Origin: Candidatus Rifleibacteriota bacterium
GTDB lineage: Bacteria > Muiribacteriota > Ozemobacteria > Ozemobacterales > Ozemobacteraceae
Direction: 5' to 3'
Assembly (NCBI GenBank): GCA_012517355.1
Contig: JAAYVD010000074.1
Location: 1-64,000, forward strand
DNA length: 64,000 nucleotides
Below the pieces are notes generated by a model. That model saw nothing but the letters and a program-made list of their open reading frames with translations, searched no databases and was not told where the DNA came from. Positions 1 through 64,000 of this stretch are shown here, one piece after another. A program made the translations under genes and the position numbers. Every line of letters starts with the position of its first letter. Position 1 is the stretch's first letter.

Positions 1-100
1 GGGGCCGGGGGGCGCCGGGCGGGGTGGGGGCGGCGGGGCCGTCCGCGTCGGGCGGCTTGTTCCCGAACATCTTGCTGAAGAAGCCGTCGTTGTCGCTCAT
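1..100 (-). CDS. partial hypothetical protein, start only
   Basis: The first 33 codons of a gene that runs out of the window on the minus strand. The ATG is the complement of 98-100, 13 bp after the stop of the PilB-like ATPase gene, so the two are probably cotranscribed. The product starts MSDNDGFFSKMFGNKPP and continues as an Ala/Pro-rich linker. No domain can be recognised from so little. Its position suggests a partner of the degenerate secretion-type ATPase, which is inference only. Confidence 0.6.
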   Translation of the reverse strand, partial: MSDNDGFFSKMFGNKPPDADGPAAPTPPGAPRP

Positions 101-113
101 GGCTCGGGTCTGT

Positions 114-1772
114 TCAGAACAGCCGCAGGAATTCGTCGAGGCTGGTTTCGCCCGATGCCACGAGGGACAGGCAGCGGTCCTCCAGCGTGGGGATGTTCTG
201 CTTGCGCGCGAACTGGAAGAAGTCCTGGTAGCTCTGCCGGTTGATCATCATCTGGCGCAGGGCCGGGGTGGTGGGCAGGAACTCGGCGATCAGGGTGCGG
301 CCGCCGTAGCCGGTCTTCTGGCAGGCGTCGCACCCGCCCGCCGTCATCGGATGGGCCTCGGTCTCGAGGGCGGCCACCCGTTCCTGGATATCGGGAGGAA
401 GATGGCCGGGTTTCCGGCAGGCCGGGCAGAGCGTCCGGATCAGGCGCTGCGACAGGAAGCCGCACAGCGAGGAGGCGATCACGACCGGGTCGTGGGCCAT
501 CTCGAGCAGGCGGATGACGCTGCTGGGCGCATCGTAGGCCATGAACGAGGTCAGCACGGTCTTGCCGCCGAGGGCCGCGAAGGCGAGTTCCTCGAGGGTC
601 TCGCGGTCATCCAGGTGGTCGAGGTAGAGAACGTCGGGGTCGAGCAGCAGCGCCAGTTCGGTGCCTTCCCGGAGACTGCCCACCCCGGTCTGACCGACCT
701 GGATCTGGGTGATGCGCGGCAAGGTGCATTGGACCGGGTTTTCCACGGTCACGATCTTGCGCTTCTCGACGTCGAAGCTGTGGACGATGAAATACTGGGT
801 GGTGGTGCGCCCCGACTCGCGAGGCCCGGTCACGTAGAGGGCCCCGTGATTGGTGTGGACGAACTTCGCCAGGTCGGCGAGCTGGGCCTTGCTGGTCTTC
901 CCGATCTTCTCGTCGATGTTGCCGAAGTCGCTCAGCTTGAGGATCACCATCTCGCCGTGGATGGTCGGGTAGAAGATGGCCTGGATGTTGATCATGCGCG
1001 ACGAGACGTTGACCCGGAAATGGCCGACGCTCATGCCGTGCTGCAGCCCGGCGGCCGGGGGGATGGCCGCCAGGGTCTTGAGGCGGCCGATCACCTCCTG
1101 GTGGACCTTCAGCGGGATCTCGACCTGCCGCGACAGGGTGGAACTGCTGCGGAACCGCACCAGCACACCTTTTTCGGAGGGCTCGAAATGGATGCGGTCG
1201 ACCTTGTTGATGATGGCCTGGCCGAGGATGTAGTTGACCACCTTGTCGGGCGATTCCATGCCCTTGGGGATCCCGCGTTCCTCGATGGCCTGCTTCTCGG
1301 GTTGCGGGATCTCGCCCCCCATCTTCTCGCCGCCCTCGAGGGGCCCGTAGATGGCCTTGTAGGTCTGCTCGAAGTCGAACTTGGTGCAGATCGAGACCGA
1401 GATCTGCATCTGGGTCTTGGCGGCCAGGTAGTCGACCGGCTCCGATTCGAGGGGGTCGACCATGCAGACGCTCAGCTGGTTCCCGGCCTGGTACAGCGGG
1501 ATGATCCGGTGCTCGCGGGCGAATTCGGGGGTCAGCACCTTGATCACGTCGCGGCTGACGATGTCGGGGTTCAGGTGGATGAACGAGATGTTCAGCTGGT
1601 TGCCCAACGCCCAGATGATGTCGTCCTCGGTCACCAGGCCGAGCTCGATCAGGGCCGCTCCCAGCTTGAGACCCTTCTCCTTCTGGAAACCGAGGGCCTG
1701 TTTCAGCTGGTCCTGGTTGATCAGGTTGCAGTCGATGAGGATGTCGCCGAGACGCTTCTTCAAAGTACTCAT
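114..1772 (-). CDS. GspE/PilB-family secretion ATPase homologue with degenerate active site
   Basis: A 552-residue member of the type II secretion / type IV pilus ATPase family. Residues 1-140 form a MshEN-like N-terminal domain, followed by the N2 and ATPase regions. The C-terminal zinc-binding tetracysteine is kept (CPAC near 460, CDAC near 490). The nucleotide-binding motifs are not canonical. The P-loop at 316-323 reads GPRESGRT, with Arg where Lys is expected. The Walker B segment at 381-389 reads VLYLDHLDD instead of the usual hydrophobic-GEIRD, so the catalytic Glu is gone. The His box reads SFMAYDA and lacks the His. Length is typical of the family. I infer a pseudo-ATPase or a regulatory paralogue of the pilus/secretion motor, which fits the two pseudopilin operons elsewhere in the window. 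Family assignment is firm; loss of activity is inferred. Confidence 0.88.
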   Translation of the reverse strand: MSTLKKRLGDILIDCNLINQDQLKQALGFQKEKGLKLGAALIELGLVTEDDIIWALGNQLNISFIHLNPDIVSRDVIKVLTPEFAREHRIIPLYQAGNQLSVCMVDPLESEPVDYLAAKTQMQISVSICTKFDFEQTYKAIYGPLEGGEKMGGEIPQPEKQAIEERGIPKGMESPDKVVNYILGQAIINKVDRIHFEPSEKGVLVRFRSSSTLSRQVEIPLKVHQEVIGRLKTLAAIPPAAGLQHGMSVGHFRVNVSSRMINIQAIFYPTIHGEMVILKLSDFGNIDEKIGKTSKAQLADLAKFVHTNHGALYVTGPRESGRTTTQYFIVHSFDVEKRKIVTVENPVQCTLPRITQIQVGQTGVGSLREGTELALLLDPDVLYLDHLDDRETLEELAFAALGGKTVLTSFMAYDAPSSVIRLLEMAHDPVVIASSLCGFLSQRLIRTLCPACRKPGHLPPDIQERVAALETEAHPMTAGGCDACQKTGYGGRTLIAEFLPTTPALRQMMINRQSYQDFFQFARKQNIPTLEDRCLSLVASGETSLDEFLRLF

Positions 1773-1904
1773 GTCAACGCTCCATCATACCTGAACCGCC
1801 AGCACCCAGGCAATGGAAAAACCGTTTCGGAAAATGGGGCCGCCATTCATTTTCCCAACTTCGCTCTGGAGGCCTCTTCCGGGTGGTCAAGGGGCCCCAG
1901 ATGC

Positions 1905-1935
1905 AAAAACCCGGCGACCGTTGCCGGCCGCCGGG
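1905..1935 (-). terminator. rho-independent terminator of the HU gene
   Basis: Read on the minus strand, a 7-bp GC stem (CCCGGCG at 1929-1935 pairing with CGCCGGG at 1910-1916) is followed directly by five T residues, 15 bp after the HU stop codon. It would end a monocistronic HU transcript and insulate the ATPase gene downstream. Confidence 0.7.
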
Positions 1936-1950
1936 CGATGAGCGTGAACC

Positions 1951-2235
1951 TTAGCGGTTCTTCTTGTTGATCATTTCCTTCAGTTCTTTGCCGGGCACGA
2001 ACTTCGCGACCTGGGTCGCGGGAATGTTCATGGGGCGCTTGGTCTGGGGGTTGATCCCCGTGCGGCTCTGGCGGGTGGTGACCTTGAACGAGCCAAAACC
2101 GACCAACCGGACTTCCTCGCGCTTCTTCAAAGTGGTCTTGATGATGTTGATGGTGGCTTCGAGCGCCTGGGTGGCCTGGGTCTGGGTCAGGTTGGCGGTC
2201 CGGGAAATTTCCCTCACGAGTTCGATCTTTTTCAC
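1951..2235 (-). CDS. HU/IHF-family DNA-binding protein
   Basis: A 94-residue nucleoid protein that bends and compacts DNA as a dimer. It shows the family signature GFGSFKV near residue 45, followed by RTGINPQTK and the IPA motif of the DNA-clamping arm, then VAKFVPGKELKEMIN at the C-terminus. I chose the GTG at 2233-2235 because an AGGAGG ribosome binding site lies 10 bp upstream and the product starts with the family's usual hydrophobic/charged helix (VKKIELVREI). A longer ATG start at 2313 would overlap the promoter -35 box. The gene has its own strong promoter and terminator, so it is probably a single, highly expressed unit. HU and IHF subunits cannot be told apart by eye. Confidence 0.95.
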   Translation of the reverse strand: MKKIELVREISRTANLTQTQATQALEATINIIKTTLKKREEVRLVGFGSFKVTTRQSRTGINPQTKRPMNIPATQVAKFVPGKELKEMINKKNR

Positions 2236-2284
2236 TTGGCGGTATCCTCCTGTTGAAATATGAGATTTGAAGGACGATACATGG

Positions 2285-2313
2285 ATATTACCGATCGTAG
2301 ACGGGCCCGTCAA
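2285..2313 (-). promoter_or_regulatory. sigma70-type promoter of the HU gene
   Basis: On the minus strand TTGACG (2308-2313) and TAATAT (2285-2290) are separated by exactly 17 bp, about 50 bp upstream of the HU start codon. Near-consensus boxes suit an abundant nucleoid protein. Confidence 0.75.
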
Positions 2314-2346
2314 GGGGGTACAGGAAAATTTTTTTACATTCCCCCC

Positions 2347-3720
2347 TTACCTGAGCCTGTTTCGAAGGTCGTTCATGCGCTGGATCAGCATCCGCTGCTG
2401 GTCCTGCAGGGCCTGCAACCGCCCCCGGATCTGCTGGATCCGTTCCTGAACCTGGGCGAGGTTCAGACTTTCCGGTGAGATCGTGGACCCCGTCGTGGTC
2501 GAGGGCGTCGTCGCAGACGTGGTCGAGGGCGTGGTCGAGGGCGTCTGGGAACGGACCGCCGCCGCCCGCTGCGCCGCCACCCGCTGCCGCGCCGCCGCCG
2601 CCCGGGTCAGCTCCTCGGCCCGCTTCACCAGGAGAGGCAGCTCGCTTTCGAGCTGCCGGATCTCCTCCTGGACCCTGACCAGCTGGTTCTGCGTCTCCAG
2701 GATCCGTTCCCGCAGCATCCGCTCGTCCTGGGCCCCGGTGGGGGCGGCCGTCGCCTGGCCGAAGGGCCGCCCGTGGCCCTCGCGCAGCATCGGGTCGGAT
2801 ACCGGCTTGCCCCCTGTGCCGAACGGCAACCCCGGGTAGGGCTGCTTCCAGAGCTGGTCTCCGGCGGCGGGGGCTTCGAGGCCCCGACCCGCCAGCGCTT
2901 CCCGTTCCCGCACCCGTTGCTGGCGCAGGTCCTCGAAGAAGTTCATCCGGTCACGGATGTCCCGGATCTGGGGACCGGCGTCCGGCCTCGGCTGGGCGGG
3001 CGGTGGGCCCGACGGCAGCGGTTGGCCGTCCGGACCGAGCGGCCGGATCTTTCCGGGCAGGGAAGGCCGGATCGGCGGCAACCCCTGGCGTTCGGGCCCC
3101 ACCTTCAGGCCGGCCCCGCCCGCGCCGCTTTCCCACTGCTTCTTCAGTTCGCTTTCCAGCGCCCCGGGGTCGAACTTCTGCACCTGGTCGCCCGTGTATC
3201 CGCGGTCGCGCACGCTGGTCTGCATGCCCCGCTGCAGGACGATCTGCCGCCGCCGCTGGTCGTCGCGCGCCCGCACCCCGACCAGGCCCTCGTAGACCCG
3301 CACCTGGGTGCGGCCGAACTTGTCGACCGCCACGTCGAACGTGGTACCCAGCACGCCGCAGACCGTGGTCGGCGTGATCACCTGGAACGTCCGCCCCTGC
3401 TTGCGCAGGTTGAACCAGCTCTCGCCGACCTGCAGCTGCAGGCCGTCGGAAAGCAGGGTGAGCAGGGAATTGGACTTCACGCGAAACAGGCTGCCGTCGG
3501 GGAATTTCAGTTCCCCGCGGGTCTCCCCCTCGGTGCGCAACATGTCCTGGACCTGCACCACCACCGGCTCCGGGCCCAACTCGAGCCAGGTCCCCCCCTT
3601 GGTGCGCGACAGGGCCGCCCGGCCCCGCAACAACTGGAAGGTGATGCCGTCCTCGGCGGTCGCGGCGGTCGCGACGGCCAGGCACAGCAGGATGACGACG
3701 ACCGGGATGTGCTTCTGCAT
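2347..3720 (-). CDS. FecR-domain exported protein with C-terminal coiled coil
   Basis: A 457-residue exported protein. The start at 3720 follows a good GGGAGGAG ribosome binding site and gives a signal peptide (MQKHIPVVVILLCLAVATAA). Residues of about 40-175 match the FecR fold: a ligand-domain-like region with DMLRTEGETRGELKFPDGS, then VITPTTVCGVLGTTFDV and an RVYEGLVGV strand. The middle is Pro/Gly-rich and low in complexity. The last 150 residues are predicted coiled coil (ENQL-type heptads, QQRMLIQRMNDLRNRLR) broken by a Thr/Ser/Pro stretch. Classical FecR proteins signal to ECF sigma factors, but no sigma factor or TonB receptor gene is adjacent. This belongs to the periplasmic FecR-only type, often of unknown role. 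Confidence 0.85.
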   Translation of the reverse strand: MQKHIPVVVILLCLAVATAATAEDGITFQLLRGRAALSRTKGGTWLELGPEPVVVQVQDMLRTEGETRGELKFPDGSLFRVKSNSLLTLLSDGLQLQVGESWFNLRKQGRTFQVITPTTVCGVLGTTFDVAVDKFGRTQVRVYEGLVGVRARDDQRRRQIVLQRGMQTSVRDRGYTGDQVQKFDPGALESELKKQWESGAGGAGLKVGPERQGLPPIRPSLPGKIRPLGPDGQPLPSGPPPAQPRPDAGPQIRDIRDRMNFFEDLRQQRVREREALAGRGLEAPAAGDQLWKQPYPGLPFGTGGKPVSDPMLREGHGRPFGQATAAPTGAQDERMLRERILETQNQLVRVQEEIRQLESELPLLVKRAEELTRAAAARQRVAAQRAAAVRSQTPSTTPSTTSATTPSTTTGSTISPESLNLAQVQERIQQIRGRLQALQDQQRMLIQRMNDLRNRLR

Positions 3721-3800
3721 GGGCTCCTCCCTCATGTTCCATGGGAAACCTGGAGCAGGTTCCCGGCCCATTCTAGCACATCAGGGAGAACTCCCCAGGC

Positions 3801-3829
3801 TGGACATCCCCGGGGGGAAGGGATATCTT
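3801..3829 (+). promoter_or_regulatory. predicted promoter of the 48-codon zinc-ribbon gene
   Basis: TGGACA (3801-3806) and TATCTT (3824-3829) are 17 bp apart, 49 bp upstream of the start codon. The -10 region TATCTTTGG is identical to that of the predicted promoter at 22335-22363, which serves another Cys-rich gene. Confidence 0.5.
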
Positions 3830-3877
3830 TGGATCGACCCCTGCACAACCATCAGAACCGGAGGGAGGTGAACCAGA

Positions 3878-4024
3878 ATGCCTGTCGATCAGGAGATCCA
3901 GACCCTCGAATGCCCCTGCGGCACCGTGTTCGAACCCGAAGTCATCGAAGTGGACCGCACCGGCGAACGCTGGACGAAATGCCCCAAGTGCCTCCGGAAG
4001 CTTCTCGTGCCGGTGGAGACCTGA
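3878..4024 (+). CDS. small zinc-ribbon protein (48 aa)
   Basis: A short gene starting at ATG 3878 behind a GGGAGG ribosome binding site. The 48-residue product has two cysteine pairs, CPC at 12-14 and CPKC at 35-38, separated by 20 residues, with hydrophobic and acidic strands between (VFEPEVIEV) and a basic end (LRKLLVPV). This is the arrangement of a minimal zinc ribbon that binds one metal ion. It has its own predicted promoter and is followed by a long inverted repeat. Reading-frame integrity, spacing and motif all support a real gene. A transcription, translation or ribosome-related role is possible but not shown. Confidence 0.75.
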   Translation: MPVDQEIQTLECPCGTVFEPEVIEVDRTGERWTKCPKCLRKLLVPVET

Positions 4025-4049
4025 GGTCTCCCCGGTTCCTCCACCCCTG

Positions 4050-4128
4050 ACACCCGCGGCAAGCCACACCAGGCGCTTCCTGCCATCCCCTGATGGCCGG
4101 TGGTTTTTTGTGGTCAGGCCGCGGGTGT
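4050..4128 (+). terminator. inverted repeat downstream of the zinc-ribbon gene
   Basis: An 11-bp perfect inverted repeat (ACACCCGCGGC at 4050-4060, GCCGCGGGTGT at 4118-4128) encloses 57 bp that hold a GGTTTTTTG run. It starts 26 bp after the stop codon. It may be a structured 3-prime end or a terminator; the long loop makes this uncertain. Confidence 0.35.
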
Positions 4129-4344
4129 TTCCTTCCGGCGGACCACCCTGGCGGCCCGCCCTGGCGGCCCACCGGCAAAGCCCGGCGATTCATCGGGGAG
4201 GTCCGCCGTCCGCCGTCGTCGACCGGGAGAACGGGACCAGGATCATGAGCGGTGGGAAGCGGAATACTGATCGGAGCTGACGAACCCCGCTGCGGGTCGG
4301 GCCGGCCCGGTTGGTCCCCTTCCCGGGAAGAGTCGGAACAGGCA

Positions 4345-6519
4345 TCACCGGGCCGCCTCCCGGCCCATCCTCCGGATCAACGCCACCAGCACCGCCACCG
4401 GGGCGGCCCAGGCCCACCAGGGGGCCGGCCCCGCCGTGAACCACCCTCCGACCGGGTCCTGCGCCGGGAACCAGCCGGCGGTCAGGAGGACGTGGGGAAG
4501 CACGCAAGCCAGGTCCCATCCGGCCAGGGAACCGACGCGGCCAGCCCCCGCCGCCACCCGGCCAGCCAGCCACCAGCCCAGGACCAGCGCGAACACCCAC
4601 GCCCCCGAATCGCCTCCCAGCCCTCCGCGGAAGAGGACGTAGGCCACGGCCAGGCCCTGGGCACCACGTCCGGGGAACAGCCATTCCCAGCGTCGGGCCG
4701 CCGGGCCGAACAGCCCGGCGAAAGCGAGGCTGGCGGCCACGTTGACCAGCACCGCCAGCAGCGGCTCGGTCCAGGCCACGCCCGCCGGCCGCCACCCGTC
4801 CCGGCCCGCCGCCACCACGGCAGGAAGCCAGGCCGTCACGACCAGGGCGACGGCCAACCACCCGCCACCCCCGTCCACGGGGCGCGCGGTGGTCGGGGTC
4901 CCTTCCATCCCGGGGCCGGAGCCGTCCGCGCCGCCATCGAACCGCCGGAAGGTGACCGCCAGGCCGAGCCAGACCAGCACCACCAGCAGTTCCGCCACCA
5001 GGATGCGCCCCAGGTCGTCGAGCCCGTCGAAGCCCGCATAGGGTAGAAAGCCAACCACCAGGAGTCGCAGGAACCAGGCGCCGCCGAAGGCCGTCCCCAG
5101 CAGGAACGCCCAACGCCCCGCCAGGGCGCGGCCCGACCGCGCCTCCCACCACCCGGCCGCCCAGCCGTTCACCCGGGCCCGCCACAGCGGATACAGCCAC
5201 AGGAACCCGCCGCTCGCGGCCAGGGCCAATCCCCACCCCAGGGGCTCCTGACGGACGGGCCGCGGCGGCAAGGCCATCCCACACGTCTCTGCAGGGTCTT
5301 TGCCACGCCCCTGGCCGTTCTCCGTCAGCCCCCCCCGACCCTGGCGACGGGCCGCCGCGAGGGCCGCCGCCGCTCCGGGCACCCCCGCCCGGGCCAGGGG
5401 AGCCAACCGGCCCACGGCTTCCGCGACCCGGCCGGCCCGCAGACAGAGCTCCGCCTGGGCCATGCCGAGACGCTCCAGCAGCCGGGCCGCCGTCGCCGGG
5501 CCCACGACCGGAACCAGGGCCCGGATCAGGTCTGCCGTCCGGCCACCGGGCCGGTTGGTCACCTGCCAGGCCAGCCGGGCGGCCATTTCGGCCGGGGGAA
5601 GCCGCTCGGCGGCGAACCCTTCCCGCAGCCGTTTCCCGAAGGAATCCGCCAGGTCTTCCAGCCGCATCCGGCCTTCGATCAGCAGCACCGAGCGGAAGGA
5701 CCGGCCCCGGCGCAACCCCCGCACCAGCCGGCCGATCCCCTCCTCGCCGACCCGCTCCCGGAGCTGGCGGAAGGCATGCCGGGCCTGCACCTCGACCCCG
5801 GCCCCGGTCCCGCTGAAGGCCGCCGACAGCCGCTCCAGCGGCACCAGGCCGCCGGCGGGAACCAGGTCCCGCCCCGCTTCCACGTCGCCGGCGGCGGGCC
5901 CTTTCCCCTGGCTGACGAGCGCGATCGCCGCCGACAGCTCTTCGGCCATCCCCTCGTTGAACCAGCGCGGACAGTCGACGGGAAGTCCGGGAAGCAGCGC
6001 CCACAGCAGATGCAGATGGACGAGTTCGTGGACGATCACCCGCCCGGGATCGTCACGGGTCGGGTCGACGGCCAACCGGAAGAAATCCTGGAAACTGCCC
6101 TCCGAGCTGCCCAACTCCTGCAGGACGATGGCGGGCCGCAAGGGAATGGGCCCGAGCCGCGCCCCCAACGAGGCCACGGCGGCCGTCACCGCCCGGGCGG
6201 CGGCCTCCAGATCGAGGCCGGCCGGCCCGGCCAGCCAAAACTCCCCGGCCAGGCGCCCGTTCCCCTGCCCTTCCAGCCGGCGGCGCACCCGGATGGCGGT
6301 GACCGCCTCGTCGAGTCGTTGGTCCCCGACCGTCAGGGCGGGTGCCATCTGCCAGGCCACCTCGGCCACGCGGTCGAGGCCGACAAATCCTGCCACCAGG
6401 GCCGCGGCCGGCCAGAATCCGGCCGCCACCCCCAGCCAGACGACGACGAGCACCACCTGCCGCAACCGGCCGGTTCCCGGTGCGGTCGGGCGCCCCGGCC
6501 CCTCTGTCATTTCCCCCAT
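4345..6519 (-). CDS. HExxH metallopeptidase fused to a polytopic membrane domain
   Basis: A protein of about 724 residues. After an N-terminal transmembrane segment (VVLVVVWLGVAAGFWPAAAL) comes a gluzincin-like peptidase domain with VHELVHLH around residue 165. The downstream NEGMAEE motif supplies the third zinc ligand, as in the peptidase MA / M1-like superfamily. A helical Arg/Ala-rich linker leads to a C-terminal half of about seven hydrophobic segments (LLVVGFLPYAGFDG, LLVVLVWLGLAVTF, VLPHVLLTAGWF). The catalytic domain probably faces outward, with the polytopic half anchoring it; the substrate is unknown. The start is chosen at ATG 6519 behind AGGGAAG; ATG 6510 is an alternative. TATAGT on the minus strand near 6543 could be its -10 box. 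The membrane half was not recognised. Confidence 0.75.
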   Translation of the reverse strand: MGEMTEGPGRPTAPGTGRLRQVVLVVVWLGVAAGFWPAAALVAGFVGLDRVAEVAWQMAPALTVGDQRLDEAVTAIRVRRRLEGQGNGRLAGEFWLAGPAGLDLEAAARAVTAAVASLGARLGPIPLRPAIVLQELGSSEGSFQDFFRLAVDPTRDDPGRVIVHELVHLHLLWALLPGLPVDCPRWFNEGMAEELSAAIALVSQGKGPAAGDVEAGRDLVPAGGLVPLERLSAAFSGTGAGVEVQARHAFRQLRERVGEEGIGRLVRGLRRGRSFRSVLLIEGRMRLEDLADSFGKRLREGFAAERLPPAEMAARLAWQVTNRPGGRTADLIRALVPVVGPATAARLLERLGMAQAELCLRAGRVAEAVGRLAPLARAGVPGAAAALAAARRQGRGGLTENGQGRGKDPAETCGMALPPRPVRQEPLGWGLALAASGGFLWLYPLWRARVNGWAAGWWEARSGRALAGRWAFLLGTAFGGAWFLRLLVVGFLPYAGFDGLDDLGRILVAELLVVLVWLGLAVTFRRFDGGADGSGPGMEGTPTTARPVDGGGGWLAVALVVTAWLPAVVAAGRDGWRPAGVAWTEPLLAVLVNVAASLAFAGLFGPAARRWEWLFPGRGAQGLAVAYVLFRGGLGGDSGAWVFALVLGWWLAGRVAAGAGRVGSLAGWDLACVLPHVLLTAGWFPAQDPVGGWFTAGPAPWWAWAAPVAVLVALIRRMGREAAR

Positions 6520-6743
6520 CGGTCGTCTTCCCTGACGGCCACTATACACGATCCGCGACGGCCGCGGCAGAACCCCAGGGCCCCGTGATTTTCCTGCCCG
6601 GATGGCTCGGATCCCAGGCAGCAGGCAGGAGGATGGACGCCCCGGTCCCCGTGCCAGTCATGGCGCGAAGCCCCCGACCACCAGGTGACCCCGTGGCAGG
6701 CCCCCCGGAACGACCCCGGACGCCAGAACGGGGGACCGCCCCG

Positions 6744-6773
6744 TTGCCAGTCGGGCCGCCTCCGTGCTATGAT
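6744..6773 (+). promoter_or_regulatory. predicted promoter of tRNA-Leu
   Basis: TTGCCA (6744-6749) and TATGAT (6768-6773) are 18 bp apart. The -10 box ends 11 bp before the tRNA 5-prime end, the usual geometry for a tRNA promoter. Confidence 0.6.
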
Positions 6774-6784
6774 GGCTCTCGCCG

Positions 6785-6868
6785 GCCGGAATGGCGGAAT
6801 TGGCAGACGCACGGGACTCAAAATCCCGCGCCCGCAAGGGCATGACGGTTCGACCCCGTCTTCCGGCA
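6785..6868 (+). tRNA. tRNA-Leu (anticodon CAA)
   Basis: A class II tRNA of 84 nt. The acceptor stem GCCGGAA (6785-6791) pairs with TTCCGGC (6861-6867), with discriminator A at 6868 and no encoded CCA. The anticodon stem CGGGA/TCCCG closes the loop CTCAAAA, giving anticodon CAA for UUG codons. A long variable arm (CGCCCGCAAGGGCAT region) and a GGTTCGACCCC T-arm are visible. The segment from the anticodon stem onward (6812-6868) is duplicated at 11751-11807, so the gene is the insertion target of the adjacent element, which restores an intact tRNA at its left end. Confidence 0.95.
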
Positions 6869-6878
6869 GTGACCTCGA
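6812..6878 (+). repeat. attL: 67-bp att core copy in tRNA-Leu
   Basis: Identical over 67 bp to 11751-11817. It covers the tRNA-Leu anticodon stem-loop through the 3-prime end plus 10 bp beyond. The bases just outside the match differ on both sides, which fixes its limits. Confidence 0.95.
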
Positions 6879-6887
6879 GAACTTGAG

Positions 6888-6913
6888 CCCCGATGAGCCA
6901 CTCCTCATCGGGG
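6888..6913 (+). terminator. rho-independent terminator after tRNA-Leu / attL
   Basis: A 10-bp perfect stem (CCCCGATGAG at 6888-6897, CTCATCGGGG at 6904-6913) with a 6-nt loop, followed by TTTT and, 3 bp later, a run of five T. It ends tRNA transcription before the integrase. A different terminator of similar design lies at the matching place after attR. Confidence 0.85.
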
Positions 6914-6939
6914 TTTTGAGTTTTTGTGTACCAACCGGC

Positions 6940-6981
6940 GTGCATCTCAGGGTGCTAATGGGGGTGCAAACCGGGGTGCAA
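6940..6981 (+). promoter_or_regulatory. four 12-bp-spaced GTGCAN sites (candidate integrase arm sites, left)
   Basis: GTGCAT (6940), GTGCTA (6952), GTGCAA (6964) and GTGCAA (6976) occur in the same orientation at exact 12-bp intervals, each followed by a G-rich tail. Two more copies with the same 12-bp spacing lie near the right end (11645, 11657). Direct repeats at both ends of an element are typical arm-type binding sites of tyrosine integrases or their directionality factors. The left array ends 43 bp before the integrase start, so it could also mediate autoregulation. Confidence 0.6.
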
Positions 6982-7024
6982 TTCTTGAGGGCTTCGCCGA
7001 GATGAGCATGGGAAGGACGGTTCC

Positions 7025-8290
7025 ATGCACTACATCATCAAGATCGGCTCCAGACTCTTCTTCCGGCGAAAGATCCCCATGGACCTTCAGGGGGTTCTCG
7101 GGATCACCGAGATCCGGCGAAGTCTGCGCACCAGCCGGATGGACGACGCCAAGGCCATCGCCGCACACATCAACGAACAGGTTGAGCGGGTTTTGGTCGG
7201 CGTGCAATCCGGGATTCCGCTGGAGGCGCTCCTTCAGGGGACCGGGTTCAAACTCATCAAACGTCCGAAGCGGGCAAAGATCGCGGACCTGCTGGCATCC
7301 GTGCTTTACAAGCGGTATTCCGACGAGATGAGGACTACAAGGCAATGGACAGTGAAGACCTATCACGAAAACGGCATCGCGTTTGGTTTCTGGCTGGCCG
7401 CGATGGGGGACATGGCGGTGGGAGAGGTGACTCACGCTCAACTGATGGAGTTTCGGGCCATCTTGCAGAAACTGCCTCCGAATGCCACCAAGAGCAAAGC
7501 CACTCGGGGTCATTCCTTGAGGGAACTGGCAAGAGTGGAGCACCCGAGAACTCTGTCGGTCACAAGGGTGAACCACATCATGGTGACCCAGACAGGCTTT
7601 TTCAAATGGCTCTTTGACCATCAGATGATTGCCGACAACCCTGCCGTGAACCTGTTCCTGCCCAAGGGGCAGACCCGACCTGACGAAGAACGGCAACGAT
7701 ACTCCATGGGAGAGGTTCGGTTGATTTTCGACAAGACCGAGGCATATCGAGACACCCAACCCGAGCGGTTCTGGGCCCCCCGGATCGCCGCATTCACTGG
7801 TCTCCGAGTGAATGAAATCTGCCAACTCTACCTTGACGATGTCCGGGAGATAGATGGGGTCTGGGTCTTCGACATCAACGACCGGGCCGACAAAGACCTG
7901 AAGAACGTCGGCAGTCGTAGAATTGTCCCTATTCACCCTTGGTTGATAGAGACGGGGCTCCTAGAATACGCGACAAGACTACGTCAACAACAAGAGATGC
8001 GCTTATTCCCCCGACTACGAAAGCATTCCCGCAACGGCTACGCGCATCAGGTAATCGCGTGGTTCGGGCCATTCAACCACAGGAACATCATCGATGACCG
8101 CCGAAAGACCTTCCACTCATTCCGGCACACATTTGCGGACACGCTCAAACAGCGGCTCTGCGAACCTCATGTCCTCGCCGAGTTGCTTGGCCACCGCATC
8201 GAGGGAATGACCATGGGCAGATACGGTAAAAAATTCAACGTCTCTGTCCTGCTCGATGCCGTCAAACTGGTTGCTTTTGAATCGACGTAA
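7025..8290 (+). CDS. int: tyrosine-type site-specific integrase
   Basis: A 421-residue phage-type integrase that would recombine the 67-bp att sites. It starts MHYIIKIGSRLFFRRKIP, an N-terminal region common in tRNA-targeting integrases, followed by a SAM-like core-binding domain (residues 85-215) and the catalytic domain. Catalytic residues are visible: Arg in FTGLRVNEICQLYLDDV (near 260), His-x-x-Arg in HSFRHTFADTL (near 362), a second His in LLGHRIEGMT, and the nucleophile Tyr in MGRYGKKF (near 402). The start ATG 7025 follows GGGAAGG. Transcription runs away from attL, with the candidate arm sites just upstream. Length and motif order are complete, so the enzyme is probably active. Confidence 0.95.
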   Translation: MHYIIKIGSRLFFRRKIPMDLQGVLGITEIRRSLRTSRMDDAKAIAAHINEQVERVLVGVQSGIPLEALLQGTGFKLIKRPKRAKIADLLASVLYKRYSDEMRTTRQWTVKTYHENGIAFGFWLAAMGDMAVGEVTHAQLMEFRAILQKLPPNATKSKATRGHSLRELARVEHPRTLSVTRVNHIMVTQTGFFKWLFDHQMIADNPAVNLFLPKGQTRPDEERQRYSMGEVRLIFDKTEAYRDTQPERFWAPRIAAFTGLRVNEICQLYLDDVREIDGVWVFDINDRADKDLKNVGSRRIVPIHPWLIETGLLEYATRLRQQQEMRLFPRLRKHSRNGYAHQVIAWFGPFNHRNIIDDRRKTFHSFRHTFADTLKQRLCEPHVLAELLGHRIEGMTMGRYGKKFNVSVLLDAVKLVAFEST

Positions 8291-8336
8291 GATTTCGGGT
8301 ATCCTAGGAGGAGAGCGGTTCTACGGAGGTGATGCC

Positions 8337-8711
8337 TTGTCAGATGATGTTCGTTACCAGTGCGGTCACACCGCTCCTCGTACCATAGCATACCAGCCAT
8401 GGCACAAGTGTCCTGATTGCCACCGGGCCGAAGGTGGTTCCGCCCAGCGCAATGCCAAAGCCAACCTCCCGGCTCTTGAGGGCACTGAAAAGCAAATCCG
8501 CTGGGCCGAGGGCATCCGCGACAAAGCCTACCGCACCCTGTCGGCGTTTCTGGGCGAACTGGACGGGGTCACCATCCCGGAACTGCAACCGATGCTGGGC
8601 GACATTCGGACGACCATCGGGGAGGTTCTGCGTAAGCCAGATTCAAAATGGTGGATCGAGCGGAAGGACGTCGTCTGGCGGGATTTCGTCATGCACCCCG
8701 AGAATCGGTGA
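8337..8711 (+). CDS. element-encoded small zinc-ribbon protein
   Basis: A 124-residue protein of unknown function, 46 bp after the integrase. I chose TTG 8337 because a GGAGG site lies 7 bp upstream; the longer ATG frame would overlap the integrase by 35 bp. The N-terminus carries a possible metal site: YQCGH at 6-10 and CPDCH near 27-31. The rest is mostly helical and amphipathic (QIRWAEGIRDKAYRTLSAFLGEL) and ends with WWIERKDVVWRDFV. It may be cotranscribed with int. Control of excision or a DNA-binding role is possible but unproven. Confidence 0.7.
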   Translation: MSDDVRYQCGHTAPRTIAYQPWHKCPDCHRAEGGSAQRNAKANLPALEGTEKQIRWAEGIRDKAYRTLSAFLGELDGVTIPELQPMLGDIRTTIGEVLRKPDSKWWIERKDVVWRDFVMHPENR

Positions 8712-8798
8712 AAGGCGGGTCCCCCTTCATTAATCGGGGGCATCAAAAAGAAGAATTCTGGCTGGGGTTGGGGAACAATGCCAATCTGTCCATGCCTC

Positions 8799-8984
8799 TT
8801 ATCCCCTAAAATCGTCCTCCCCCAGTGGGGGCCAGCGCATACCCCGTAGTCTTTCAAGGAAGGTCATTGCCTCGACCAACTTCTCCAGCCTCCGCATCAG
8901 GCGTTCCCGGTCCCGCCCGTTAGAGCAACGGATGAGCCCGGCAAGTTGGGCAACCCTATCGAAGCCCATCACGGGCAAATCCAT
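8799..8984 (-). CDS. small hypothetical protein of the element
   Basis: A 61-residue basic, mostly helical protein (MDLPVMGFDRVAQLAGLIRC, then Arg/Glu-rich helices). A GGAGGG ribosome binding site sits 9 bp before ATG 8984. It is transcribed against the integrase. It could be the last gene of a minus-strand unit with the polymerase-like gene and the 61-codon zinc-ribbon gene. No family recognised. Confidence 0.55.
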   Translation of the reverse strand: MDLPVMGFDRVAQLAGLIRCSNGRDRERLMRRLEKLVEAMTFLERLRGMRWPPLGEDDFRG

Positions 8985-9027
8985 CTCGTTTGACCCTCCG
9001 ACATTTCTGCATCGACGGAGCAGGAGG

Positions 9028-9213
9028 CTACGGTCTCACCTTGTCCGATGGCTTCTGGGGCTCTTGATTGGTTGGACCGGATTGGTTCTGATCCATGGCT
9101 AGGCTGTGAAGATCAGGCTCGCTGGCTGGCCACATTCTGCCACAATGAAAGCACCGGTATAGACCAAGATCCTCGACGAACAGGGCATACTGGCCGCACG
9201 CGCACTTCTTCAA
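9028..9213 (-). CDS. small zinc-ribbon protein of the element
   Basis: With the TTG start at 9213, preceded by AAGGAGG at the right distance, the product has 61 residues and opens with KKCACGQYALFVEDLGLYRC and then FHCGRMW, i.e. two CxC/CxxC pairs of a zinc ribbon at the very N-terminus. The tail is Gln/Pro/Asn-rich and probably disordered. An upstream ATG (9294) would add 27 residues without visible motifs and has a poorer ribosome site. It lies between the polymerase-like gene and the 61-codon gene on the same strand. Confidence 0.6.
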   Translation of the reverse strand: MKKCACGQYALFVEDLGLYRCFHCGRMWPASEPDLHSLAMDQNQSGPTNQEPQKPSDKVRP

Positions 9214-9412
9214 TGGCTCCTCCTTGTTCGCAACCTCTTGGGGCTGGACCTGCCCGCACCAACCGGCGGAAATTTTTGTCCTATGGAACCCCATCCCACC
9301 CCTGATAATATGAGGAACGGCGATTAAGTCAAGTCGCGAGAGGCAGTATCTATGGGCCTTTCCGAGGATATGGTGATTGCAAACTATGCAACCATCGTCA
9401 TCGGCGCAACCA

Positions 9413-10885
9413 TCACAAAGGCTTTGGGATCAGTTCAAAAGGGATGCCCAGATCTTCGATTACCTCATCAATGCAGGCTTGCGGGATCGGTCCTCTGGTG
9501 ATCAGCCCGTCGTGCAAGTTCAGGAGCGGCTCGAAGCGGTATTTCTTGCCACGGACCGTGATGGAGTGGATGATCGCGGCCTCCTTGCCCTGAACGTCGA
9601 AAGCCAGAGCCGTCTTTTTTCGGGTGTGCGGCGTGAACGGCTTCCCGGTCCGGGGGTGGATGTCCAGATACAATGTCCGGCCAAGCAAGTTCTTGATGAA
9701 CGATCTGCCGCTGTTCCTCCCGGATTTCTGAATCTCGGCTCCCGCCATGATTTTCTCGTAGAGGATGTCGAGCGCTCCAGTTACCGGCAAGAAGTACATC
9801 CCCAGTCCGTGGCAAAACAGGTGCCAGTCTGCCTTCCGCATTTTCCTCGAAATTTGAACTCGAAGGTCGTTCAGTTTCCTTTGTTTGTCAGGATCTGCGT
9901 AGGATGATGGGGTCGGAACCGGCATCATCCCTAAATTACGAAGGACATTTTTCCCGTCAACGCTAGTCTTGATGCAGAAAAGCCGCTTAGTGCCAGTACA
10001 AGTATGTATCCCGAGTGGGAGCGCCCCCCGGAGCGGTCGAACTCTCCGGGGACCGTCCGCATTGTCCTCGGCGAGGTTCTTGGTTCCGGTGAGCGTCAGC
10101 GAACCGGAACCAAGAACCGAGCACGGTCGATGGAGCCGGATATGAATCGTTCGTTTCCGGGATCGACCGGTTGGGTTGGCCTTGCGTACCCTGATGGTAT
10201 AGATGCCGTGGTCCCGTGCCTGCTCGACCTTGAACTGGTCTTGGGCTGGTGCCGTCTGAACCTTTCCACCGTTGAAGATTGTCCCGTACAGGAGCCGCTT
10301 AAAGGTGCCCTCATCTGTCCTCAGTCTCTGGGCGTGGGTGCTGTTCTTGATTTTCAGGAAGGCTTGAAGGGGCTTGAATCCGGTGCTCACTGAGATATTG
10401 GTGCATTGGGATTTTACGATGTCGTAGTTGTAAAGATCCCCGCCGTTCTCGACCATGAACCCGGATAACACCGCCCGCCGAAATCCAGCCCATGTGGCTT
10501 GGATGTTACCGCCCTTCTCGCTGATCCTGCCGGTGATCGTCGACCGATACCGGGGTGAGTAGTTCAGGATGTCGGTGCCAGTCGTCTTTTTTGAACCGTT
10601 GACCATTGATGTGATGGCCGCCCGGACTTGTCGGAACCGCTTCTGCGCTCTGGCTTGAAAAGGCTGGTGCAGTTGCTTCCATCCAGCCAGATCTATCAAG
10701 CACTTCATGGCCGCCCCATGATCCCATGGAATGCTGGCCGAGGACAGGGCGGTGATGGCCTTCTCCTCCAGAGGGGTCACCAGCAGGTTCCTGTTCCGAT
10801 CCCGGATATCGTTGCCTTCCCGGCGCTTCCCTTTGGTGGTTCGCGTGAAGATGTTGATGGTCTGGGGGAGTCGGTTGAGTTTCAT
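9413..10885 (-). CDS. family-A DNA-polymerase-like protein of the element
   Basis: A 490-residue protein whose spaced motifs match the Pol I palm and fingers. Residues 118-129 read TGRISEKGGNIQ, like the TGR-x-S...PNLQ segment before motif A. Motif A is YNYDIVKSQ with Asp155. A motif-B-like segment reads KRLLYGTIFNGG (196-207), with Lys, then Tyr-Gly four residues later and Phe four after that, as in K-x3-F/Y-G-x2-Y-G. Motif C is LNLHDGLIT (His458-Asp459) near the C-terminus, where Pol A enzymes have HDE. No exonuclease domain is present. Residues of about 215-310 look foreign and contain a 16-bp perfect inverted repeat. I infer a replicase or gap-filling polymerase of the element. It could also be a divergent single-subunit polymerase of another kind; a structure prediction would decide. 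Confidence 0.6.
   Translation of the reverse strand: MKLNRLPQTINIFTRTTKGKRREGNDIRDRNRNLLVTPLEEKAITALSSASIPWDHGAAMKCLIDLAGWKQLHQPFQARAQKRFRQVRAAITSMVNGSKKTTGTDILNYSPRYRSTITGRISEKGGNIQATWAGFRRAVLSGFMVENGGDLYNYDIVKSQCTNISVSTGFKPLQAFLKIKNSTHAQRLRTDEGTFKRLLYGTIFNGGKVQTAPAQDQFKVEQARDHGIYTIRVRKANPTGRSRKRTIHIRLHRPCSVLGSGSLTLTGTKNLAEDNADGPRRVRPLRGALPLGIHTCTGTKRLFCIKTSVDGKNVLRNLGMMPVPTPSSYADPDKQRKLNDLRVQISRKMRKADWHLFCHGLGMYFLPVTGALDILYEKIMAGAEIQKSGRNSGRSFIKNLLGRTLYLDIHPRTGKPFTPHTRKKTALAFDVQGKEAAIIHSITVRGKKYRFEPLLNLHDGLITRGPIPQACIDEVIEDLGIPFELIPKPL
10075..10118. repeat. 16-bp perfect inverted repeat inside the polymerase-like gene
   Basis: GGTTCTTGGTTCCGGT (10075-10090) and its exact complement at 10103-10118 are separated by 12 bp, within codons of about 256-271 of the polymerase-like gene. 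The hairpin is far stronger than expected by chance. It lies in the compositionally odd segment between motifs B and C, which suggests an in-frame palindromic insertion. Confidence 0.8.
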
Positions 10886-10947
10886 GGCGGTATCGACGGT
10901 CCTTTTGTATATGGCGAAGGTGCAATGTCGGGGTTTGACTGCCGATC

Positions 10948-10992
10948 TGTATACTTCTCTGTTGACAGAATTGTAGACAAAAATGCATACTT
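10948..10992 (+). promoter_or_regulatory. promoter/operator of the antitoxin-toxin pair
   Basis: TTGACA at 10962-10967 is followed, 18 bp on, by CATACT (10986-10991), 18 bp before the antitoxin ATG. Two near-identical 9-mers, TGTATACTT (10948) and TGCATACTT (10984), flank the -35 box and overlap the -10 box. They are good candidates for operators bound by the antitoxin. The region also separates this pair from the divergent polymerase-like gene. Confidence 0.55.
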
Positions 10993-11009
10993 AGGGTGAG
11001 GTGAACATC

Positions 11010-11252
11010 ATGCCGACGACAAGAATCAGTACCCCCGCTCATCGCATCCTTCAAGAAATGGCTCGCCATACGGGCAAGTCCATGCAAGAAGTCCTCGATG
11101 CCGCTATCGAGGCATACCGGCGTCAACGGTTCCTTCAGGAAACCAGTGAAGCGTTCGGGGAACTCCGAGCCGATCCGAAGGCATGGAAGGCAGAGCAGGA
11201 CGAGCGCCACCTGTGGGATGCCACCCTGACCGACGGCCAAAAGAAGCACTGA
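11010..11252 (+). CDS. antitoxin, ribbon-helix-helix-like, partner of MazF
   Basis: An 80-residue protein directly upstream of a MazF-type toxin, with a 3-bp gap. The N-terminal half (MPTTRISTPAHRILQEMARH, then GKSMQEVLDAAIEAYRRQ) has the strand-helix-helix pattern of CopG/Arc-type repressors. The acidic, flexible C-terminus (ADPKAWKAEQDERHLWDATL) would wrap the toxin. ATG 11010 is preceded by GAGGTGA; GTG 11001 is a less likely alternative. It probably neutralises the toxin and represses its own operon through the operators upstream. Confidence 0.82.
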   Translation: MPTTRISTPAHRILQEMARHTGKSMQEVLDAAIEAYRRQRFLQETSEAFGELRADPKAWKAEQDERHLWDATLTDGQKKH

Positions 11253-11255
11253 GTC

Positions 11256-11597
11256 ATGGCGAAGATCCAACGCGGCGAGATCTGGACCGTGAACCTCGAC
11301 CCCACGAAGGGGCACGAGCAGTCCGGCGTCAGGCCCGGGCTGGTCGTGTCTGTGGACCAGTTCAACGAGTGTCCAGCCGACTTAGTGGTGGTTCTGCCGA
11401 TCACCACGAAGGAGAAGCGCATCCCATTCCATGTCCGGCTGGAACCGGCAGAGAGCGGTCTTCGGGAGGTCAGTTTCATCAAGTGCGAGGACGTGCGCTC
11501 CGTATCGAAAGAGCGGCTTACCAAGCGGCTGGGCACGATTGCGCGGCAGACCCTTGAAGCCGTCGAGGACCGGCTCAGGATCTTGATGGGGTTGTAG
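11256..11597 (+). CDS. MazF/PemK-family mRNA interferase toxin
   Basis: A 113-residue toxin of the CcdB/PemK/MazF fold. Family motifs are clear: RGEIWTVNLDPTKGHEQSG, RPGLVVS, VVVLPITTK, and IKCEDVRSVSKERL followed by a LG-x-I helix. MazF enzymes cut single-stranded RNA at short sites. It lies 3 bp after its antitoxin and is the last gene before attR, a common place for an addiction module that stabilises an integrated element. Full length with no damage visible. Confidence 0.93.
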   Translation: MAKIQRGEIWTVNLDPTKGHEQSGVRPGLVVSVDQFNECPADLVVVLPITTKEKRIPFHVRLEPAESGLREVSFIKCEDVRSVSKERLTKRLGTIARQTLEAVEDRLRILMGL

Positions 11598-11644
11598 GTC
11601 AGGGGTTGGATTGTTGTGCCGGAACTGGTATAAGATGGTTGAGT

Positions 11645-11662
11645 GTGCAAACGGGTGTGCAA
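11645..11662 (+). promoter_or_regulatory. two GTGCAA sites, 12 bp apart (candidate integrase arm sites, right)
   Basis: GTGCAA at 11645 and 11657 repeat the sequence, orientation and 12-bp spacing of the four-site array near attL. They lie about 90 bp inside attR. Confidence 0.55.
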
Positions 11663-11750
11663 ATCGATTTTTGCCCGTTGAAACTCAGGGAAAACTCAAA
11701 GGGCTCAAATCGGCTGTAAGCCGCTCAAGATCACGGTGCGGAAGCCCATT

Positions 11751-11817
11751 CGGGACTCAAAATCCCGCGCCCGCAAGGGCATGACGGTTCGACCCCGTCT
11801 TCCGGCAGTGACCTCGA
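11751..11817 (+). repeat. attR: 67-bp att core copy
   Basis: Perfect copy of 6812-6878. It holds only the 3-prime part of tRNA-Leu (from the anticodon stem on) without the 5-prime half, so it is not a functional tRNA. Confidence 0.95.
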
Positions 11818-11824
11818 AGAGTCG

Positions 11825-11852
11825 AACCCCGACGGGCGAAGCCGTCGGGGTT
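11825..11852 (+). terminator. rho-independent terminator after attR
   Basis: An 11-bp perfect stem (AACCCCGACGG at 11825-11835, CCGTCGGGGTT at 11842-11852) with a 6-nt loop, then TCTTG. It is probably the original chromosomal terminator of tRNA-Leu, displaced here by the insertion. Confidence 0.8.
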
Positions 11853-11911
11853 CTTGCCTTTCGGGGCCATCGGGGCACCCCAGCGGTCAACCAGGGGCGC
11901 GAAACGCGCCG

Positions 11912-11940
11912 TTTCCAAACGGGCGTGGGCGCGCTACAAT
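11912..11940 (+). promoter_or_regulatory. predicted promoter of the 11969-16144 gene cluster
   Basis: TTTCCA (11912-11917) and TACAAT (11935-11940) are 17 bp apart, 28 bp before the start codon at 11969. Confidence 0.45.
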
Positions 11941-11968
11941 GACGGAAACCCCATCCGGGAGGTGGAGA

Positions 11969-12922
11969 ATGAGCCGTCGGTTCCCCGTCGCCCTGTTGAT
12001 GTCCGTCCTGCTGACCCTGGCCCTGGCTTGGCCTTGTCCCGGAGCCGGGCTGCCCGAAGAGGGGAAGGCCCTGGAAAAGGCCGGGAAGCTCCGCGAGGCC
12101 CTCGCCGTCTTCCGCGCCGCCCTCGAACGCCAACCGACCCGCGAACTCTACCGCGCCTGCGGCTCCCTCTGCGGCAAGCTGCGCGAGTATGACCTCGGCC
12201 GGCGCCTGGTCGAGCCGGGCCTGGCCGCCTTCCCCGACGACGAGGGGCTGAGGAAGCTCCACGCCCTGCTGAACGAAAAGCACCGCACCGCCCGCGCCAC
12301 CGGCCCGGCCGACTTCACCACCGCGGGAACCGTGACCGCCCCGGTGACCGCCGCCCCCCCGGGTGCCGACGACGGGGCCCCAGGCCCCGACGAGACCCCG
12401 CTGCCCCCGGCCGAACAGGCCGGCCAGGCCAAAAAGCTCCAGGCCGAGCTGCGGCAGATCCAGCCCGACGAGGTGGCCACCTACGAGAAGAAGCTGCGCG
12501 AGATCCTGTTCCGCTGCCCGACCTCGCCGCTGGCCCCCGATGCGGGCTGGAAGCTCAGCAACCTCTACCTGTACGCCCAGGTTCCTCCCGAAACCGGCAA
12601 GGCCCGCACCATCCTGATGCATCTGTGGAAGAACCATCCGAAATGCCGCTGGGCGACCTTCGCCGCCAACCGTCTCTGCACCGTCTTCACCGAGGCGGGA
12701 CAGCACCAGGACCTGCTCGACCTCGCCCGCGAGGCCCCCACCCGTCTGGTCCTCGACCCCGACGAAAAGGCCTGCTGGCAATGCGACGAGGCCCGGGCCC
12801 TCATCGGCCTCGGCCAGCCCGACGCCGCGCGCACCATCCTCACGGGCGTCCAGAAGACCTGGTCCACCACCCCTGTCGCCTCCAAGGTCGCCGACCAGCT
12901 GCTGGCCGGCCTGCCCAAGTGA
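11969..12922 (+). CDS. secreted TPR-like protein
   Basis: A 317-residue exported protein. ATG 11969 follows GGGAGGTGGAGA and gives a signal peptide (RRFPVALLMSVLLTLALAWP). Residues of about 25-100 form a tetratricopeptide-like helical pair (KALEKAGKLREALAVFRAAL; REYDLGRRLVEPGLAAFPDD). A Thr/Ala/Pro linker follows, then more helical repeats (LREILFRCPTSPLAPDAGWK; GLGQPDAARTILTGVQKTW) spaced like TPRs, as in the TolA-binding/YbgF C-terminal domains. It probably acts as a periplasmic scaffold. It is 17 bp upstream of the 863-residue protein gene and likely shares its transcript. Function not recognised beyond the repeat fold. Confidence 0.75.
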   Translation: MSRRFPVALLMSVLLTLALAWPCPGAGLPEEGKALEKAGKLREALAVFRAALERQPTRELYRACGSLCGKLREYDLGRRLVEPGLAAFPDDEGLRKLHALLNEKHRTARATGPADFTTAGTVTAPVTAAPPGADDGAPGPDETPLPPAEQAGQAKKLQAELRQIQPDEVATYEKKLREILFRCPTSPLAPDAGWKLSNLYLYAQVPPETGKARTILMHLWKNHPKCRWATFAANRLCTVFTEAGQHQDLLDLAREAPTRLVLDPDEKACWQCDEARALIGLGQPDAARTILTGVQKTWSTTPVASKVADQLLAGLPK

Positions 12923-12939
12923 AGAGAGGAGAGGAACCC

Positions 12940-15531
12940 ATGCTGCCACGCCGCCGAGACCCCTCCCACCGGATCCTGATCGCCCTCTTCAGCCTGTGGC
13001 TTGCTTTCGAACCGATGGCCATCCAGGTTGCCCAGGCCTGGCCATGGTCCGAGCCGCCGACCGCCTTCTCCTTCCCGAAGCAGGTGACCATCCAGGCGTC
13101 CAGCCAGGACGACAACCTCGAGGCCTTCGTCGCCTCGCTCGAAAAGCCCAACGACTACCTCGCCAAGATGCTCAAAGCCCTCGGCGGCAACCGCGCCGAG
13201 ATCGAAGACCGCTTCCTGGCCAACCTTCCCGTGCTGGTCGGGTCGATCTACGAGTCGATCGACGAACAGGGCGAAGGCTACGACGTCCCCACCATGTATG
13301 CCACCATCGGCAAGGTGGTGGACGGCTACATGGAGACCGTCGACAAGCTCAAGGTCTCCCTCGAGGACGGCGGCCGCGCCCTGCTGCTCGGCTGGCAGCT
13401 GGTCAAGGGGAATCTCGCCCACCGCTCGTTCCAGGCCATCAACCACCTGTGGGAGTCCTGCGAGAACCTGAAGGACATCCTGCGCGGCTTCCAGAAGATG
13501 GAGGAGGTCACCCTGAAGGACGGCTCGGTCGCCCTGCAGGTCTACAAGGCCGGCGAGGCGGGAACCGAGGCTCTCGACATGGCCTCCCGGGCCCAGGCCG
13601 CGGCCGGCGTCGGGGTCAACGTCCTGGGGGCGGTGCTCGCCGTCTACAAGGCCGTCTCCCACGAGGACTGGACCCTGGTGTCCGGCCCCGGCGCCCGGCT
13701 GTCCTACCCCCTGGTGAAGGACGTGTTCGGCGCGGCCCTGGCCGTCGTCGGCCTGATCGCCATGTTCACCCCGTGGGGCTGGGTGGTGGCCATCGTGACC
13801 CTGGTGGTCACCATCGTGACGACCGCCGTCGATGTGGTGGCCGAGGCGCAGAAGGGCTACATGCGGGCCTACCGCGACTCCTTCGAGTTCCTGCGCACCG
13901 TGGACAAGCGGTTCCAGGAACAATCGATGAACCTGGCCTCCTACTACAACATTCTGCACGCCCACGAACGGGAAGGTCGCGAGCCCCACGGCGGCCAGCT
14001 CGTCGGCATCGACAAGATGGCCTACGAGTATTACGTCGACGCCTGGAAGAACCGCCCCACCCTGAGCAAACACGCCGAGAAGCAGATGCAGGGCATCTGC
14101 GACCGGATGATGCAGCGGGCCAAGTTGTACAACTATTACACGGACCGCAGCCCGCAGCACAAGATGAGCCTTCCCTACAACTACCAGAACGATTCCGAGA
14201 AGTGGGTGAAGATGTGGGACACCAAGTCCGAGGAGATGGGCTGCTGGTGGTGGGGCCAGGACAGCACGGCGACCGAGGAGGAGAACCTCGAGGACTTCTT
14301 CGACGAGAACGGGCTGTCCCGCATCAAGGCGGGGGCGCAGGAGTATCACGCCCGCTGGTGCCTGTTCAACCCCGACTTCTTCCTCATCCACCTCTACGAT
14401 CAGACCATCACCAAATACGCGGGCGGCGCCCTCGCCGGCCCCGAGGAATACAACGCCCTGCTCAAGCAGCATCCCCTGTTCGGCCTGGTCGCCCTGCGCC
14501 TCCAGATGGCCCCGTTCAACTACTTCCCCCTGCTGTGGTCCCTGATGCATTGGGTGCCCGACACCGAGGCCAACAACCTCGCCGGCTTCGAGGCCCTGGT
14601 CGAGGAGAGCTTCCGGGTCGACCTGGCCCTGGTCGCGATGAAGGAGGCCTCCTACCTGGCCAAGTATCTCGAGGCCCTGAACAACGAGGCTTCCAGCCGG
14701 CTGAGCGATGCCCAGTCGTTCGTAAACCGCTCGAACCGCGACTATTCGCTGATGGACAAGGACGTCGACGCCCTGACCGTCGTCTTGAAAGGTTTTCGCG
14801 ACCACCCCGACGACAAGATCACCGACGACTGGGGCTACATCACCCGCAGCCCCCACTGGACCTGGAAGGACGAGTGGGGCGACCGCACCTTCGGCAACTT
14901 CGTGCGCCATTACGCCGACACCATCCGCCGCAAGCTCGCCCTCTACCCCATCGGCGTCCTCCAGTCGGCCGCCGGCTTCGTGCTGATGCGGGTCAACCTC
15001 AAACGCTACATCGACATGAAGAAGTTCTTCGAACTGATGGTCCAGAAGTACAAGACCTGCCTGGACGCCATCGGCAACGGTACCTGGGTGAAGAAACAGG
15101 AGATGAAGGACTTCCTGGTCGACGGCAAGACCCCGATCAAGGACTTCAGCGGCGCCGACTGGGGCTGGGCCTTCAACAACTTCAAACCCCTCGACACCTT
15201 CAAGAAAAGCTTCGCCGCCGCCGAGAGCAGCTGGAAGTCACTCGTCGCCACCCTCGACGACCACACCAAACTCGACGACAACACCTGGCAACTCGACCGC
15301 CGCCTCGCCCTGATGCGACGCCTGCGCGACCTGATCATCCTGTGCAAGGAGGCCGCCCCGGCCGAGATCGACCTGCTGTATGACGAGACCGACACCAGCA
15401 TCTTCCTCGATCCCAAGGAAACCTACGAGTTCCCGGTCTCCGCCAGCGGCCTGATGTACAACTACCCTTGCGACCTGACCCCCATCGAGATCGACATCAA
15501 GGACCTCTATCCGGCCAATCCCGGCCATTGA
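12940..15531 (+). CDS. large exported protein with central hydrophobic hairpin, unknown function
   Basis: An 863-residue protein I do not recognise. ATG 12940 follows AGGAGAGGAACCC. An N-terminal signal-like segment (RILIALFSLWLAFEPMAIQ) is followed by a helical domain. Near residues 260-300 there is a strong hydrophobic double segment (VFGAALAVVGLIAMFTPWGW, VVAIVTLVVTIVTTAVDVV), like the membrane hairpin of pore-forming or polymorphic-toxin proteins. The remaining 550 residues are soluble-looking, aromatic-rich (Trp, Tyr), with helical, acidic stretches and no cysteine-based or enzymatic motif I can name. Codon use matches the neighbours. With the TPR-like gene it forms an apparent two- to four-gene unit of envelope proteins. 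Confidence 0.75.
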   Translation: MLPRRRDPSHRILIALFSLWLAFEPMAIQVAQAWPWSEPPTAFSFPKQVTIQASSQDDNLEAFVASLEKPNDYLAKMLKALGGNRAEIEDRFLANLPVLVGSIYESIDEQGEGYDVPTMYATIGKVVDGYMETVDKLKVSLEDGGRALLLGWQLVKGNLAHRSFQAINHLWESCENLKDILRGFQKMEEVTLKDGSVALQVYKAGEAGTEALDMASRAQAAAGVGVNVLGAVLAVYKAVSHEDWTLVSGPGARLSYPLVKDVFGAALAVVGLIAMFTPWGWVVAIVTLVVTIVTTAVDVVAEAQKGYMRAYRDSFEFLRTVDKRFQEQSMNLASYYNILHAHEREGREPHGGQLVGIDKMAYEYYVDAWKNRPTLSKHAEKQMQGICDRMMQRAKLYNYYTDRSPQHKMSLPYNYQNDSEKWVKMWDTKSEEMGCWWWGQDSTATEEENLEDFFDENGLSRIKAGAQEYHARWCLFNPDFFLIHLYDQTITKYAGGALAGPEEYNALLKQHPLFGLVALRLQMAPFNYFPLLWSLMHWVPDTEANNLAGFEALVEESFRVDLALVAMKEASYLAKYLEALNNEASSRLSDAQSFVNRSNRDYSLMDKDVDALTVVLKGFRDHPDDKITDDWGYITRSPHWTWKDEWGDRTFGNFVRHYADTIRRKLALYPIGVLQSAAGFVLMRVNLKRYIDMKKFFELMVQKYKTCLDAIGNGTWVKKQEMKDFLVDGKTPIKDFSGADWGWAFNNFKPLDTFKKSFAAAESSWKSLVATLDDHTKLDDNTWQLDRRLALMRRLRDLIILCKEAAPAEIDLLYDETDTSIFLDPKETYEFPVSASGLMYNYPCDLTPIEIDIKDLYPANPGH

Positions 15532-15548
15532 GAAATGGGGATGAGGAC

Positions 15549-15779
15549 ATGAAGACCGCGGCAGGGCCGCGAAAGCGGAAAGACGGCCGAGCGGGCGGCA
15601 ACGCCGTGGACCGGCTGGCCCGAGGTCGGAGCCGTTCCTTTGCCCTCCCGGATGGCCGCGCAACCCGTCCGATTCCTGCATCCCTGGGGAGCCCGCCGCC
15701 AGCCGGCCGGCTGGCCGCCGCCCGGACCCAGGCCCCATCGAAGCCGGAGCCGGTCATCCACAAGCCATGCCACCCCTGA
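15549..15779 (+). CDS. possible small basic protein
   Basis: A 76-codon open frame starting at ATG 15549, 18 bp after the 863-residue protein gene, and overlapping the next gene by 13 bp. The product is rich in Arg, Pro, Ala and Gly (MKTAAGPRKRKDGRAGGNAV) and lacks a recognisable fold. Only a weak GAGG precedes the start. It fills an otherwise empty 235-bp gap but could equally be a chance frame in GC-rich DNA. Confidence 0.25.
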   Translation: MKTAAGPRKRKDGRAGGNAVDRLARGRSRSFALPDGRATRPIPASLGSPPPAGRLAAARTQAPSKPEPVIHKPCHP

Positions 15780-16144
15780 CTCCCCGCAAGAAGAAGGCCC
15801 TGATCCTGACCGGCGGGTTCTGGCTGACCGTCCTGCTGTTGGCCGGGCTCGCCCGCTGGGAACTGGGCCGCCTCGGGCCGGGCGCCGGGGACCCGTGGCT
15901 TGCCGGCGGGCCGGGCGGCTCCTGGCTCGACCGCCAGGACCCCGCCGCCGCCTCGGCCCGCCACCAGCGGGCCCGGCAGGCCTGGGAGGAATGGCGCCGC
16001 ACCACTCCGCAGTGGGACGACACCGCCTCGGCCGCCTTCCAGACCCAGTATGAAGTCATTCTGCGCCGCGGCCGGGCCGAACTCGAGGACGGCCGCCAGC
16101 GGTTCCGAGCCTACCTCGAGAAGCTCTGGGGAAAGGGCCCTTAG
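15767..16144 (+). CDS. single-pass membrane protein, unknown
   Basis: 125 residues. A basic N-terminus (PPLTPRKKK) leads into one transmembrane helix (ALILTGGFWLTVLLLAGLA), then a short Gly-rich linker and a charged helical tail (QRARQAWEEWRRT; RGRAELEDGRQRFRAYLEKL) predicted to be coiled. No clear ribosome binding site is visible at ATG 15767. It is the last plus-strand gene before the convergent pseudopilin operon. Family not recognised. Confidence 0.55.
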   Translation: MPPLTPRKKKALILTGGFWLTVLLLAGLARWELGRLGPGAGDPWLAGGPGGSWLDRQDPAAASARHQRARQAWEEWRRTTPQWDDTASAAFQTQYEVILRRGRAELEDGRQRFRAYLEKLWGKGP

Positions 16145-16393
16145 ACCGACCCCGCTTCCCAGGCTTTCCGTGGGCCATGAATCGGTCATGGGAGGGGGCC
16201 TCCGACCCGTTTTCTCCCCTCTGCCTGCTGTCGTCCGGTGTGCCTCCCGACATCGCCACCCGATGGTCGGACGTCGTTTCATGAGCCGCCAGGAACCGCT
16301 TCTGACCCGCTATCGGTGGGGGCTTCTGTCCACCCGGGGTTCGCCTTGGAGGAATCCCTCCCCGACCCGCCGCCGCCGCTTCCTCTTCGGACG

Positions 16394-17008
16394 TCAGTGG
16401 AGCCAGGGCTTGTACGACTCGCGGCAGCGGCTGGCGAACTGGCTGGCCACGGTCAGGCGCGCCGCGCCCGGCCCGTGCTGGCGGTCGGTGTTGACCTGCA
16501 GGACGACGTCGGCGCGCTGGAAGGCTCCGTCCCGTTCCCGTACCAGGAACCGGCAGAACTCGACCACGCCCGGCGGGCCCAGTTCCCGGTCTCCTGCCCC
16601 GGCCCCACCCGTCTGCTGGCGGCGCAGCCACCGGCCGGCGGCATCCCAGGAGTAGGTGATCACCGCGGGCTGCCCGCGCAATACGGCCGAGAATGAGAAC
16701 ACCGTCCCGGTGCAGGACTTCACCTGCCGCAGACAGCGGATGTCCTGGCGCAGGTTCCGTTCGATGCGGTCGAGGACGGCCTGGGCCTCGAGCATCTCGG
16801 TCCCTTCCTGGACATGGAAGGCCGAACCCCGGAACAGCAGCATCGAACTGCCGAACAGGATCATCGTCAAAAACACCACGACCAGCACCTCGACCAGCGT
16901 GAATCCGCGGCCGTAGGCTGGTTCCTGGCGGGAACCGGGCACGTGGCCCGAACCGTGGGCCCCGGCCTGCCCGGTGGGCCCTCGCGGTGCGCGGCTGGCG
17001 AGGTTCAC
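16394..17008 (-). CDS. type IV pseudopilin-like protein (PilW/GspJ type)
   Basis: 204 residues. The prepilin signature GRGFTLVEVLVVVFLTMILF lies near residues 33-52: cleavage would follow the Gly, with Phe+1 and Glu+5 kept. A hydrophobic helix follows and then a C-terminal globular domain (LDRIERNLRQDIRCLRQV is typical of the PilW/GspJ family). The GTG start at 17008 overlaps the stop of the previous gene and has AGGAG 5 bp upstream, indicating translational coupling. The leader is unusually long (about 33 residues), and the start could lie further in. Last gene of the HEAT-PilX-PilV-PilW operon. Presumed inner-membrane minor pseudopilin of a pilus or secretion pseudopilus. Confidence 0.82.
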   Translation of the reverse strand: MNLASRAPRGPTGQAGAHGSGHVPGSRQEPAYGRGFTLVEVLVVVFLTMILFGSSMLLFRGSAFHVQEGTEMLEAQAVLDRIERNLRQDIRCLRQVKSCTGTVFSFSAVLRGQPAVITYSWDAAGRWLRRQQTGGAGAGDRELGPPGVVEFCRFLVRERDGAFQRADVVLQVNTDRQHGPGAARLTVASQFASRCRESYKPWLH

Positions 17009-17568
17009 AGGCGCTCCTGGTACTTGATGGTCTTGATGCGGTAGGACTGCCGGACGGAGCCGGTGCGGTCCGGCGTCCAGCTGACGGTCACCTCGAGCAG
17101 GAACAACCGCGTCTGCTCCTCCGGCGTGGGGGCAGAAAGCACCTGCACCGCGTAGCGCATGTCCTGGAACAGCCGGGTTCGCGCCCCTTCGTCGATGCCG
17201 GCCGACCCGCCGCCACCGGCCGCCGCGCCGCCGGCGGCCGCTCCCCCGGCCGGGGCCACCGTGGCCGCCAGCGACGGGCCCCATTCGGGATCGGCCTCCA
17301 CGGCCATCTCCCCGGCGGCCATCAGGGCCTCCGCCTCGCGGCGGCATTCGTCGTGCGGCAGGTCGAGGAGCCGGTCCATGACCGACCGGGCGACCTGGGC
17401 GGCCACGAGATGCCGGCCGACCGAGGCGATCTGCTTGGAGGTCGAGAAGGTCATCGTCAGGAACGGCACCAACGCCAGCCCGACGACCACCACGCTGATC
17501 AGCACCTCCATCAGGCTCATGCCTGTCCGGCCGCGAACCCGGCCCGCCTCACTCGACCGCGAAGTCAT
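17005..17568 (-). CDS. type IV pseudopilin-like protein (PilV/GspI type)
   Basis: 187 residues. The prepilin cleavage motif RTGMSLMEVLISVVVVGLA lies near residues 14-32 (Gly, then Met+1 and Glu+5), followed by a hydrophobic helix and a small globular domain. A Gly/Ala-rich insert (near residues 105-125) interrupts the domain. The start overlaps the end of the upstream large pseudopilin-like gene by 20 bp and is preceded by AAGGGAAGGG. Position between PilX-like and PilW-like genes is the usual minor-pilin order. It probably helps initiate a pseudopilus. The same arrangement recurs at 57114. Confidence 0.85.
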   Translation of the reverse strand: MTSRSSEAGRVRGRTGMSLMEVLISVVVVGLALVPFLTMTFSTSKQIASVGRHLVAAQVARSVMDRLLDLPHDECRREAEALMAAGEMAVEADPEWGPSLAATVAPAGGAAAGGAAAGGGGSAGIDEGARTRLFQDMRYAVQVLSAPTPEEQTRLFLLEVTVSWTPDRTGSVRQSYRIKTIKYQERL

Positions 17569-19861
17569 ACCCTTCCCTTTCCTCGAGGATCGAGACGGCC
17601 ATCGGCGTCGGCTCGGAGGCCATGCCGGGGACGTAGAAGAAATCGGGAACGGTGCGGAACCCCGCCACCCGGTGGGCCAGGTGCGGCGTGGAGACCGCCA
17701 CCCCGCCGGCCAGGGCGACGCGCTGCCCCTTCTCCCACCGGATCAGGTCCACCGGCGAGCCGAGCCCCGGCCGGCAGGAGATGAGCTGCACGCCGATCTG
17801 GACGTCGTCACGCAGGGTGATCGGATCGCCCGTCAGGCTGACGAAGGTGAGCACCTGCTCGGGCTTCATGGTGTTGATCAGCGTGTTGAACCCGGCATCG
17901 ACGCAGAGGGGCCGCGCCGGGTCGCTCGGGGTGAACCCGCGGGTGATGGCCCCCAGCGAGATGGGGCCGTTCACCAGCACCACCCCGCCCCGCACGTCGG
18001 TGCCGTCGAAATCCTCCAGTTCGAGCGGGCCGTCGATGGCCACCACCCCGTCGACCCACAGGCGGCCCTGCGGCAGCCCCGCCCAGGTCTTGAACTCGTC
18101 CTGCGTGGTGAAGCAGCGGCTGATGCGGCCCAGCACCGTCGAGCCCGGGTCCGGACCGGGATCCGCGAAGGGCCTGAACCAGCGGGCCGTGAACTCCTCG
18201 AACGCGCAGGACAACGCGAGATGGTCGCGGCTGGCGAAATCGGCGGCGTGGATCTCCTTCGGTTCCCCCCGGGCATCGCGGTTGGCGGGCAGGATGCGGG
18301 CGGCCGGGATGGCGGCGAACGACCCGCCGCTTGACAGCGACCGGCTCATGTAATCGGCATACGTGCCGCGCGGCAGGCGGAAAGGGAAGCGCGTCCCATC
18401 CCAGGTCAGGCCGTCCTCGGGCAGGAAACCGGGGTCGTCGCGGAAGGGCAGCGGGATGCCGACCCCCGCGCAGCCGGGGAAGGTCCAGAGCGAGGCGATC
18501 AGGAACCGCTGGTAGACCCGGCCGAAGATCTGCCGCACCGGCGGCAGGTAGGGCACCTCCGGCGGGATGTACCGCTGGAAGTTGCGGCCCAGCAACTTGA
18601 CGGCTGCGGCGGGGGCCAGGTGCCGCCGCTGGCTGCGATAGGTGGCGAACCCCGGGTCGCCGGCCAGCAGGTAGTCCATGGTCAGCAGCGTGCCCGCGTA
18701 GGGGCCGCCATGGTCGTCGGCCAGTTCGAGGCCGAACCCGAGCAGGCCGAGCAACGCGTAGCTGTCGCGCACCTCGAGGGGCAGCTGCAGCGTGCGCAGC
18801 GAGAGCATCCGGCCCTCGGCGTCGGGGAAGACCGGCAGCGGCGTGAAGCTGGCCCCGTCGGGATTGATCGCCGGGAAGGTCTGGGGCGTGACGTGGAACA
18901 GCTCCGACATGTCCCCCTGCCGGTAGGTGGCCTCGCCGGCCAGGTTCAGCACGATCGGCCGGTCGGACCGCCCGAGGAAGACCTTGCCGTTGGCGTGCGC
19001 GTCGAAGGGGTTGGAGTTGTTGGGCATCAGATTCCAGGGTTTCCCCGCGACACCGGCGTAGCCGGGCTTGAGAGCATCGGGATGTTCCCCGTCCTGCACC
19101 TGCAGGATGTTGATGCCGTCGGCATCCCCGACGATGCTGCCCTGTTCGAGGTGCATCTGGTCGCAGAACAGGATGAACTCCCGCAGCACCGGGGTGAGCC
19201 GGGCCACGACCTTGAAGGGAACCCGCTCCTCCAGCCGGAAGGTGCGGCCCCGCAAGGCCAGCCGGCAGGTGACCGCGACGCAGCCCTCCTGTTCCTGCAC
19301 CTCGGCCGGCAGCGCCGCCACCCCCTCCGGGTAGGGCAACGGCCGGAAGTCGGTGAACCGCAACTCTGGCGGGCCCGCCAGGGTGGCCTGCAGTTCGGCC
19401 GCCAGCGCTTCGAGGCTCTGGCTCGGATGGTAGACCAGGTCGGGGGCCCCGCCGGTGACCGGCCGGACGAAACTGCGGACCAGGGCGGGGTCGCCGTTCT
19501 TGAGCCCGAGCCGGATCTGCGAGACGACGTCCTCGACGCAGGCCTCGAGCAGGTAGAAGGCGGTCTGGGTCTGGTCGGACACGGTCATCAGCTGCACCTG
19601 GCGGCTCATCCGGCGCGACAACCCGAACAACAGCAGGATCATCACCGACAGGATCCCGATCACCAGCAGGTAGACGCTGCCCCGGGCGGTTCCGGCGCGA
19701 GGCGCGAAACTCGCGTTTCGCGCCGCCATCCGTGGCGGCAAGGGGGCACTTCCGACCTCGTGTCGGTCGGCCCCCTTGCGATGCGCGAAACGGGCGTTTC
19801 GCGCCGCCATCCGTGGCGGCAAGGGGGCACTTCCGACCTCGTGTCGGTCGGGGATGGTCAT
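17549..19861 (-). CDS. large PilX-like pseudopilin-associated protein with two N-terminal 27-aa repeats
   Basis: 770 residues. ATG 19861 overlaps the stop of the HEAT-repeat gene (ATGA). Residues 5-31 and 32-58 are two tandem copies of a 27-residue sequence encoded by the 81-bp palindromic repeat. After them come GSVYLLVIGILSVMILLLFG, a PilX/GspK-type N-terminal membrane helix, and a long extracytoplasmic domain with no recognised motif that is much larger than in ordinary PilX. The insertion means this protein has a 58-residue cytoplasmic leader that a normal prepilin lacks. Operon context (pseudopilins downstream, HEAT protein upstream) and the paralogue at 54416 support a role in a pilus-like assembly. 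Confidence 0.78.
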   Translation of the reverse strand: MTIPDRHEVGSAPLPPRMAARNARFAHRKGADRHEVGSAPLPPRMAARNASFAPRAGTARGSVYLLVIGILSVMILLLFGLSRRMSRQVQLMTVSDQTQTAFYLLEACVEDVVSQIRLGLKNGDPALVRSFVRPVTGGAPDLVYHPSQSLEALAAELQATLAGPPELRFTDFRPLPYPEGVAALPAEVQEQEGCVAVTCRLALRGRTFRLEERVPFKVVARLTPVLREFILFCDQMHLEQGSIVGDADGINILQVQDGEHPDALKPGYAGVAGKPWNLMPNNSNPFDAHANGKVFLGRSDRPIVLNLAGEATYRQGDMSELFHVTPQTFPAINPDGASFTPLPVFPDAEGRMLSLRTLQLPLEVRDSYALLGLLGFGLELADDHGGPYAGTLLTMDYLLAGDPGFATYRSQRRHLAPAAAVKLLGRNFQRYIPPEVPYLPPVRQIFGRVYQRFLIASLWTFPGCAGVGIPLPFRDDPGFLPEDGLTWDGTRFPFRLPRGTYADYMSRSLSSGGSFAAIPAARILPANRDARGEPKEIHAADFASRDHLALSCAFEEFTARWFRPFADPGPDPGSTVLGRISRCFTTQDEFKTWAGLPQGRLWVDGVVAIDGPLELEDFDGTDVRGGVVLVNGPISLGAITRGFTPSDPARPLCVDAGFNTLINTMKPEQVLTFVSLTGDPITLRDDVQIGVQLISCRPGLGSPVDLIRWEKGQRVALAGGVAVSTPHLAHRVAGFRTVPDFFYVPGMASEPTPMAVSILEEREGYDFAVE
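19688..19849 (-). repeat. 81-bp palindromic repeat, two tandem copies (R1, R2)
   Basis: Two head-to-tail copies (19769-19849 and 19688-19768), period exactly 81 bp, in frame in the PilX-like gene. Each starts GACCGACACGAGGTCGG and contains a GCCGCCA/TGGCGGC hairpin, a GCGCGAAAC/GTTTCGCGC hairpin and, in R1, an outer CCCCCTTGC/GCAAGGGGG stem. R2 has lost the last arm. The encoded sequence starts DRHEVGSAPLPPRMAARNAR. Confidence 0.92.
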
Positions 19862-22170
19862 GGTTCGAGCACCTGCAGGACCTCGGCCCGCTGCCGGCCG
19901 CCCTGCGGGGGCAGCATGCGGATCCGGGCCTTGAGGCGGCCGCCGACCGTCCCCGGCAGCAGCAGCCGGACCGGTTCCTTGCCGGCCCCGGGCTCGATCT
20001 CGACCCCGTCGGGGCCGCGGGTGAGCACCTTCCCTTCGACGATCCGGCCTTCCCCCCCGGCCCTGGCACCGGCGAGGGCGTTCACGGGCAGGAGCGGCAC
20101 CAGCACGGCCAGGTAGAGGACGACCGCGGCCGCCCCGAACCCCGCGAACGCCTTCAGGGCGAAGGCGGCGATCGGCTCGTCGTCGGCCGGGCCGGCCCGG
20201 CCGGCCGCCGCGGCCCCGCCCGGGCCCGCCCCCCTGGCCTTCTCGGCCCGCAGGCGCTGGATGTTGGCCAACGAGTAGTCCTTGGCCCGCTCGGCCTGTT
20301 TCCGCTCGGCCTCGAGGTTGCCGCGGAACCGCTCCAGCAGGGCCAGCAGCGAGTCGGCCCCGGCCCGGCCGGCATCGACCAGGACCTGGCCGAGGGTGGT
20401 GACCAGGCGGTCGAGGATGACCCGGCGCGAGCCGCCCTCCTCGGCCGCGATGCGGTAGACCTGTTCCAGGGTGGGCTCGTCGATGTTGGCCTGGAAGGCG
20501 GCCTGGATCTTCTCGAGGTTCCCCGGCTCGGTCTCGTGCCGCAGGCGGTCGAGCAGGATGGGACGGATCGAGGGGTAGTCGAACCGGCACAGATGGAACA
20601 GGGCCTGGGCGCGGGCCGCCGGCACCGGGGCGGCCAGCATCTGTTCGAGCAGGCGCAGGGCCTGCCGCTTGTCGAACAGCGCGAAGACATGGATGGCGGC
20701 CATCTGCACCTCGGGCGACGGATGGCAGACCAGCTTGGGCAGCACGGGGAACAGGAAGTCGGGCACCAGCTCGGCCAGCTTCTCCACGGCCTCGCCCAGC
20801 ACCCCGGCGTCCGGGTCGGCCAGCGCCAGCTCCCCGACCGCCTCGAGCAAAGCCTGGTCCTCGCCCGGCCGCAGGGCCTGCAGCAACACGATCCGCTCAC
20901 CCCGTTCCATCTTCGGCCACAAGGCGGCAATCTCCGCCCGGAAGGCCGCCAGCCGCCCCGCCTGCGCCTTCCAGACCGCCGGGCGGGCCGCCGCGGGCAG
21001 CCGGGCCAGGTCGCGCGGGGCGACCCCTGCCGGGTCGAGTCCCGGGGCGGCAGCGGTTCCCAGCAACTCGGCGGCCGCCGCGGTGGCCGCCGCGAACCCG
21101 CGCTGGGCAAGCTCCTGCAGGCGCAGGGCGAGGGACTGCCGGGCCGCCGGGTCGGCCCCCGGCCAGGACAACCGGATCTGCTGCACGATCTCGCCCGCCT
21201 TCTTCTCGCGATAGGTCGTCTGCAGCCGCTCGAGAAGCTCGGCGGCGGGCACGTCGAGGAGCTGGCTCTGGGTGGTCAGCACCCCCTTCACCAGGTCGGC
21301 GAGGATCTTCTTCTTCCCGCCGCGACTGGCCTCCATCACCTCGATCAGGGCATACGGCGGGTCGGGCCGCGGGTTGACCTGGAACAGGTAGCCCGCCTTG
21401 GTCAGCAACGCCGGGTCGTCCTCCACCCCGAGGAACCGCAGCATCATCGGTTCGATCTCCTCGAAGGGGAAGAAATAGGCGTGGAACATGGCCGCCTCGC
21501 GGTCGTTCGCGTCGTCCGAGCCCAGCATCGCCTCGAAATGCCGAAGCGCTTCGCGCGGATCGAGCTTGTACAGCAACCGCACGGCCCGCGACCGGATGCC
21601 GTAGTTCGGATTGGTCAGCAGCGGCACGATCAACGGCTCGAGACTGGCCGGGTGCAGCCGCTCCAGCGCCTCGACGGCGGCCGCCAGCACGCGCGCGTCG
21701 GGGTGGCGGCAGAGGGTCTCGATGACCGGCACCTGGTCGGGGCTGCCGTGCAGGCGCAGGAAGCCCAGCACGAACGGCAGAACCGCGTCGGGGAAGGTTT
21801 CCCATCGGGCCTCGGTCAACGTCATGGCGGCCAGGGCACTCTTTTCGGGAGGAAGGTTCTCGAGCAGCAAAACCAGCCGCAAGGGGTCGTCCTGGGGATG
21901 GCGGACGAGGTCCTCGAACTCCTCGAACAGCCTGGCCGGTGACCCCGCCCCGCCCGGCCCGCCGTCCGACCGCCTCCCCGCCCGGGCCAGGATCAGTTCC
22001 ATGTGGAACCGGGTGCTGGGGTCGGTCTCGCGCCCGGTGAGGACCGCCAGCCCTTCGAGGATGGCGGGATCCCCTTTCAGCGCCTCGAGCCGGGACAGGA
22101 CGGAAAACCGGATTGCCGGGTCGGGGGACCGCAGATCCGAAAACAGGGAATCAGCCAACGAAGGGTTCAT
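19858..22170 (-). CDS. HEAT-repeat membrane protein, first gene of a pseudopilin operon
   Basis: 770 residues. The N-terminal two thirds are tandem helical pairs typical of HEAT/armadillo repeats (SPDPAIRFSVLSRLEALKGD; HPDARVLAAAVEALERL; NPNYGIRSRAVRLLYKLDP; HPSPEVQMAAIHVFALFDK). Near residues 670-695 there is one transmembrane helix, followed by a small beta-rich C-terminal domain (EGKVLTRGPDGVEIEPG). It is therefore probably cytoplasmic repeats anchored in the inner membrane, with a short outer domain. It overlaps the PilX-like gene by 4 bp. The gene at 51388 has the same architecture and the same downstream neighbours. I infer a scaffold or platform subunit for the pseudopilins; no such role is established that I know of. 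Confidence 0.82.
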   Translation of the reverse strand: MNPSLADSLFSDLRSPDPAIRFSVLSRLEALKGDPAILEGLAVLTGRETDPSTRFHMELILARAGRRSDGGPGGAGSPARLFEEFEDLVRHPQDDPLRLVLLLENLPPEKSALAAMTLTEARWETFPDAVLPFVLGFLRLHGSPDQVPVIETLCRHPDARVLAAAVEALERLHPASLEPLIVPLLTNPNYGIRSRAVRLLYKLDPREALRHFEAMLGSDDANDREAAMFHAYFFPFEEIEPMMLRFLGVEDDPALLTKAGYLFQVNPRPDPPYALIEVMEASRGGKKKILADLVKGVLTTQSQLLDVPAAELLERLQTTYREKKAGEIVQQIRLSWPGADPAARQSLALRLQELAQRGFAAATAAAAELLGTAAAPGLDPAGVAPRDLARLPAAARPAVWKAQAGRLAAFRAEIAALWPKMERGERIVLLQALRPGEDQALLEAVGELALADPDAGVLGEAVEKLAELVPDFLFPVLPKLVCHPSPEVQMAAIHVFALFDKRQALRLLEQMLAAPVPAARAQALFHLCRFDYPSIRPILLDRLRHETEPGNLEKIQAAFQANIDEPTLEQVYRIAAEEGGSRRVILDRLVTTLGQVLVDAGRAGADSLLALLERFRGNLEAERKQAERAKDYSLANIQRLRAEKARGAGPGGAAAAGRAGPADDEPIAAFALKAFAGFGAAAVVLYLAVLVPLLPVNALAGARAGGEGRIVEGKVLTRGPDGVEIEPGAGKEPVRLLLPGTVGGRLKARIRMLPPQGGRQRAEVLQVLEP

Positions 22171-22479
22171 GACCGCCTTCCGGCATCACCGCTACCGGAC
22201 GGTGACGCCTCCTCGGGCAGGATACCAGAAACCGGCCCCCACCCTCAAACCCGGTCCGCGGGAAGGTCATCCCCTCCGTGTCCGCCCGATGAGCCGTCTC
22301 CCCGGAAACAAGGGTGTCGGCCCCGTTCCCGGTTTTGACTTGAGGTCACCGCCGGGGTATCTTTGGAAAGAGAGATGGCCGCGGACAGGCGAATCCGCGG
22401 ATGGCGAGGGGTTTCCGCGGGAATGCCCCCGACCCCCGACCCCGGGGGGCCAAAATCCGAACGGCGAGGACCGAAAACG
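22171..22479 (+). other. 309-bp divergent intergenic region
   Basis: Lies between the divergent HEAT-repeat gene and the Cys-rich protein gene. It contains the predicted plus-strand promoter at 22335-22363 and a GC-rich leader of about 110 nt before ATG 22480. I see no coding frame with a ribosome site and no strong hairpin. Confidence 0.6.
22335..22363 (+). promoter_or_regulatory. predicted promoter of the Cys-rich protein gene
   Basis: TTGACT (22335-22340), 17 bp, TATCTT (22358-22363). Its -10 region TATCTTTGG matches that of the promoter at 3801-3829. Confidence 0.5.
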
Positions 22480-22944
22480 ATGAAGATCTTCGACCAGAAA
22501 GGGATGATGATCATCCCCAACCCGACCCAGGAAGTGGCCGCCACCAAAGAGGTCATCGTGGTCAAGGAGCTGTACTGCCCCAAGGGGCATTCCCTCCTCA
22601 ATCCCCGGGCCTCCTTCAACGGCCACCCAGGCATCGTGGTGCGGGTCACCGCCGCCGCCGGGCAGGGCTTGATGGCCCTCAGCCCGATCTACGGGGTCAA
22701 GTCGCGCTTTTCGCTCGACGTCGATCTGCAACCCGGCGAGATCGTCTCCCTGCGCTGCCCCACCTGCGACGCCGGGCTGCCGACGCATTCCCCCTGCTCC
22801 TGCGGCGGCCAGATCGTCGCCATGTTCCTGACCCCCCAGGCCAGCTTCGGCGACTCGATCGGCGTCTGCAACCGTATCGACTGCACCAACGCCACCCTCA
22901 TCGAGTCGGGCCGCCTCCTCTCCATCGCCGGCGAAGAGTCCTAG
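22480..22944 (+). CDS. Cys-rich putative metal-binding protein
   Basis: 154 residues from ATG 22480 (CGAGGA 10 bp upstream). Four cysteine groups are visible: ELYCPKGHSLL (Cys-x3-His), LRCPTCDAGLPTH (CxxC), SPCSCGG (CxC) and a C-terminal VCNRIDCTNA (Cys-x4-Cys), spaced like one or two zinc-ribbon or rubredoxin-like sites around a beta-rich core. No transmembrane segment or signal peptide. It shares a convergent, hairpin-marked 3-prime end with the acetate kinase gene. Family not recognised; a regulatory or chaperone role would be a guess. Confidence 0.75.
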   Translation: MKIFDQKGMMIIPNPTQEVAATKEVIVVKELYCPKGHSLLNPRASFNGHPGIVVRVTAAAGQGLMALSPIYGVKSRFSLDVDLQPGEIVSLRCPTCDAGLPTHSPCSCGGQIVAMFLTPQASFGDSIGVCNRIDCTNATLIESGRLLSIAGEES

Positions 22945-22967
22945 AAAATCCGTCACCCCATGGCTCC

Positions 22968-22998
22968 TTTCAAACCTGCATCACAAGAAGGTTTGAAA
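22968..22998. terminator. bidirectional hairpin between convergent genes
   Basis: A 10-bp perfect inverted repeat (TTTCAAACCT at 22968-22977, AGGTTTGAAA at 22989-22998) in the 76-bp gap between the Cys-rich gene and ackA. The T-tracts are short, so it may end transcription in both directions only partly. Confidence 0.6.
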
Positions 22999-23020
22999 AG
23001 GGCAATGTGTCCCCGTTCTT

Positions 23021-24280
23021 CTAGAGGGTGACGTCGGACTGGCGACGGCGGAACTCCAGGGTCTCCCCGAACAGCAGGCTGTAGACGTCGATGGCGATCT
23101 GCAGTTCCTCGTTGGTGGGGATCACCGCGATTGACACCGGCGAATACTTCTCTGAAACCAGGCCCTCCTGCGAGCCCATCGACTTGTTCAGGTTGAAGTC
23201 CATGAAGATGCCGATGTTCTCGAGTCGGTGGCAGATGCGCTCGCGCATCTTCACGCCGTGCTGACCGATGCCGCCGGTGAACACCAGGGCGTCCACCTTG
23301 ACCAGGTTGGCGGCATACGCCCCGATGTAGCGCCGGATGCGGTAGGCGTAGACGTCGAGCGCCTCCTGGGCGTGCACGTTCCCCTGCTCGGCGGCGGTCT
23401 CCAGATCGCGCAGGTCGTTGGAGATGCCCGACAGGCCTAAAAGACCGCTCTTCTTGTTGAGCATGGTGTTGAGGTCCTTGGCCGAATAGCCGCGCTCCAT
23501 CAGGTATAGCAGGATGGCGGGGTCGAGATCGCCGCAGCGGGTTCCCATCATCACGCCTTCCAGGGGCGTGAAACCCATCGAGGTGTCGATCGACTGCCCA
23601 TGGGAGATGGCGGTGACCGAAGCCCCGTTGCCGAGATGGCAGGAGATGACGTTGGTGTTCTCGGGAGACCGCTTCAGCAGGCTGACCGCCCGGCTCGAAA
23701 CGTAGCGATGGCTGGTGCCGTGGAACCCGTACCGCCGGATCTTGAACTTTTCGTACAGCTCGCGCGGCACCGCATAGAGATAGGCCGCGGGAGGCATGGT
23801 CTGGTGGAAGGCGGTGTCGAAGACGGCCACCTGCTTGAGGTGGGGAAACAGTTCGCCGGCCGCCCGGATGCCCGTGAGGTTGGGGGGATTGTGCAGGGGG
23901 GCGAGTTCCGAGAATTTCTCGACGGCCGCGATCACATCGTCGTCGATGACCACCGACTGCGAGTATTTGTCTCCGCCGTGGACCACCCGGTGGCCGATGC
24001 CCCCGATCTCGTCGAGCGAGTGCAGGATGCCGCTGTCGGGGTTGGTGAGGGCCCGGGTGACCAGGTTCATGGCTTCCTTGTGGTTGGCGATAGGGGTTTC
24101 CACCTGGTATTTGCCCCGGTCCGATGTCTGGGTGAGCTTGCCCATCTTCTCGCCGATGCGCTCCACCAGGCCCTTCCCGAGGCTCATGCGGTGCGGCATG
24201 CGAATGACGTCATACTTGAGCGACGAACTGCCGCAGTTCAGGATCAGGATGTCTTTCCCGGCGCTGGTTTCCGCTTCCAT
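23021..24280 (-). CDS. ackA: acetate kinase
   Basis: 419 residues. It interconverts acetate + ATP and acetyl phosphate + ADP in the cytoplasm, the last step of acetate fermentation or the first of acetate activation. Family motifs are complete: LNCGSSSLKYDV at the N-terminus, FDTAFHQTMPP with the catalytic Asp, RYGFHGTSHRYVS, CHLGNGASVTA, DTSMGFTPLEGVMMGTRCGD, FTGGIGQHG and VIPTNEELQIA. The ATG at 24280 follows GGGAGGGCAAGGA and gives the normal family N-terminus; upstream in-frame codons add a non-homologous stretch. No phosphotransacetylase gene is adjacent, so ackA appears monocistronic here. Confidence 0.97.
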   Translation of the reverse strand: MEAETSAGKDILILNCGSSSLKYDVIRMPHRMSLGKGLVERIGEKMGKLTQTSDRGKYQVETPIANHKEAMNLVTRALTNPDSGILHSLDEIGGIGHRVVHGGDKYSQSVVIDDDVIAAVEKFSELAPLHNPPNLTGIRAAGELFPHLKQVAVFDTAFHQTMPPAAYLYAVPRELYEKFKIRRYGFHGTSHRYVSSRAVSLLKRSPENTNVISCHLGNGASVTAISHGQSIDTSMGFTPLEGVMMGTRCGDLDPAILLYLMERGYSAKDLNTMLNKKSGLLGLSGISNDLRDLETAAEQGNVHAQEALDVYAYRIRRYIGAYAANLVKVDALVFTGGIGQHGVKMRERICHRLENIGIFMDFNLNKSMGSQEGLVSEKYSPVSIAVIPTNEELQIAIDVYSLLFGETLEFRRRQSDVTL

Positions 24281-24931
24281 TCCTTGCCCTCCCGAGCTTT
24301 TTCTGTCCCCCAGCATAAGACGGGCCCCGGGGGGAGTCAAGACGAAAGGGTACCGCCCAATCTCGATCCGGAAGGGGAATTTCGGGGACACATGACCAGA
24401 TTCGAAACTCCAGGAGATTCGAGACTTCCGCATTTCGACAGAAACCTCGAGGACGGCAGGGGAAAGGGAGAAGGGGGGAAATGGCGAAGGGAGTCGCCAG
24501 CACGATCGGCATGGTCGGAATCGATGGGTTGATGCAGAAAGAGGAATGGATGCGTCAGTCGAGATGCTGGAGTGTCGGAAACTCCCTGTTGGGGGCCGGA
24601 CCAGATCACGTCCGCACTCGGATCTCCACGGGAGCCCGCCGATCGCGTTCCTTTCACAACCTGACTTCCGTAATTCTTCCCCTCATTCCAGAGGTGGAGG
24701 ATGCGGAATCATCCTCAAACCCAGCCCCTAGGCGGGCACGCCACTTCGCGGAGGGTGGATGGTTGCGGGAAACGGAGCGGGAAACGAGCAGGAGACGAGC
24801 AGGAAACGAGTGGGAAACGAGTGGGAAACGAGCGCATTGCCAGGAAAGGGGGGCCGCGGTAGACTCGCCCACACCGGCCCTCCACCGTCTCCCAGGGCGG
24901 GCCGGCCATCCTCGAGCCCCAGGAGGCCTGC
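24281..24931. other. 651-bp intergenic region with a short tandem repeat
   Basis: Lies between the divergent ackA and methyltransferase genes. It must hold both promoters, though I cannot pick convincing boxes. It contains an 11-bp tandem repeat (24768-24834). Open frames crossing it are GC-rich chance frames without ribosome sites. Purine-rich, less GC-rich stretches around 24380-24560 look like untranslated sequence. Confidence 0.55.
24768..24834 (+). repeat. 11-bp tandem repeat, about six units
   Basis: Units of the type GGGAAACGAGC / AGGAAACGAGT follow one another from 24768 to 24834; the first is 12 bp, the others 11 bp. Small variations occur at the unit ends and one A-to-G change in the third. 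Confidence 0.8.
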
Positions 24932-25726
24932 GTGCCAGCCATCCCCCCCAGCGACTGCGATCCTCTGTACCGCGACGGCCGACATTATGACGGCCTCAAC
25001 GACCGGTTCCAGGACGACCTCCCCTTCTACCGCGACCTGGCCGTGGCGGCCGGCGGCCCGGTGCTCGAACTGGCCTGCGGCACCGGCCGGTTGACCATTC
25101 CGCTGGCGCAGGCCGGGATCGACATCACCGGCCTCGACCGGTCGGCGGGAATGCTGGCCCACGCCAGGGCCAAGGCCCGCGAGGCGGCGGTGAAGGTGGC
25201 CTGGGTACGCGCGGACGCCCGACGGTTCCGACTGGGGCGGCGGTTCCGCCTGATCTTCATCCCCTTCAACTCGCTGCACCACCTGCACGACCGGCCCAGC
25301 CTCGAAGCCTTCTTCGCCTGCGTCCGGCGCCATCTGGCCCCCGGCGGCCGGTTCCTGGTCGATGTTTTCAACCCCAGCCTCCAGGTGCTGACCCGGCCCG
25401 AGGGGCAGGTCTATCCGGTCGGCGGCTATCCTGACCCCGACGGCCAGGGGTCGGTCGAGATCACCGAGACCAACGTCTATGACCGGGCCACCCAGGTCAA
25501 CCGCATCAAGTGGCGGTTCGCCTTTTCCGACGGCCGGCCCGACGTGGTCGACGAGCTCAACATGCGTGTCTTCTTCCCGCAGGAACTCGATGCCCTGCTC
25601 GTCTACAACGGCTTCCGCCTCCTGGAGAAATGGGGCGGGTTCGACCGCCAGCCGTTCACCTCGGCCTCGGCGAAGCAACTCGTCCTGTGTGCCGCTGCGC
25701 CACGACGCCGCACCACTGGCCGATGA
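24932..25726 (+). CDS. class I SAM-dependent methyltransferase
   Basis: 264 residues from a GTG start with AGGAGG 6 bp upstream. The SAM-binding motif I is VLELACGTGRL (near residues 44-54), followed by the acidic motif II (ITGLDRSAGML), motif III (VRADARRF) and motif IV (LIFIPFNSLHHL), with the LAPGGRFLVDVF strand after it. This is the Methyltransf_25/11 type that acts on small molecules. The C-terminal beta region (NVYDRATQVNRIKW; FFPQELDALLVYNGF) resembles ubiquinone/sugar-type methyltransferases, but the substrate cannot be told. Stands alone; converges with the YccF gene. Confidence 0.88.
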   Translation: MPAIPPSDCDPLYRDGRHYDGLNDRFQDDLPFYRDLAVAAGGPVLELACGTGRLTIPLAQAGIDITGLDRSAGMLAHARAKAREAAVKVAWVRADARRFRLGRRFRLIFIPFNSLHHLHDRPSLEAFFACVRRHLAPGGRFLVDVFNPSLQVLTRPEGQVYPVGGYPDPDGQGSVEITETNVYDRATQVNRIKWRFAFSDGRPDVVDELNMRVFFPQELDALLVYNGFRLLEKWGGFDRQPFTSASAKQLVLCAAAPRRRTTGR

Positions 25727-25777
25727 GCTGGCCCTGGTGCCAGGTCGTGGCGGGAGGGGCGGTCCGGTGGAAGGGTT

Positions 25778-26179
25778 TCACGTACGGGTCAGGAAGATGA
25801 CGCCGGGAAGGCGGTTGAACATCCAGAACCCCACCGGCAGGCCCAGGATGGTGACCGAGAACAGGTAGGCCACGTTGATCCAGATCAGGGACAGCCACCA
25901 CCCGATCAGCACCAGCCACAGGATCCGCGCCAACAGAGGCCACTGTTCGGGTTCCCCGCGGAACACCTCGTTTTCCTGCAAGGAAAGGCGGTACCGATCA
26001 GCCAGGTCGGGCTGGAGGGTCATGACCAGGGGAATGCGGTTGAAGACCCAGAGGCCGAGGGGGATGCCGATGATCGTCACCATGCAGATCCAACCGAAGT
26101 TGATGCAGAACAGTCCGACCGGCAGACCGATGAAGACGAACCAGACAAGCCTTAGAAGCAGGAACAGACAGGAATCCAT
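25778..26179 (-). CDS. YccF-family inner-membrane protein
   Basis: 133 residues with the two YccF (DUF307) repeats: LLRLVWFVFIGLPVGLFCIN with VTIIGIPLGLWVFNRIPLVM, and again LWLVLIGWWLSLIWINVAYL with VTILGLPVGFWMFNRLPGVI. The IxGxPxGxWxFNRxP element occurs in both halves, so the protein is an internal duplication with four membrane segments. ATG 26179 follows AGGGAGAAGG. The function of the family is not established. Convergent with the methyltransferase gene. Confidence 0.92.
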   Translation of the reverse strand: MDSCLFLLLRLVWFVFIGLPVGLFCINFGWICMVTIIGIPLGLWVFNRIPLVMTLQPDLADRYRLSLQENEVFRGEPEQWPLLARILWLVLIGWWLSLIWINVAYLFSVTILGLPVGFWMFNRLPGVIFLTRT

Positions 26180-26518
26180 GACCTTCTCCCTTTCCGCCGG
26201 GGCCGCGAACCGACCGTAGGCGTCTCTTCTTTCATACAGGCGAATCCCTCATCGGTTCAAGGCATTCCGTTTTGGCGAGACTCTTCATCGGGAAGGTTGT
26301 CAGATTTCTCAAGTCTGCTGGGATGGAGGAGATGGAGGCGAAGGGCATACCCAGAGACGAGTTGCCAGGATGGAGGCCGGCGGAACGGGGAAAACCCCGT
26401 TTGCCCACCCCGACGGGATGCGCTACACTTCTCCAAGGGAGGATTGGAAGCCGGGCTTTCCCGTCTGGTCCCGGAAACCCGCCGCGGGCCAACAACTCCT
26501 GCTCTTCCCACGCTGAAC
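26180..26518 (+). other. 339-bp divergent intergenic region
   Basis: Upstream of YccF (minus) and the 4Fe-4S protein (plus). It holds the predicted plus promoter at 26401-26429 and a GGGGAAAACCCC palindrome just before it (26388-26399). No supported coding frame; an open frame running into the 4Fe-4S gene lacks an internal ribosome site. Confidence 0.5.
26401..26429 (+). promoter_or_regulatory. predicted promoter of the 4Fe-4S protein gene
   Basis: TTGCCC (26401-26406), 17 bp, TACACT (26424-26429), 90 bp before ATG 26519. Confidence 0.4.
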
Positions 26519-27871
26519 ATGTCGCATCACACCGTGAGAGAGGCCTACCAGAGCCTGGTCGACCGGCTGAACCGGTTTCCCCAGGGGGCGGCGCCTTCCC
26601 GGGTTTTGTACGAGATTCTCGGACTGCTGTTCACCGAGCGCGAGGCCGGCCTGGTCGCGCGCCTGCCCCTCACCCCGTTCACCGCCGACGAGGCGGCCAA
26701 GCGCTGGGACACCACCCCCGCCGCCGCCGACCGGATCCTCCAGGAACTGGCCGACCGCACCATCCTTCTCGACGTCGAGCGCGAAGGTCGCTCGATCTAC
26801 ACCCTGCCCCCGCCCATGGCCGGCTTCTTCGAGTTCGCCCTGATGCGGGTGCGGGCCGACGTCGATCAGAAGTTGCTGAGCGAGCTGTTCTACCAGTACA
26901 TCGATGTCGAGGAGGATTTCATCAGGAACCTGGTGGAGGGCGGCAAGACCCAGGCGGGACGGGTGTTCGTGCAGGAGGCCGCCCTGCCCGCCACGCCCAC
27001 CCTCGAGGTGCTCGACTACGAGCGGGTCTCCGAGGTCTTCCGGGCCGCCTCGGCCATCGCGGTCGGGCTCTGCTACTGCCGGCACAAGATGGCTCACCTG
27101 GGCCGTGCCTGCCAGGCCCCCCTCGACGTCTGCACGACCCTCAACCATGCCGCCGAGTCCCTGATCAGGCACGGAGCCGCCCGGCGGATCGGGCTCGGGG
27201 AAGCCCTCGACCTGCTGGCTTTGGCCCAGGAGCACGCCCTGATACAGTTCGGGGAAAATGTCCAGCACGGGGTCAACTTCGTCTGCCACTGCTGCCGCTG
27301 CTGCTGCGAAGGGCTGCTGGCCGCCCGTCGGTTCGGGTTCCTGCATCCGGTCGCCACCTCGGGGTTCCTGCCCCGGGTCTCCCCCGAACGGTGCGTCGGG
27401 TGCGGCCGCTGCGCCACGGCCTGCCCGGTCGAGGCGATCGCGGCCGGACCCTTGGCCGGCCAGTACCAGGGCCAGACCCCCGCCTCCCCGGCGGCGGCGC
27501 GGCTTCCGTCCGCCCCAACCCTGACGGGCCGGCCGGCCACGCCTGGCGCCCGATGCACCGCCATCGACGAAGACCGGTGTCTCGGGTGCGGGCTGTGCGT
27601 GAGGGCCTGCCCGACCCAGGCCCTGGCCCTGGTCCGGCGCACTCCACGGGTGATCACGCCGATCGATTCCACCCAGCGGTTCGTGCGCATGGCCATCGAG
27701 CGTGGCACCCTGGCCGACCTGGTCTTCGACAACCGCCTGCTCGCCAGCCACCGCGCCATGGCCACCCTGCTCGGCGCCGTCCTTCGCCTGGAGCCGGTCA
27801 AGCGGATGCTGGCCCGGGTGCAGCTCAAGTCACGCTATCTCGACTCCCTCCTTTCCCGCTGGAACTTCTGA
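26519..27871 (+). CDS. 4Fe-4S ferredoxin-domain protein with helical N-terminal domain
   Basis: 450 residues. The N-terminal 100 residues look like a winged-helix domain (FTADEAAKRWDTTPAAADRI, LADRTILLDVEREGRSIYTL). A cysteine-rich centre follows (LCYCRHKM near 183; VCHCCRCCCEGLL near 262), resembling the ferredoxin-linked CCxCC region of putative anaerobic redox regulators. Two clusters of CxxCxxCxxxCP type come after it, CVGCGRCATACPVEAI and CLGCGLCVRACPTQAL, separated by about 45 residues rich in Ala/Pro instead of the usual short spacer. The C-terminus is helical. It probably transfers electrons or senses redox state in the cytoplasm. The next gene starts 20 bp on. Confidence 0.85.
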   Translation: MSHHTVREAYQSLVDRLNRFPQGAAPSRVLYEILGLLFTEREAGLVARLPLTPFTADEAAKRWDTTPAAADRILQELADRTILLDVEREGRSIYTLPPPMAGFFEFALMRVRADVDQKLLSELFYQYIDVEEDFIRNLVEGGKTQAGRVFVQEAALPATPTLEVLDYERVSEVFRAASAIAVGLCYCRHKMAHLGRACQAPLDVCTTLNHAAESLIRHGAARRIGLGEALDLLALAQEHALIQFGENVQHGVNFVCHCCRCCCEGLLAARRFGFLHPVATSGFLPRVSPERCVGCGRCATACPVEAIAAGPLAGQYQGQTPASPAAARLPSAPTLTGRPATPGARCTAIDEDRCLGCGLCVRACPTQALALVRRTPRVITPIDSTQRFVRMAIERGTLADLVFDNRLLASHRAMATLLGAVLRLEPVKRMLARVQLKSRYLDSLLSRWNF

Positions 27872-27891
27872 CTTCCGAAAGGCCATCGCCG

Positions 27892-28677
27892 ATGCACCCT
27901 CACCCTTCGTCCCCGCGCTGCTCATTCCGCACCCTGCCCGCGGTCCTGGCCCTCCTGGCCGCCTCCTTCCTCCTGACCGGCTACCGGCCGGACTGGGAAG
28001 CCCACCTGGCGAAAAAATGCTGGAGCCAGATGCGGGCCCTGGAACAGGCCCTCCGGGAACTCGATGCCGAAGGGATCGCGATCCGGGGAGAGGGGGAACC
28101 GCCCGCCAGCTACCCGATCGTGGAACGGGGGAAGCTGGCCGAAATCCCCGTCTGCCCCGCCGGCCGGGAACACACGCCCGCCCCTCTCGAATACCGGATC
28201 CTGGCCTCGCCTCCCGGCCAGTTGCTGATCCACTGCCCGGTCCACGGCCCTTCCGACAACGTCAATCCCTTCCCCGAAGACCCGGCCATGCGAGACCTGG
28301 TCGACAAGGCCAAAACCCGCTGGCAGCAAGACCGGCAGGCGGGGATGGCCCTGTTGATCGCCCTCCTCTGGGGCGGTCCGCCGGCCCTGTTCGCCGGCGG
28401 CGTGCTGGTGGCCGGCAAAAGGCGCATGGCCGCCCTGTTTCCGCTCGCCCGGCGGCTCTACCTGCTTCCCAATTATGCCATCCTGATCGGCGCCATTCCC
28501 GCCTACATCGCCGCTCCCATCCCGCCCGGCCAGGAACTGGTGAAGCTTTTGGCCATCGTGGCCGCCGTCGCGGTGGGGGCGGTCTGGGCCTTGTCCCCGG
28601 CCATCGAAGCCTGGGGGGAACCGGACCCCGCCCCGGCCCCATCGCCGGCTCCCCAGGCCCCCCCGCCAGGACGGTAG
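27892..28677 (+). CDS. membrane protein, unknown
   Basis: 261 residues. A signal-anchor (TLPAVLALLAASFLLTGYRP) leads into an external helical domain with KKCWSQMRALEQALRELDAE, like the N-terminal core of minor pilin-type or DUF proteins, and two Cys-Pro elements (VCPAGREHTP, HCPVHGPSDN). Three C-terminal transmembrane helices and a Pro/Ala-rich tail follow. Only a weak AAAGG precedes ATG 27892. It is 20 bp after the 4Fe-4S gene, so cotranscription is likely. Not recognised. Confidence 0.65.
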   Translation: MHPHPSSPRCSFRTLPAVLALLAASFLLTGYRPDWEAHLAKKCWSQMRALEQALRELDAEGIAIRGEGEPPASYPIVERGKLAEIPVCPAGREHTPAPLEYRILASPPGQLLIHCPVHGPSDNVNPFPEDPAMRDLVDKAKTRWQQDRQAGMALLIALLWGGPPALFAGGVLVAGKRRMAALFPLARRLYLLPNYAILIGAIPAYIAAPIPPGQELVKLLAIVAAVAVGAVWALSPAIEAWGEPDPAPAPSPAPQAPPPGR

Positions 28678-28774
28678 CTCCGCCAGGGGCCGGTCCACAC
28701 GGGGTCCATCGTGGATCCCGCTGCCGGCCCCCCCCGGGTTCCCCCGGCGCCCCCGTTCGTGTATCCTGCCCGCC

Positions 28775-29761
28775 ATGACGTGCGCCATCCGGGCGGAAGA
28801 GCTGCGCAAGACCTTCCGGGTCAGGGAGACCGCCTCCGGCCTTGGCGGCACCCTGCGCTCCCTGCTGCGGCCGCGGTATCGCGAGGTGCACGCCCTCGCC
28901 GGCGTCTCGTTCGCCCTCGAGCCAGGCGAGATGGTCGGCTTCATCGGCCCCAACGGCGCCGGCAAGAGCACGACGATCAAGATCCTGTCCGGCATCCTGG
29001 TGCCCGACGGCGGCACCTGCACCGTCGGCGGGCTGGTCCCCTGGGAGCGCCGGGTCGAGCACGTGGCGCGCCTCGGCGTGGTCTTCGGCCAGCGGACGCA
29101 GTTGTGGTGGGACCTCCCGGTGACCGAATCCTTCGACCTGCTCGCCGACATCTACCGCCTCGACCGCGCCCGCGCCGCCCGCCGCCGCCAGGAACTGGTC
29201 GGGCGGCTCGACCTCGGGCCCCTGCTCGACGTGCCGGTCCGCCAGTTGAGCCTGGGCCAGCGCATGCGCTGCGAACTGGCCGCCGCCCTGCTGCACGAAC
29301 CCGGCCTGCTGTTCCTCGACGAGCCCACCATCGGCCTCGACGCCCCCGCCAAGCTGGCCATCCGCGAGTTTTTGCGTTCCCTCAACCGCGAGCAGGGCGT
29401 CACCGTCATCCTGACCACCCACGACCTCGACGACGTCGAGGCCCTCTGCCGGCGGCTGGTCGTCATCCATCACGGCCGCCTGCTGTTCGACGGCGACCTC
29501 GACGGCCTGCGGGCGCGGGTGACCTCCGAACGGCGGCTGACCGTCGACCTCGACGGCGACCTCGACCCCGCCCGGCTGCCGGGCGTCACGGTGGTGGCGA
29601 GGGAAGGACGCCGCCTCGTCCTGGCCTTCGACCCCGCGACCGTGTCCGCCCCCGAGCTGATCGCCCGCCTCGCTGCCCTGGCCCCGGTGCGCGACCTGAC
29701 CGTCGAAGCCCCGCCCATCGAGGAGATCGTCGCCGGCTTCTACCGGGGCCTGGACCCATGA
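28775..29761 (+). CDS. ABC-2-type transporter ATP-binding protein
   Basis: 328 residues. Walker A is GPNGAGKSTTIKIL (near 64), the Q-loop region lies in VFGQRTQLWWDLP, the signature is LSLGQRMRCELAAALL (near 162), Walker B LLFLDEPTIGLD, and the switch His is in LTTHDLDD. The length, and the C-terminal extension after residue 250, match the DrrA/ABC-2 export subfamily. With the two downstream membrane proteins (4-bp overlap, then 1-bp gap) it forms a complete exporter of one ATPase and two ABC2_membrane_6-type permeases. The substrate is unknown; relatives export drugs such as viologens or envelope compounds. Confidence 0.94.
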   Translation: MTCAIRAEELRKTFRVRETASGLGGTLRSLLRPRYREVHALAGVSFALEPGEMVGFIGPNGAGKSTTIKILSGILVPDGGTCTVGGLVPWERRVEHVARLGVVFGQRTQLWWDLPVTESFDLLADIYRLDRARAARRRQELVGRLDLGPLLDVPVRQLSLGQRMRCELAAALLHEPGLLFLDEPTIGLDAPAKLAIREFLRSLNREQGVTVILTTHDLDDVEALCRRLVVIHHGRLLFDGDLDGLRARVTSERRLTVDLDGDLDPARLPGVTVVAREGRRLVLAFDPATVSAPELIARLAALAPVRDLTVEAPPIEEIVAGFYRGLDP

Positions 29762-30576
29762 TCCCCCGCCAACCCGCCACCATCGGCCGCCCCGAGCTGG
29801 CGCTGTTTCTGGCCCGGTTCCGCACCCTGGTCCAGTACCGGGCCGCGGCGGCCGCCGGCTTCGTCACCCAGCTGTTCTGGGGGGTGATCCGCCTCGCCAT
29901 CCTGGCCGCCTTCATCGACGGCGCGCCCGCCGCCTCGCCCATGACCCCGTCCGCGATCATCGCCTACGTCTGGCTCAGCCAGGCCTGCTTCGCCATGCTT
30001 CCCTGGAATCTCGACCCCGAGATCCTGGCCCTGGTGCGGTCGGGCAACGTCGCCGGGGAACTGGTCCGCCCCCTCGGCCTCTACCGCCAGTGGTTCTGCC
30101 GCTGCCTGGCGGCCCGCACCGCGCCCCCGCTGCTGCGCGGCATCCCCCTGCTGGCCATCGCCTGGACGGCCGGCGATCTGCCCCTGCCGGCGGGCGTCGC
30201 CACCGCCGCCGCCTGGCTGGCCGCCCTGGCCGGGGCCGCCCTGCTGTGCGCCACGTTCGCCACCCTGATGAACGTCTGCCTCCTGTTTACCCTGAGCGGC
30301 GACGGCATCAACGGCCTGATGGCCGCCGTCGTCACCCTGGGATCGGGCCTGATCCTGCCCCTGCCCTTCCTGCCCGACGGCTGGCAGAGGGTGCTCGAGA
30401 TCCTCCCCTTCCGCGGCATGGTCGATGCGCCGTTCCGCCTCTACGGCGGCGACCTCCCCCTCACGGCCCTGGGCAGCATCCTCGCCCACCAGGCCGCCTG
30501 GATCCTGATACTGGGAGCGGCCGGCTGGTGGCTGTGCCGGGCCGCCGAACGGCGGATGACGGTGCAGGGAGGCTAG
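29758..30576 (+). CDS. ABC-2 family transporter permease 1
   Basis: 272 residues with six hydrophobic segments. ATG 29758 overlaps the ATPase stop (ATGA), so translation is coupled. The pattern RPELALFLARFRTLVQYRAA and LVRSGNVAGELVRPLGLYRQ followed by LPFLPDGWQRVLEILPFRGM matches the ABC-2 family once called DUF990. It probably forms the membrane channel with the next gene product. Confidence 0.88.
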   Translation: MIPRQPATIGRPELALFLARFRTLVQYRAAAAAGFVTQLFWGVIRLAILAAFIDGAPAASPMTPSAIIAYVWLSQACFAMLPWNLDPEILALVRSGNVAGELVRPLGLYRQWFCRCLAARTAPPLLRGIPLLAIAWTAGDLPLPAGVATAAAWLAALAGAALLCATFATLMNVCLLFTLSGDGINGLMAAVVTLGSGLILPLPFLPDGWQRVLEILPFRGMVDAPFRLYGGDLPLTALGSILAHQAAWILILGAAGWWLCRAAERRMTVQGG

Positions 30577-30577
30577 A

Positions 30578-31459
30578 ATGGACCCCGCGCGCGGCACCGA
30601 CCGGCACGATGGCGGCAGTGGCCCCTGGCCGCCACCGATGGCTGGGCGAAACGACGGTTCCGCGCCTCGCCAGGGGGCCTTCCACCTCTACTGGCGACTG
30701 GTCGCCATCTCGATCCGCGCCCAGGCGCAGTATCCCGGTTCCCTGCTGCTGCTGTCGGCCGGCCACCTGGTCGTCACGCTGCTCGAGTTCCTGGGCGTCT
30801 GGGCCCTGTTCGACCGGTTCCGCCTGGTGCGCGGCTGGAGCCTGGCCGAGGTCGCCCTCTTCTACGGCCTGGTCAACCTGTCCTTCGCCCTCGCCGAGGC
30901 CGTCGGCCGCGGGTTCGACGCCTTCGACCGCCTGGTCCGCACCGGCGAGTTCGATGTCGTGCTGCTCCGACCCCGCTCCGAGGTCCTGCTGATCTGCGGA
31001 CAGGAACTGCGCCTGTCGCGGGCCGGGCGGTTCGCCCAAGGGCTGATCATTTTGGGGTGGGGAATGTCCTCGCTCGGCCTGGCCGGCCGGCCGGAGGTCT
31101 GGATGCGCCTCGCCTGGGCGGTGGCGGGCGGCACCGCCTTGTTCTGCGGCCTGTTCGTGCTGCAGGCGACCATCGCCTTCTGGACCGTCAACTCCCTCGA
31201 GGTCGTCAACACCGTCACCTACGGCGGGGTCGAGACGGCCCAGTTCCCCATCGACATCTATCCGTCGGCGGTGCGGGCCTTCTTCACCTGGGTGGTGCCG
31301 CTGGCCTCGCTGAACTACCTGCCCCTGCGCGGCCTGCTGCGAGGGGGTGATCCCGGGTGGGTCGGCTGGGCGGCCCCCCTGGCGGGCTTCCTGTTCCTGG
31401 CAGTCTCGTTGCGCCTGTGGCGGTTCGGCGTCCGCCACTACACTTCGACGGGCAGCTGA
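30578..31459 (+). CDS. ABC-2 family transporter permease 2 with N-terminal repeat insertion
   Basis: 293 residues, starting 1 bp after the first permease. Residues 8-34 are a 27-residue copy of the 81-bp palindromic repeat (DRHDGGSGPWPPPMAGRNDG onward); the permease proper begins at about residue 36 (YWRLVAISIRAQAQYPGSLL). Six membrane segments, the element LVRTGEFDVVLLRPRSEVLL, and VETAQFPIDIYPSAVRAFFT near the C-terminus are typical of the second DUF990-type subunit. The repeat only lengthens the cytoplasmic leader, so function may be intact. The last codons are followed by a possible degenerate repeat copy (31460-31535, weak). Confidence 0.88.
   Translation: MDPARGTDRHDGGSGPWPPPMAGRNDGSAPRQGAFHLYWRLVAISIRAQAQYPGSLLLLSAGHLVVTLLEFLGVWALFDRFRLVRGWSLAEVALFYGLVNLSFALAEAVGRGFDAFDRLVRTGEFDVVLLRPRSEVLLICGQELRLSRAGRFAQGLIILGWGMSSLGLAGRPEVWMRLAWAVAGGTALFCGLFVLQATIAFWTVNSLEVVNTVTYGGVETAQFPIDIYPSAVRAFFTWVVPLASLNYLPLRGLLRGGDPGWVGWAAPLAGFLFLAVSLRLWRFGVRHYTSTGS
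30599..30679 (+). repeat. 81-bp palindromic repeat, single copy (R6)
   Basis: Starts GACCGGCACGATGGCGG, contains GCCGCCACCGATGGC and ends CAGGGGGCC, giving 27 codons in the same frame as R1-R5. More diverged than R1, with weaker inner stems. Confidence 0.8.
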
Positions 31460-31526
31460 CCCTGTTCCCCCCATGGCACCGGCCGTGGGGACGGGCTTCC
31501 CGGCCTCGCCAAGGGATGGGCGGTGG

Positions 31527-32342
31527 TCAGCCCGGGGAAGCGCCCGGCGCCCAGCGGCGCAGTTGCTTGAGCACCACCGTGAAGTCGCGGGGAAGGTCGG
31601 CCGCCAGCTCGACGGGCTCGCCGGCCCCGGGCGGCAGGAACCGCAACCGCGCGGCATGCAGGGTCAGGCGGTCGATCAGCGGACGCACCCCTTCCCCTTT
31701 CTTGCGCTTGTAGCCCGGCTTGATCTCCGACAGGCCCAGCGCCCCCCCGCCCCCGTAGACGGGGTCGATCGCCAGCGGGCATCCCAGCCAGGCGAGATGG
31801 ACCCGGACCTGGTGCTGCCGACCGGTCAGGGGACGCGCCTCGACCAGCGAGAACGGGCCCAGGCGCTCGATCACCCGCCACGCGGTCTGGGCGGGCCGGC
31901 CGTGGCGCTGATCGACCCGCATCTTGCCCAGCCGCCCGGGATGCTCACCAATCGGGGCGTCGACCACCCCTTCGGCCGCCCCCGGACCGCCGGCTGCCCC
32001 CGGTTCTTCCGGGGAAACCCCGCCGGCTTCGTCCTTCCTGGGAACGTCCGCGGCCAGCCCGGGGCATCCGCGAACCAGGGCCAGGTAGGTCTTGACCACT
32101 TGGTGCGCCTCGAACTGCCGGCTCAGGAACAGGTTGGCCTCGGCGGTCCGGGCGAACAAAATGATGCCGCTCGTCTCGCGGTCGAGGCGGTGGACCGGGT
32201 GGACCTTCCCGTAGCGGGCCGTCAGCTGGTCGTGCAGGTTGGGCAGCGACCGGTCATACCGGTCGGGGATGCTGAGCAGGCCGGCCGGCTTGTCGACGGC
32301 GACCCAGCCCGGCTCTTCGCGGATGATCGTCCAGGCGGCCAT
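31527..32342 (-). CDS. RluA-family RNA pseudouridine synthase
   Basis: 271 residues. It converts specific uridines in rRNA or tRNA to pseudouridine. The catalytic motif is HPVHRLDRETSGIILFART (Asp near residue 54), preceded by WVAVDKPAGLLSIPDR and followed by ARPLTGRQHQVRVHLAWLG, the RNA-binding/active-site strand. No S4 domain is present, so it belongs to the short RluA group. The spacer between motifs II and III (residues 90-145) is unusually long and Pro/Gly/Glu-rich. ATG 32342 follows GAGGGG, 6 bp after the upstream gene's stop, so the two are cotranscribed. Confidence 0.93.
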   Translation of the reverse strand: MAAWTIIREEPGWVAVDKPAGLLSIPDRYDRSLPNLHDQLTARYGKVHPVHRLDRETSGIILFARTAEANLFLSRQFEAHQVVKTYLALVRGCPGLAADVPRKDEAGGVSPEEPGAAGGPGAAEGVVDAPIGEHPGRLGKMRVDQRHGRPAQTAWRVIERLGPFSLVEARPLTGRQHQVRVHLAWLGCPLAIDPVYGGGGALGLSEIKPGYKRKKGEGVRPLIDRLTLHAARLRFLPPGAGEPVELAADLPRDFTVVLKQLRRWAPGASPG

Positions 32343-32348
32343 TTCCCC

Positions 32349-32804
32349 TCACCCGTCGACGGTGTGCCCCCACGGCGTCCAGCCCTTCATCTGGAAGGTG
32401 AACTGGTGGTCGTCGTAGGTCGGCTGCACCGACACGCTCCACTCGGCCTCCTCGACCGGATACGGGCGCGGCGGGATCGAGAACCCCGCCAGGTGGTGGT
32501 GGACCCGCAGGTCGGCCGGCACTTCCCCGTCCTCCTCCGACCAGTTGGTCCAGAGATCCTGCAGCAGGGGCTGCAACTCGGCGTGCCCGTTCCGGTACCA
32601 GGCCAGGACATCCTGGTAGAACCTCACCTGGTCGCCGGTCGGCCCCTCCCGGCCGGCCTCGATGGTCAGTGACAGGGCCGTGCTGAAGCCCTCCTCGAGC
32701 CGCTCGACCTCCCACCACCCCACGCTGCGCAAAAACCGGATCTCCCCGAAGTAGGGATGCTCCAAGGCGATGGGGAAGAAAAGATCCTTCAAAAACGTCA
32801 GCAC
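32349..32804 (-). CDS. hypothetical protein upstream of RluA-type gene
   Basis: 151 residues from GTG 32804 behind GGAG. A soluble acidic protein rich in aromatic residues, starting LTFLKDLFFPIALEHPYFGE. A helical region (GDQVRFYQDVLAWYRNGHAE) is followed by a beta region with DDHQFTFQMKGWTPWGHTVD at the end. It resembles small immunity-like hypothetical proteins, but I do not recognise the family. Probably in an operon with the pseudouridine synthase. Confidence 0.75.
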   Translation of the reverse strand: MLTFLKDLFFPIALEHPYFGEIRFLRSVGWWEVERLEEGFSTALSLTIEAGREGPTGDQVRFYQDVLAWYRNGHAELQPLLQDLWTNWSEEDGEVPADLRVHHHLAGFSIPPRPYPVEEAEWSVSVQPTYDDHQFTFQMKGWTPWGHTVDG

Positions 32805-33045
32805 GTCCGTCTCCTGCCCGGGAGCATAGCATGGAAGATCCGTGCCACCCTACCATTTTTCCAGCCCCATCGGAAGCGGGTTTGAACATGCCAAGGGGTC
32901 CCAGGCTCCCATGGCTCCCCCTGGCACGGTTTCCCAACCCGTATCAGATGCCGATCGGAAAAGGTCTGGTGGCCCCATTTGGCGCGGGGCCCCTTCTGGT
33001 CCTCTGGAATCCGCATCCAGAGGCGATCTCGTGAGAAGTCGGGCG

Positions 33046-34155
33046 TCACGATGTTCGGGGGAGGGACAGGCGGCCGCGGTGGTTGGTGAGAAGGCCGTCA
33101 TCGACCAGGCGGTCGACCATCGCCTTCAGCCAGGCGTTGTCACGAACCGGAACGAACCCCGGGTCGATGCGGGGACCGAGGTCTCGGAGGGCGATGCCTT
33201 CCTCCTCGCCGGCCAGGCGGAGGATCCGACCACGGTAGATGCGGTCTGGGTGGGTTTTTCCGGCATGCCGTCGTTCGTTCGACCGCGGCACCGACCGCCG
33301 CGGCACGGCGACCCCGCCGGAACGGAAACGGGGTTCGGCAGGGCAGGCCGCCCGGAGCGGGCACCCGGGGCAAAGGGGGGTTTTGCGGCAGACCAGGCTC
33401 GCCAGGTCGAACAAGGCCTGGACGAGGTCGGCCGGCCGCGCCGCGCCGGCCAGGAGTCGTTGCAGGGCCGGACGCAGCCGGTCGTCCCCGGCCGGCAGGG
33501 GAAAGGGTTCGCCCAGCAGCAGCCGGCCCCCGGCCCGGCGGATGTTGGTGTCGACCGGCACCGTCCGCCGCCCGGTCGAGAACAGCGTCACCGCGGCCGC
33601 GGTGTAGGGGCCGATGCCCTTCAGGGCCCGCCAACCCTCTTCGGTGGCGGGAACGCCGTCACGCACCACCGCCCGGGCCACCCCCTGCAGCATGAGAGCC
33701 CGCCGGTTGTAGCCCAGCCCCGACCACTGCCGGATGACCTCGGCCGGCGGAGCCTCCGCCAGCGCCGTCCACCCGGGAAACCGTTCCAACCAACGCCGGT
33801 AGAAGGGAATCACACGGTCCACCTGCGTCTGCTGCAACATGATCTCGCTGACCAGGATGGCATAGGGGTCGGCCACGAATCCCGCTTCCGAAGCGGTCGG
33901 CCCCTTTGCGGTGCGCGAAACGGGCGTTGCGCGCCGCCCTCCCTGACGGCAAAGGGGCCCTCCCGACATCGTGTCGGTCGGGTCGGCGGGCGAGTGGTGG
34001 GTTCCGGACCGCCAGGGCAGGCGGCGCCCCTCGCGGTCGTACCAGGCGAGCAGGAGCCGGCTCACTGGCGAGACGCGAACCGGGCGTTCCGCCCCGCCGT
34101 CCGTGGCGGCAGGAGGGTGTGTCCGGAGACGCGTCGGTCGGGTCAGGGAAGGCAT
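33046..34155 (-). CDS. mutY: A/G-specific adenine glycosylase MutY with two in-frame repeat insertions
   Basis: 369 residues. It removes adenine mispaired with 8-oxoguanine. The core is clear: LLAWYDREGRRLPWR, SEIMLQQTQVDRVIPFYRRW (catalytic Glu), the helix-hairpin-helix GWRALKGIGPYTAAAV, VPVDTNIRRAGGR with the catalytic Asp, and the iron-sulfur cysteines CRKTPLCPGCPLRAAC. Two copies of the 81-bp repeat lie inside: one forms the N-terminus (residues 6-30), the other (near 59-86) sits between LPWR and DPYAILVSEI, where family members have only a few residues. Both keep the frame although read in different phases. There is no C-terminal NUDIX-like domain. Start uncertain, since no ribosome site precedes ATG 34155. 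Confidence 0.93.
   Translation of the reverse strand: MPSLTRPTRLRTHPPAATDGGAERPVRVSPVSRLLLAWYDREGRRLPWRSGTHHSPADPTDTMSGGPLCRQGGRRATPVSRTAKGPTASEAGFVADPYAILVSEIMLQQTQVDRVIPFYRRWLERFPGWTALAEAPPAEVIRQWSGLGYNRRALMLQGVARAVVRDGVPATEEGWRALKGIGPYTAAAVTLFSTGRRTVPVDTNIRRAGGRLLLGEPFPLPAGDDRLRPALQRLLAGAARPADLVQALFDLASLVCRKTPLCPGCPLRAACPAEPRFRSGGVAVPRRSVPRSNERRHAGKTHPDRIYRGRILRLAGEEEGIALRDLGPRIDPGFVPVRDNAWLKAMVDRLVDDGLLTNHRGRLSLPRTS
33899..33979 (-). repeat. 81-bp palindromic repeat inside mutY core (R7)
   Basis: Minus strand, starting GACCGACACGATGTCGG and ending GCAAAGGGGCC, exactly 81 bp. Outer stem CCCCTTTGC/GCAAAGGGG is perfect. Read in a different phase from R1-R6, encoding TDTMSGGPLCRQGGRRATPV and onward. 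Confidence 0.92.
34066..34139 (-). repeat. 81-bp palindromic repeat at the mutY N-terminus, 3-prime truncated (R8)
   Basis: Minus strand, starts GACCGACGCGTCTCCGG and keeps the GCCGCCA/TGGCGGC-type hairpin and the GGAAC/GTTCGC segment, but loses the last outer-stem arm. Read in the third possible phase. Confidence 0.75.
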
Positions 34156-34172
34156 GGCAGGATCGGGGTGGG

Positions 34173-35924
34173 TCAGGCCGGCGGCAGCACGCCCGCCGGG
34201 CCGGTGGGAGGCTCTGCCGATGGCGGCGCGGGCGTCCCGGCAGGGTCGGCCCCGGCGACCGGGCCGGACTCACGCTGCCGGATCCGTTCGAGGTGCTGCT
34301 TGATCTCGGGTTCGGGGGTGCCCATCGCCAGCAGGGTCCGGCGGGCCATCTCCAGGCCGCCTTCGAGGTCGGGGAAGACCACCTCGTCGAACCCGGCGGC
34401 CAGCAGCGCGGCGCCATCCTCCGTCGCGTCGGCCGTCGCCAGGCCCCGGAAACCCAGCCGGTCGGCGGCCCGCCGCGCCACCACCGCCTGGAACTCCTGG
34501 CGGTCGCCCTGGGTGAACAGCACCAGCCGCGCCCGGGAGAAACCCGCCGCGTCGAGGACGGCTTCCTGCCCGGGTTCCCCGTAGACCATGGGAAAGCCCT
34601 GCGACTTCCCCTCGGCGAACGACTGGTACAAGGGCTCGATGATGACGAAGGGAAGGCCCGCCTCGCGCAGGGCCAACGCCACGTGGCGGGCGAACCTCCC
34701 TCCGCCGGCGATGACGGCGTGCTGCCGCAGGGGCGCTTCCGGCAGGTTGACGGTGGCCACCCGCGTCTCCGGCCAGATCCGGCGCAACCCGGCATAGAAG
34801 GGGGTGGCCAGGCTGGCGGCCAGGGGACCGACGAGCATCGAGACGATCACCGCGTTCAGCACGACCGAATAGATGTCGGCCGACAGGATCCCGTCGGCGG
34901 CTCCCGTCCGGATCACGACGAAGGCGATCTCGGAGATCGGCAGCATCCCGAAGAAGACCGCCACCGGGATGATCCGGCGGTAGCCGAAGGCATGGGTGAC
35001 GGCGGCCAGCAGCAGCCCCCGGCCGCCGCAGACGACGGCCACCAGGAACACGATCGTCGCGGCGTTCCGCCACAGCAGGGCGGGATCGAGCAGCATGCCG
35101 ACCGAGACGAAGAACAGCAGGCTGAACAGGTCGCGGATGGGGATCATCTCGCACAGCGCCCGGTGGCCGTATTCCGACTCGTTGAGGACCAGGCCGGTGA
35201 TGAAGGCCCCGAAAGCCAGCGACAGGCCGATCAGGTGCGTGAGATACCCGATGCCCAGCCCCAGGCCGATGACCGCCAGCATGAACAACTCGCGCGAGTT
35301 CCAGCGGGCGATGAACCGCAGCCAGACCGGCGTCACATGGGTGCCGACCAGCTTCATGGCGACCAAAAAAGCCGCCGTCCAGGCCAGGGGGACCATCGCC
35401 CCGACCAGGCTGAGGCCGGATTCGAGGATGCCGCCGAGCAGGATCATGAGCGGGATGACGGTCAGGTCCTGGACGATCGACATGCCCAGCATCACCCGCC
35501 CCGACAGCGTGCGCAGGTGGCCCCGGTCGGTCAGGGTCTTGAGGATGACGGCCGTGCTGGACGAGACCATGGCCGCCCCGAACCACCAGGCGGCGGGACC
35601 CGGCCACCCGATGACATGCCCGACCAGGGCCGCCCAGAAGAAGGTCAGGCCGACCTGCAGGCAGGTGCCCACGATGGTCACCCCCTTGATCGGCAGCAGT
35701 TCCTTCAGGGTGAATTCCAGGCCGAGGGAGAACAGCAGGAGGGCGACCCCGATGTCGGCCAGCTGCTCGATCTGCGGGATGCCCGACACGGTGACGCCCC
35801 CCGTGTGCGGCCCGACGACCACCCCGGCGAAGATGTAGCCGAGGAACAGGGGTTGCCCGAGGATGCGCGCCAGCAGCCCCCCTCCCAGCCCCACCACCAG
35901 GATGAGGATGATGTCGGCGATCAT
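34173..35924 (-). CDS. Kef-type monovalent cation:proton antiporter with RCK/TrkA-N domain
   Basis: 583 residues. A CPA2-family transporter: about 12 membrane helices in residues 1-390, with GYIFAGVVVGPHTGG, LADIGVALLLFSLGLEF, SSSTAVILKTL and LAFGAFITGLVLNESEY as in KefB/KefC and YbaL. A Rossmann-type TrkA-N (RCK) domain follows near residue 400 (HAVIAGGGRFARHVALALRE; MVYGEPGQEAVLDAAGF), which gates transport by nucleotide or glutathione-type ligands. A Pro-rich tail ends the protein. It exchanges K+ or Na+ for protons across the inner membrane. Start at ATG 35924. It lies 17 bp upstream of mutY and may share its transcript. Confidence 0.94.
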   Translation of the reverse strand: MIADIILILVVGLGGGLLARILGQPLFLGYIFAGVVVGPHTGGVTVSGIPQIEQLADIGVALLLFSLGLEFTLKELLPIKGVTIVGTCLQVGLTFFWAALVGHVIGWPGPAAWWFGAAMVSSSTAVILKTLTDRGHLRTLSGRVMLGMSIVQDLTVIPLMILLGGILESGLSLVGAMVPLAWTAAFLVAMKLVGTHVTPVWLRFIARWNSRELFMLAVIGLGLGIGYLTHLIGLSLAFGAFITGLVLNESEYGHRALCEMIPIRDLFSLLFFVSVGMLLDPALLWRNAATIVFLVAVVCGGRGLLLAAVTHAFGYRRIIPVAVFFGMLPISEIAFVVIRTGAADGILSADIYSVVLNAVIVSMLVGPLAASLATPFYAGLRRIWPETRVATVNLPEAPLRQHAVIAGGGRFARHVALALREAGLPFVIIEPLYQSFAEGKSQGFPMVYGEPGQEAVLDAAGFSRARLVLFTQGDRQEFQAVVARRAADRLGFRGLATADATEDGAALLAAGFDEVVFPDLEGGLEMARRTLLAMGTPEPEIKQHLERIRQRESGPVAGADPAGTPAPPSAEPPTGPAGVLPPA

Positions 35925-36030
35925 GCGTCATCCCCCGGGGGCCCCGCCACAAGGCCCGGGCGGGCCGCATTGGCGGGCAAACGGCGGCATGGCGATGACA
36001 TGGGAAGTTCCCTGATGGCCGGGAAAAGGG

Positions 36031-36630
36031 TCAGGGCCGCGACGGGCCGGCAGGGGGGAAAGCGGCGGCGGGGGCCAGGGGCGCGGCGGAAGCGGGTGGA
36101 GGCGTGGGTTCCCCCGACCACACGTCCAGCACCTGGCCGCGCGACGTGAAGGAGACCCCCTGCTGGTTGCGCGTGCCGATCATCACCGACTCGACGATCG
36201 GGGGGTTGACCGGGACCGACGACTTCCAGGTCACCAGGACGCTGGCCCCCGCGCCGCCGGCGGATTCGGATTCGGGCACGATGAACCGCAGCGAAGCCAG
36301 CGGCAGCAGGCGGGTCGGCTCGGTCAGGTAACGCTGGAGCAGCTTCCCATCGGAATCGTGGTAGTCGGCCTCCCACACCAGGATCGAATGGCGCGGGTCG
36401 GTATTGCGCACCAGGACGGTCGCGGTGAGGAGGAAGGGAGTGAAGCGGTCGCCGAAGTAGATATGGGAATACACCGGCACGTAGACCTTCTGCCCCATCG
36501 CCCGGCGGGGGACGCACCCCGCCGCGTCGCCGTCAGGCGCCTGCCCGCGGGCGGGGGCCGCCGGTGAAAACCCACACAGGATCAGCACCAAGGCCAACAA
36601 ACCAGCCCGGCACAAATGGATGTTCCGCAT
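36031..36630 (-). CDS. DUF3124-family exported protein
   Basis: 199 residues from ATG 36630 (AGGAGG 7 bp upstream) with a signal peptide (MRNIHLCRAGLLALVLILCG). The mature part shows the DUF3124 pattern: VYVPVYSHIYFGDRFTPFLL, VLVRNTDPRHSILV, YHDSDGKLLQRYL, PLASLRFIV, GGAGASVLVTW and IVESVMIGTRNQQGVSFTSR. A Pro/Ala-rich tail is probably disordered. The family is periplasmic with unknown function, perhaps a beta-sandwich. Divergent from the SH3b gene. Confidence 0.88.
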   Translation of the reverse strand: MRNIHLCRAGLLALVLILCGFSPAAPARGQAPDGDAAGCVPRRAMGQKVYVPVYSHIYFGDRFTPFLLTATVLVRNTDPRHSILVWEADYHDSDGKLLQRYLTEPTRLLPLASLRFIVPESESAGGAGASVLVTWKSSVPVNPPIVESVMIGTRNQQGVSFTSRGQVLDVWSGEPTPPPASAAPLAPAAAFPPAGPSRP

Positions 36631-36919
36631 GCGCAACCCTCCTGATCGACCACAAGGGGGAATCGGTTTTCGCCCGGAACTATACCACGGATCGCCCCTG
36701 TCACCCAGCCCGGGCGGCACGCCCCATCCATTCCCACTCATCGATCCAAAACTCTTCTGATGAACAGGGATTTCCGCAGGCATCGGCCCCCGCCACAAGT
36801 CAGACCGAAGCCGCATGGGAAAACGCTCCAGAGCCCATAGGGAAAATTGCTGTCGGCTGTCACGACCGTTTGCCAGAACGACCGATTTGAGGCATGCTAG
36901 GGGCTCGAAGGAGTCGAGC

Positions 36920-37963
36920 ATGCAAGCCAACCGCCCCCTCCGCCTCCTGGCCCTCCTGCTGGGACTGCTCCTGATCGCCCCTCACGCCGCTCACGCCGCC
37001 CGCCGGAAGGCGGCCGCCACCCCCTCCGCCACGGGGGTGATCGCAGCCCCCAGCGGCCTGTTCCTGCGGGCCAAACCCGACCGCAACGGCAAGGCCGTCA
37101 CCCGCATCCCGCACGGGGAGAGGGTCGAGATCCTCGACCGGGAAGGCCCGACCGCCACCATCGAGGGTCGGAAATCACGCTGGTACCAAGTCCGCTGGGG
37201 AAAGGCCACCGGCTGGGTGTTCGGCGGCTTCGTCGACCTGCCGGGAAAAGCCGCCCCCGCCGACCAGGCGACCCGGGCCGCGGCGGGCAAGGTTCCCCTC
37301 ACCCGCCCCGACGCCCCCCCGCCGGCGCCGGCGGCCCCCACGACTGGCGCGCCAGCCGCCACCCCCGCCCCCGGCTCCCCCGTGGTCGTCCCGGTCGAGG
37401 GCCCGGCCGGGCTCGGGCCCAAGGACGAAATGCTCGTCGACGAGGAGGCCGCCTTCCTGAAGACCTGCGCCCCGCAGGTGACGCGACAGGGCGGCACGCT
37501 CCAGATCCGGCTGAAGAACGGCAAGACCGCCACGTTCACCGACAATCCCAGCGCCGAGGAGACCGCCGAGCTGTTCTACTTCCGCGGCCATCTGAAAGAG
37601 GCCGGCTTCTTCCTGCTGCACCGCGTTTCCTGGGAGTTTTCCAACTACCTCCTGGTCAACGAGACGTCGGGCGCCCGGGTGCCCCTCGACGAGAACCCCG
37701 TCTTCTCGCCATCCGGACAGCGCTTCGTCACCGCCTGCCTCGACCTCGAGGCGGGGTTCGTCCCCAACGGGCTGAAGGTCTACCGGGTGGCCAAAGGACA
37801 GGCCACCCTGGAATGGTCGACCTCCCCGAAGGAGTGGGGGCCCTCGGAGCCGCGCTGGCAGGGGGAAAACACCATCCTGTTCCAGAAGACCCTGCGCGGC
37901 GGGCAGACCCAGGCCGGCCGCGCCGAGTTCGCGCCGAAGACGAAGAAATGGAGCGTCCGCTGA
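36920..37963 (+). CDS. SH3b-domain exported protein
   Basis: 347 residues; ATG 36920 follows AAGGAG. Signal peptide LRLLALLLGLLLIAPHAAHA. Residues of about 40-110 form a bacterial SH3 domain (APSGLFLRAKPDRNGKAVTR; GERVEILDREGPT; WYQVRWGKATGWVFGGFVDL), which usually binds peptidoglycan or protein partners. An Ala/Pro linker precedes a C-terminal domain of about 190 residues (LKNGKTATFTDNPSAEETAE; FSPSGQRFVTACLDLEAGF; WQGENTILFQKTL) resembling small beta-propeller-like repeats. The stop overlaps the start of the next gene. Envelope role likely, details unknown. Confidence 0.82.
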   Translation: MQANRPLRLLALLLGLLLIAPHAAHAARRKAAATPSATGVIAAPSGLFLRAKPDRNGKAVTRIPHGERVEILDREGPTATIEGRKSRWYQVRWGKATGWVFGGFVDLPGKAAPADQATRAAAGKVPLTRPDAPPPAPAAPTTGAPAATPAPGSPVVVPVEGPAGLGPKDEMLVDEEAAFLKTCAPQVTRQGGTLQIRLKNGKTATFTDNPSAEETAELFYFRGHLKEAGFFLLHRVSWEFSNYLLVNETSGARVPLDENPVFSPSGQRFVTACLDLEAGFVPNGLKVYRVAKGQATLEWSTSPKEWGPSEPRWQGENTILFQKTLRGGQTQAGRAEFAPKTKKWSVR

Positions 37964-38412
37964 TGGCCGACGAGACCGGCGATCCCACCCGGCCGGAAGA
38001 CGAGGCAGCATCCCCCGCCCCCGCGGCGCCGGGCGGCATGTCCTGCTCCCAGATCCTGCTCTGGATCTTCCTCCTGGGGTTTCTCCTCCCCCTCGGGTGC
38101 TCCATCCGGAAGGACTGGCGGATCGCCGAGGCCAAGGAATACTGCGAGCGCCTGATCCCGCAGATAGAGGAGTTCCGACGGAAGCACGGCGTCTATCCCG
38201 GCCGCCTCGAGGACATGGGCTCCCTGCCGCCGCCCCCCGCCCTTCTCGAAAAGGGCGGACTGATCTGGGGGGTGGGGCCCGGCACCGACACCTGGCGGTT
38301 CGCCTTCCAGACCACTCCCTCCGGCTTCACCCTCGGCTACTACACCTACTACCGTTCGACCGAGAAGACCTGGAAGGTGGAGGAAGGGTCGGCGCAATAC
38401 TCCGGGTCATGA
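37963..38412 (+). CDS. small membrane-anchored protein, pseudopilin-like C-terminus
   Basis: 149 residues, with its ATG overlapping the upstream stop (TGATG). A Pro/Ala/Glu-rich N-terminus is followed by one membrane segment (ILLWIFLLGFLLPLGCSIRK). The outer part reads EYCERLIPQIEEFRRKHGVY with PGRLEDMGSLPPPP, like the start of the GspG/DUF globular domain in which a helix leads to a YP-x(n)-L element. There is no prepilin peptidase motif, so it is not a true pilin. Probably cooperates with the SH3b protein. Confidence 0.7.
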   Translation: MADETGDPTRPEDEAASPAPAAPGGMSCSQILLWIFLLGFLLPLGCSIRKDWRIAEAKEYCERLIPQIEEFRRKHGVYPGRLEDMGSLPPPPALLEKGGLIWGVGPGTDTWRFAFQTTPSGFTLGYYTYYRSTEKTWKVEEGSAQYSGS

Positions 38413-38536
38413 TCCAGGGCTCCCCCAGAGGGTTCCGCCCTTCGGCGACCGTCCCGTCGACCGGCAGCGAGCCACCCCCTGCACTGCCAGCAAGGTTTTC
38501 CGGGCTGCGCCCACGGGCAGGGGTTCGGGGCGGCGG

Positions 38537-38575
38537 CTCCGGGCTGGGGCTCCGGGCTGGGGCTCCGGGCTGGGG
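38537..38575 (+). repeat. 13-bp tandem repeat, three perfect units
   Basis: CTCCGGGCTGGGG repeated three times without change. Confidence 0.85.
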
Positions 38576-38686
38576 CCGAGCATCACCCCGCTCCGGCAGC
38601 CTTGCGGTCTTTGGGAAACCTCCGTTCTCCTGCCGCCATCGGGGCTCAGGCCCGCCGGCCGGGGTGGCCGGGATTCCCCACAGGCG

Positions 38687-38720
38687 CGAAGGGCGGCCCC
38701 ATCGGCGGGGCCGCCCTTCG
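38687..38720 (-). terminator. strong hairpin after the transglutaminase-like gene
   Basis: A 14-bp perfect stem (CGAAGGGCGGCCCC at 38687-38700, complement at 38707-38720) with a 6-nt loop, 20 bp beyond the minus-strand stop at 38741. No T-tract on either strand, so it may act as a processing or attenuating structure instead of a simple terminator. Confidence 0.65.
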
Positions 38721-38740
38721 TATGTCAGGACGGTGGGAAG

Positions 38741-39796
38741 TCAGCGGAAGTACACGTCGGGGTCGATGCCGGCTTCGCGCAAGACGTCCTCGGGCGAGGC
38801 GGGGGCCGGGGCCATGGCCAGGCTCATGGACACGCCGGGAGCGGCTCCGCCGCGGGTGATGGCGTAGACCAGGGCGGGGGTCAGCTTCGGGTTCTCGCCG
38901 CCCTGGGCCGGGCTGTCGGCGGTGGGGATCCAGACGAAGTCGGGGTGGTCCCACAGGGAGCGGGGGTCCCAGACGCCGCCGGTGATCTCGCCGCGGCCGT
39001 TGACCTGCAGCACGTAGTGGTAGGTCTTGGTGAAGGTCTTGGTTCCCAGAAACTCGGGCTTCACGCCGTCGTCGGCGAAGTACACGGTGGTGGTGACGTG
39101 GACCATGCCGGGCAGCCACCAGCGCCGCTTCCACTGGGTCTCGTAGCCGAAGATGGGATAGTTCCAGACCTGGCGGTTGAACGAGGTGTCGGCCACCATG
39201 CCCCGCTTCTTCTGCTTGATGTTCTCGACCAGCAGGCGGTGGAACACGTTGGGATAGATGTCGAGCGAGAAGGGGGTGCTGGTGTCCTTGCGCTTGCCGT
39301 AGAAGAGGGTACGGCAGTCCATCCACATTTCGCTCAGCAGGGCCTTCTGGTCGGCGGTGGTGAACTCGACGCCATCGACGGTCACCGGAGTGCGGGGCTC
39401 GGGTTCCATGACCGCGGCCGCGGACCAGCCGTTGCAGTGGCCGGCCCAGCCGGGGCCGGTGGGGTCGAAGTGCCCGTGGCGGGGGTCGGCTTCCCAGGCG
39501 TGGGCGCCGGGGTTGCGGCCGGTGCGGTTCTGCACGAAGCGGTCGTATTTCTTGAGGGGCGACTCGTTGCCGGCCCACCCCTTGACCAGTTTCCCTTCTT
39601 TGCGCGACCACCAGTAGCCGGACCACGGCTTGACGGGCAGGAAGGCCTTGTCGGAGCCGTCACCCTGCAGGCGGAGGGCGTCGCCGCGGGCTTCGGCCAT
39701 CGGGGCGATGACGGCCAGCAGGGCCAGGGCGAAAAAGAGGGGGAACAGGCGGGTGAACCGGTCGGGGTTCAGAAAAGCGCTGATGAAGCGGATCAT
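38741..39796 (-). CDS. exported protein, transglutaminase-elicitor-like
   Basis: 351 residues from ATG 39796 behind GAGGAGG. A long signal-like segment (RLFPLFFALALLAVIAPMAE) precedes the mature domain. PGWAGHCNGWSAAAVMEPEP (near 118) has the Trp-x-Gly-x-Cys-x-Gly-Trp arrangement expected of the catalytic Cys in bacterial proteins related to the oomycete transglutaminase elicitor family. Aromatic-rich stretches (VWNYPIFGYETQWKRRWW) and conserved-looking His residues follow. It probably forms or breaks isopeptide/peptide bonds outside the cell. Family naming is from memory and needs a profile search. It is cotranscribed with the gene at 39808 (11-bp gap). Confidence 0.65.
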   Translation of the reverse strand: MIRFISAFLNPDRFTRLFPLFFALALLAVIAPMAEARGDALRLQGDGSDKAFLPVKPWSGYWWSRKEGKLVKGWAGNESPLKKYDRFVQNRTGRNPGAHAWEADPRHGHFDPTGPGWAGHCNGWSAAAVMEPEPRTPVTVDGVEFTTADQKALLSEMWMDCRTLFYGKRKDTSTPFSLDIYPNVFHRLLVENIKQKKRGMVADTSFNRQVWNYPIFGYETQWKRRWWLPGMVHVTTTVYFADDGVKPEFLGTKTFTKTYHYVLQVNGRGEITGGVWDPRSLWDHPDFVWIPTADSPAQGGENPKLTPALVYAITRGGAAPGVSMSLAMAPAPASPEDVLREAGIDPDVYFR

Positions 39797-39807
39797 GGTC
39801 GGCCTCC

Positions 39808-40497
39808 TCACTGTCCGGCGACCAGCGTGCAGCGCACCGCGTCGCTGGTCAGGCGCGTGGCCCAGGGCCGGCCGGTTTCCCAGGTCTGGATGATGGTGCC
39901 AAGGGGACCGGCGGTCCGCAGGGTGACCTCGAACCCGGTGGCGGTGGGCTGCCAGCTCTGTTGGACGGCATCGACGAAGGTGAGCCCGTCGGCGGTATTG
40001 GCGCTCTCGCCGTCGACCAGGGCCCCGGTCGCTTCGCCCTCGCGGGTCTCGGCCGCCAGGGGGAACAAGGGCAGGTCGTAGGGAATGGCGCTCTCGCCGC
40101 TCAGCAGAGGGGTCAGGCGTTCGCCGTCGAGCCGGCGGGTGGTGGCTTCCGCCCGGCCGTCGGGGCCGGCCGCCACGTCGATCACCTGCACCGGCCGCAG
40201 GTCGGAGACCGCCAGGCACAGGACGGCCTGGGTCTTGGCTTCGGGCAGGTCGGCGGCGGTCACGTGCACCACATAGCAGTCGATGCCGTCGATCTCTTTC
40301 TCGGCGCGAACGGCGAACTGCCAGCGCACCGGGGTGGTCCAGGCTTCCGAGCCGTCGGCCAGCCGCTTGTACGAGGTCTCCACCGTCCAGGTCTGGCCGA
40401 CCTGCCAGACGGGCCGGAAGCCCTCGCTGCAATCCGCCATGCCGGCCATGAACAGTACCATGGCCATCACGATCACCCAGGTCCAGCCTCGGTTCAT
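39808..40497 (-). CDS. exported hypothetical protein
   Basis: 229 residues from ATG 40497 behind GAGGAGGGG. Signal segment WTWVIVMAMVLFMAGMADCS (a Cys near the end makes a lipoprotein possible, but no perfect lipobox). The mature part is beta-rich: VWQVGQTWTVETSYKRLADG, CYVVHVTAADLPEAKTQAVL, then TWETGRPWATRLTSDAVRC. This resembles the pattern of periplasmic proteins with a DUF-type beta-sandwich. Upstream partner of the transglutaminase-like gene in the same operon. Confidence 0.7.
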   Translation of the reverse strand: MNRGWTWVIVMAMVLFMAGMADCSEGFRPVWQVGQTWTVETSYKRLADGSEAWTTPVRWQFAVRAEKEIDGIDCYVVHVTAADLPEAKTQAVLCLAVSDLRPVQVIDVAAGPDGRAEATTRRLDGERLTPLLSGESAIPYDLPLFPLAAETREGEATGALVDGESANTADGLTFVDAVQQSWQPTATGFEVTLRTAGPLGTIIQTWETGRPWATRLTSDAVRCTLVAGQ

Positions 40498-40658
40498 CGG
40501 TCCCCTCCTCGTCGGAAAAACTCGAGGGTTTAGCAAGCTGCGTGCCATGGCGAGGCCAGTCCTCACAACGAGACGGACAGCCGGCCTTCCATCGTCCGGC
40601 CAGGCACCCGGTGCCCGAAATTCACCCCCCCCACGCCCGCTTTCCAGCAGTCACCCGC

Positions 40659-40845
40659 CTGCGCGAGCTGCCCGCCTGCGCCAGCCACCCGCCTGCGCCA
40701 GCCACCCGCCTGCTCCAGCCACCCGCCTGCTCCAGCTGCCCGTCTGCGCCAGCCACCCGCCTGCGCCAGCCACCCGCCTGCGCCAGCCACCCGCCTGCGC
40801 CAGCCACCCGCCTGCGCCAGCCACCCGCCTGCGCCAGCTGCCCAG
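40659..40845 (+). repeat. 17-bp tandem repeat, 11 units
   Basis: Eleven contiguous 17-bp units of CTGCGCCAGCCACCCGC and close variants (some with CTGCTCC or GCTGCCC), 187 bp in all. Six or seven units are identical, which suggests recent expansion. Confidence 0.92.
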
Positions 40846-41088
40846 CCCGGCCGCCACTCCCCTGCAGATCCGCCCCTCCGCCCCCATCCACCCGCCGGCC
40901 GCCCCCCGGCGCCCGCTTCCCCAGCTCCTTTTCGCTTTTCCATTTCGCTCATGCTTCCGGGGACCAGGGGGTGACTCCCTATCCGCCCTCCTCGGCGTCC
41001 ATCCGCGTCGATCCGCGGCTCCCTTTATCCCTTATCCCTCGCCTCAACCGCCGGGGCCGGCAGCGCCATTTTTCCGGCCGGAAGCAAA

Positions 41089-41120
41089 CCGGGCCCCGTC
41101 CCTGGGGGGAGGGGGCCCGG
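41089..41120 (-). terminator. hairpin after the papain-like protein gene
   Basis: A 9-bp stem (CCGGGCCCC at 41089-41097, GGGGCCCGG at 41112-41120), 29 bp beyond the minus-strand stop at 41150 and followed on that strand by TTTGCTT. Confidence 0.55.
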
Positions 41121-41149
41121 CGCGAACGCAGGAGAACCGGATCAGCCGG

Positions 41150-42298
41150 TCACGGGCCGACCGGGGTGAGGGGGACCGACAGCCAGTGCCCCTTTCCGCC
41201 TTTGGCCATGTAATACTCGGCTTCGACGTAGACCATCACCTGGCCGGCGGGCAGGTCGCCGTCGGCGATCCAGCCCAGCTGCCGCGACAGCATCGTGAGA
41301 GGCACGGTCTTGCCCGCCCGGTTGCGGAAGAAGGCCCGCCGCACGGCGATGGCCCGCCCGGCGCGGTTGGCGAACCGGATGCCCTTTCCCCCCACCACGG
41401 CCACGCAGGTGGCGACCGGCCGGTGCGGGAAGACGATGGCCTCGTCGATCTCCTCGGCCGAGACATACCGGTAGGCAGCGGCGCCTTCCCCGTCCTGCTT
41501 CTTGCTCTTGGGGAAATTGCCGAACGAGTCGTGGCAGATGAACACGGTCTTGCCCGAGGGCAGCTGCCCGTAGCCGATCACGACCGGGGCGTGCGTACCG
41601 AACAGGAAGTGTTTGCCGGGGATCTCGAACTGCACGTAGAGCGGGCCGAAATCGTGCAGGGCCTGCTTCAGCTTCGCCTCGACGCGGTCGCGATTCCAGT
41701 TCTTGCTCACCACGGCGAACCACTCACCCTCCATCGGGTAGTCGGTCCCCTTGTAGGTGAAGGAACGGCCGTCGATCGCGTCGACCAGGGTCTCCTCGTC
41801 ATCGTCGGTCAGCAGCCGGGCGTAGCCCTTGGGCCGGATGGGCACCGGCTCCCCGGTGATCGGGTCGCGGTCGGTCCAGCGGGCCATGGCGTAGCCCAAA
41901 AGGTTCCACTTCGCCCGCTTGCGGTAGCGAACTTCGAGCTTGCGGGGGTTGAACCCCTGTTCCACGCGGCCGTTGGTGTAGCTCACGTAGGTGGGCAGCT
42001 TCCAGGCCAGCTCCTGGGCCCACCAGTCGGCCATCGTCGAAGCGCCATAGCTCAGGCAGGCATAGAGCGGGGTGTTCGGGGTCGGGTCGTGCTTCCAGAT
42101 CGGTTTGCCGGCCTTGGCGTTGACCTGGTCGCAGCGGGCGGCGGTTTCTTCCTGGTTTTTGTGGGGAAGGGACTTCCAGTGCGAGATCAGGTACCGCCCG
42201 GTGAAATCGGTCTCCGGGTCGCAGGGGGTCCCGATCAAGGCGAATGCCGCGGGCACCACCAGCAGGAGCAGCAGGGCGCCGGTCACCAGTTTTCTCAT
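41150..42298 (-). CDS. exported papain-like (C39/C1-type) cysteine peptidase-like protein
   Basis: 382 residues from ATG 42298 behind GGAGGG. Signal peptide MRKLVTGALLLLLVVPAAFA. A papain-fold triad can be traced: Cys in YACLSYGASTMADWW (near 90), His in GTHAPVVIGYG (near 238) and an Asp/Asn partner in VFICHDSFGNFP. This order and spacing fit peptidase family C39-like/C1 domains. The C-terminal 100 residues (RFANRAGRAIAVRRAFFRNR; DLPAGQVMVYVEAEYY) look like a beta-sandwich. Likely a secreted peptidase, or an inactive relative since the preceding Gln of papain is not obvious. Sits downstream of a long promoter region on its own. Confidence 0.72.
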   Translation of the reverse strand: MRKLVTGALLLLLVVPAAFALIGTPCDPETDFTGRYLISHWKSLPHKNQEETAARCDQVNAKAGKPIWKHDPTPNTPLYACLSYGASTMADWWAQELAWKLPTYVSYTNGRVEQGFNPRKLEVRYRKRAKWNLLGYAMARWTDRDPITGEPVPIRPKGYARLLTDDDEETLVDAIDGRSFTYKGTDYPMEGEWFAVVSKNWNRDRVEAKLKQALHDFGPLYVQFEIPGKHFLFGTHAPVVIGYGQLPSGKTVFICHDSFGNFPKSKKQDGEGAAAYRYVSAEEIDEAIVFPHRPVATCVAVVGGKGIRFANRAGRAIAVRRAFFRNRAGKTVPLTMLSRQLGWIADGDLPAGQVMVYVEAEYYMAKGGKGHWLSVPLTPVGP

Positions 42299-42411
42299 GG
42301 CCAAACCCTCCAAATACCGACGGTATTTCTTTTATTCTACCCAATGGACCAGGGGGAATGGCCAGACCACCCGCGAATTCCTGCCGGCTGCAGCACGGCT
42401 GCGGGGTCCTG

Positions 42412-42587
42412 CAGGGCAAACGCAAGATGGAAACCCGCATTGGCAGAGGAGACGCACGGCTGGAGCGGCCCGCGAAGCGGGCGACCCGCCTGCCGAACGC
42501 GCTGCGTTCGGCGGGCAGACAGAAGGGGTCCAGGGGCCCGTGGCCCCTGGCAAGGTGGTCGGAAGGAACGGAGTTCCTCCCGCTCTG
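42412..42587 (+). repeat. 175-bp interspersed repeat, copy 1
   Basis: Closely similar along its length to 61385-61559. It starts CAGGGCAAACGCAA, contains a CGAACGCG/CGTTCG hairpin, the 9-bp-stem hairpin CCAGGGGCC/GGCCCCTGG and a GGA...TCC hairpin (GGAAGGAACGGAGTTCCTCC), and ends GCTCTG. It lies 48 bp upstream of the -35 box of the phosphatase operon. Confidence 0.85.
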
Positions 42588-42634
42588 GCCGGGTGTCCAT
42601 GGTCTGGGGTCGCCCTGGGAGTCCTGAAAGCGGG

Positions 42635-42663
42635 TTGTCATCCCTCCGGCCGCAGGGTACAAT
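42635..42663 (+). promoter_or_regulatory. predicted promoter of the SpoIIE phosphatase pair
   Basis: TTGTCA (42635-42640), 17 bp, TACAAT (42658-42663), 28 bp before ATG 42691. Confidence 0.6.
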
Positions 42664-42690
42664 CCGCGTCAGAGGCATGTGCAAGAGTCC

Positions 42691-45549
42691 ATGACAGAAC
42701 CGGCACCCCACCAGCCCGCGGCACCCCTCGCCGGTCCGTCACGGCTGCTCATCTCCCTGTTGGTGTCGCTCCCCTTCGCCCTCGGCGCCCTCGGCCTGGC
42801 CTGGCTGGCCGACTCCCGCGAGCGGGAGTTCCTGGGCGGCCAGGAACGGTATCTGCGCGGCACCCTCACCGCCTGGGCGGCCGAGGCCGATCCGGTCGTC
42901 GCCCTGCACCGGTTGCTGGCCGCCGCCGAACGGCGGCTGCTCCACCCCGGGCTCCCCCTTTCCCGCAAGCGGGCCCTGCTCGCCAGCCTCCACCGACGCT
43001 TTCCCGGCCTGTTCACCTTCGTCACCCTCGGCCCCGACGGGACCCCGGTCCCCGGCTTGTGCGACCGGCCCCAACCCCGCCTCGCCTGGCAGAAACTCGA
43101 CGCCGCCTACCGCCGCCTGCTGGCCGGCGATTCCGGTCCCCTTCAACGCCTGGAGCCCACGGCCCACCAGCTGCTCGGGGCCTTCACCCCCCTCGGCCGC
43201 CCCATCTCCGGGGCCCTGCTGCGGGTGGCTCCCGAGCGGCACCGCCGGTGGCTGTTCGCCGGCACCCCCCAGGCCGGAGGCTGGTTCCTGGCCCACCTGG
43301 CGGCGGCCCGCGACTGGGCGGCCCTTCCCCTGCGGGACCGCATCCGCCGCTGGAACCGGCACCCCCGCCCGCTCCGCTTCTTCCTGCTCGAAGGCGCCAC
43401 CCCCGGCGCCCCGCCCCCCGGCCTCCCCACCACCGCCCTCGCCACCCTCTGGAACAGCCTCGAGCCGGTCATCCGGCAGGGCGAAACCCTGTGGGGACTC
43501 CGCCGGGTCGCCCCCCGCCTGACCCTGGTCGCCGCCCGCACCCTCCCGCCCCGCAGTCGCCGCCCGGGACCGGGCGCCCCCGCCTGGTCCGCCCTCGTCC
43601 TGGCCTGGCTCGTCACCCTGGCCGCGGCCGGGCACCCCTGGTCGGCCCGCCTGGCGGGAGGTTCCTCCATCCGGGTGCGTCTCGTCGGCGCCGTCGGCTT
43701 CGCCGCCCTCCTCCCCCTCGCCACGATCGGCCTGGTCACCCAGGTCCTGGTCCGCGAGCACGGCCGCAAACTGGCCGGTGACCTCCACTTCCGTATGGAG
43801 GGGGTCCTGCGCGATCTGGATGACCTGGCCCCTGTCCTCCTGCAGGGCCAGAACGAAACCCTCGTCCGCGAAGCCACCGCCCGGTCCTGGCCGACCGACC
43901 ACCGGGGCGACTGGAACAGGCATCTCGGACGGCTGCGCCGCATCTCCCCCTGGGACCTGGCCGCCATCTACGGGCCCGGCGGCACCCGCCTCGTCACCGA
44001 CACCGCCAGTTCCTCCCTCGTCTGGAGCCCCGAGGACCTGGGCGTCTTCGACAAGGCGGCGTTCCAGTTTCTGCGCCGGCTCAACGTCCCCCCGCCCTCC
44101 GGAGCCCCCCGCACCCCTGACCGGCCCCTGAGCTACCTCGAGTCGACCTTGGCCGACATCGCCGAGCAAAGCGATCGTCCGGCCGAGTTCAAGATCGGCG
44201 AGGAACGCCTCTCCCTGTTGTTCATCCCGCTCCTGGCCGGGGGTCGGGTCACCTCCCTCCTCCAACTGACCTGGAATCGCTGGCGTCTCGAGCGCGATTT
44301 CCTGGCCCGCCACCTGCTCGCCTTCAACCGCGACCTCGTCGACACCCGGTTGCTCGTGTGGAACCCCGACGCCCCGGAGCGCTGGTTCCCCGCCGACTCG
44401 CCGCTGTGGTCGCGACTGGCCGTCCTGTTCCCCGCCATCCGCGATCATACCGGCTGTTTCCAGGGCCAGGTGCGGATCGACGGTGACCTGTTCCTGGTCA
44501 CTGCCATCCGCTCCGAGTTTTTCGCCGGAGGGTTCCTGGTGGCCGTCTCCTCGAACCGGTTCATCCGCACCGAGCTGGCCCGGTCGTCCGACCTGATGCT
44601 GGGCATCGGGCTCCTGCTGGCCTTCGGCAGCGCCCTGGCCGCCGTCATCTTCGGCCGGGCCTTCCTCCACCCCGTCACCCTGCTCGGCCAGGGCATCGCG
44701 GCGTTGCAGGTCCGCGATTTCACCTTCCGCCTGCCCACCACCGGCCGGGACGAACTGGGCCGGCTGAACACCGCTTTCAACGAGATGGCCGATGGCCTCA
44801 GGAACCTGGAACTGACGCGCAGCGTCCAGGAAACCCTCTTCCCGCGCGGGCCTCTCACGCTCCCGCCCTTCACCTTCACCGGCGGTTCGACCTCCCGATC
44901 GGCCATGGGTGGGCAGGCCTTCGATTACCAGCTGCGGGAAGACGGCAAGGTCTCCTTCCTTGCCGTGACCTGCCGGGTCTCGGGAGTGACCGCCGGGCTG
45001 GCCCTCGCCCTCGCCAAGGGCGGGCTGGCCCATCCCCGCGCGGCATCAGACCCCGCCCAGGCGCTGGCCGACCTGGAACGGACCATGTTCCCGATCCTGG
45101 GCGGGGGGGCGCCCCTCGAGATGATCCACGGCATCCTCGACCCGGCCACCGCGACCGTCCAGGTGGCCGGCGGTTCCCCCATTCCGCCCCTCCTGATCGA
45201 AGAAGGGAAGGCCGTTCCCGTCGCCCTGCCGGTGACCATGCCCGGCTCCGAGGCCCCGCCGGCCACCTCGCTCGTCCTGCGGCCCGGCGCCATCCTGCTG
45301 ATCCTGTGCGGGGGAGGGGTGGCCGGCCCTTCCGAGCCCCCCTGGCTGGCCCTGGCGGGGCCCTGCTTCCTGGCTCCGGGGCGGACGCCGGCGGACGTGG
45401 CGGCGGCGCTGGCCCGCCTGCTCGAAGAGGGAACCTGTCTTCCCATGCTTCCCGCCGACCAACAGCCGGGAGAGGACGCGGCCGCGACCGGCTGGACCTT
45501 CCTGCTCCTGACCCGGGACCCGGCCCCCGCCCCGGAGGGCCTGCCATGA
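42691..45549 (+). CDS. membrane sensor with degenerate SpoIIE/RsbU phosphatase domain
   Basis: 952 residues. A first membrane helix (LLISLLVSLPFALGALGLAW) leads to an external domain, then helix VRLVGAVGFAALLPLATIGL near 330, a second external domain, helix LMLGIGLLLAFGSALAAVIF near 640, and a HAMP-like linker. The last 220 residues align with SpoIIE/RsbU but the catalytic motifs are lost: SAMGGQAFDY replaces VGGDFFDF, VTCRVSGVTAG replaces GDVSGHGAPSA, and LCGGGVAG replaces YTDGLVEA, so both metal-binding Asp positions are gone. I infer a pseudophosphatase, perhaps a sensing or heterodimer partner of the next gene, with which it overlaps (ATGA). ATG 42691 chosen; GTG 42679 possible. Confidence 0.8.
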   Translation: MTEPAPHQPAAPLAGPSRLLISLLVSLPFALGALGLAWLADSREREFLGGQERYLRGTLTAWAAEADPVVALHRLLAAAERRLLHPGLPLSRKRALLASLHRRFPGLFTFVTLGPDGTPVPGLCDRPQPRLAWQKLDAAYRRLLAGDSGPLQRLEPTAHQLLGAFTPLGRPISGALLRVAPERHRRWLFAGTPQAGGWFLAHLAAARDWAALPLRDRIRRWNRHPRPLRFFLLEGATPGAPPPGLPTTALATLWNSLEPVIRQGETLWGLRRVAPRLTLVAARTLPPRSRRPGPGAPAWSALVLAWLVTLAAAGHPWSARLAGGSSIRVRLVGAVGFAALLPLATIGLVTQVLVREHGRKLAGDLHFRMEGVLRDLDDLAPVLLQGQNETLVREATARSWPTDHRGDWNRHLGRLRRISPWDLAAIYGPGGTRLVTDTASSSLVWSPEDLGVFDKAAFQFLRRLNVPPPSGAPRTPDRPLSYLESTLADIAEQSDRPAEFKIGEERLSLLFIPLLAGGRVTSLLQLTWNRWRLERDFLARHLLAFNRDLVDTRLLVWNPDAPERWFPADSPLWSRLAVLFPAIRDHTGCFQGQVRIDGDLFLVTAIRSEFFAGGFLVAVSSNRFIRTELARSSDLMLGIGLLLAFGSALAAVIFGRAFLHPVTLLGQGIAALQVRDFTFRLPTTGRDELGRLNTAFNEMADGLRNLELTRSVQETLFPRGPLTLPPFTFTGGSTSRSAMGGQAFDYQLREDGKVSFLAVTCRVSGVTAGLALALAKGGLAHPRAASDPAQALADLERTMFPILGGGAPLEMIHGILDPATATVQVAGGSPIPPLLIEEGKAVPVALPVTMPGSEAPPATSLVLRPGAILLILCGGGVAGPSEPPWLALAGPCFLAPGRTPADVAAALARLLEEGTCLPMLPADQQPGEDAAATGWTFLLLTRDPAPAPEGLP

Positions 45550-48500
45550 CCCTGCCCGCCCGGCCCGACCGACCCGATGTCGGAAACACCCCTTTGCCGC
45601 CACGGATGGCGGCGCGAAACGCCCGTTTCGCACACCGCAAAGGGGCCGACCGACCCGAGACCGGGAGTGCCCCCGTGCCGCCACCCCTGGCCACGCGAAC
45701 CGCCCGTCTCCCGCACCACGCGGGGGTCGGCCAGCCCGAGGCCGGAAGGGCCATCTGGCCGCCACGGATGATCGGGCGAACCCCCCGTTCCGCTCCCCGC
45801 CGGGGGGCCGCCTCCCGGCTGGTCACCCAGGTGGTGATGGCCCTGGCCTTCTTCGCCGTTCCGCTGGTCTTCATCGGATTCGAGGCGTCCGCCCTGCGGG
45901 ATTCCCTCGCCGACGAGGTTGATACCCGCGAGATGGCTTCCCTGCTCGGTTCCCTCCGGACGATCAAAGACCGGCAATACCTCCCGGGAGCCTGCCAGAA
46001 CGCCTTCGCCGGGTGGTGCTCCCAGGCCGCGGCAGCCTCCTCGCCCCGGCAGGTCCTGGCCGAGATGCGCCGCCGCGTGCCCGCCGACCTCGGGTTGCCG
46101 ATGGAATTCGTCTTCCTCGGCCCGGACGGCCGCCAGGACCAGGAACTGTCCGACGTCTCCCTCCCCGGGGACATCGAGAGATTCCTGGAAGCCGACCTGG
46201 CCCGGCTGGAAGCGGGCAAGCCGGGCCCCTTCCGCTCGCGCCTCGCCCGCTACCAGGAGTTCTTCGGGCCATGGATCTACAGGCTGGAACGGGCCAAGCT
46301 GGTGACGGGGTTCTTCCAGGTCGGGGCCCAGGAGCGGCGACACCATCTCTACGTGTCTCCTCGCGTGGATTTCGGCCGGTTCCTGGTCTTCCTGGATCAT
46401 CCACCCGACTGGAACCTCCGGGGGGTTCGGCTCGAACTGGCCCGGCACCTGGCCCGGTTCCCCACCCATCGCGGAGGAATCCACCGGACCGATCAGGGAA
46501 GGGAGGACCTGCCGGACGCTCTGGGGGAAGGGTTCCCCTCCTGGTTCCAGGCAAGCCTCCATCTGGGCCCCTCCACCCGGCAGGCCATCCGGTCGGGAGA
46601 CTGGCTCTGGGCGCAGGTGCCCCTCGACCGGAAAACCCGGGTCATCCTGGGCCGCCCCGACACCTCCCGCCGGGACCTGGACCGGTTCCGCCACGGGCTT
46701 CTGGCGACGCTCACCGGGCTGTTTCTGGGGGCCGCGGCGGTCTTCTTCCGGTTGTCGGCCTCGCCCGAGGGCATCCCCTTCCGCCTGTCGACCCGCCTGT
46801 TCCTCCTGCTGGCCTATGTCGTGGGGCTTCCCCTGCTCGTCTTCTGGCTGTCGGCCCGGACCCTGGGCCGCGACCTCGCCGAGGTGCGGGAGCGGGAATG
46901 GCAGGCCCGGCAGGTCGCCGCCCTGGAGGAACTGGACCAGCGGTTCCAGGATTTCGTCGGCTCTTTGGAAGAGGCTTTGGTCCGCCGGTTCCAGCTGACC
47001 GCCACCGGGACGTCGGGGGAAACCGAGTTGCGGACCCGCCTGCAGGACGTGATCCGGGAGTTCGACCCCGCCCTGGCGGTGTATCTCGACGCCCAGGGCA
47101 AGGCCCGTTTCGAGAGCGGGGCCCCGTCTTTCAAGATGCCCCCCGGCCTGCAGAAGATCCTCTTCACCGCCTGTGCCGGGGTACTGGCCAGCCAGACCGC
47201 CCGCCCCCAACCCAGGGATGGTGACCTGTCCGCCGCGTTGGCCGAAGAGTCCGGGTTGAACCTCGAACTCCTGACCACCATCATGACCGAGCACCCCGAA
47301 CATCTCCTCGATCTCGACTTCATCGACCAGGATGTCGGGATCCTGCTGACCCCTGCCTCCGATCCCCAGGGGGAGATGCCGTTCGCGGTGGTGGTTGCCT
47401 GGGAACATGCCCGGCTCTGGCGTCTCTTTTTGGAACGCTTCCTGCCCCGTTTCCAGGCGGGACTTCCGGAAATGCGGCTGGCGGCCCGCTGGATCGTCGG
47501 CAAGAACATCCCCTGCCCGGCCGACTCCCCGCTGCTGCCCGTGGCCGACGACATCTGGGAGGGTTTCCGGGGCGCCCGCCGCCCGGTTTCCCTGTCGGTG
47601 CCCCTCGCCTCGTCCACCTGGCTCGTCACCGGGTATCGCGGCAATCACCTCCGGAACCTGCTTCTCCTGGCCGGTTCCCCGCCCGACGCCCGTCAGGCCC
47701 TGGATGCCGCCTTCCACCGCAGGATGGCCCTGATCGGACTGCTGTTGGCCCTGACCGGAGCCCTCATCGCCCGGCTGTTGTCGGGAACCTTCCTGCATCC
47801 CATCGGTGAACTGGCCCGGGGCGTGGCCGCCCTGACCCGACGGGATTTCTCCTGGCGCATCCCCCCCATCGGCCGGGACGAACTCGGCCGGCTGGGCGAG
47901 GCCTTCAACCAGATGCGCGAGTCGTTGCGCGACCTCGAACTGGCCCGGGTCCTGCAGGAACGCATCTACCCGACCGGCGTGACCTCCCTCGGCCAGGGCT
48001 GGGAGGTCTTCGGCGACTGCCGCTCCGCCAGCGAGGTGGGCGGCGACTTCTTCGATTTCCAGTCTTTGCCCGATGGCCGCTGGATCCTGGTCGTCGGGGA
48101 TGTCTCCGGCCACGGCGCCCCCTCCGCCCTCATCGTGGCCCTCGCCAAGGGACTGTTCGCCCACCCGCGCCAGGCCGACGACCCCGCCCGCATCCTCCAG
48201 GACGTCCAGGCGGTGTTCCGCCGCATCCTTCCCAAGCGGCGGATGATGATGACCTGCTTCGTGGCCGTCTTCGACCCGGTTTCCGGTGGCCTGTGCTACA
48301 GCAACGCCGGGCACAACCACCCCTTCCTGGTCAACCCGGCCGGCCACCTGTCACCCCTGCACACCCCGGGATTCCCACTCGGACTGGGCAAGGCTCGGAC
48401 CTACCAGTCGGCGGCCGCGACGGTGGACCCCGGGGGCCTGGTGTTCCTCTACACCGACGGCCTCGTCGAGGCCCTCGATCCGCAGGGAAACCCCCTCGGC

Positions 48501-48650
48501 TACGAGGTCATCGAGCACCAGGTGCCGGCGCTGGTGGGGTGCCCCGCCCGCGAGGGGGTCGCCCGGCTCCGGGCCTGGCACGACACCCGGGTCGGCTCCG
48601 GCCCGCCAGCCGACGACATCACCGTCGTCATCCTGAACCGCCGGCCGTAA
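45546..48650 (+). CDS. membrane PP2C/SpoIIE-type phosphatase with three N-terminal 27-aa repeats
   Basis: 1034 residues. Residues 8-88 are three tandem 27-residue copies encoded by the 81-bp repeat (D8-A34, D35-V61, G62-A88), diverging from first to third. The architecture then matches the upstream protein: helix RLVTQVVMALAFFAVPLVFI, external domain, helices near 395-435, second external domain, helix near 720-745, HAMP (near 745-795), and SpoIIE phosphatase (805-1030). The catalytic motifs are intact: VGGDFFDF, GDVSGHGAPSALIVALAKG, SNAGHNHPFLV, YTDGLVEALD, GPPADDITVVIL. It should dephosphorylate a Ser/Thr-phosphorylated STAS anti-sigma antagonist; a STAS-like gene lies at 49940. Translationally coupled to the degenerate paralogue. 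Confidence 0.92.
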   Translation: MTLPARPDRPDVGNTPLPPRMAARNARFAHRKGADRPETGSAPVPPPLATRTARLPHHAGVGQPEAGRAIWPPRMIGRTPRSAPRRGAASRLVTQVVMALAFFAVPLVFIGFEASALRDSLADEVDTREMASLLGSLRTIKDRQYLPGACQNAFAGWCSQAAAASSPRQVLAEMRRRVPADLGLPMEFVFLGPDGRQDQELSDVSLPGDIERFLEADLARLEAGKPGPFRSRLARYQEFFGPWIYRLERAKLVTGFFQVGAQERRHHLYVSPRVDFGRFLVFLDHPPDWNLRGVRLELARHLARFPTHRGGIHRTDQGREDLPDALGEGFPSWFQASLHLGPSTRQAIRSGDWLWAQVPLDRKTRVILGRPDTSRRDLDRFRHGLLATLTGLFLGAAAVFFRLSASPEGIPFRLSTRLFLLLAYVVGLPLLVFWLSARTLGRDLAEVREREWQARQVAALEELDQRFQDFVGSLEEALVRRFQLTATGTSGETELRTRLQDVIREFDPALAVYLDAQGKARFESGAPSFKMPPGLQKILFTACAGVLASQTARPQPRDGDLSAALAEESGLNLELLTTIMTEHPEHLLDLDFIDQDVGILLTPASDPQGEMPFAVVVAWEHARLWRLFLERFLPRFQAGLPEMRLAARWIVGKNIPCPADSPLLPVADDIWEGFRGARRPVSLSVPLASSTWLVTGYRGNHLRNLLLLAGSPPDARQALDAAFHRRMALIGLLLALTGALIARLLSGTFLHPIGELARGVAALTRRDFSWRIPPIGRDELGRLGEAFNQMRESLRDLELARVLQERIYPTGVTSLGQGWEVFGDCRSASEVGGDFFDFQSLPDGRWILVVGDVSGHGAPSALIVALAKGLFAHPRQADDPARILQDVQAVFRRILPKRRMMMTCFVAVFDPVSGGLCYSNAGHNHPFLVNPAGHLSPLHTPGFPLGLGKARTYQSAAATVDPGGLVFLYTDGLVEALDPQGNPLGYEVIEHQVPALVGCPAREGVARLRAWHDTRVGSGPPADDITVVILNRRP
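45567..45809 (+). repeat. 81-bp palindromic repeat, three tandem copies (R3-R5)
   Basis: 45567-45647, 45648-45728 and 45729-45809, period exactly 81 bp. R3 is close to consensus (GCCGCCACGGATGGCGGC and GCGAAACGCCCGTTTCGC hairpins, CCCCTTTGC/GCAAAGGGG outer stem). R4 and R5 are progressively diverged. Same reading phase as R1, R2 and R6. Confidence 0.92.
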
Positions 48651-48798
48651 CCGGCTGCCACCGGCCGCTTCCGGGAGACCGGAGAACCGGTGGGCAGGTC
48701 CCTGGCCAGGGAATTCCGGCAAAACGAGGGTTCCCTCACAGCTCCCCCCCTTCTTCCCTGGCCACCGGACCGATCCGCGAACCTCGGCACCGGTCTGC

Positions 48799-48836
48799 GG
48801 CCGCGATCCCGATGGACAGGTCGGGGATCCGCGGCC
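48799..48836. terminator. imperfect GC hairpin between convergent genes
   Basis: GGCCGCGATCCCGA (48799-48812) faces TCGGGGATCCGCGGCC (48821-48836), pairing fully apart from two single-base bulges, loop 8 nt. It lies 10 bp beyond the stop of the PstS-like gene on the minus strand and after the phosphatase on the plus strand. No T-tract. Confidence 0.45.
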
Positions 48837-48845
48837 CCCGGGGGG

Positions 48846-49655
48846 TCAGTCGAAGCTCAGCACCGGCAGCACGTATTTGCGGACGATGGCCTGCCCCTCG
48901 CGAGAGAAGACGAAATCGAGGAACTTCGCCAGGTCGGCGTTCTTGGGGTCATCCCGGTAGACGAGGGTGAACGGCCGGCCCAGGGGATACTGGCCCAGGC
49001 TCAGGGTCTCCAGCGAGGGCAGGATCCCGTCGATGGCCACGACGCGGGTCAGGCCACGGTCACCGGCCAGGGCCGCGAAAGTGATGGCGGCCGGATTGCT
49101 GGCGACGTACTCGATGTTCTCCTGGTGGGTGGGGAAGGCGAAGGCCGGCGTGGCCAGGGGCGCCCCCTCCATCACCACCTCGCGGAACTGGCCCATCACT
49201 CCGCCCTCGTCCCCCTGCCGGACCAGCGTGACGATGGGAAGGTCGGGGCCGCCGACCGCCTGCCAGTTGGTGACGGTGCCGGCGAAGATGTCCTTCACCT
49301 GCCCCAGGGTCAGGCTGGCCACCGGGTTCTGCCCGTTCACGTAGACCACCAGCGCATCGTAGCCGATGGGGCGGTTGGTCAGCCCGGAGTCCAGTTCCTC
49401 CTTCGTCAGCAGGCGCGACAGGCCGCCCAGCACCGCCTTGCCGTCCCGCGCCGCGACGAATCCCTGGTTCGAGCTGGTGGCACGGATCTCGCCGAAGGCG
49501 ATGCCCGAACTCGCCGTGAAGGCGGTGGCCAGTTCGGGCAACAGCGCCGTGCCGATCGAGGACGATCCCTCGTAGGAGAGCTGGGCGCCGGCGGCAATGG
49601 CCAGCAGCCAGAAGGAAAGGGCCAGAGCGATGACGGAAGAACGGGGGAATGACAT
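48846..49655 (-). CDS. PstS-like phosphate/oxyanion-binding protein
   Basis: 269 residues from ATG 49655 (GGAGG 7 bp upstream) with signal peptide SVIALALSFWLLAIAAGAQL. The mature protein opens LSYEGSSSIGTALLPELATA, the PBP-like domain start of PstS, followed by ATSSNQGFVAARDGKAVLGG, LTLGQVKDIFAGTVTNWQAV, PIVTLVRQGDEGGVMGQFRE and LGQYPLGRPFTLVYRDDPKN. These match the PBP_like_2 family of phosphate-binding proteins. No pstCAB genes adjoin it, so it may be an orphan binding protein serving sensing or a distant transporter. Its upstream region carries a head-to-head pair of 81-bp repeats. Confidence 0.88.
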   Translation of the reverse strand: MSFPRSSVIALALSFWLLAIAAGAQLSYEGSSSIGTALLPELATAFTASSGIAFGEIRATSSNQGFVAARDGKAVLGGLSRLLTKEELDSGLTNRPIGYDALVVYVNGQNPVASLTLGQVKDIFAGTVTNWQAVGGPDLPIVTLVRQGDEGGVMGQFREVVMEGAPLATPAFAFPTHQENIEYVASNPAAITFAALAGDRGLTRVVAIDGILPSLETLSLGQYPLGRPFTLVYRDDPKNADLAKFLDFVFSREGQAIVRKYVLPVLSFD

Positions 49656-49758
49656 GGTATGCCTCCAGTGGTGGATGGCCCCCTGACCCGGCGCGGCCCG
49701 GACGTTCGGCGCCACCGGCGGGGACGGCCAGGGGGTGTGGCCGGCCTCATCGCCAACG

Positions 49759-49839
49759 GGCTCCCTGTCGTGCACGAAACGGGGGTATCGCGCCGCCGTC
49801 CATGGCACCACGGGGGCCGGGCGGACCTCGTGCCGGGCC
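49759..49839 (-). repeat. 81-bp palindromic repeat, intergenic (R9)
   Basis: Minus-strand orientation, diverged, exactly 81 bp with the start abutting the start of R10. Lies about 100 bp upstream of the PstS-like gene. Confidence 0.8.
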
Positions 49840-49920
49840 GACCGACACGAGGTCGGAAGGGCTTCCCCTTTGCCGCCTCGGAGGGCGGTGCGCAACGCGA
49901 GTTGCGCGCTTCGCGAAGGG
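49840..49920 (+). repeat. 81-bp palindromic repeat, intergenic (R10)
   Basis: Plus orientation, starts GACCGACACGAGGTCGG, exactly 81 bp to the next GAC. It carries a compensatory change: the third hairpin is GCGCAAC/GTTGCGC instead of GCGAAAC/GTTTCGC. Ends 20 bp before the STAS-like gene's stop. Confidence 0.9.
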
Positions 49921-49939
49921 GACGCGGCGACGGGGCGGT

Positions 49940-50323
49940 TCACGAGGCCTCTTCGGGGCCGGTCAGCCATTCGATGGCCGCCTCGGGTTCGTAGAAGATG
50001 AAGAACTTGACCTTGTACCGGTCGGACTGGGGCGCCAGGACCTTCGAGTATTTGCCCGGCGTGGGGTTCTTCTCGCCGATCAGCAGCGCGTAGCGACGAC
50101 CCAGCACGTGCCGGTGGGTGCCGAAGAAGGCGGCCAGGCTGGCCAGGTCGCTGGGGGAGCGTTTGGCCATGGTCTCCCGGGCATCGATCAGGACATTCAG
50201 CCCGTTGCGGAAGGCCGCGTCGTGAAAGGCCGCGTCGAACCCCTCGCGGGTCTCCTCGACCCCCTGGTGACCGGACATCCGGAACCAGATGAACCCCTGT
50301 TCGAACGTGTAGGTGATGGCCAT
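49940..50323 (-). CDS. STAS/SpoIIAA-like protein
   Basis: 127 residues. Alternating strands and helices fit the SpoIIAA-like (STAS-like) fold: ITYTFEQGFIWFRMSGHQGV, then NVLIDARETMAKRSPSDLAS (strand, then an acidic loop at the usual phosphorylation-loop position), HRHVLGRRYALLIGEKNPT, and VKFFIFYEPEAAIEWLTG at the end. This pattern is typical of small bacterial proteins in phosphatase/kinase partner-switching or of lipid-binding relatives. The SpoIIE phosphatase 1.3 kb away makes a functional link plausible. Start at ATG 50323. Confidence 0.7.
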   Translation of the reverse strand: MAITYTFEQGFIWFRMSGHQGVEETREGFDAAFHDAAFRNGLNVLIDARETMAKRSPSDLASLAAFFGTHRHVLGRRYALLIGEKNPTPGKYSKVLAPQSDRYKVKFFIFYEPEAAIEWLTGPEEAS

Positions 50324-50431
50324 CTCTCACTCCTGCCCGCCGGCCGGTCCGCCCCGCCGACGCGCCGCCCCATCATAGCAGAAGCGGCCCGCCGGAGGAA
50401 GCCCGCGGCCGGTCGCCGGGCGCGCCCGCTC

Positions 50432-51274
50432 CTACTCCCGCAGGCGGCCGGCGGCGTAGGGGCCGACGTAGAGAGCCTGTGGGCGCGACATGTTCAGGTC
50501 GCCGAGGCCGGCGTAGCAATCGAAGATGTAGCCGTTGATCACCAGCGCGTCCGAGCCATACCGCCAGGGGTTCCCGACCGGCCGGCTGGGATGGTTGACC
50601 ACCCGGTGGGCGTCGTAGCCGTGGGCCCGCATGATGCCGATGACGTGGGTCATCATGACGTAGGCCTTGTCGCGGTCGTCGCCTTCGACGAACAGGTCGG
50701 GGTGGTGCTCCTTGACCCAGGTCGCCGTCGAGGTGATGGCCGCCCGGTCGCTCGAGGTGTCGATGGGCACGTCGGCATACCCGGGAAGCATGGGCACGGT
50801 CTCCAGGGCCTCGCCCGGCTCCTTCGGAGGCTGGCCGCCGCCCGACGACGGGGGTCGGTCCCCGTCGGGGCCGGGTTCGTCACCGGCGGCCGGCGGCAGG
50901 TCGGTGGTCGGCTTGCCCTCGGAACCCCACCAGTAGGCGGGATTCTCGCCACCGGCGCGGCAGATGACATCGACCCATTCCCAGCCGATCTCGGTCAGGA
51001 CGAGGATGCGGTCGCCCTTGATGGCGCGGATGCGCAGCCCGGCGTCACGCAGGTCCTGGCGCATGCTCATCAGCAACCGTTCGGCCGACACCTTGTCGTG
51101 GACGCTGTCGAGCGGGTAGGTGCGGGCCACGCGGGCGAACAGGTACTTGGGGGTCTTGTGATCGGGATTGTCGAGCTTGCGCTGGTCGAACCCCTCGAGC
51201 GGGGCATCCGCCCAGGCCACTCCACAACCGACACACAACCCGAGCACCAGCAGCCACCTGATCACGTTGCGCAT
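50432..51274 (-). CDS. exported hypothetical protein
   Basis: 280 residues from ATG 51274 (GGAGGTGCCGAGGA upstream). Signal peptide NVIRWLLVLGLCVGCGVAWA. The mature part holds a helical/acidic region (LFARVARTYPLDSVHDKVSA), a Gly/Pro-rich linker (residues 120-150) and a C-terminal domain with VPIDTSSDRAAITSTATWVK, AYVMMTHVIGIMRAHGYDAH and GSDALVINGYIFDCYAGLGD. The last has the look of a transglutaminase-like or cysteine-peptidase His/Asp/Cys site but the order is unclear. Divergent from the HEAT-repeat operon at 51388. Not recognised. Confidence 0.68.
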   Translation of the reverse strand: MRNVIRWLLVLGLCVGCGVAWADAPLEGFDQRKLDNPDHKTPKYLFARVARTYPLDSVHDKVSAERLLMSMRQDLRDAGLRIRAIKGDRILVLTEIGWEWVDVICRAGGENPAYWWGSEGKPTTDLPPAAGDEPGPDGDRPPSSGGGQPPKEPGEALETVPMLPGYADVPIDTSSDRAAITSTATWVKEHHPDLFVEGDDRDKAYVMMTHVIGIMRAHGYDAHRVVNHPSRPVGNPWRYGSDALVINGYIFDCYAGLGDLNMSRPQALYVGPYAAGRLRE

Positions 51275-51355
51275 TCCTCGGCACCTCCGCATGGATTACC
51301 CCCATTGTAGCAGGAACCGGTGGCCGGGGGAACGGGCCATCCGGGAAGGGTGTGG

Positions 51356-51361
51356 TATAGT
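51356..51361 (+). promoter_or_regulatory. possible extended -10 element of the HEAT/pseudopilin operon
   Basis: TGGTATAGT, with TATAGT at 51356-51361, 26 bp before ATG 51388. No convincing -35 box. Confidence 0.35.
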
Positions 51362-51387
51362 GTCAACAGATCATTCAGGGGAGTACC

Positions 51388-54291
51388 ATGGAAGAGGTCA
51401 CCAAGCCCGGGCCCGAGAGCCCCCCGCTGCCCCCCTCGCTCGACCTGAACCTCTGGCTGGCGTTGAGCCTCGCCTCCCGCGAGGAGGCGGAACGCCGCCT
51501 GGCCCTCGACGAGATCGGCTTCCAGGGCCTGGCCGACGCGTTCGCCGACCAGCTGCAGCGCCTCGCCGACCATGACCCCGCCGAGGCCTGCCGCAACTTC
51601 GCCACCCGCCTGCTGGCCGGCCGCCAGAAGGCGAAGGCCGACCGCACCGTCGAGAAGATCGAACTGTCTCCCGAGCGCACCAAGGCCCTGCTCGAGATGG
51701 GCGAAGACACCCTGCAGCGCGTCGTCCAGCTCTCGCTGCGCCGGGCGCCCTCCGCCGAGATCCTCGACACCTGGCGCGCCCACCTGCTCGGCGAGGAGAA
51801 CCCCGAGGTCATCGGGGTCGGACTGACGCTGCTGGCCCGCTTCGGACGGCCCGACGACGCCGGGCTCGCCCTTCCCTTCAGCACCCATGCCTCGACCGGC
51901 GTGGTGCGGGCCGCCATCGACCTGTTGCACGCGAAGAACCCCGACCGTTTCAAGGAGACCATCGTCCAGTTCCTCACCGCCGACGACCTCGAGGTGCGGC
52001 TGCACACCATCCGCAAGCTGCGCACCTTCGACCCGCGCGAGGCGCAGGTCTACCTGCGCTCCCTGCTGTCGGCCCGCAACCCGTTCATCCGCCAGCGCGC
52101 CCTGCGCGAACTGCTGCTGGTGCCATTCAACGAGAGCGAAGCCCTGTATCTGGCCTACCTGGCGGCCGAACCGCTGCCGCTGCTGCTGGTGCTGGCCGGC
52201 TCGGCCGTCGCCATGAACCCGGCCCCCGAACTGCCCCAGAAGCTGTACGACGTCTACTTCGCCGCCCGCGACACCCGCGCCCACATCCTGCAGCTGGTGA
52301 TCGCGCAGGTGCTGGCCGCCATCAAGGCTTCCGGCATCCTGCAGGAGCCCGTCGAGACCTACCTCGAGACCCTCAAGGCCACCCTGCAGAAACGCAAACT
52401 CTGGATCACCACCCGGATCGCGCTGAAAGACCTCGACCACGCCGAGCCCGATACGCGGCTGGCCGCCATCGACAAGCTGCGGCAGGCCCTCCAGTTCCCC
52501 AAGGTGCGCGAGGCCCTCGAGGCTCGCGACGCCGTCGAGACCGTCGAGGAGGTACGCGAGGCCCTGGCCCAGGCCCTCGGCCGCGAGAAGGAGTCGTTCA
52601 CCCCCGCCGCCTTCCGCGCCAAGGTGAAAGACGGCAGTTTCTACGCGCTCGAGCCGAAGGTGCAGAAGAAGTTCGTCGCCACCATCACCGACGAGGGCTC
52701 CTTCCTCGAGGTCCGCGACATCATCGGCATCGTGGTGGTGGCCGACCTCGACCGCGGCGTCCTGCTGCAGCTGCTCGACCGGATCGCGGCCCACTCCAAA
52801 TCCTGGGATCCCAAGTGCCTGTACCGGTTCCTCAAGGACGAGGACCCCGGTGTCCTGGCCGCCGCCCTGCGGGCCGTCGGCAAACTCGACCTCGACGCCA
52901 TCTCCTACGAGATCCCCAACCTGATGCGGCACGACGACTTCCGGGTCAAGATGGCCGCCCTCGAACTCTACCTGGTCTCCGACAAGGCCAGCGCCCTGCA
53001 GTACCTGGTGGGCATGCTGAAGGCCCCCCAGGTCAAGGTGCGCCGCAACGGCCTGTCGCTGCTGGCCACCGTCGACTACCCCTCGGCCGAGGCCATCCTG
53101 CGCGACTACTTCCCGGTCGAGAAAAACCTCGAGGCGAAGGTGCAGGCCGGCTTCATCCTGGCCGCCAACCCCACCCTCGAAGGCTTCCAACTGCTCTACG
53201 CCGCCTGCCACGACGACAAGGGCGACATCCTGCCCAGCTTCCAGGACCTGTGGGACGCCGCCCTGGAAGGCGCCGTCCCCCTGCTCGCCCCCGACGCCGC
53301 CACGCTTCTGGCCACCTGCCAGGGCACCCGGCCGCAGGCCACCCAGGCCGCCACCGCCGCCGCCGACCAGCCTTCCTACGCCTTCAAGAAGGTCACCGCC
53401 GCCACCAGGAAGAACCTGTTCGCGGAACAGGACGCCCAGGCCGCCCAAGGGGCCGCCGCCGACCTGCGGCTGCCCGAACCCCAGGATGCCCTCGAGAAGG
53501 CCGCCGGTTTCCTCGACCGCCACCGCATGCCCCTGGCCGCGGCCGCCGTCGTCCTGCTCGCCGCCGGCCTGTGGTGGGCGGCGGGCGACCGCCTCCTCGG
53601 CCCGTCCGACGCGGGACCGACCCCCGGAGTCAGGCACGAGAGCCGGGCCAGCCGCATGGAAGAGGGGGCGAAGGACGTCCCGGCGGTGGTCAGCGGCCAG
53701 CGGGGCGGATCCAGCCAGTTCATGCGCGGCCGCAGCTACGGCGGCACCATGCGTTCGATGGCGGCCGAACGGCAATCGATCTCGCAGGAGTTCCACCGCA
53801 AGAACAAGGAGGCGCTCCAGGAGACCCTGATGGCGATGTCGACCGACCCCAATTACAAAGGGTATGCCGAGTTCTACCTGAACGAGAACTGCTCGAAAGG
53901 CATGAAAGCCCTCGACGAGGGGAACCTGAAAGAGGCGCGCGACTACCTGGTGAAGGCGCTGGTCGATCCCTCCGTCTCGGAAGAGGCGCGGGTCATCGTC
54001 TGCCAGGGGCTGATGGGCGTCGGCTGGGAGATCGGCGACAAGGATTCCATCCAGATGTCCATGGAGGCTTTGCTGGCCACCATCCCCGAGAACGAGCTCC
54101 CCAAGGGATATGATAAAATGAGGATGAAGGAAGCCTTCGCCGGCCTCGAACGGTTCAACGAGGTCACGCCCGAGCAGTTCAAACTGATCATGCAGAAGAT
54201 GGCCACCCAGTATCCCGGCAAGGTGCCCCCCGAGTATCAGGCGAAGATGCTGGAAGGGTTCAAACAGATGCAGAACCGTTTCAGGAAATGA
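51388..54291 (+). CDS. HEAT-repeat membrane protein, first gene of the second pseudopilin operon
   Basis: 967 residues. Residues 130-650 are helical HEAT-type pairs (GVVRAAIDLLHAKNPDRFKE; LEVRLHTIRKLRTFDPREAQ; DFRVKMAALELYLVSDKASA). A single membrane helix (RMPLAAAAVVLLAAGLWWAA, near 712) is followed by a helical external part (KNKEALQETLMAMSTDPNYK; EGNLKEARDYLVKALVDPSV) with TPR-like spacing. ATG 51388 follows GGGGAG. It resembles the gene at 19858 in architecture (HEAT, one membrane helix, small outer domain) and in neighbours. I infer a paralogue serving a second pseudopilus-like complex. Confidence 0.82.
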   Translation: MEEVTKPGPESPPLPPSLDLNLWLALSLASREEAERRLALDEIGFQGLADAFADQLQRLADHDPAEACRNFATRLLAGRQKAKADRTVEKIELSPERTKALLEMGEDTLQRVVQLSLRRAPSAEILDTWRAHLLGEENPEVIGVGLTLLARFGRPDDAGLALPFSTHASTGVVRAAIDLLHAKNPDRFKETIVQFLTADDLEVRLHTIRKLRTFDPREAQVYLRSLLSARNPFIRQRALRELLLVPFNESEALYLAYLAAEPLPLLLVLAGSAVAMNPAPELPQKLYDVYFAARDTRAHILQLVIAQVLAAIKASGILQEPVETYLETLKATLQKRKLWITTRIALKDLDHAEPDTRLAAIDKLRQALQFPKVREALEARDAVETVEEVREALAQALGREKESFTPAAFRAKVKDGSFYALEPKVQKKFVATITDEGSFLEVRDIIGIVVVADLDRGVLLQLLDRIAAHSKSWDPKCLYRFLKDEDPGVLAAALRAVGKLDLDAISYEIPNLMRHDDFRVKMAALELYLVSDKASALQYLVGMLKAPQVKVRRNGLSLLATVDYPSAEAILRDYFPVEKNLEAKVQAGFILAANPTLEGFQLLYAACHDDKGDILPSFQDLWDAALEGAVPLLAPDAATLLATCQGTRPQATQAATAAADQPSYAFKKVTAATRKNLFAEQDAQAAQGAAADLRLPEPQDALEKAAGFLDRHRMPLAAAAVVLLAAGLWWAAGDRLLGPSDAGPTPGVRHESRASRMEEGAKDVPAVVSGQRGGSSQFMRGRSYGGTMRSMAAERQSISQEFHRKNKEALQETLMAMSTDPNYKGYAEFYLNENCSKGMKALDEGNLKEARDYLVKALVDPSVSEEARVIVCQGLMGVGWEIGDKDSIQMSMEALLATIPENELPKGYDKMRMKEAFAGLERFNEVTPEQFKLIMQKMATQYPGKVPPEYQAKMLEGFKQMQNRFRK

Positions 54292-54316
54292 CGCGTCTTC
54301 TGTACAGGAACGACCC

Positions 54317-54397
54317 GACCGACACGAGGTCGGCCATACCCCTTTGCCGCCACGGAAGGCGACGCGGAACCCCCGTTCCGCGCCCGGCAGGGGGCCC
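54317..54397 (+). repeat. 81-bp palindromic repeat, intergenic (R11)
   Basis: Starts GACCGACACGAGGTCGG, exactly 81 bp to the next GAC, ending just before the ribosome site of the next gene. The third hairpin is CGCGGAAC/GTTCCGCG, a second compensatory variant. Confidence 0.9.
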
Positions 54398-54415
54398 GAC
54401 CTGGAGGTGAACGAC

Positions 54416-57103
54416 ATGGAATGGCAACTTCGGACCCGCACCCGTCAGGGCTCTGCCTTTCTCATCGTCCTGGCGGTGGCCGCCGTGCTCATCGTCATCG
54501 CCCAGACGCTGACCGAGACCGGCACCGCCACCCGGCGGCTGACCGTCCGCTCGGGCAACGACCAGAAGGCGATCGACTGCGCCGAGGCGGCCACCAATCT
54601 CACCTACCGCCTCATCGCCGAGGACATGAACGACCCCCACATGATCTACGACCTCATCAGCTTCAAGAAGGTCGACACCGAGAGCTGGTTCTGGAAGTTC
54701 CGGCTGCCGCAGCTGATGGGCGGGGCGAACGTCGATCCCGTGTCGTTCAAGAACGACAGCATCTCGCACGCCGAAACCTCGGGCAACGGGGTCGGCCTCG
54801 AGTTCAACCTCGGCCCCGAGATGCTCGCCAAGCTTCGCAAGGAGTATACCAACCGCGACTTCGCCGATCTCGAGGAGCTCTACCGCGACATGGGCGGCGA
54901 AGTCAGCATCAAAAGCGAGGCCAGCATCAAGAAGGTGTTCGGCATCCTTCCCAAGAACAACACCTACACCATCCCCGGCATCACCTTCGACATGACCGAG
55001 GCCGAAGAGAACGTCGACCTCAACCTCGGGAACTTCCTCAACTCGATCATGAGCGACAAGGAGTTCAAGATCGACATCACGAAGCAGCTGATCGGCTTCA
55101 TGCCCGACATCAACTTCGGCGACGTCGTCTACAACGTCATCAAGAACATCAACATCAACCTCGCCCTCTACCCGGTCGCCATCCCCATCCCCGTCGGCCG
55201 CCTGATCGGCGCCCTCCTCAAGGGCATGGCCAGCAAGCTGGGCAAGGACCTCACGCTGAAGGGCTTTTTGGAGGACACCCTCCTGAAGGACCTGAAGATC
55301 GAGGTCGACCTCACCGATTTCAAGAATTCCATCCGCGACAAGGTGATGGGCATCTTTCCCGACGAGATCAAAACGCTGGCGGGCACCATCGACTGGGGGG
55401 TGACCGTCGAGAAGGTGGGCATCTTCGAGGTCAAGACCACCGTCGAGTACCAGCCCCAGGGCGCGGCGGGTCCCAAGATCCGCAAGGTACTGTTCACCCA
55501 GCGCGACTTCCGCGTCGCCGACATCCAACCGATCGCCCCCGATTACACCTTCTTCGTGGCCAACACCAAGCTCCTGTTCGAGGACCCCGACGCCGAGAAC
55601 GAAGGCGGTTTCCAGGGCAACGCCCCGATCGACTGGAGCGCCGGCATGGGCTCGCTCATCTGCCACAACATCACCTTCTTCGACGTCTCGCTGTTCAACA
55701 AGCTGAAGACCTTCTTCGACGCGGTGACCCATCTCGACATCGAGAAGGTCGCCAACGGCTTCTTCTTCCCCGGGCGGGTTCGGGTCAACAACACCAACGA
55801 GATGGTGGTGCGGCTCAACTTCGGCCTGCTCGACTTTCTGGGCAGTTCCTACACCTTCATGGACGCCCTGAAGGGGTGCGAGATCGCCGCCCTGCTGATC
55901 AACAACAAGGACAAGAACAAGCACCGCGAAAAAGACGGCAACAACCTCAAGGAGCCCGACCCTCCCGAGCACAAGTTCATGCCCACCATGGGTGAGAGCC
56001 TCTACGGCCTGAGCATCGAGGGCGTGCCGCCCCTCGGCGGGTGGGTGGCGTTGTTCAACATCATCGAGGGCTACCTCGAGAAAGGCACCGCGGGCACCTT
56101 CAACGCCAGCGACTTCATGACCGTGCCGTTCGAGGCGCTGCAGGTGGCGCACTTCGACTGGCCCTGGCTGACCGACAAGTTCATGTGGATCCCGGTTCCC
56201 AACTTCTACAACAAGACCTACTTCTTCGGCGACTTCCACTGCGAGTTCCCGCTGTCGTTCCGCGTCGAGGGCAACCTGTGGAAGAAGTTCTCGCGCGTCA
56301 AGATGCCCATGATCCGGCTCTGGATCCCGCTCAACTGGCTGTTCGGCTGCCCCAACGTCGACATCACCCTGCCCCCGCTGCCTTTCCAGTCGAACGTCGT
56401 CGAGCCCTACGGGTTCTGCTCGATGCCCCCCCTCGAAAAGGAGAGCGGCGAGGTCGATGCCGAGCGCATGAAGACCGAGTGGGACGGCAACAACCCCAAG
56501 AACCTGCCGACCAACGTCTACTCGCCCATGCAGTATCTGAAGAAGGCCAGCTACTATTACGCCACCACCGCCGACTTCTCGAAGGACATCGAGAACCGCA
56601 GCACCGAGATGGACATCCCCGGCGTCGGCAAGAAGATGGTCTTCAACTGCGACGGCGTGACCTTCGTCGAATGCACCGACGGCCAGGGCCTGTTCTTCCG
56701 CCACGAACTGTACGTGGCCGGCCGGGGCATGATCGTGGCCGCCGGCAACATCCATCTCAAGAGCATCCGGCGCGTCGACCGCCCCGGCGAGGCCCCCACC
56801 ATGCTGTCGATCATCGCCCGCAACGGGTCGATCGTCAACAACGGCAAGAACGTCGTCGAAGCCTGCCTGTACGGCGACCGCGGCCTGCAGAACCCCTTCT
56901 ACGGCAGCCTCCGCATCTACGGCAACCTGGTGGTCAACCAGTTCAACCGCGAGGAATGCCAGGGCCAGGTCCACATCCATTTCGAGTCGAACCGCACCCA
57001 CAGCTCGCTGATGTCCTACTTCAAGGACGTGGCCAAGTTCGACCCGACCCGCTACCACACCACGTTCAGCAAGAAATGGCGGGCCTATGAATTCCAGAAG
57101 TGA
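54416..57103 (+). CDS. large PilX-like pseudopilin-associated protein
   Basis: 895 residues from ATG 54416 (GGAGGTGAACGAC upstream). The N-terminus QGSAFLIVLAVAAVLIVIAQ is a PilX/GspK-type membrane helix without a perfect prepilin site (Gly, then Ser-Ala-Phe). The remainder is extracytoplasmic, very Asp/Asn/Lys-rich, with several hydrophobic patches (VALYPVAIPIPVGRLIGALL; MDALKGCEIAALLINNKD) and a C-terminal region (GRGMIVAAGNIHLKSIRRVD; LRIYGNLVVNQFNREECQGQ) resembling a right-handed beta-helix or the C-terminal part of PilX-like fibre proteins. The paralogue at 17549 occupies the same operon position. Function beyond pilus-like assembly not known. Confidence 0.78.
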   Translation: MEWQLRTRTRQGSAFLIVLAVAAVLIVIAQTLTETGTATRRLTVRSGNDQKAIDCAEAATNLTYRLIAEDMNDPHMIYDLISFKKVDTESWFWKFRLPQLMGGANVDPVSFKNDSISHAETSGNGVGLEFNLGPEMLAKLRKEYTNRDFADLEELYRDMGGEVSIKSEASIKKVFGILPKNNTYTIPGITFDMTEAEENVDLNLGNFLNSIMSDKEFKIDITKQLIGFMPDINFGDVVYNVIKNININLALYPVAIPIPVGRLIGALLKGMASKLGKDLTLKGFLEDTLLKDLKIEVDLTDFKNSIRDKVMGIFPDEIKTLAGTIDWGVTVEKVGIFEVKTTVEYQPQGAAGPKIRKVLFTQRDFRVADIQPIAPDYTFFVANTKLLFEDPDAENEGGFQGNAPIDWSAGMGSLICHNITFFDVSLFNKLKTFFDAVTHLDIEKVANGFFFPGRVRVNNTNEMVVRLNFGLLDFLGSSYTFMDALKGCEIAALLINNKDKNKHREKDGNNLKEPDPPEHKFMPTMGESLYGLSIEGVPPLGGWVALFNIIEGYLEKGTAGTFNASDFMTVPFEALQVAHFDWPWLTDKFMWIPVPNFYNKTYFFGDFHCEFPLSFRVEGNLWKKFSRVKMPMIRLWIPLNWLFGCPNVDITLPPLPFQSNVVEPYGFCSMPPLEKESGEVDAERMKTEWDGNNPKNLPTNVYSPMQYLKKASYYYATTADFSKDIENRSTEMDIPGVGKKMVFNCDGVTFVECTDGQGLFFRHELYVAGRGMIVAAGNIHLKSIRRVDRPGEAPTMLSIIARNGSIVNNGKNVVEACLYGDRGLQNPFYGSLRIYGNLVVNQFNREECQGQVHIHFESNRTHSSLMSYFKDVAKFDPTRYHTTFSKKWRAYEFQK

Positions 57104-57113
57104 GGGGGAAGCG

Positions 57114-57581
57114 ATGCGCCAGCTGCGCGGCATGACGCTCCTCGAGGTGGTCCTGGCCCTGTTCATCCTGGCCCTGGTGCTCGGCCCGTTCCTGCGCGGG
57201 CTGGTCGGCCAGGCCCAGGTCGGCGAGGACACCGAGAAGCTCCAGATGGGCCTGAAGATCCTGCAGTCGGTGAAGGAAGAGGTCTGCTCGGTGCGGTTTC
57301 GCGACTTCTGGGCCTATTCCGACAAGAACAAGCCCAACGAGGCCGGAGAATACGTGCTCGACGACATGTTCTGGCCCCACTCGAAGGAAGAGGTGATGAA
57401 CTACCAGAAGAAGTACCGCGACTTCGAGGCCTCGGGCACCTTCAAGTATGTCAAGCGGCAGGGCCGGCCGGCCGAGGACCACAGCGTCGTCTTCTTCCGG
57501 GTTTTCGTGACCTGGTTCCAGCCCAACGCGGGCAAACAGGTGCGCTCCACCAGCATGATCGTGGTGGAGCCGAAATCATGA
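57114..57581 (+). CDS. type IV pseudopilin-like protein (PilV/GspI type)
   Basis: 155 residues; ATG 57114 behind GAGGGGGAA, 10 bp after the previous gene. Short leader then prepilin signature RGMTLLEVVLALFILALVLG (Gly, Met+1, Glu+5), hydrophobic helix, and a small globular domain (DEL-type: KLQMGLKILQSVKEEVCSVR; FRVFVTWFQPNAGK). Equivalent in place and type to the gene at 17005. Probable minor pseudopilin. Confidence 0.87.
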   Translation: MRQLRGMTLLEVVLALFILALVLGPFLRGLVGQAQVGEDTEKLQMGLKILQSVKEEVCSVRFRDFWAYSDKNKPNEAGEYVLDDMFWPHSKEEVMNYQKKYRDFEASGTFKYVKRQGRPAEDHSVVFFRVFVTWFQPNAGKQVRSTSMIVVEPKS

Positions 57582-57601
57582 GGGGCAGCGGAGGGAACGC
57601 C

Positions 57602-58729
57602 ATGAACGCAACGACATCCACGAGGACCTTCACCCTGACCGAGGTCATGGTGGCCATCCTGGTCTTCTCCCTGGCCGCCGGCGGGATGTATGCCTTCCTG
57701 CAGCACGGCAACCAGCAGAGCATGAGGGCCTACACCCGGCAGGCCATGGTCACCCAGGCGAACGTCGTGCTCAAGGCCATGCAGGACGACTTCCGCATGG
57801 CCGCCTCGGCCAGCCTGAAGTTCGACGCGGCGGCCGGCGAAGTGCGGCTGCAGCAGCATCACGGCGGCACCGACCTGGCCAACATCACCTACAAGTGGGA
57901 CAAGCCCCGCCTGTCACGAAAGGTCGTGTTCAAGGGCAAGACCTCCCTGCGGGTGCTGAGCACCGCCATGGACGGGTTCTCGGTCGAGACCAAGCCCCGC
58001 CCCTCGGGCGGCGAGGACGATTACCCCGACACCCCCGAGCAGGTCGCCATCAAGCTGAGCCTCAAGGCCATCGTGCCCGGCAGCCCCGACCCGTTGGTGC
58101 ACGACCAGCACGCCATGGCCACCATGCGCGAGGTCAGCTCGTTCAAATACGACCCGCACTGGCGCGATGTCGGCGACCTGAAGGGCGCCTTCAGCACCTA
58201 CGGCAGCCTGCTCGGCGGCATCGGCGAGGATGCCAAGCTGCTGGTCGAGGACATCAGCAAGACCCTCGAGCAGACCGTGGCCGACGCCGAGGCCGCGGCC
58301 AAGGAGGCCTTGAACAAGCCGAAGGCCAACCTCGAGGAGACCAAGCGGCAGCTCAACAACGCCCTCAGCGACCTCAAGCAGGCCGACCTCGACCTCAGCG
58401 ACTCGATCGGCGAGTGCGAGCAGAGCATGGCCGACCTGCCCGAGGACATCTTCGAACGCAAGTTCGGCAGCCCCGGAACCTGGCTGGCCAGCAAGAGCGA
58501 CGCCCGCGACAACGTGGCCAACGCCTTCAAGAACATGAAAACCGTCGAGCAGATGGACTACGGCAAGCTCGAGAAGGCCGCCGGCAGCTTCAAGCTGAAG
58601 GACACCTTCCGCACCATCTTCGACAACAAGAAGGATGCGATGAACCAGCGCATCAAGCTCGCCGGCAACAAGAAGAAGCTGGAGGACCTGAAGAACGAGC
58701 TCGACTCGAAGGGCACCGGCCCCGGCTGA
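57602..58729 (+). CDS. type IV pseudopilin-like protein (PilW/GspJ type) with coiled-coil extension
   Basis: 375 residues from ATG 57602 behind GGAGGG; an in-frame ATG at 57578 overlaps the upstream stop (ATGA) and is possible. The N-terminus TRTFTLTEVMVAILVFSLAA has Phe-Thr-Leu-Thr-Glu like a prepilin helix but with Thr instead of Gly before Phe, so cleavage is doubtful. The first 200 residues follow PilW/GspJ (LKAMQDDFRMAASASLKF). The C-terminal 170 residues are an extra, long charged coiled coil (VEDISKTLEQTVADAEAAAK; TKRQLNNALSDLKQADLDLS), absent from ordinary GspJ. Last gene of the operon. Confidence 0.82.
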   Translation: MNATTSTRTFTLTEVMVAILVFSLAAGGMYAFLQHGNQQSMRAYTRQAMVTQANVVLKAMQDDFRMAASASLKFDAAAGEVRLQQHHGGTDLANITYKWDKPRLSRKVVFKGKTSLRVLSTAMDGFSVETKPRPSGGEDDYPDTPEQVAIKLSLKAIVPGSPDPLVHDQHAMATMREVSSFKYDPHWRDVGDLKGAFSTYGSLLGGIGEDAKLLVEDISKTLEQTVADAEAAAKEALNKPKANLEETKRQLNNALSDLKQADLDLSDSIGECEQSMADLPEDIFERKFGSPGTWLASKSDARDNVANAFKNMKTVEQMDYGKLEKAAGSFKLKDTFRTIFDNKKDAMNQRIKLAGNKKKLEDLKNELDSKGTGPG

Positions 58730-58986
58730 TCGCCCCGCCTGATCGCCCCGCCCCGCCGCCATGTCCATCTGGCGGCACCGGCGTGCAAGCAGGTGCTTCG
58801 ATCGGTTCCCGGACCGGGCCACCCCAACGGGTTTCGCGCTCCTGACCCGTTCCTTACCGGCCTGCCCAGGGGTGGGTAATTCTCATGGTGCAGGATTTCC
58901 CCCTTCGGGCCGATACTAAGGGATGAGGGCATTCCCGAAAGCGGGAAGTCCCGTCATCATTCTCATTCGGGGAACCACCGTCGAGC

Positions 58987-61263
58987 ATGGCGAGTCTCGT
59001 CCAGGAAAAGGTCCGGGCCATCCTGCAAGAGGAGGGGAAGGGCATCCTCCTCGACCCGAGGAGGTTTTCCAACCTTCTGAAGGACTACCTTCCCGAGAAC
59101 AAGCGGGAGGCCTTCGTCGTCTGGAGGATGCTCGAAGCCGGCATTCCGCAGATATTCCAGCAAGCCGCCCCCCGCATCGACATCCCTTTCCTGCAGACCC
59201 AGTTCGAATCGGTCGGCAACCGGTTCCGGTTCACCGAAGACGCGATCGCCAACGGCCTGGCCGTCTGGACCTACGCGCTCGACCTTCCCTGGCCGCCGGA
59301 ATGCACGGTCAAGACCCTGATGGCCGGTCTCACCGACGGGGCCTTTCCCCAGCTCGGCAACCGGGTGACCCACGGCCTCGCCGACCTGATCCTCAAATAC
59401 GGCCAGACCACCTGCTTCGCCCTGACCTGGATGGAGGCCCGGCTCAAGAAGACCTTCCCCCTCTACCGCGGCGAGGTCTTCCTGCTCGCCTGCCTGCTCG
59501 AGCGCAAGATCCCCCAGGAACTCGTCGCCATCGGCAAAGGCAAACCGATCGACCTGGCCGTGCAGCGCATGGAGAACCGGATCCTGCTGGAAATCCCCTT
59601 CGACCAGGCCGCCGTGCGCTGGGCGATCGAAAGCTGGGCCTTCGCCCTCGGTCTCGAGGTGCCCCCGCACAGCCAGGTGTTCGCCGGCTCCCTGCGCGCC
59701 CGCCGGCCGGCCGCCGGTGAGGCGAAGCCCGCCGCGGGCCCGGTCAAGGCCCCGCCCGCCAAGGAGGCCCCCGCCGCCCCCGCCGGCCCGGCCGCGGGAA
59801 AGCCCGAGGAACCGCTGCTGCGGCCGTTCTTCGTGTATATCCTGATCCTGGCCTGCTGCGCCCTCATCTACAACCAGGGCGAATTTCTCAAGGCCCGCAT
59901 GGTTCGCGGAAAGGTTGATCCGGCCACGGTTTCCGCGCGAGAGCGGCCCTTCCTGCTCACCGACGGAGAAACCCCCGACGAGGACGCCGATCCGGGCACG
60001 GCCACCTCTGTACCGCGGTTGGACGGGCCGGCCGCGTACCGTCTGGGCAAGATGTATTTCAGCGGCGAGGAGGGGACCATCGACAAGACCCTCGCCCGGA
60101 CCTACTTCGCGATGGCCGCCGAGCAGAACTGGCCGCGCTCCCGGGCGTGGCTGGCCTACATGATGATCACCGGCGACGGCGGGCCCGACGACCAGGAGGG
60201 GGCGGATGCCCTCATCGCCGCCATGACGGAGGAACAGAACCTCGTCGAGCAGGCCGAACTCTACTCCCTGCTGCGCCGGGGAGCCCACGGCGGCAATCCC
60301 ATCGCCCGCAAGATGGTCGACGACCTCGCCGCCGGGAACGGCCCCTTCCCCGTCGAAGGGTTGCCCCTCGCTTCGGCCACCGCCTTCCAGCCCCCGGTCG
60401 GGGCCACCCCGGCGAAACCGGCCGCCCTCGTTCTGCCCACGGTGGCCGCCCCGGCCGCCTCCCGGACCACCCCCGTCGGGAAGCCGCCCCACGAACTGGG
60501 GGCGGCCATCCGGAGCCAGGACCGCAAGGCCGTCGCCGACCTGGTCAAGGGAGCCGATCCCGCCGACCTGTCCCGTCTTGACGACCAGGGATTCGCCCCG
60601 CTGCACGAGGCCGTCCTGGCGAAGAATCCCGCCATCGCGGAACTCCTGTTGGCCGGAAAGGCAGATCCCAATGTCGTCAACCGGGATGGGCTGACCCCCC
60701 TGCACTATGCCGCCGACACCGACCAGAAGGACCTCGCCACCCTGCTGCTGCAACACGGAGCCACCGTCAATGCCGCCGGCGGCCAGGGCGCGACCCCGTT
60801 GCACCAGGCGGCCCTGCGAGGCCTGACCGGCATGTGTGAGCTCCTGCTCGAAGCCGGAGCCGACCCCAACCTGGCCGACCAGAGGCAGCAGGTCCCCCTC
60901 CATTACGCCGTGCTGGCCAAAAGCCCGGCCGTCGTGGGCATCCTGCTGCAGGCGGGAGCCGATCCCAATGCCCGCGACAAGGACGGGCTGACCCCCCTGC
61001 ACTACGCGGCCTACGCGAACCTCGGCGAGATCGCCACCCTCCTGCTGCAGAAGGGGGCCGCCATCGAGGCCGCCGGCAACCTGGGGTCCACCCCCCTTCA
61101 CCAGGCCGCCTTTTGTGGTTGGACGGGCATGTGCCGGCTGCTGGTCGAGGCCGGGGCGGATCCCCGGAAAGAGGATGCCAAGGGGTATTCCCCCATCGCC
61201 GTCGCGTATTACCAGAACCACCCCGACACCCACGACTTCCTCGTGAAGGTGAAGACCCGCTAG
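58987..61263 (+). CDS. ankyrin/Sel1-repeat membrane protein
   Basis: 758 residues. The N-terminal 230 residues are helical with no named domain. A Pro/Ala linker precedes one membrane helix (PFFVYILILACCALIYNQG, near 280). Then come a Sel1-like segment (AYRLGKMYFSGEEGTIDKTL, near 350) and, from about 520, five or six ankyrin repeats (GLTPLHYAADTDQKDLATLL; GATPLHQAALRGLTGMCELL; GLTPLHYAAYANLGEIATLL; GSTPLHQAAFCGWTGMCRLL). The repeat domain should be external or periplasmic if the N-terminus is cytoplasmic. No clear ribosome binding site at ATG 58987. The gene lies 257 bp after the pseudopilin operon. Confidence 0.85.
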   Translation: MASLVQEKVRAILQEEGKGILLDPRRFSNLLKDYLPENKREAFVVWRMLEAGIPQIFQQAAPRIDIPFLQTQFESVGNRFRFTEDAIANGLAVWTYALDLPWPPECTVKTLMAGLTDGAFPQLGNRVTHGLADLILKYGQTTCFALTWMEARLKKTFPLYRGEVFLLACLLERKIPQELVAIGKGKPIDLAVQRMENRILLEIPFDQAAVRWAIESWAFALGLEVPPHSQVFAGSLRARRPAAGEAKPAAGPVKAPPAKEAPAAPAGPAAGKPEEPLLRPFFVYILILACCALIYNQGEFLKARMVRGKVDPATVSARERPFLLTDGETPDEDADPGTATSVPRLDGPAAYRLGKMYFSGEEGTIDKTLARTYFAMAAEQNWPRSRAWLAYMMITGDGGPDDQEGADALIAAMTEEQNLVEQAELYSLLRRGAHGGNPIARKMVDDLAAGNGPFPVEGLPLASATAFQPPVGATPAKPAALVLPTVAAPAASRTTPVGKPPHELGAAIRSQDRKAVADLVKGADPADLSRLDDQGFAPLHEAVLAKNPAIAELLLAGKADPNVVNRDGLTPLHYAADTDQKDLATLLLQHGATVNAAGGQGATPLHQAALRGLTGMCELLLEAGADPNLADQRQQVPLHYAVLAKSPAVVGILLQAGADPNARDKDGLTPLHYAAYANLGEIATLLLQKGAAIEAAGNLGSTPLHQAAFCGWTGMCRLLVEAGADPRKEDAKGYSPIAVAYYQNHPDTHDFLVKVKTR

Positions 61264-61384
61264 CCGACGAACGTCGGCTGGCCCCTGGCCGGTCAAGAGC
61301 CGACCTGGCGTGGTCGGACCTCGCGTGGGCGGACCCCGCGCCATGAACGCCATTCGCGGAAGGGCTGCCTGGCCTCCGCGTTCC

Positions 61385-61559
61385 CAGGGCAAACGCAACC
61401 CCGAAACCTGCATGGTCAGCAGAGACGCTCGGCCGGCGGGCCCGCGACACGGCCGCCCCGCCGGCCGGACGCGCCGCGTTCGGCCGGCGGACGAAACGGG
61501 TCCAGGGGCCTGTGGCCCCTGGCGAGGTGGTGGGGAGGAGCGGAGTTCCTCCCGCTCTG
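61385..61559 (+). repeat. 175-bp interspersed repeat, copy 2
   Basis: Closely similar to 42412-42587, including the perfectly kept CCAGGGGCC/GGCCCCTGG hairpin and the GGAGGAGCGGAGTTCCTCC region. As with copy 1 it ends about 40 bp upstream of a promoter -35 box. Confidence 0.85.
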
Positions 61560-61598
61560 CCAGCGTTTCCCAGGCTGGCGTTCCCCCTGCCGCGTTCC

Positions 61599-61627
61599 TT
61601 GCCCCCGGGGCGGGAATCCGCTATTCT
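61599..61627 (+). promoter_or_regulatory. predicted promoter of the vWA/PP2C/kinase genes
   Basis: TTGCCC (61599-61604), 17 bp, TATTCT (61622-61627), 36 bp before ATG 61664. Confidence 0.5.
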
Positions 61628-61663
61628 GGGGATGAGCAAAGCCCGCGTCAGAGGAGAAGCGAC

Positions 61664-62374
61664 ATGGGAAAGCGACCGGGAGGGGAACTGGCCACCCGCC
61701 CGCTGCATTTCATCCTGATGGCCGATTGCAGCGGTTCCATGCAGGCCGACGGGAAGATCCAGGCCCTCAACCAGGCGATCCGTGAAGCCCTGCCGCACAT
61801 GCGGGAGGCCGCCGCCGAGAACCCCCGGGCCCAGGTGCTGGTGAGAGCCATCCGGTTTTCCGACCAGGCGGATTGGCACCTTCCCACGCCCACCCCGGTG
61901 GATGAGTTCAAATGGACCGACCTGCGGGCCGGCGGCAAGACCAGCCTGGGCAAGGCTCTCCGGCTGGTGACGACCCAGCTGCGCATCCCTCCCATGGAGA
62001 GCCGGGCCCTGCCTCCTGTCCTGGTGCTGATCAGCGACGGCCAGCCCACCGACGATTACGCCGCCGCCCTCCACGACCTGTTCAAGGAACCCTGGGGACA
62101 ACGCTCCGTCCGCATCGCCATCGGGATCGGCGGCGATGCGGATTTCGGCGTCCTGGGCCAGTTCATCGGCAACCCGTCGATCAAGCCCCTGCCCGCCAAC
62201 AATGCCGATTCCCTGACCCGCTACATCAAGTGGGCCTCGACCGCCGTTCTCAAGGCCGCCTCCTCGCCGACCCGCCGGCCACAGGACCCCGCCGGCCAGG
62301 AGCCGCTTTCCGTGGTCCTGCCGCAACTGCCCTCCACTCCCCCCGCCGGTTCCTCCGAGCCGAACGTCTGGTAG
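61664..62374 (+). CDS. TerY-like von Willebrand factor A domain protein
   Basis: 236 residues from ATG 61664 behind GAGGAGAAGC. A single vWA domain with an intact metal-ion-dependent adhesion site: DCSGSM (near 20-25), the Thr in GGKTSLGKAL, and the Asp in LVLISDGQPTDDYAAAL. The C-terminal tail is Pro/Ala-rich. Together with the following PP2C and kinase genes (9-bp gap, then 8-bp overlap) it matches the vWA/PP2C/kinase triad known as TerY-P, which accompanies tellurium-resistance-type stress systems. It would be a metal-dependent phosphoprotein-binding adaptor. Confidence 0.9.
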   Translation: MGKRPGGELATRPLHFILMADCSGSMQADGKIQALNQAIREALPHMREAAAENPRAQVLVRAIRFSDQADWHLPTPTPVDEFKWTDLRAGGKTSLGKALRLVTTQLRIPPMESRALPPVLVLISDGQPTDDYAAALHDLFKEPWGQRSVRIAIGIGGDADFGVLGQFIGNPSIKPLPANNADSLTRYIKWASTAVLKAASSPTRRPQDPAGQEPLSVVLPQLPSTPPAGSSEPNVW

Positions 62375-62383
62375 ACCCCGGCC

Positions 62384-63265
62384 ATGGCCCCCTCCTTTCC
62401 CGGTTGGCTGGCGTTCGGCGCCAGCGTGCGGGGGGCGACCCACACCCAACGGAACCTGCCCAACCAGGATGCCCTCGCCTGGACCCCGCCCGACGGCCAC
62501 GGCCCGCCCCTGGTGCTGGCCCTGGCCGACGGGCACGGCGAGGCGCGCAGCTTCCGCAGCCACCACGGCGCCCGCCTGGCCGTGCAGGCCGCCTGCGACC
62601 TGGGGGCCGATCTCGCCGGTGAAGCGTTGTCGTCGGCTGGCGCGGAGTCCGGCCGGCGGCTGGCCGACCGGTGGCGGCAGCTGGTCGAGGCTCACCGGAC
62701 GGCGAACCCCGACGGCTGGGACGAAGCGATCGCCGGCCTGGAACGAGCCGGCGACCGGCAGGCGCCAGCCGAGCTGCATGAGAACCCGCTTTTGGCCTAC
62801 GGATCGACCCTTGTGTTCGCCGTCGTCACCGCCGAGGGCCTCTGGTACGGGCAACTGGGGGACGGCGACATCCTCGAGATCGCCGGCCCGACGACCGTGC
62901 GCCGACCGCTGCCGGCCGACCCGCGGCTGGTGGGCAACCTGACCACCTCCCTCTGCCAGCCGGACTGCTGGCGCGACTTCCGGTTCGCCTTCCGGCCCGC
63001 CGCCGAGGCCCCCCTCGCCGTGTTGCTGGCCACCGACGGGTATGCCAATTCTTTCCGCGACCCGGCCGGCTTCCTGCAGGTCGGCCCCGACCTGGTCGAT
63101 GCCCTGCGGAACGACGGGCTCGCGGCGGTCCGGGACCTCCTGCCCGGCTGGCTCGAGGAAACCTCCCGCGAGGGGAGCGGCGACGACATCTCGGCGGGAC
63201 TGTTGATCCGGCCGCTGGTCCTGGGAGTCGGGGCGGCGGGCGGGGAAGGGGGCGGCCATGGGTGA
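62384..63265 (+). CDS. PP2C-family serine/threonine phosphatase of the triad
   Basis: 293 residues. PP2C motifs in order: RNLPNQDALAW, VLALADGHGEARS (both metal-binding Asp), YGSTLVFAVVTAEGLWYGQL, GDGDILEIAG, LLATDGYANSF and GSGDDISAGLLI (final metal Asp pair). A compact form without extra domains, 9 bp after the vWA gene and overlapping the kinase gene by 8 bp. It presumably reverses phosphorylation by the downstream kinase. No ribosome site is evident, so translation may be coupled. Confidence 0.93.
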   Translation: MAPSFPGWLAFGASVRGATHTQRNLPNQDALAWTPPDGHGPPLVLALADGHGEARSFRSHHGARLAVQAACDLGADLAGEALSSAGAESGRRLADRWRQLVEAHRTANPDGWDEAIAGLERAGDRQAPAELHENPLLAYGSTLVFAVVTAEGLWYGQLGDGDILEIAGPTTVRRPLPADPRLVGNLTTSLCQPDCWRDFRFAFRPAAEAPLAVLLATDGYANSFRDPAGFLQVGPDLVDALRNDGLAAVRDLLPGWLEETSREGSGDDISAGLLIRPLVLGVGAAGGEGGGHG

Positions 63266-64000
63266 CCTGCTGTGCGAGGGGCAGCAGCTGTTCCTGCCCT
63301 CGGCGGTCGAGCCCTGCACGGTCGGCCGGCTCCTGGGAGACGGCACCCAGGGGGAGGTCTACCATGCCCTGCTGGGAAACCAGGACTGGGCCCTGAAGTG
63401 GTACCGGCCCGGGTTCGCCGGCCCCGAACAGCTCGATGCCATCCGCCTCCTCGTCGCCAAGGGGAGCCCGTGCGCCAGCTTCCTGTGGCCCGAAATGGTC
63501 GTCGAGCAGGAGGGCATCCCGGGGTTCGGCTACCTGATGGCCTTGCGCGAAGCCCGGTTCCAACGGTTCAACCGGCTGCTGCGCCACCACGGAGACCACC
63601 CGGTCCGCCTGCTGGCGACCGTCGGGTTCGAACTGGCCAACAGCTTCTGGCAGCTTCACTGCAAGGGCCTGTGCTACTGCGACATCAGCGGTGGCAACCT
63701 GTTCTTCGACCCGCAGACCGGGGAGATCCGCATCTGCGACAACGACAACGTCGGGGTCGACGGCCGGACCCGCCCCGGCGTGGCGGGCACCCTCGAGTTC
63801 ATGGCCCCCGAGGTGGTCCGCGGCGAGGCCTCCCCCAGCATCGTGACCGACCTGCACTCGCTGGCCGTGCTGCTGTTCCACCTCTTCCTGCTGCACCACC
63901 CGCTCGAGGGCCTGCGCGAAGACGCGATCCACTGCCTGGACCTGGCCGCCAAGGAATACCTCTACGGCCAGGCCCCGCTCTTCATTTTCGACCCCGACGA
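63258..64000 (+). CDS. protein kinase-like protein of the triad, cut by the window end
   Basis: The first 247 residues are visible, without the stop. A kinase fold is clear: glycine loop GDGTQGEVYHALLGNQDWAL and Lys (WALKWYRPG), a catalytic loop YCDISGGNLFF in place of HRDxKxxN (Asp and Asn kept), the metal motif ICDNDNVG in place of DFG, and the MAPEVVRG (APE) element. Its DISGGN and DND motifs are of the atypical kind seen in kinases linked to vWA/PP2C triads, where a helix-hairpin-helix or zinc-ribbon tail usually follows. The missing C-terminus decides this. Confidence 0.88.
   Translation, partial: MGDLLCEGQQLFLPSAVEPCTVGRLLGDGTQGEVYHALLGNQDWALKWYRPGFAGPEQLDAIRLLVAKGSPCASFLWPEMVVEQEGIPGFGYLMALREARFQRFNRLLRHHGDHPVRLLATVGFELANSFWQLHCKGLCYCDISGGNLFFDPQTGEIRICDNDNVGVDGRTRPGVAGTLEFMAPEVVRGEASPSIVTDLHSLAVLLFHLFLLHHPLEGLREDAIHCLDLAAKEYLYGQAPLFIFDPD

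Follow-up and report, generated by a model that had tools for sequence, protein, structure and literature searches.

Insertion site, ends and genes of the element

The window, i.e., the whole 64-kb stretch of DNA analysed, contains a 4,939-bp insertion at a tRNA-Leu gene. The features were as follows:

6785–6868, + strand: tRNA-Leu(CAA), the intact host gene targeted by the integration (ARAGORN; Rfam tRNA, 53.8 bits)
6812–6878, + strand: att repeat copy 1, from the anticodon stem to slightly beyond the tRNA 3' end
6961–6969, + strand: candidate arm site GGGGTGCAA (string match)
6973–6981, + strand: candidate arm site GGGGTGCAA (string match)
7025–8290, + strand: tyrosine integrase, 421 aa, DUF6538 N-terminal and Phage_integrase C-terminal
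8256–8711, + strand: zinc-ribbon-like protein, up to 151 aa, with Cys pairs (phrog_16123, "unknown function", 1.1e-11)
8799–8984, − strand: open frame, 61 aa, a weak gene candidate
9028–9294, − strand: zinc-ribbon-like protein, 88 aa, with Cys pairs in the translation
9413–10885, − strand: divergent family-A-like polymerase, 490 aa (open over 490 codons; family alignment; fold of a relative)
9887–10249, − strand: insert of ~120 aa relative to the polymerase family, residues about 213–333 (family alignment)
10075–10118: perfect 16-bp inverted repeat with a 12-nt loop, within the polymerase insert
11001–11252, + strand: antitoxin candidate, 83 aa, upstream of mazF (weak matches: PSK_trans_fac 0.0038, RHH_1 0.097)
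11256–11597, + strand: MazF/PemK-like toxin, 113 aa (PemK_toxin 1.1e-32)
11643–11650, + strand: candidate arm site GTGTGCAA (string match)
11655–11662, + strand: candidate arm site GTGTGCAA (string match)
11751–11817, + strand: att repeat copy 2, the right end of the element

The two att copies were perfect over 67 bp and 92% identical over 87 bp, with a spacing of 4,939, and the runner-up direct repeat in the region (28 nt, 75%) was far below them. The GC content of the element was lower, at 56.6% against 67.9%. The candidate arm sites formed one pair at each end of the element, with 12 bp spacing within each pair, and neither string had further matches on the + strand of the window. The att duplication in tRNA-Leu, the integrase and the arm sites had all been claimed in a sequence-only reading of this DNA, and all three were confirmed. 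A repeat at a tRNA gene, an integrase inside it and arm-type repeats are the marks of a tRNA-targeting tyrosine-integrase element; judged from these features, the insertion is a real integrative element.

The integrase matched Phage_integrase (2.1e-11) and DUF6538 (7.8e-13). Its nearest relative was 50% identical; it adjoined tRNA-Leu(CAA), with a matching layout, in a second genome from this bacterial family. The closest integrases lay near contig ends (G003 C123 and G014 C45), with their cargo beyond view. Moreover, G003 had no match to the polymerase, which suggests that the two genes can occur apart. The stretches around relatives of a downstream gene in G004, G005 and G001 were without tRNA-Leu and so showed no empty site.

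Three zinc-ribbon-like or basic proteins had also been proposed; the Cys pairs bear this out for two of them, whereas for the 61-aa frame the evidence is that it is open. Neither this frame nor the 88-aa protein had a significant family match in the family-library scans. The proposed MazF module was found, with a clear toxin and a weakly matched antitoxin candidate. The seven scanned ORFs of the element included no recognisable Rep, primase, relaxase or capsid gene, which agrees with the claim of a compact element lacking a capsid, a relaxase and a known replication initiator. Neither prophage markers (capsid, terminase and portal) nor the relaxase of an ICE or a relaxase-carrying IME was matched in these ORFs.

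The polymerase and its family

The family of the window polymerase had no sequence match in Pfam, NCBIfam or PDB; a duplicate of the host Pol A was rejected for lack of a Pfam match. The PHROG entries of the family are 30690 and 34692, both of "unknown function". As a lone query, the window polymerase found no relative in the genome and viral contig collections or in 188 other genomes, and its direct match to PHROG 30690 was only 0.09. A family profile built without the window sequence found it at 115 bits (E = 1.8e-34), which places it in the PHROG 30690/34692 family; none of 698 other frames or 200 shuffles was reported at E ≤ 10. In the phylogenetic tree it was on a long branch with unsure placement.

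The family alignment (A8) had 18 rows, leaving out the near-duplicates L016–L022, L029–L048 and L065 (which repeats L060), a broken Synechocystis gene, the later find on plasmid pW9NP1 and a fragment from G728; any locus with a stop was excluded from the structure alignments. Nine positions were invariant across all 18 members. N153, D155, K196, E435, H458, D459 and G460 were identical in 18/18 at 17–24% identity to the window sequence, which argues for selection. These include the catalytic aspartates of motifs A and C (D155 and D459), which line up with those of T7 DNA polymerase in a weak hhalign alignment. Canonical family A polymerases carry His-Asp-Glu (HDE) in motif C and DYSQIE in motif A. 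In this family, motif C was HDG, not HDE, in every member (18/18), so it is named a divergent relative with a probable family A fold and not a canonical Pol A. Furthermore, no member (0/18) matched the curated DNA_pol_A profile at E ≤ 1, and no exonuclease domain was matched in the family.

The predicted structure of a relative (L066) was confident (pLDDT 84.3). Its best 50 Foldseek and best 50 VIA matches were all family A DNA polymerases; Pol theta was the best among the matches listed (Z 19.5 over 305 residues), which also included T7 DNA polymerase (Z 18.0) and Klenow (Z 17.9). The model of the window protein itself had a pLDDT of 39.6, too low to use for the fold. In profile comparison, canonical Pol A was matched weakly, at E 0.0016 with a probability of 16%, and other alignments gave 0.12 and 0.16. 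The Pol A-like assignment of the sequence-only reading is therefore partly supported, as a divergent family-A-like polymerase: the family alignment and the relative's predicted fold speak for it, while the window protein itself had no family-library match.

The usual N-terminal domain of the family was absent from the window polymerase, and a search of the rest of the element did not recover it (best E 0.62). Ahead of the GR motif, the window protein had 119 residues, against 224–315 in 16 of 17 relatives and 141 in Dickeya JA11; the domain is thus common in the family but perhaps not universal. Predicted secondary structure suggests that it is winged-helix-like, perhaps an origin- or partner-binding part. 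Over 401 nt around the insert, folding was better than in shuffled sequences (z −2.75), and the perfect hairpin was the clearest helix. The sequence at 9930–10260 is single-copy in the genome, and a self-splicing intron was rejected, with no group I or II match in Rfam at E ≤ 5. Either the short N-terminus or the unusually long insert could reflect decay.

Relatives of the polymerase occurred in jumbo phages, Microcystis phage Ma-LMM01, cyanobacterial prophages, two tRNA-integrated elements and small plasmids of 13.7 and 7.2 kb. On the latter, pW9NP1, the gene, which the family profile matched at E 2.6e-27 in a single-sequence search, is followed after 10 bp by a RepA_C gene. On this sequence evidence, the window polymerase is a divergent member of a mobile-element family, not a stray host-type Pol A.

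Replication of the element and competing explanations

Small integrative elements and satellites usually have a Rep or a primase. The sole recognisable replication gene of the window element is a polymerase whose family is unnamed in Pfam and of unknown function in PHROGs. We consider it moderately likely that the locus is an integrative, probably helper-dependent element, the excised circle of which would be copied with its own divergent polymerase. The sequence itself shows the tyrosine integrase, the 67-bp att core in tRNA-Leu(CAA), with the tRNA rebuilt at one end, and the arm-type repeat pairs; the MazEF-type pair would stabilise the element. After excision, the family-A-like polymerase would help to copy the circle, and the role of the missing N-terminal domain might fall to one of the element's small zinc-ribbon proteins or to a host factor. 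Transfer would need outside help, because no transfer or packaging gene was recognised, and might proceed via a helper phage, a conjugative element or transformation. The polymerase may be the replication system of the element; on pW9NP1 a gene of its family occurs together with a Rep, so the polymerase might not be enough by itself and may be a partner of an initiator instead of a stand-alone system.

Alternatively, the locus might be what is left of a temperate phage, or of a larger plasmid that had integrated, in which a deletion spared the ends, the integrase, a truncated polymerase and the addiction module. The absent N-terminal domain and the ~120-aa insert leave room for this reading, as do polymerase relatives near a tyrosine integrase in G231 and G434, with a Terminase_6N-type gene matched in G231. 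Larger relatives marking the element as a decayed prophage or ICE had been named as refuting the sequence-only reading, and prophage relatives exist in part for the polymerase gene, whereas no second copy or larger relative of the whole 4.9-kb element was found in the genomes searched. However, the att copies match perfectly, each end has its pair of arm sites, the integrase, polymerase and MazF frames are intact, every invariant polymerase residue is kept, and other compact elements integrated at tRNA genes carry a polymerase of this family; we regard a remnant as rather unlikely.

It seems less probable still that the polymerase is cargo, for example for repair, defence or interference with a helper phage, and that copying of the element is passive or left to the host. 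Although the gene is one among hundreds in jumbo phages and pW9NP1 possesses its own RepA_C initiator, the gene adjoins repA on that plasmid, belongs to a small number of enzymes in replicons of 7.2, 8.8 and 13.7 kb, and is accompanied by no other recognised replication gene in the window element. A T7-type single-subunit RNA polymerase, or another non-DNA-polymerase relative of the family A palm, would fit HDG and a motif A spacing unlike DYSQIE, but is very improbable given the structural matches of the L066 model and an E of 0.35 in profile comparison with T7/SP6/phiKMV RNA polymerases, versus 0.0016 for DNA polymerases.

Of the sequence-only reading, which is partly supported, the compact integrative element and the family-A-like polymerase hold, but the idea of an undescribed element type changes, since the polymerase family is also found in phages, plasmids and other elements. 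Of the gene set that this reading suggested seeking at other tRNA genes, a tyrosine integrase and a polymerase of the same family were seen in two tRNA-integrated elements, not the whole element. The window element becomes a small member of scattered replicons with a common unnamed polymerase family. If the polymerase replicates these elements, a dark protein family would acquire a function open to experiment, and mobile elements would have a new replication route. More tentatively, there might be an unnamed replicon class whose replication would centre on a single protein, in which a DNA-binding-like N-terminal domain is joined to an HDG family-A-fold polymerase, possibly starting synthesis without a separate primase, of which the window element (4.9 kb), with the polymerase core only, would be the most reduced. 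If so, the polymerase would drive small tRNA-integrated elements, plasmids and phages across several phyla.

Comparison with known systems

Like the window element, the elements of the cyanobacterial genomes G532 (L062; tRNA-Glu, 8.77 kb, perfect 49-bp att) and G527 (L063; tRNA-Ala, 11.33 kb, perfect 158-bp att) are integrated at a tRNA gene, with a tyrosine integrase just inside one end and the same polymerase family. They differ in being larger, in their cargo (N6_Mtase and a small resolvase in G532) and in polymerases that carry the N-terminal domain; their integrases showed no close relationship to that of the window by tblastn. To our knowledge, these elements have no published name.

In Erwinia, Dickeya, Yersinia and Vibrio jumbo phages and in Ma-LMM01, the PHROG 30690/34692 proteins belong to the same polymerase family, but are annotated as "hypothetical", are single genes in genomes of 160–270 kb and mostly have the N-terminal domain. 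Polaromonas pW9NP1 (passages of PMC6015842) shares the family, but it is a 7.2-kb plasmid that exists autonomously, without integration, and carries RepA_C and ParA. PICMI satellites, as presented in passages of PMC10803314, are likewise very small, integrase-carrying and without capsid-remodelling genes. Their search model demands AlpA, a DUF3987/DUF5906 primase and a Fis regulator gene, and their site is fis; the window element lies at tRNA-Leu, had no AlpA or primase match in its seven ORFs and has a polymerase in the primase's stead, and so falls outside PICMI.

No publication naming the polymerase family was found in searches of the open-licence PMC literature. The cyanobacterial Reps CyRepX and CyRepA are helicase-type in the excerpted text of PMC10899382, and are therefore rejected as the same family. 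PolA1, PolA2 and PolA3, as covered in passages of PMC12926913, differ from the present family, which has no DNA_pol_A match (18/18), HDG for HDE and no matched exonuclease domain, but have the polymerase-core fold in common with the relative's model.

Architecture of the integrated element and its integrase relatives

The element is bounded by a perfect 67-bp direct repeat, the two copies of which (6812–6878 and 11751–11817) are spaced 4,939 bp apart. This repeat was the best of the region by far, the next longest being 28 nt at 75%. The GC content of 6812–11817 was 56.6% vs 67.9% for the whole 64-kb window. The features concerned are as follows.

6785–6868: tRNA-Leu(CAA), intact, containing the left copy of the 67-bp repeat
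6961 and 6973: paired repeats at the left end, GGGGTGCAA, 12 bp apart
7025–8290: tyrosine integrase, with a Phage_integrase catalytic domain and a DUF6538 N-terminus (Pfam)
10075–10118: perfect 16-bp inverted repeat with a 12-nt loop, inside the polymerase insert
11643 and 11655: paired repeats at the right end, GTGTGCAA, 12 bp apart

On the + strand of the 64 kb, GGGGTGCAA and GTGTGCAA occurred at these four end sites only, and they are putative integrase-binding arm sites. The compact integrative element described by the sequence-only reading was thus recovered, with its att duplication in tRNA-Leu, integrase and candidate arm sites. The same reading had named a MazF addiction module; MazF was clear (PemK_toxin, 1.1e-32, Pfam), and its partner is a plausible antitoxin candidate. 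In agreement with the claim that capsid, relaxase and known replication initiator are lacking, no Rep, primase, relaxase, capsid or terminase was matched among the seven element ORFs in Pfam, PHROGs and NCBIfam.

Integrase matches at E ≤ 1e-20 were found in 4 of the 56 genomes searched, the host's own counted. The closest relative (50% identical), in genome G003 of the same bacterial family, has the same orientation as a nearby tRNA-Leu(CAA) and begins about 165 bp from the 3′ end of that gene, which is the layout of the window. Other relatives (37% and 43%; loci L105 and L107) adjoin tRNA-Arg(CCG) and a tRNA-Cys/Phe/Asp/Val cluster, so that target tRNAs seem to change among integrases of this clade, inside a single bacterial family. 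For the two closest relatives, the contigs stop short of the cargo. The G003 genome gave no polymerase-family match, so the integrase and polymerase modules seem separable.

The polymerase family and its predicted fold

The 490-aa protein, previously read as Pol A-like, had no match in Pfam, NCBIfam or PDB sequences and reached phrog_30690 at E 0.09 only. With tblastn it gave weak matches in a Calothrix plasmid and jumbo phages, and chaining from these added Microcystis phage Ma-LMM01 and Vibrio, Dickeya, Erwinia and Yersinia phages; the phage relatives are PHROGs 30690 and 34692, both labelled 'unknown function'. A profile of the other 17 rows of the 18-row alignment, with the window left out, recovered the window frame with a score of 115 bits (E = 1.8e-34). 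At E ≤ 10, the 698 other frames and the 200 shuffled versions of the window protein yielded no match to it. Residues Q129, N153, D155, K196, E435, H458, D459, G460 and K488 are invariant, and motif C is HDG in all 18 members.

The predicted model of a relative, L066 (506 aa, pLDDT 84.3, pTM 0.68), had family A DNA polymerases in all of the best 50 Foldseek and best 50 VIA rows (best E 7.6e-8). It aligned with Pol theta over 305 residues (Z 19.5, 3.5 Å), and gave Z 18.0 with T7 DNA polymerase and 17.9 with Klenow. Sequence evidence by itself is weak: hhalign of the 18-row alignment gave E 0.0016 (probability 16%) for DNA polymerases, consistent with the motifs, and the comparison with RNA polymerases gave 0.35; for two further alignments, the E values against family A were 0.12 and 0.16, and the DNA_pol_A profile matched 0 of 18 members. 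The window protein's own model was unusable (pLDDT 39.6), so its fold is taken from kinship. The polymerase is real as a member of this family, judged from the profile match, and probably also by its fold.

In the window protein the GR motif is preceded by 119 residues, compared with 224–315 in 16 of the 17 relatives and 141 in the Dickeya phage relative JA11; a search of the rest of the element did not recover the missing N-terminal domain (best E 0.62). Its motif B lysine and QGxE motif are separated by 239 residues, vs 82–166 in relatives. The short N-terminus, long insert and inverted repeat may reflect either compaction or decay, and the element may be a prophage or plasmid remnant. The polymerase frame is intact and keeps the family's invariant residues, beside the integrase-tRNA-att architecture.

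Distribution and genomic context of relatives

Family members occurred in 6 of 386 cyanobacterial genomes, the same six with both profiles, and in 1 of 39 genomes of the host's phylum. Among 381 genomes around the host, they were found solely in the host and in G728, from another group. The G728 copy is a C-terminal fragment (L083, 7803–8084) that looks like a remnant; by our own reading, it neighbours a 770-aa primase-like ORF and large helicase/methylase-like ORFs. The Synechocystis B12 plasmid copy (L003, CP101716.1, 3581–5201) is broken into two frames. Twelve viral contigs that match Ma-LMM01 gp030 were checked, and in 10 of them (L029, L031–L034, L036, L038, L040, L042, L043) codon 12 of the annotated frame is a stop; the annotated start of gp030 is therefore probably too early.

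Compact tRNA-integrated elements with this family recur in Cyanobacteria, which favors part of the earlier interpretation. In G532, a 49-bp perfect repeat at tRNA-Glu bounds 8.77 kb with tyrosine integrase, methylase, resolvase and polymerase; in G527, a 158-bp perfect repeat at tRNA-Ala bounds 11.33 kb with tyrosine integrase and polymerase. Beside the latter lie fifteen tandem copies at 123-bp spacing (L063, 1546–3567). A tyrosine integrase is close to the polymerase in G231 and G434; a terminase-type gene was matched in G231, and G434 has a similar ORF, judged from its sequence start only. In G247 the polymerase adjoins ORFs that, by our reading, resemble tail genes. Calothrix plasmid6 (13.7 kb) carries a large serine recombinase and a weak P-loop ATPase match. 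Of its 25 annotated proteins, 10 were compared with Pfam and 10 with PHROGs, and no Rep was recognized among these. Its run of small ORFs leads into a 399-aa ORF that matches HerA/DUF87 weakly (L002, AP018296.1, 5275–8170), an order that may resemble filamentous-phage replicative forms. On the 7.2-kb Polaromonas plasmid pW9NP1 (L108, NZ_MG869627.1), the family gene (37–1653, annotated hypothetical) ends 10 bp upstream of the RepA_C initiator gene (1664–2497). Excerpts from its description class it as a RepA_C plasmid, with no mention of the polymerase-family gene (PMC6015842).

Possible mechanism and comparison with known systems

The integrase would excise the element, and the circle may be copied by, or with, its polymerase, a putative replication function; MazEF would stabilize the element and a helper would provide transfer. 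Because repA neighbors it on pW9NP1, the polymerase may act downstream of an initiator; for the window element, that role would have to fall to a host factor or to a small protein that escaped recognition (e.g., the zinc-ribbon proteins).

The word polymerase is absent from excerpts of a review of helper-dependent elements (PMC11389934). PICMI satellites, as excerpted, are as small as the window element, and their model comprises integrase, AlpA, a DUF3987/DUF5906 primase and Fis (PMC10803314); however, AlpA and primase are unmatched in the window element. The bacterial DNA polymerase survey, in its excerpted part, distinguishes PolA1, PolA2, PolA3 and a PolA1-like group (PMC12926913).

What the first reader, a model, noticed from the sequence alone, without database searches (positions are those of the whole stretch)
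49840..54397. Compensatory changes support a folded RNA or cruciform for the 81-bp repeat
The consensus contains a small CCGAC/GTCGG hairpin, an outer CCCCCTTGC/GCAAGGGGG stem, and within it two hairpins, GCCGCCA/TGGCGGC and GCGAAAC/GTTTCGC. In R10 the last becomes GCGCAAC/GTTGCGC and in R11 CGCGGAAC/GTTCCGCG; in both, the two arms changed together. Paired change in non-coding copies argues that the structure is under selection, as for an element recognised by a transposase-like or processing enzyme, or for a stable RNA.
Basis: seen in the sequence. Interest (0 to 1): 0.78.

Follow-up and report, generated by a model that had tools for sequence, protein, structure and literature searches.

The report
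Palindromic repeat spreading through genes, too
A strongly folding 81-letter DNA repeat has spread to hundreds of places in the genome of an uncultured Ozemobacteraceae bacterium, between genes and also in frame inside genes; the fold is real, but the paired changes said to prove selection on its last hairpin occur no more often than chance.

Summary
The fold is really there: a CCGAC/GTCGG hairpin, then an outer stem enclosing two hairpins (consensus -44 kcal/mol, z -4.8), and R10 and R11 do carry the paired changes. The inference fails. In 280 distinct copies from the same genome, doubly changed but still paired cells in the GCGAAAC/GTTTCGC hairpin match shuffles once copies are split by age (0 vs 0.4; 29 vs 27.9). 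At the cited pair, R10's type occurs 3 times (1.7 expected) and R11's 4 times (4.0 expected). One-sided changes give G-U and A-C equally (330 each), so neither RNA strand is favoured. Only the middle of the outer stem covaries, largely between subfamilies. The repeat is a non-autonomous mobile palindrome: an estimated 600 copies, often in 81-bp head-to-tail arrays, with 84- and 60-nt relatives, in 2 of 3 genomes searched of its genus. R11 is an insertion of net length exactly 81 bp relative to two congeners. Not all copies are non-coding: at least 19 lie in frame inside 13 genes, as Rickettsia palindromic elements do. Copies then decay without detectable selection on the fold. The mobilising enzyme is unidentified; orientation follows GC skew, which hints at single-strand transposition.

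The parts
15612..15693 (+). degraded copy of the 81-bp repeat, intergenic
   Evidence: nhmmer E 2.5e-6
19687..19770 (-). copy 2 of a two-unit 81-bp array; its 3' end is broken (GCGCCGGAA); intergenic or N-terminal to the 17549-19729 gene
19766..19851 (-). near-consensus copy 1 of the same array
   Evidence: 97% identical to the consensus
30597..30682 (+). copy read in frame at the N-terminus of an ABC-permease-like ORF (30578-31459): MDPARG-TDRHDGGSGPWPPPMAGRNDGSAPRQGA-FHLYW...
   Evidence: coding status at the N-terminus not independently tested (no orthologue found)
33896..33981 (-). copy, intergenic
34058..34140 (-). diverged copy, intergenic
45565..45650 (+). unit 1 of a three-unit head-to-tail array, period 81
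45647..45730 (+). unit 2 of the array, diverged
45728..45810 (+). unit 3 of the array, diverged
49674..49749 (-). very degraded copy
   Evidence: nhmmer E 8e-4
49756..49837 (-). degraded copy, opposite orientation to R10 and abutting it
   Evidence: nhmmer E 1e-10
49838..49923 (+). R10 of the finding; 84-nt subtype with GGGCTTCCCC linker; hairpin GCGCAAC/GTTGCGC. Intergenic; the block is absent from the syntenic gap of two congeneric genomes
54315..54398 (+). R11 of the finding; hairpin CGCGGAAC/GTTCCGCG. Intergenic, just before the ribosome-binding site of the 54416 ATG; the gap is 124 nt here and 43 nt in both congeners

Best explanation
It is a non-autonomous mobile palindromic element of the REP/RPE kind, confined in these searches to two genomes of one Ozemobacteraceae genus. 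The unit is an 81-nt block (84-nt and 60-nt relatives): a constant 5' hairpin CCGAC(CGACACGAN)GTCGG, a 5-nt linker, then a large stem carrying one (60-mer) or two (81-mer) hairpins. Shown: hundreds of dispersed copies; head-to-tail arrays; insertion of net length exactly 81 bp at one site empty in two relatives; subfamilies in which the outer stem has a different sequence but still pairs; in-frame placement inside genes. Inferred: the hairpins are what an unidentified enzyme recognises on single-stranded DNA, so structure is preserved in the copies that still move; once inserted, copies decay without detectable selection on the fold. Because the units are multiples of three and their consensuses have no stop in any frame, insertion into permissive loops of proteins can be tolerated.
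For: 336 copies in 1.6 Mb fetched; spacings 81 (56 times) and 84 (13 times); 317 head motifs genome-wide against 0 for the reversed control pattern. In the genus, own genome and G002 have it, G001 does not; 2 of 57 relatives. Exact 81-nt gap difference at R11 against both congeners; G002 holds a copy where G000 has none. The 60-mer keeps head and inner hairpin but swaps the outer stem, CCCCTTTGC/GCAAAGGGG to GGGCCGCGG/CCGCGGACCC; outer-stem covariation in young 81-mers. Decay: chance-level compensation in the last hairpin and G-U equal to A-C. At least 19 copies in 13 genes with codon signal on both sides, e.g. the DegT aminotransferase loop. Strand bias 94:50 against gene-corrected GC3 skew, p = 3e-4.
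Against: No transposase gene is flanked by the repeat. The one Y1 transposase gene (C109) has no copy within about 6 kb and appears to have its own flanking repeats. No target-site duplication or terminal inverted repeats were found. In-gene counts depend on a home-made gene caller. The skew-to-replication link is assumed, not shown. The exact 81-bp insertion was measured at one site only.
Confidence: 0.78

Rival explanations
1. Each copy is a functional structured RNA (or mRNA-processing or stability element) whose fold is under selection.
For: Strong predicted fold; stem positions diverge less than others, 0.137 vs 0.245; covariation in the outer stem.
Against: No excess compensation in the last hairpin once copies are split by age, and G-U equals A-C on the given strand; RNAalifold on 80 copies does not recover the fold (covariation term -0.28); no Rfam match; no enrichment between convergent genes and only weak orientation preference relative to codirectional genes (65:54). 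Lower stem divergence can come from subfamily differences in the linker and loops.
Confidence: 0.07
2. The repeat is moved in trans by the genome's single Y1 (REP-associated-like) tyrosine transposase, i.e. it is a REP-type element of that enzyme.
For: The Y1 gene is present in both repeat-bearing genomes of the genus and absent from the one without repeats; no TSD, terminal hairpins and strand bias as for single-strand transposition.
Against: The gene is not flanked by this repeat but by GAGTTCCGGGGACATGATACC-type repeats, a separate family, resembling the TIR-flanked transposases described in PMC3733652; its NCBIfam score is under the cut-off, 64 vs 80; the co-distribution rests on three genomes.
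Confidence: 0.2
3. The paired changes in R10 and R11 come from quasipalindrome correction (template switching that copies one arm onto the other), without selection.
For: Would give paired changes without RNA-strand bias, as seen.
Against: Predicts an excess of perfect doubles in the cited hairpin among older copies; none is seen, 29 vs 27.9. Coincidence already explains R10 and R11.
Confidence: 0.05
4. The arrays are a recombination or cassette site (attC-like) or CRISPR-like array rather than a dispersed mobile repeat.
For: Hairpin-rich repeat of similar length; exact periodicity.
Against: Most copies are single and dispersed; array units follow each other with no spacer; the GTTTCGC arm does not fit the attC core GTTRRRY by direct reading.
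Confidence: 0.02

Closest known systems
Rickettsia palindromic elements (RPE)
   Same: Dispersed palindromic repeats found between genes and in frame inside unrelated protein genes, adding a peptide (described in PMC10969869, PMC2229807).
   Different: 81/84/60 nt rather than 105-146 bp, GC-rich, forms head-to-tail arrays, different phylum; no sequence comparison with RPE families was made.
REP / BIME elements (GTAG and CGTC superfamilies)
   Same: High-copy palindromes, mostly intergenic, some inside genes; CGTC REPs likewise lack a dedicated flanking transposase (PMC3733652).
   Different: REPs are 20-40 bp with an unpaired GTAG or CGTC tag; this unit is 81 nt with three hairpins and no such tag seen, and arrays are direct, not mainly opposed dimers.
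IS200/IS605-type single-strand transposition (works like)
   Same: No TSD, no TIR, hairpins at the ends, a preferred strand relative to GC skew.
   Different: No transposase gene associated with the repeat; orientation relative to replication only inferred.
[quoted passage not shown] 2005, known here only from its citation in PMC2229807)
   Same: Palindromic repeats that can be read as protein.
   Different: Archaeal; not compared in sequence here.

Membership tests
Rickettsia palindromic element (as a kind) | palindromic repeat dispersed in many copies | tested here: met
   336 copies in 1.6 Mb; fold
Rickettsia palindromic element (as a kind) | in-frame insertion in protein-coding genes | tested here: met
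   19 copies in 13 genes
Rickettsia palindromic element (as a kind) | length 105-146 bp, terminal inverted repeat | tested here: not met
   81/84/60 nt units; no matching flanking ends. So: works like an RPE, not filed as one
Rickettsia palindromic element (as a kind) | sequence similarity to a named RPE family | not tested
REP (GTAG/CGTC) | 20-40 bp palindrome with unpaired GTAG or CGTC tag | tested here: not met
   consensus ends are CCGACC... and ...GGGGCCNWCC
REP (RAYT-associated) | RAYT gene flanked by the repeat | tested here: not met
MITE of a DDE transposon | terminal inverted repeats and target-site duplication | tested here: not met
   no excess of direct or inverted matches between the two flanks in 138 single copies; net gain exactly 81 nt at R11
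IS200/IS605-derived non-autonomous element | mobilised by a Y1 HUH transposase on single-stranded DNA | tested here: inconclusive
   strand bias and co-distribution of Y1_Tnp in three congeners, but no physical link
Structured non-coding RNA | covariation supporting each helix, strand-specific G-U tolerance | tested here: not met
   outer stem only
Structured non-coding RNA | match to a known RNA family | tested here: not met
   Rfam scan of window 45000-55000, no match at E up to 1

The most novel reading that the evidence does not exclude
A previously undescribed modular mobile palindrome: a constant recognition hairpin joined to exchangeable stem-loops of codon-multiple length (60, 81, 84 nt) whose consensuses are stop-free in all six frames, so that it can colonise genes as well as gaps, moved by an enzyme not yet identified.
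Probability: 0.3. Interest if true: 0.7.

Novelty: new variant of a known kind. Interest (0 to 1): 0.52.

Why it matters
In-frame palindromic repeats are best known from Rickettsia, with scattered cases elsewhere; finding them in quantity in a large (7.1 Mb) genome of a distant, uncultured phylum lets one ask how selfish DNA adds peptides to proteins where the host is not a reduced parasite. It also gives a caution: with hundreds of neutrally decaying copies of a palindrome, a couple of matched arm changes are expected by chance, and a shuffle or strand test is needed before claiming selected structure.

Tried and rejected
A tree-based simulation null for covariation gave scores far above the real data and was dropped as badly calibrated; column shuffles, age strata, the G-U/A-C test and the independent pair-counting tool were used instead. 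RNAalifold on 80 copies returned a weak, different fold because decayed copies break pairs. Global alignments of empty sites were uninformative; junctions were read by hand. A search for a longer autonomous element through shared flanks found only other repeat families. Six-frame openness is not strong evidence by itself: 22% of dinucleotide shuffles of the 81-mer and 20% of intergenic 81-mers also pass. The DegT loop is of variable length across the genus, so it shows tolerance of an insert, not a clean empty site. No close orthologues of the L125, L038 and L031 proteins were found. One head-like 23-nt match in a Clostridia MAG has no element behind it. No match in viral contigs. attC and CRISPR were considered and rejected.

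Full report
WHAT WAS CLAIMED AND WHAT IS THERE. The finding describes R10 (49838-49923) and R11 (54315-54398), two copies of an 81-bp repeat, and says that matched changes in both arms of the GCGAAAC/GTTTCGC hairpin show that the fold is selected. The sequences and stems are as described. The consensus folds at -44.2 kcal/mol (z -4.8) on the strand shown and -44.3 (z -3.8) on the other; R10 and R11 fold alike.

THE FAMILY. The window lies in a 7.1-Mb, 184-contig genome. A profile search of 1.6 Mb of that genome (mostly regions chosen because they held copies) gives 336 copies; neighbours on the same strand are spaced 81 nt (56 times) or 84 nt (13 times). The 5' hairpin occurs 317 times genome-wide at up to one mismatch; the reversed control pattern never does. 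About 172 of those heads lie in the fetched part, so scaling gives roughly 600 copies (inference). Contigs C64 and C30 end inside arrays. Among 57 genomes searched only the own genome and G002, both of one genus, have it; G001 of the same genus does not. The matching G002 contigs are titled Candidatus Ozemobacteraceae.

COVARIATION. 280 distinct, nearly full-length copies were aligned to a sequence-only profile. For the cited hairpin, cells changed on both sides and still paired number 29 against 20.6 +- 4.2 in shuffles. Split by age this vanishes: 0 vs 0.4 in copies at least 87% identical to consensus, 29 vs 27.9 in older ones; the pooled excess is what mixing young and old copies produces. 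At the cited pair the R10 type occurs 3 times (1.7 expected) and the R11 type 4 times (4.0 expected). The outer stem does exceed chance: 108 vs 68.6, mainly one pair (T-A or C-G) that separates subfamilies; without it 51 vs 37.5, p = 0.006. The independent counting tool on 80 gap-free copies agrees: the outer stem has 4 pairs with double changes, the cited hairpin 0 of 9. RNA selection should tolerate G-U more than A-C on the functional strand; across all stems both are 330. So the fold belongs to the source copies; individual copies show no detectable selection on it.

MOBILITY. At R11 the gap between the two conserved genes is 124 nt here and 43 nt in both G001 and G002: a difference of exactly 81 (the window's ATG is at 54416, so one search's printed 125 is one too many). 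The R10 block is likewise absent from both. Conversely G002 holds a copy plus a 60-mer where G000 has 32 nt. Single copies begin CCGACC and end CCNWCC; the flanks show no target duplication or inverted repeat. Using third-codon GC skew corrected for gene direction, the strand shown lies on the C-rich side 94 times and on the other 50 times (p = 3e-4). If the G-rich strand is the leading one, as is usual, the complement lies on the lagging-strand template, the pattern of IS200/IS605 transposition (established knowledge; inference here).

MODULES. A 60-nt relative shares the head, linker and inner GCCA-cGGA-TGGC hairpin but has the outer stem GGGCCGCGG/CCGCGGACCC and lacks the last hairpin; it occurs alone and in mixed arrays with the 81-mer in G000, and in G002. 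Individual copies in L157 and L163 pair with yet other stem sequences (read by eye).

INSIDE GENES. A simple codon-usage gene caller gives 85% coding sequence; 210 of 304 copies overlap genes by less than 20%, so genes are strongly avoided. Yet 71 copies lie well inside called genes, and for 19 copies in 13 genes the codon signal is good on both sides in the same frame. Examples: a DegT aminotransferase whose two conserved halves match ArnB on either side of the insert; another genus (G003) has a much shorter loop there, while G001 and G002 have long loops of other sequence, so this is a permissive site. Others: inserts in a PEP-synthase-like protein, a three-unit insert in an N-acylglucosamine 2-epimerase-like protein, an ankyrin protein, a glucoamylase-family protein. 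Some inserts fall between domains, and a few called genes may be fusions of neighbours. The 81-, 84- and 60-nt consensuses have no stop in any of six frames, though base composition alone makes this only mildly unusual.

WHO MOVES IT. The genome has one Y1 transposase gene; G002 has one and G001 none. It has no 81-mer nearby and appears flanked by CCGGGGACATGATACC-type repeats of another family, as in the TIR-flanked transposases of PMC3733652. The mover is unknown.

COMPARISON. It works like Rickettsia palindromic elements and like intragenic REPs (PMC10969869, PMC2229807, PMC3733652) but fails defining features of each: length, tag, associated RAYT. The paper searches returned no description of such repeats in Riflebacteria; only open-licence PMC papers are held there.

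Noticed in passing
L023:2556-2727, L029:17585-17753, L010:3529-3697 and some 25 other loci: A second dispersed palindromic family of about 170 bp (GGGGCTTTGCCCCTTCACCCCACCAGGGCCGATGGCCCTGGACCC...) with at least 27 mutual matches in the fetched DNA.
   Followed up: no
window 24376-24581; L039:11769-12117; L107:1539-1699: A third dispersed family (GGAATTTCGGGGACACATGACC... GCATTTCGACAGAAACCTCGAGG...) with MITE-like ends; its GGGGACAC motif resembles repeats known to flank Y1 transposases.
   Followed up: partly
L069:1501-1827 (own genome C109): The only Y1 (REP-associated-like) transposase gene found in the genome, apparently flanked by inverted GAGTTCCGGGGACATGATACC repeats.
   Followed up: partly
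window 42412-42617 and 61385-61589: Two related stretches of about 200 nt (76-81% identical), 19 kb apart; possibly a further repeat family.
   Followed up: no
window 40614-40877: Tandem array of a 17-bp unit (CAGCCACCCGCCTGCGC) next to coding sequence.
   Followed up: no
window 6812-6898 and 11751-11837: Two nearly identical 87-nt stretches that look like parts of tRNA genes (GGTTCGACCCCGTC motif).
   Followed up: no
L119:1-103 and L151:1-150: Contig C29 of G000 and contig C204 of G002 both begin inside a 60-mer array with heads at the same offsets (25 and 85); probably an assembly effect of arrays.
   Followed up: no
L114:14945-16231 compared with L200 and L201: The DegT aminotransferase of this genus has a loop after DACHALGATW that varies widely in length and sequence; in G000 it is an old copy of the 81-mer.
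   Followed up: yes
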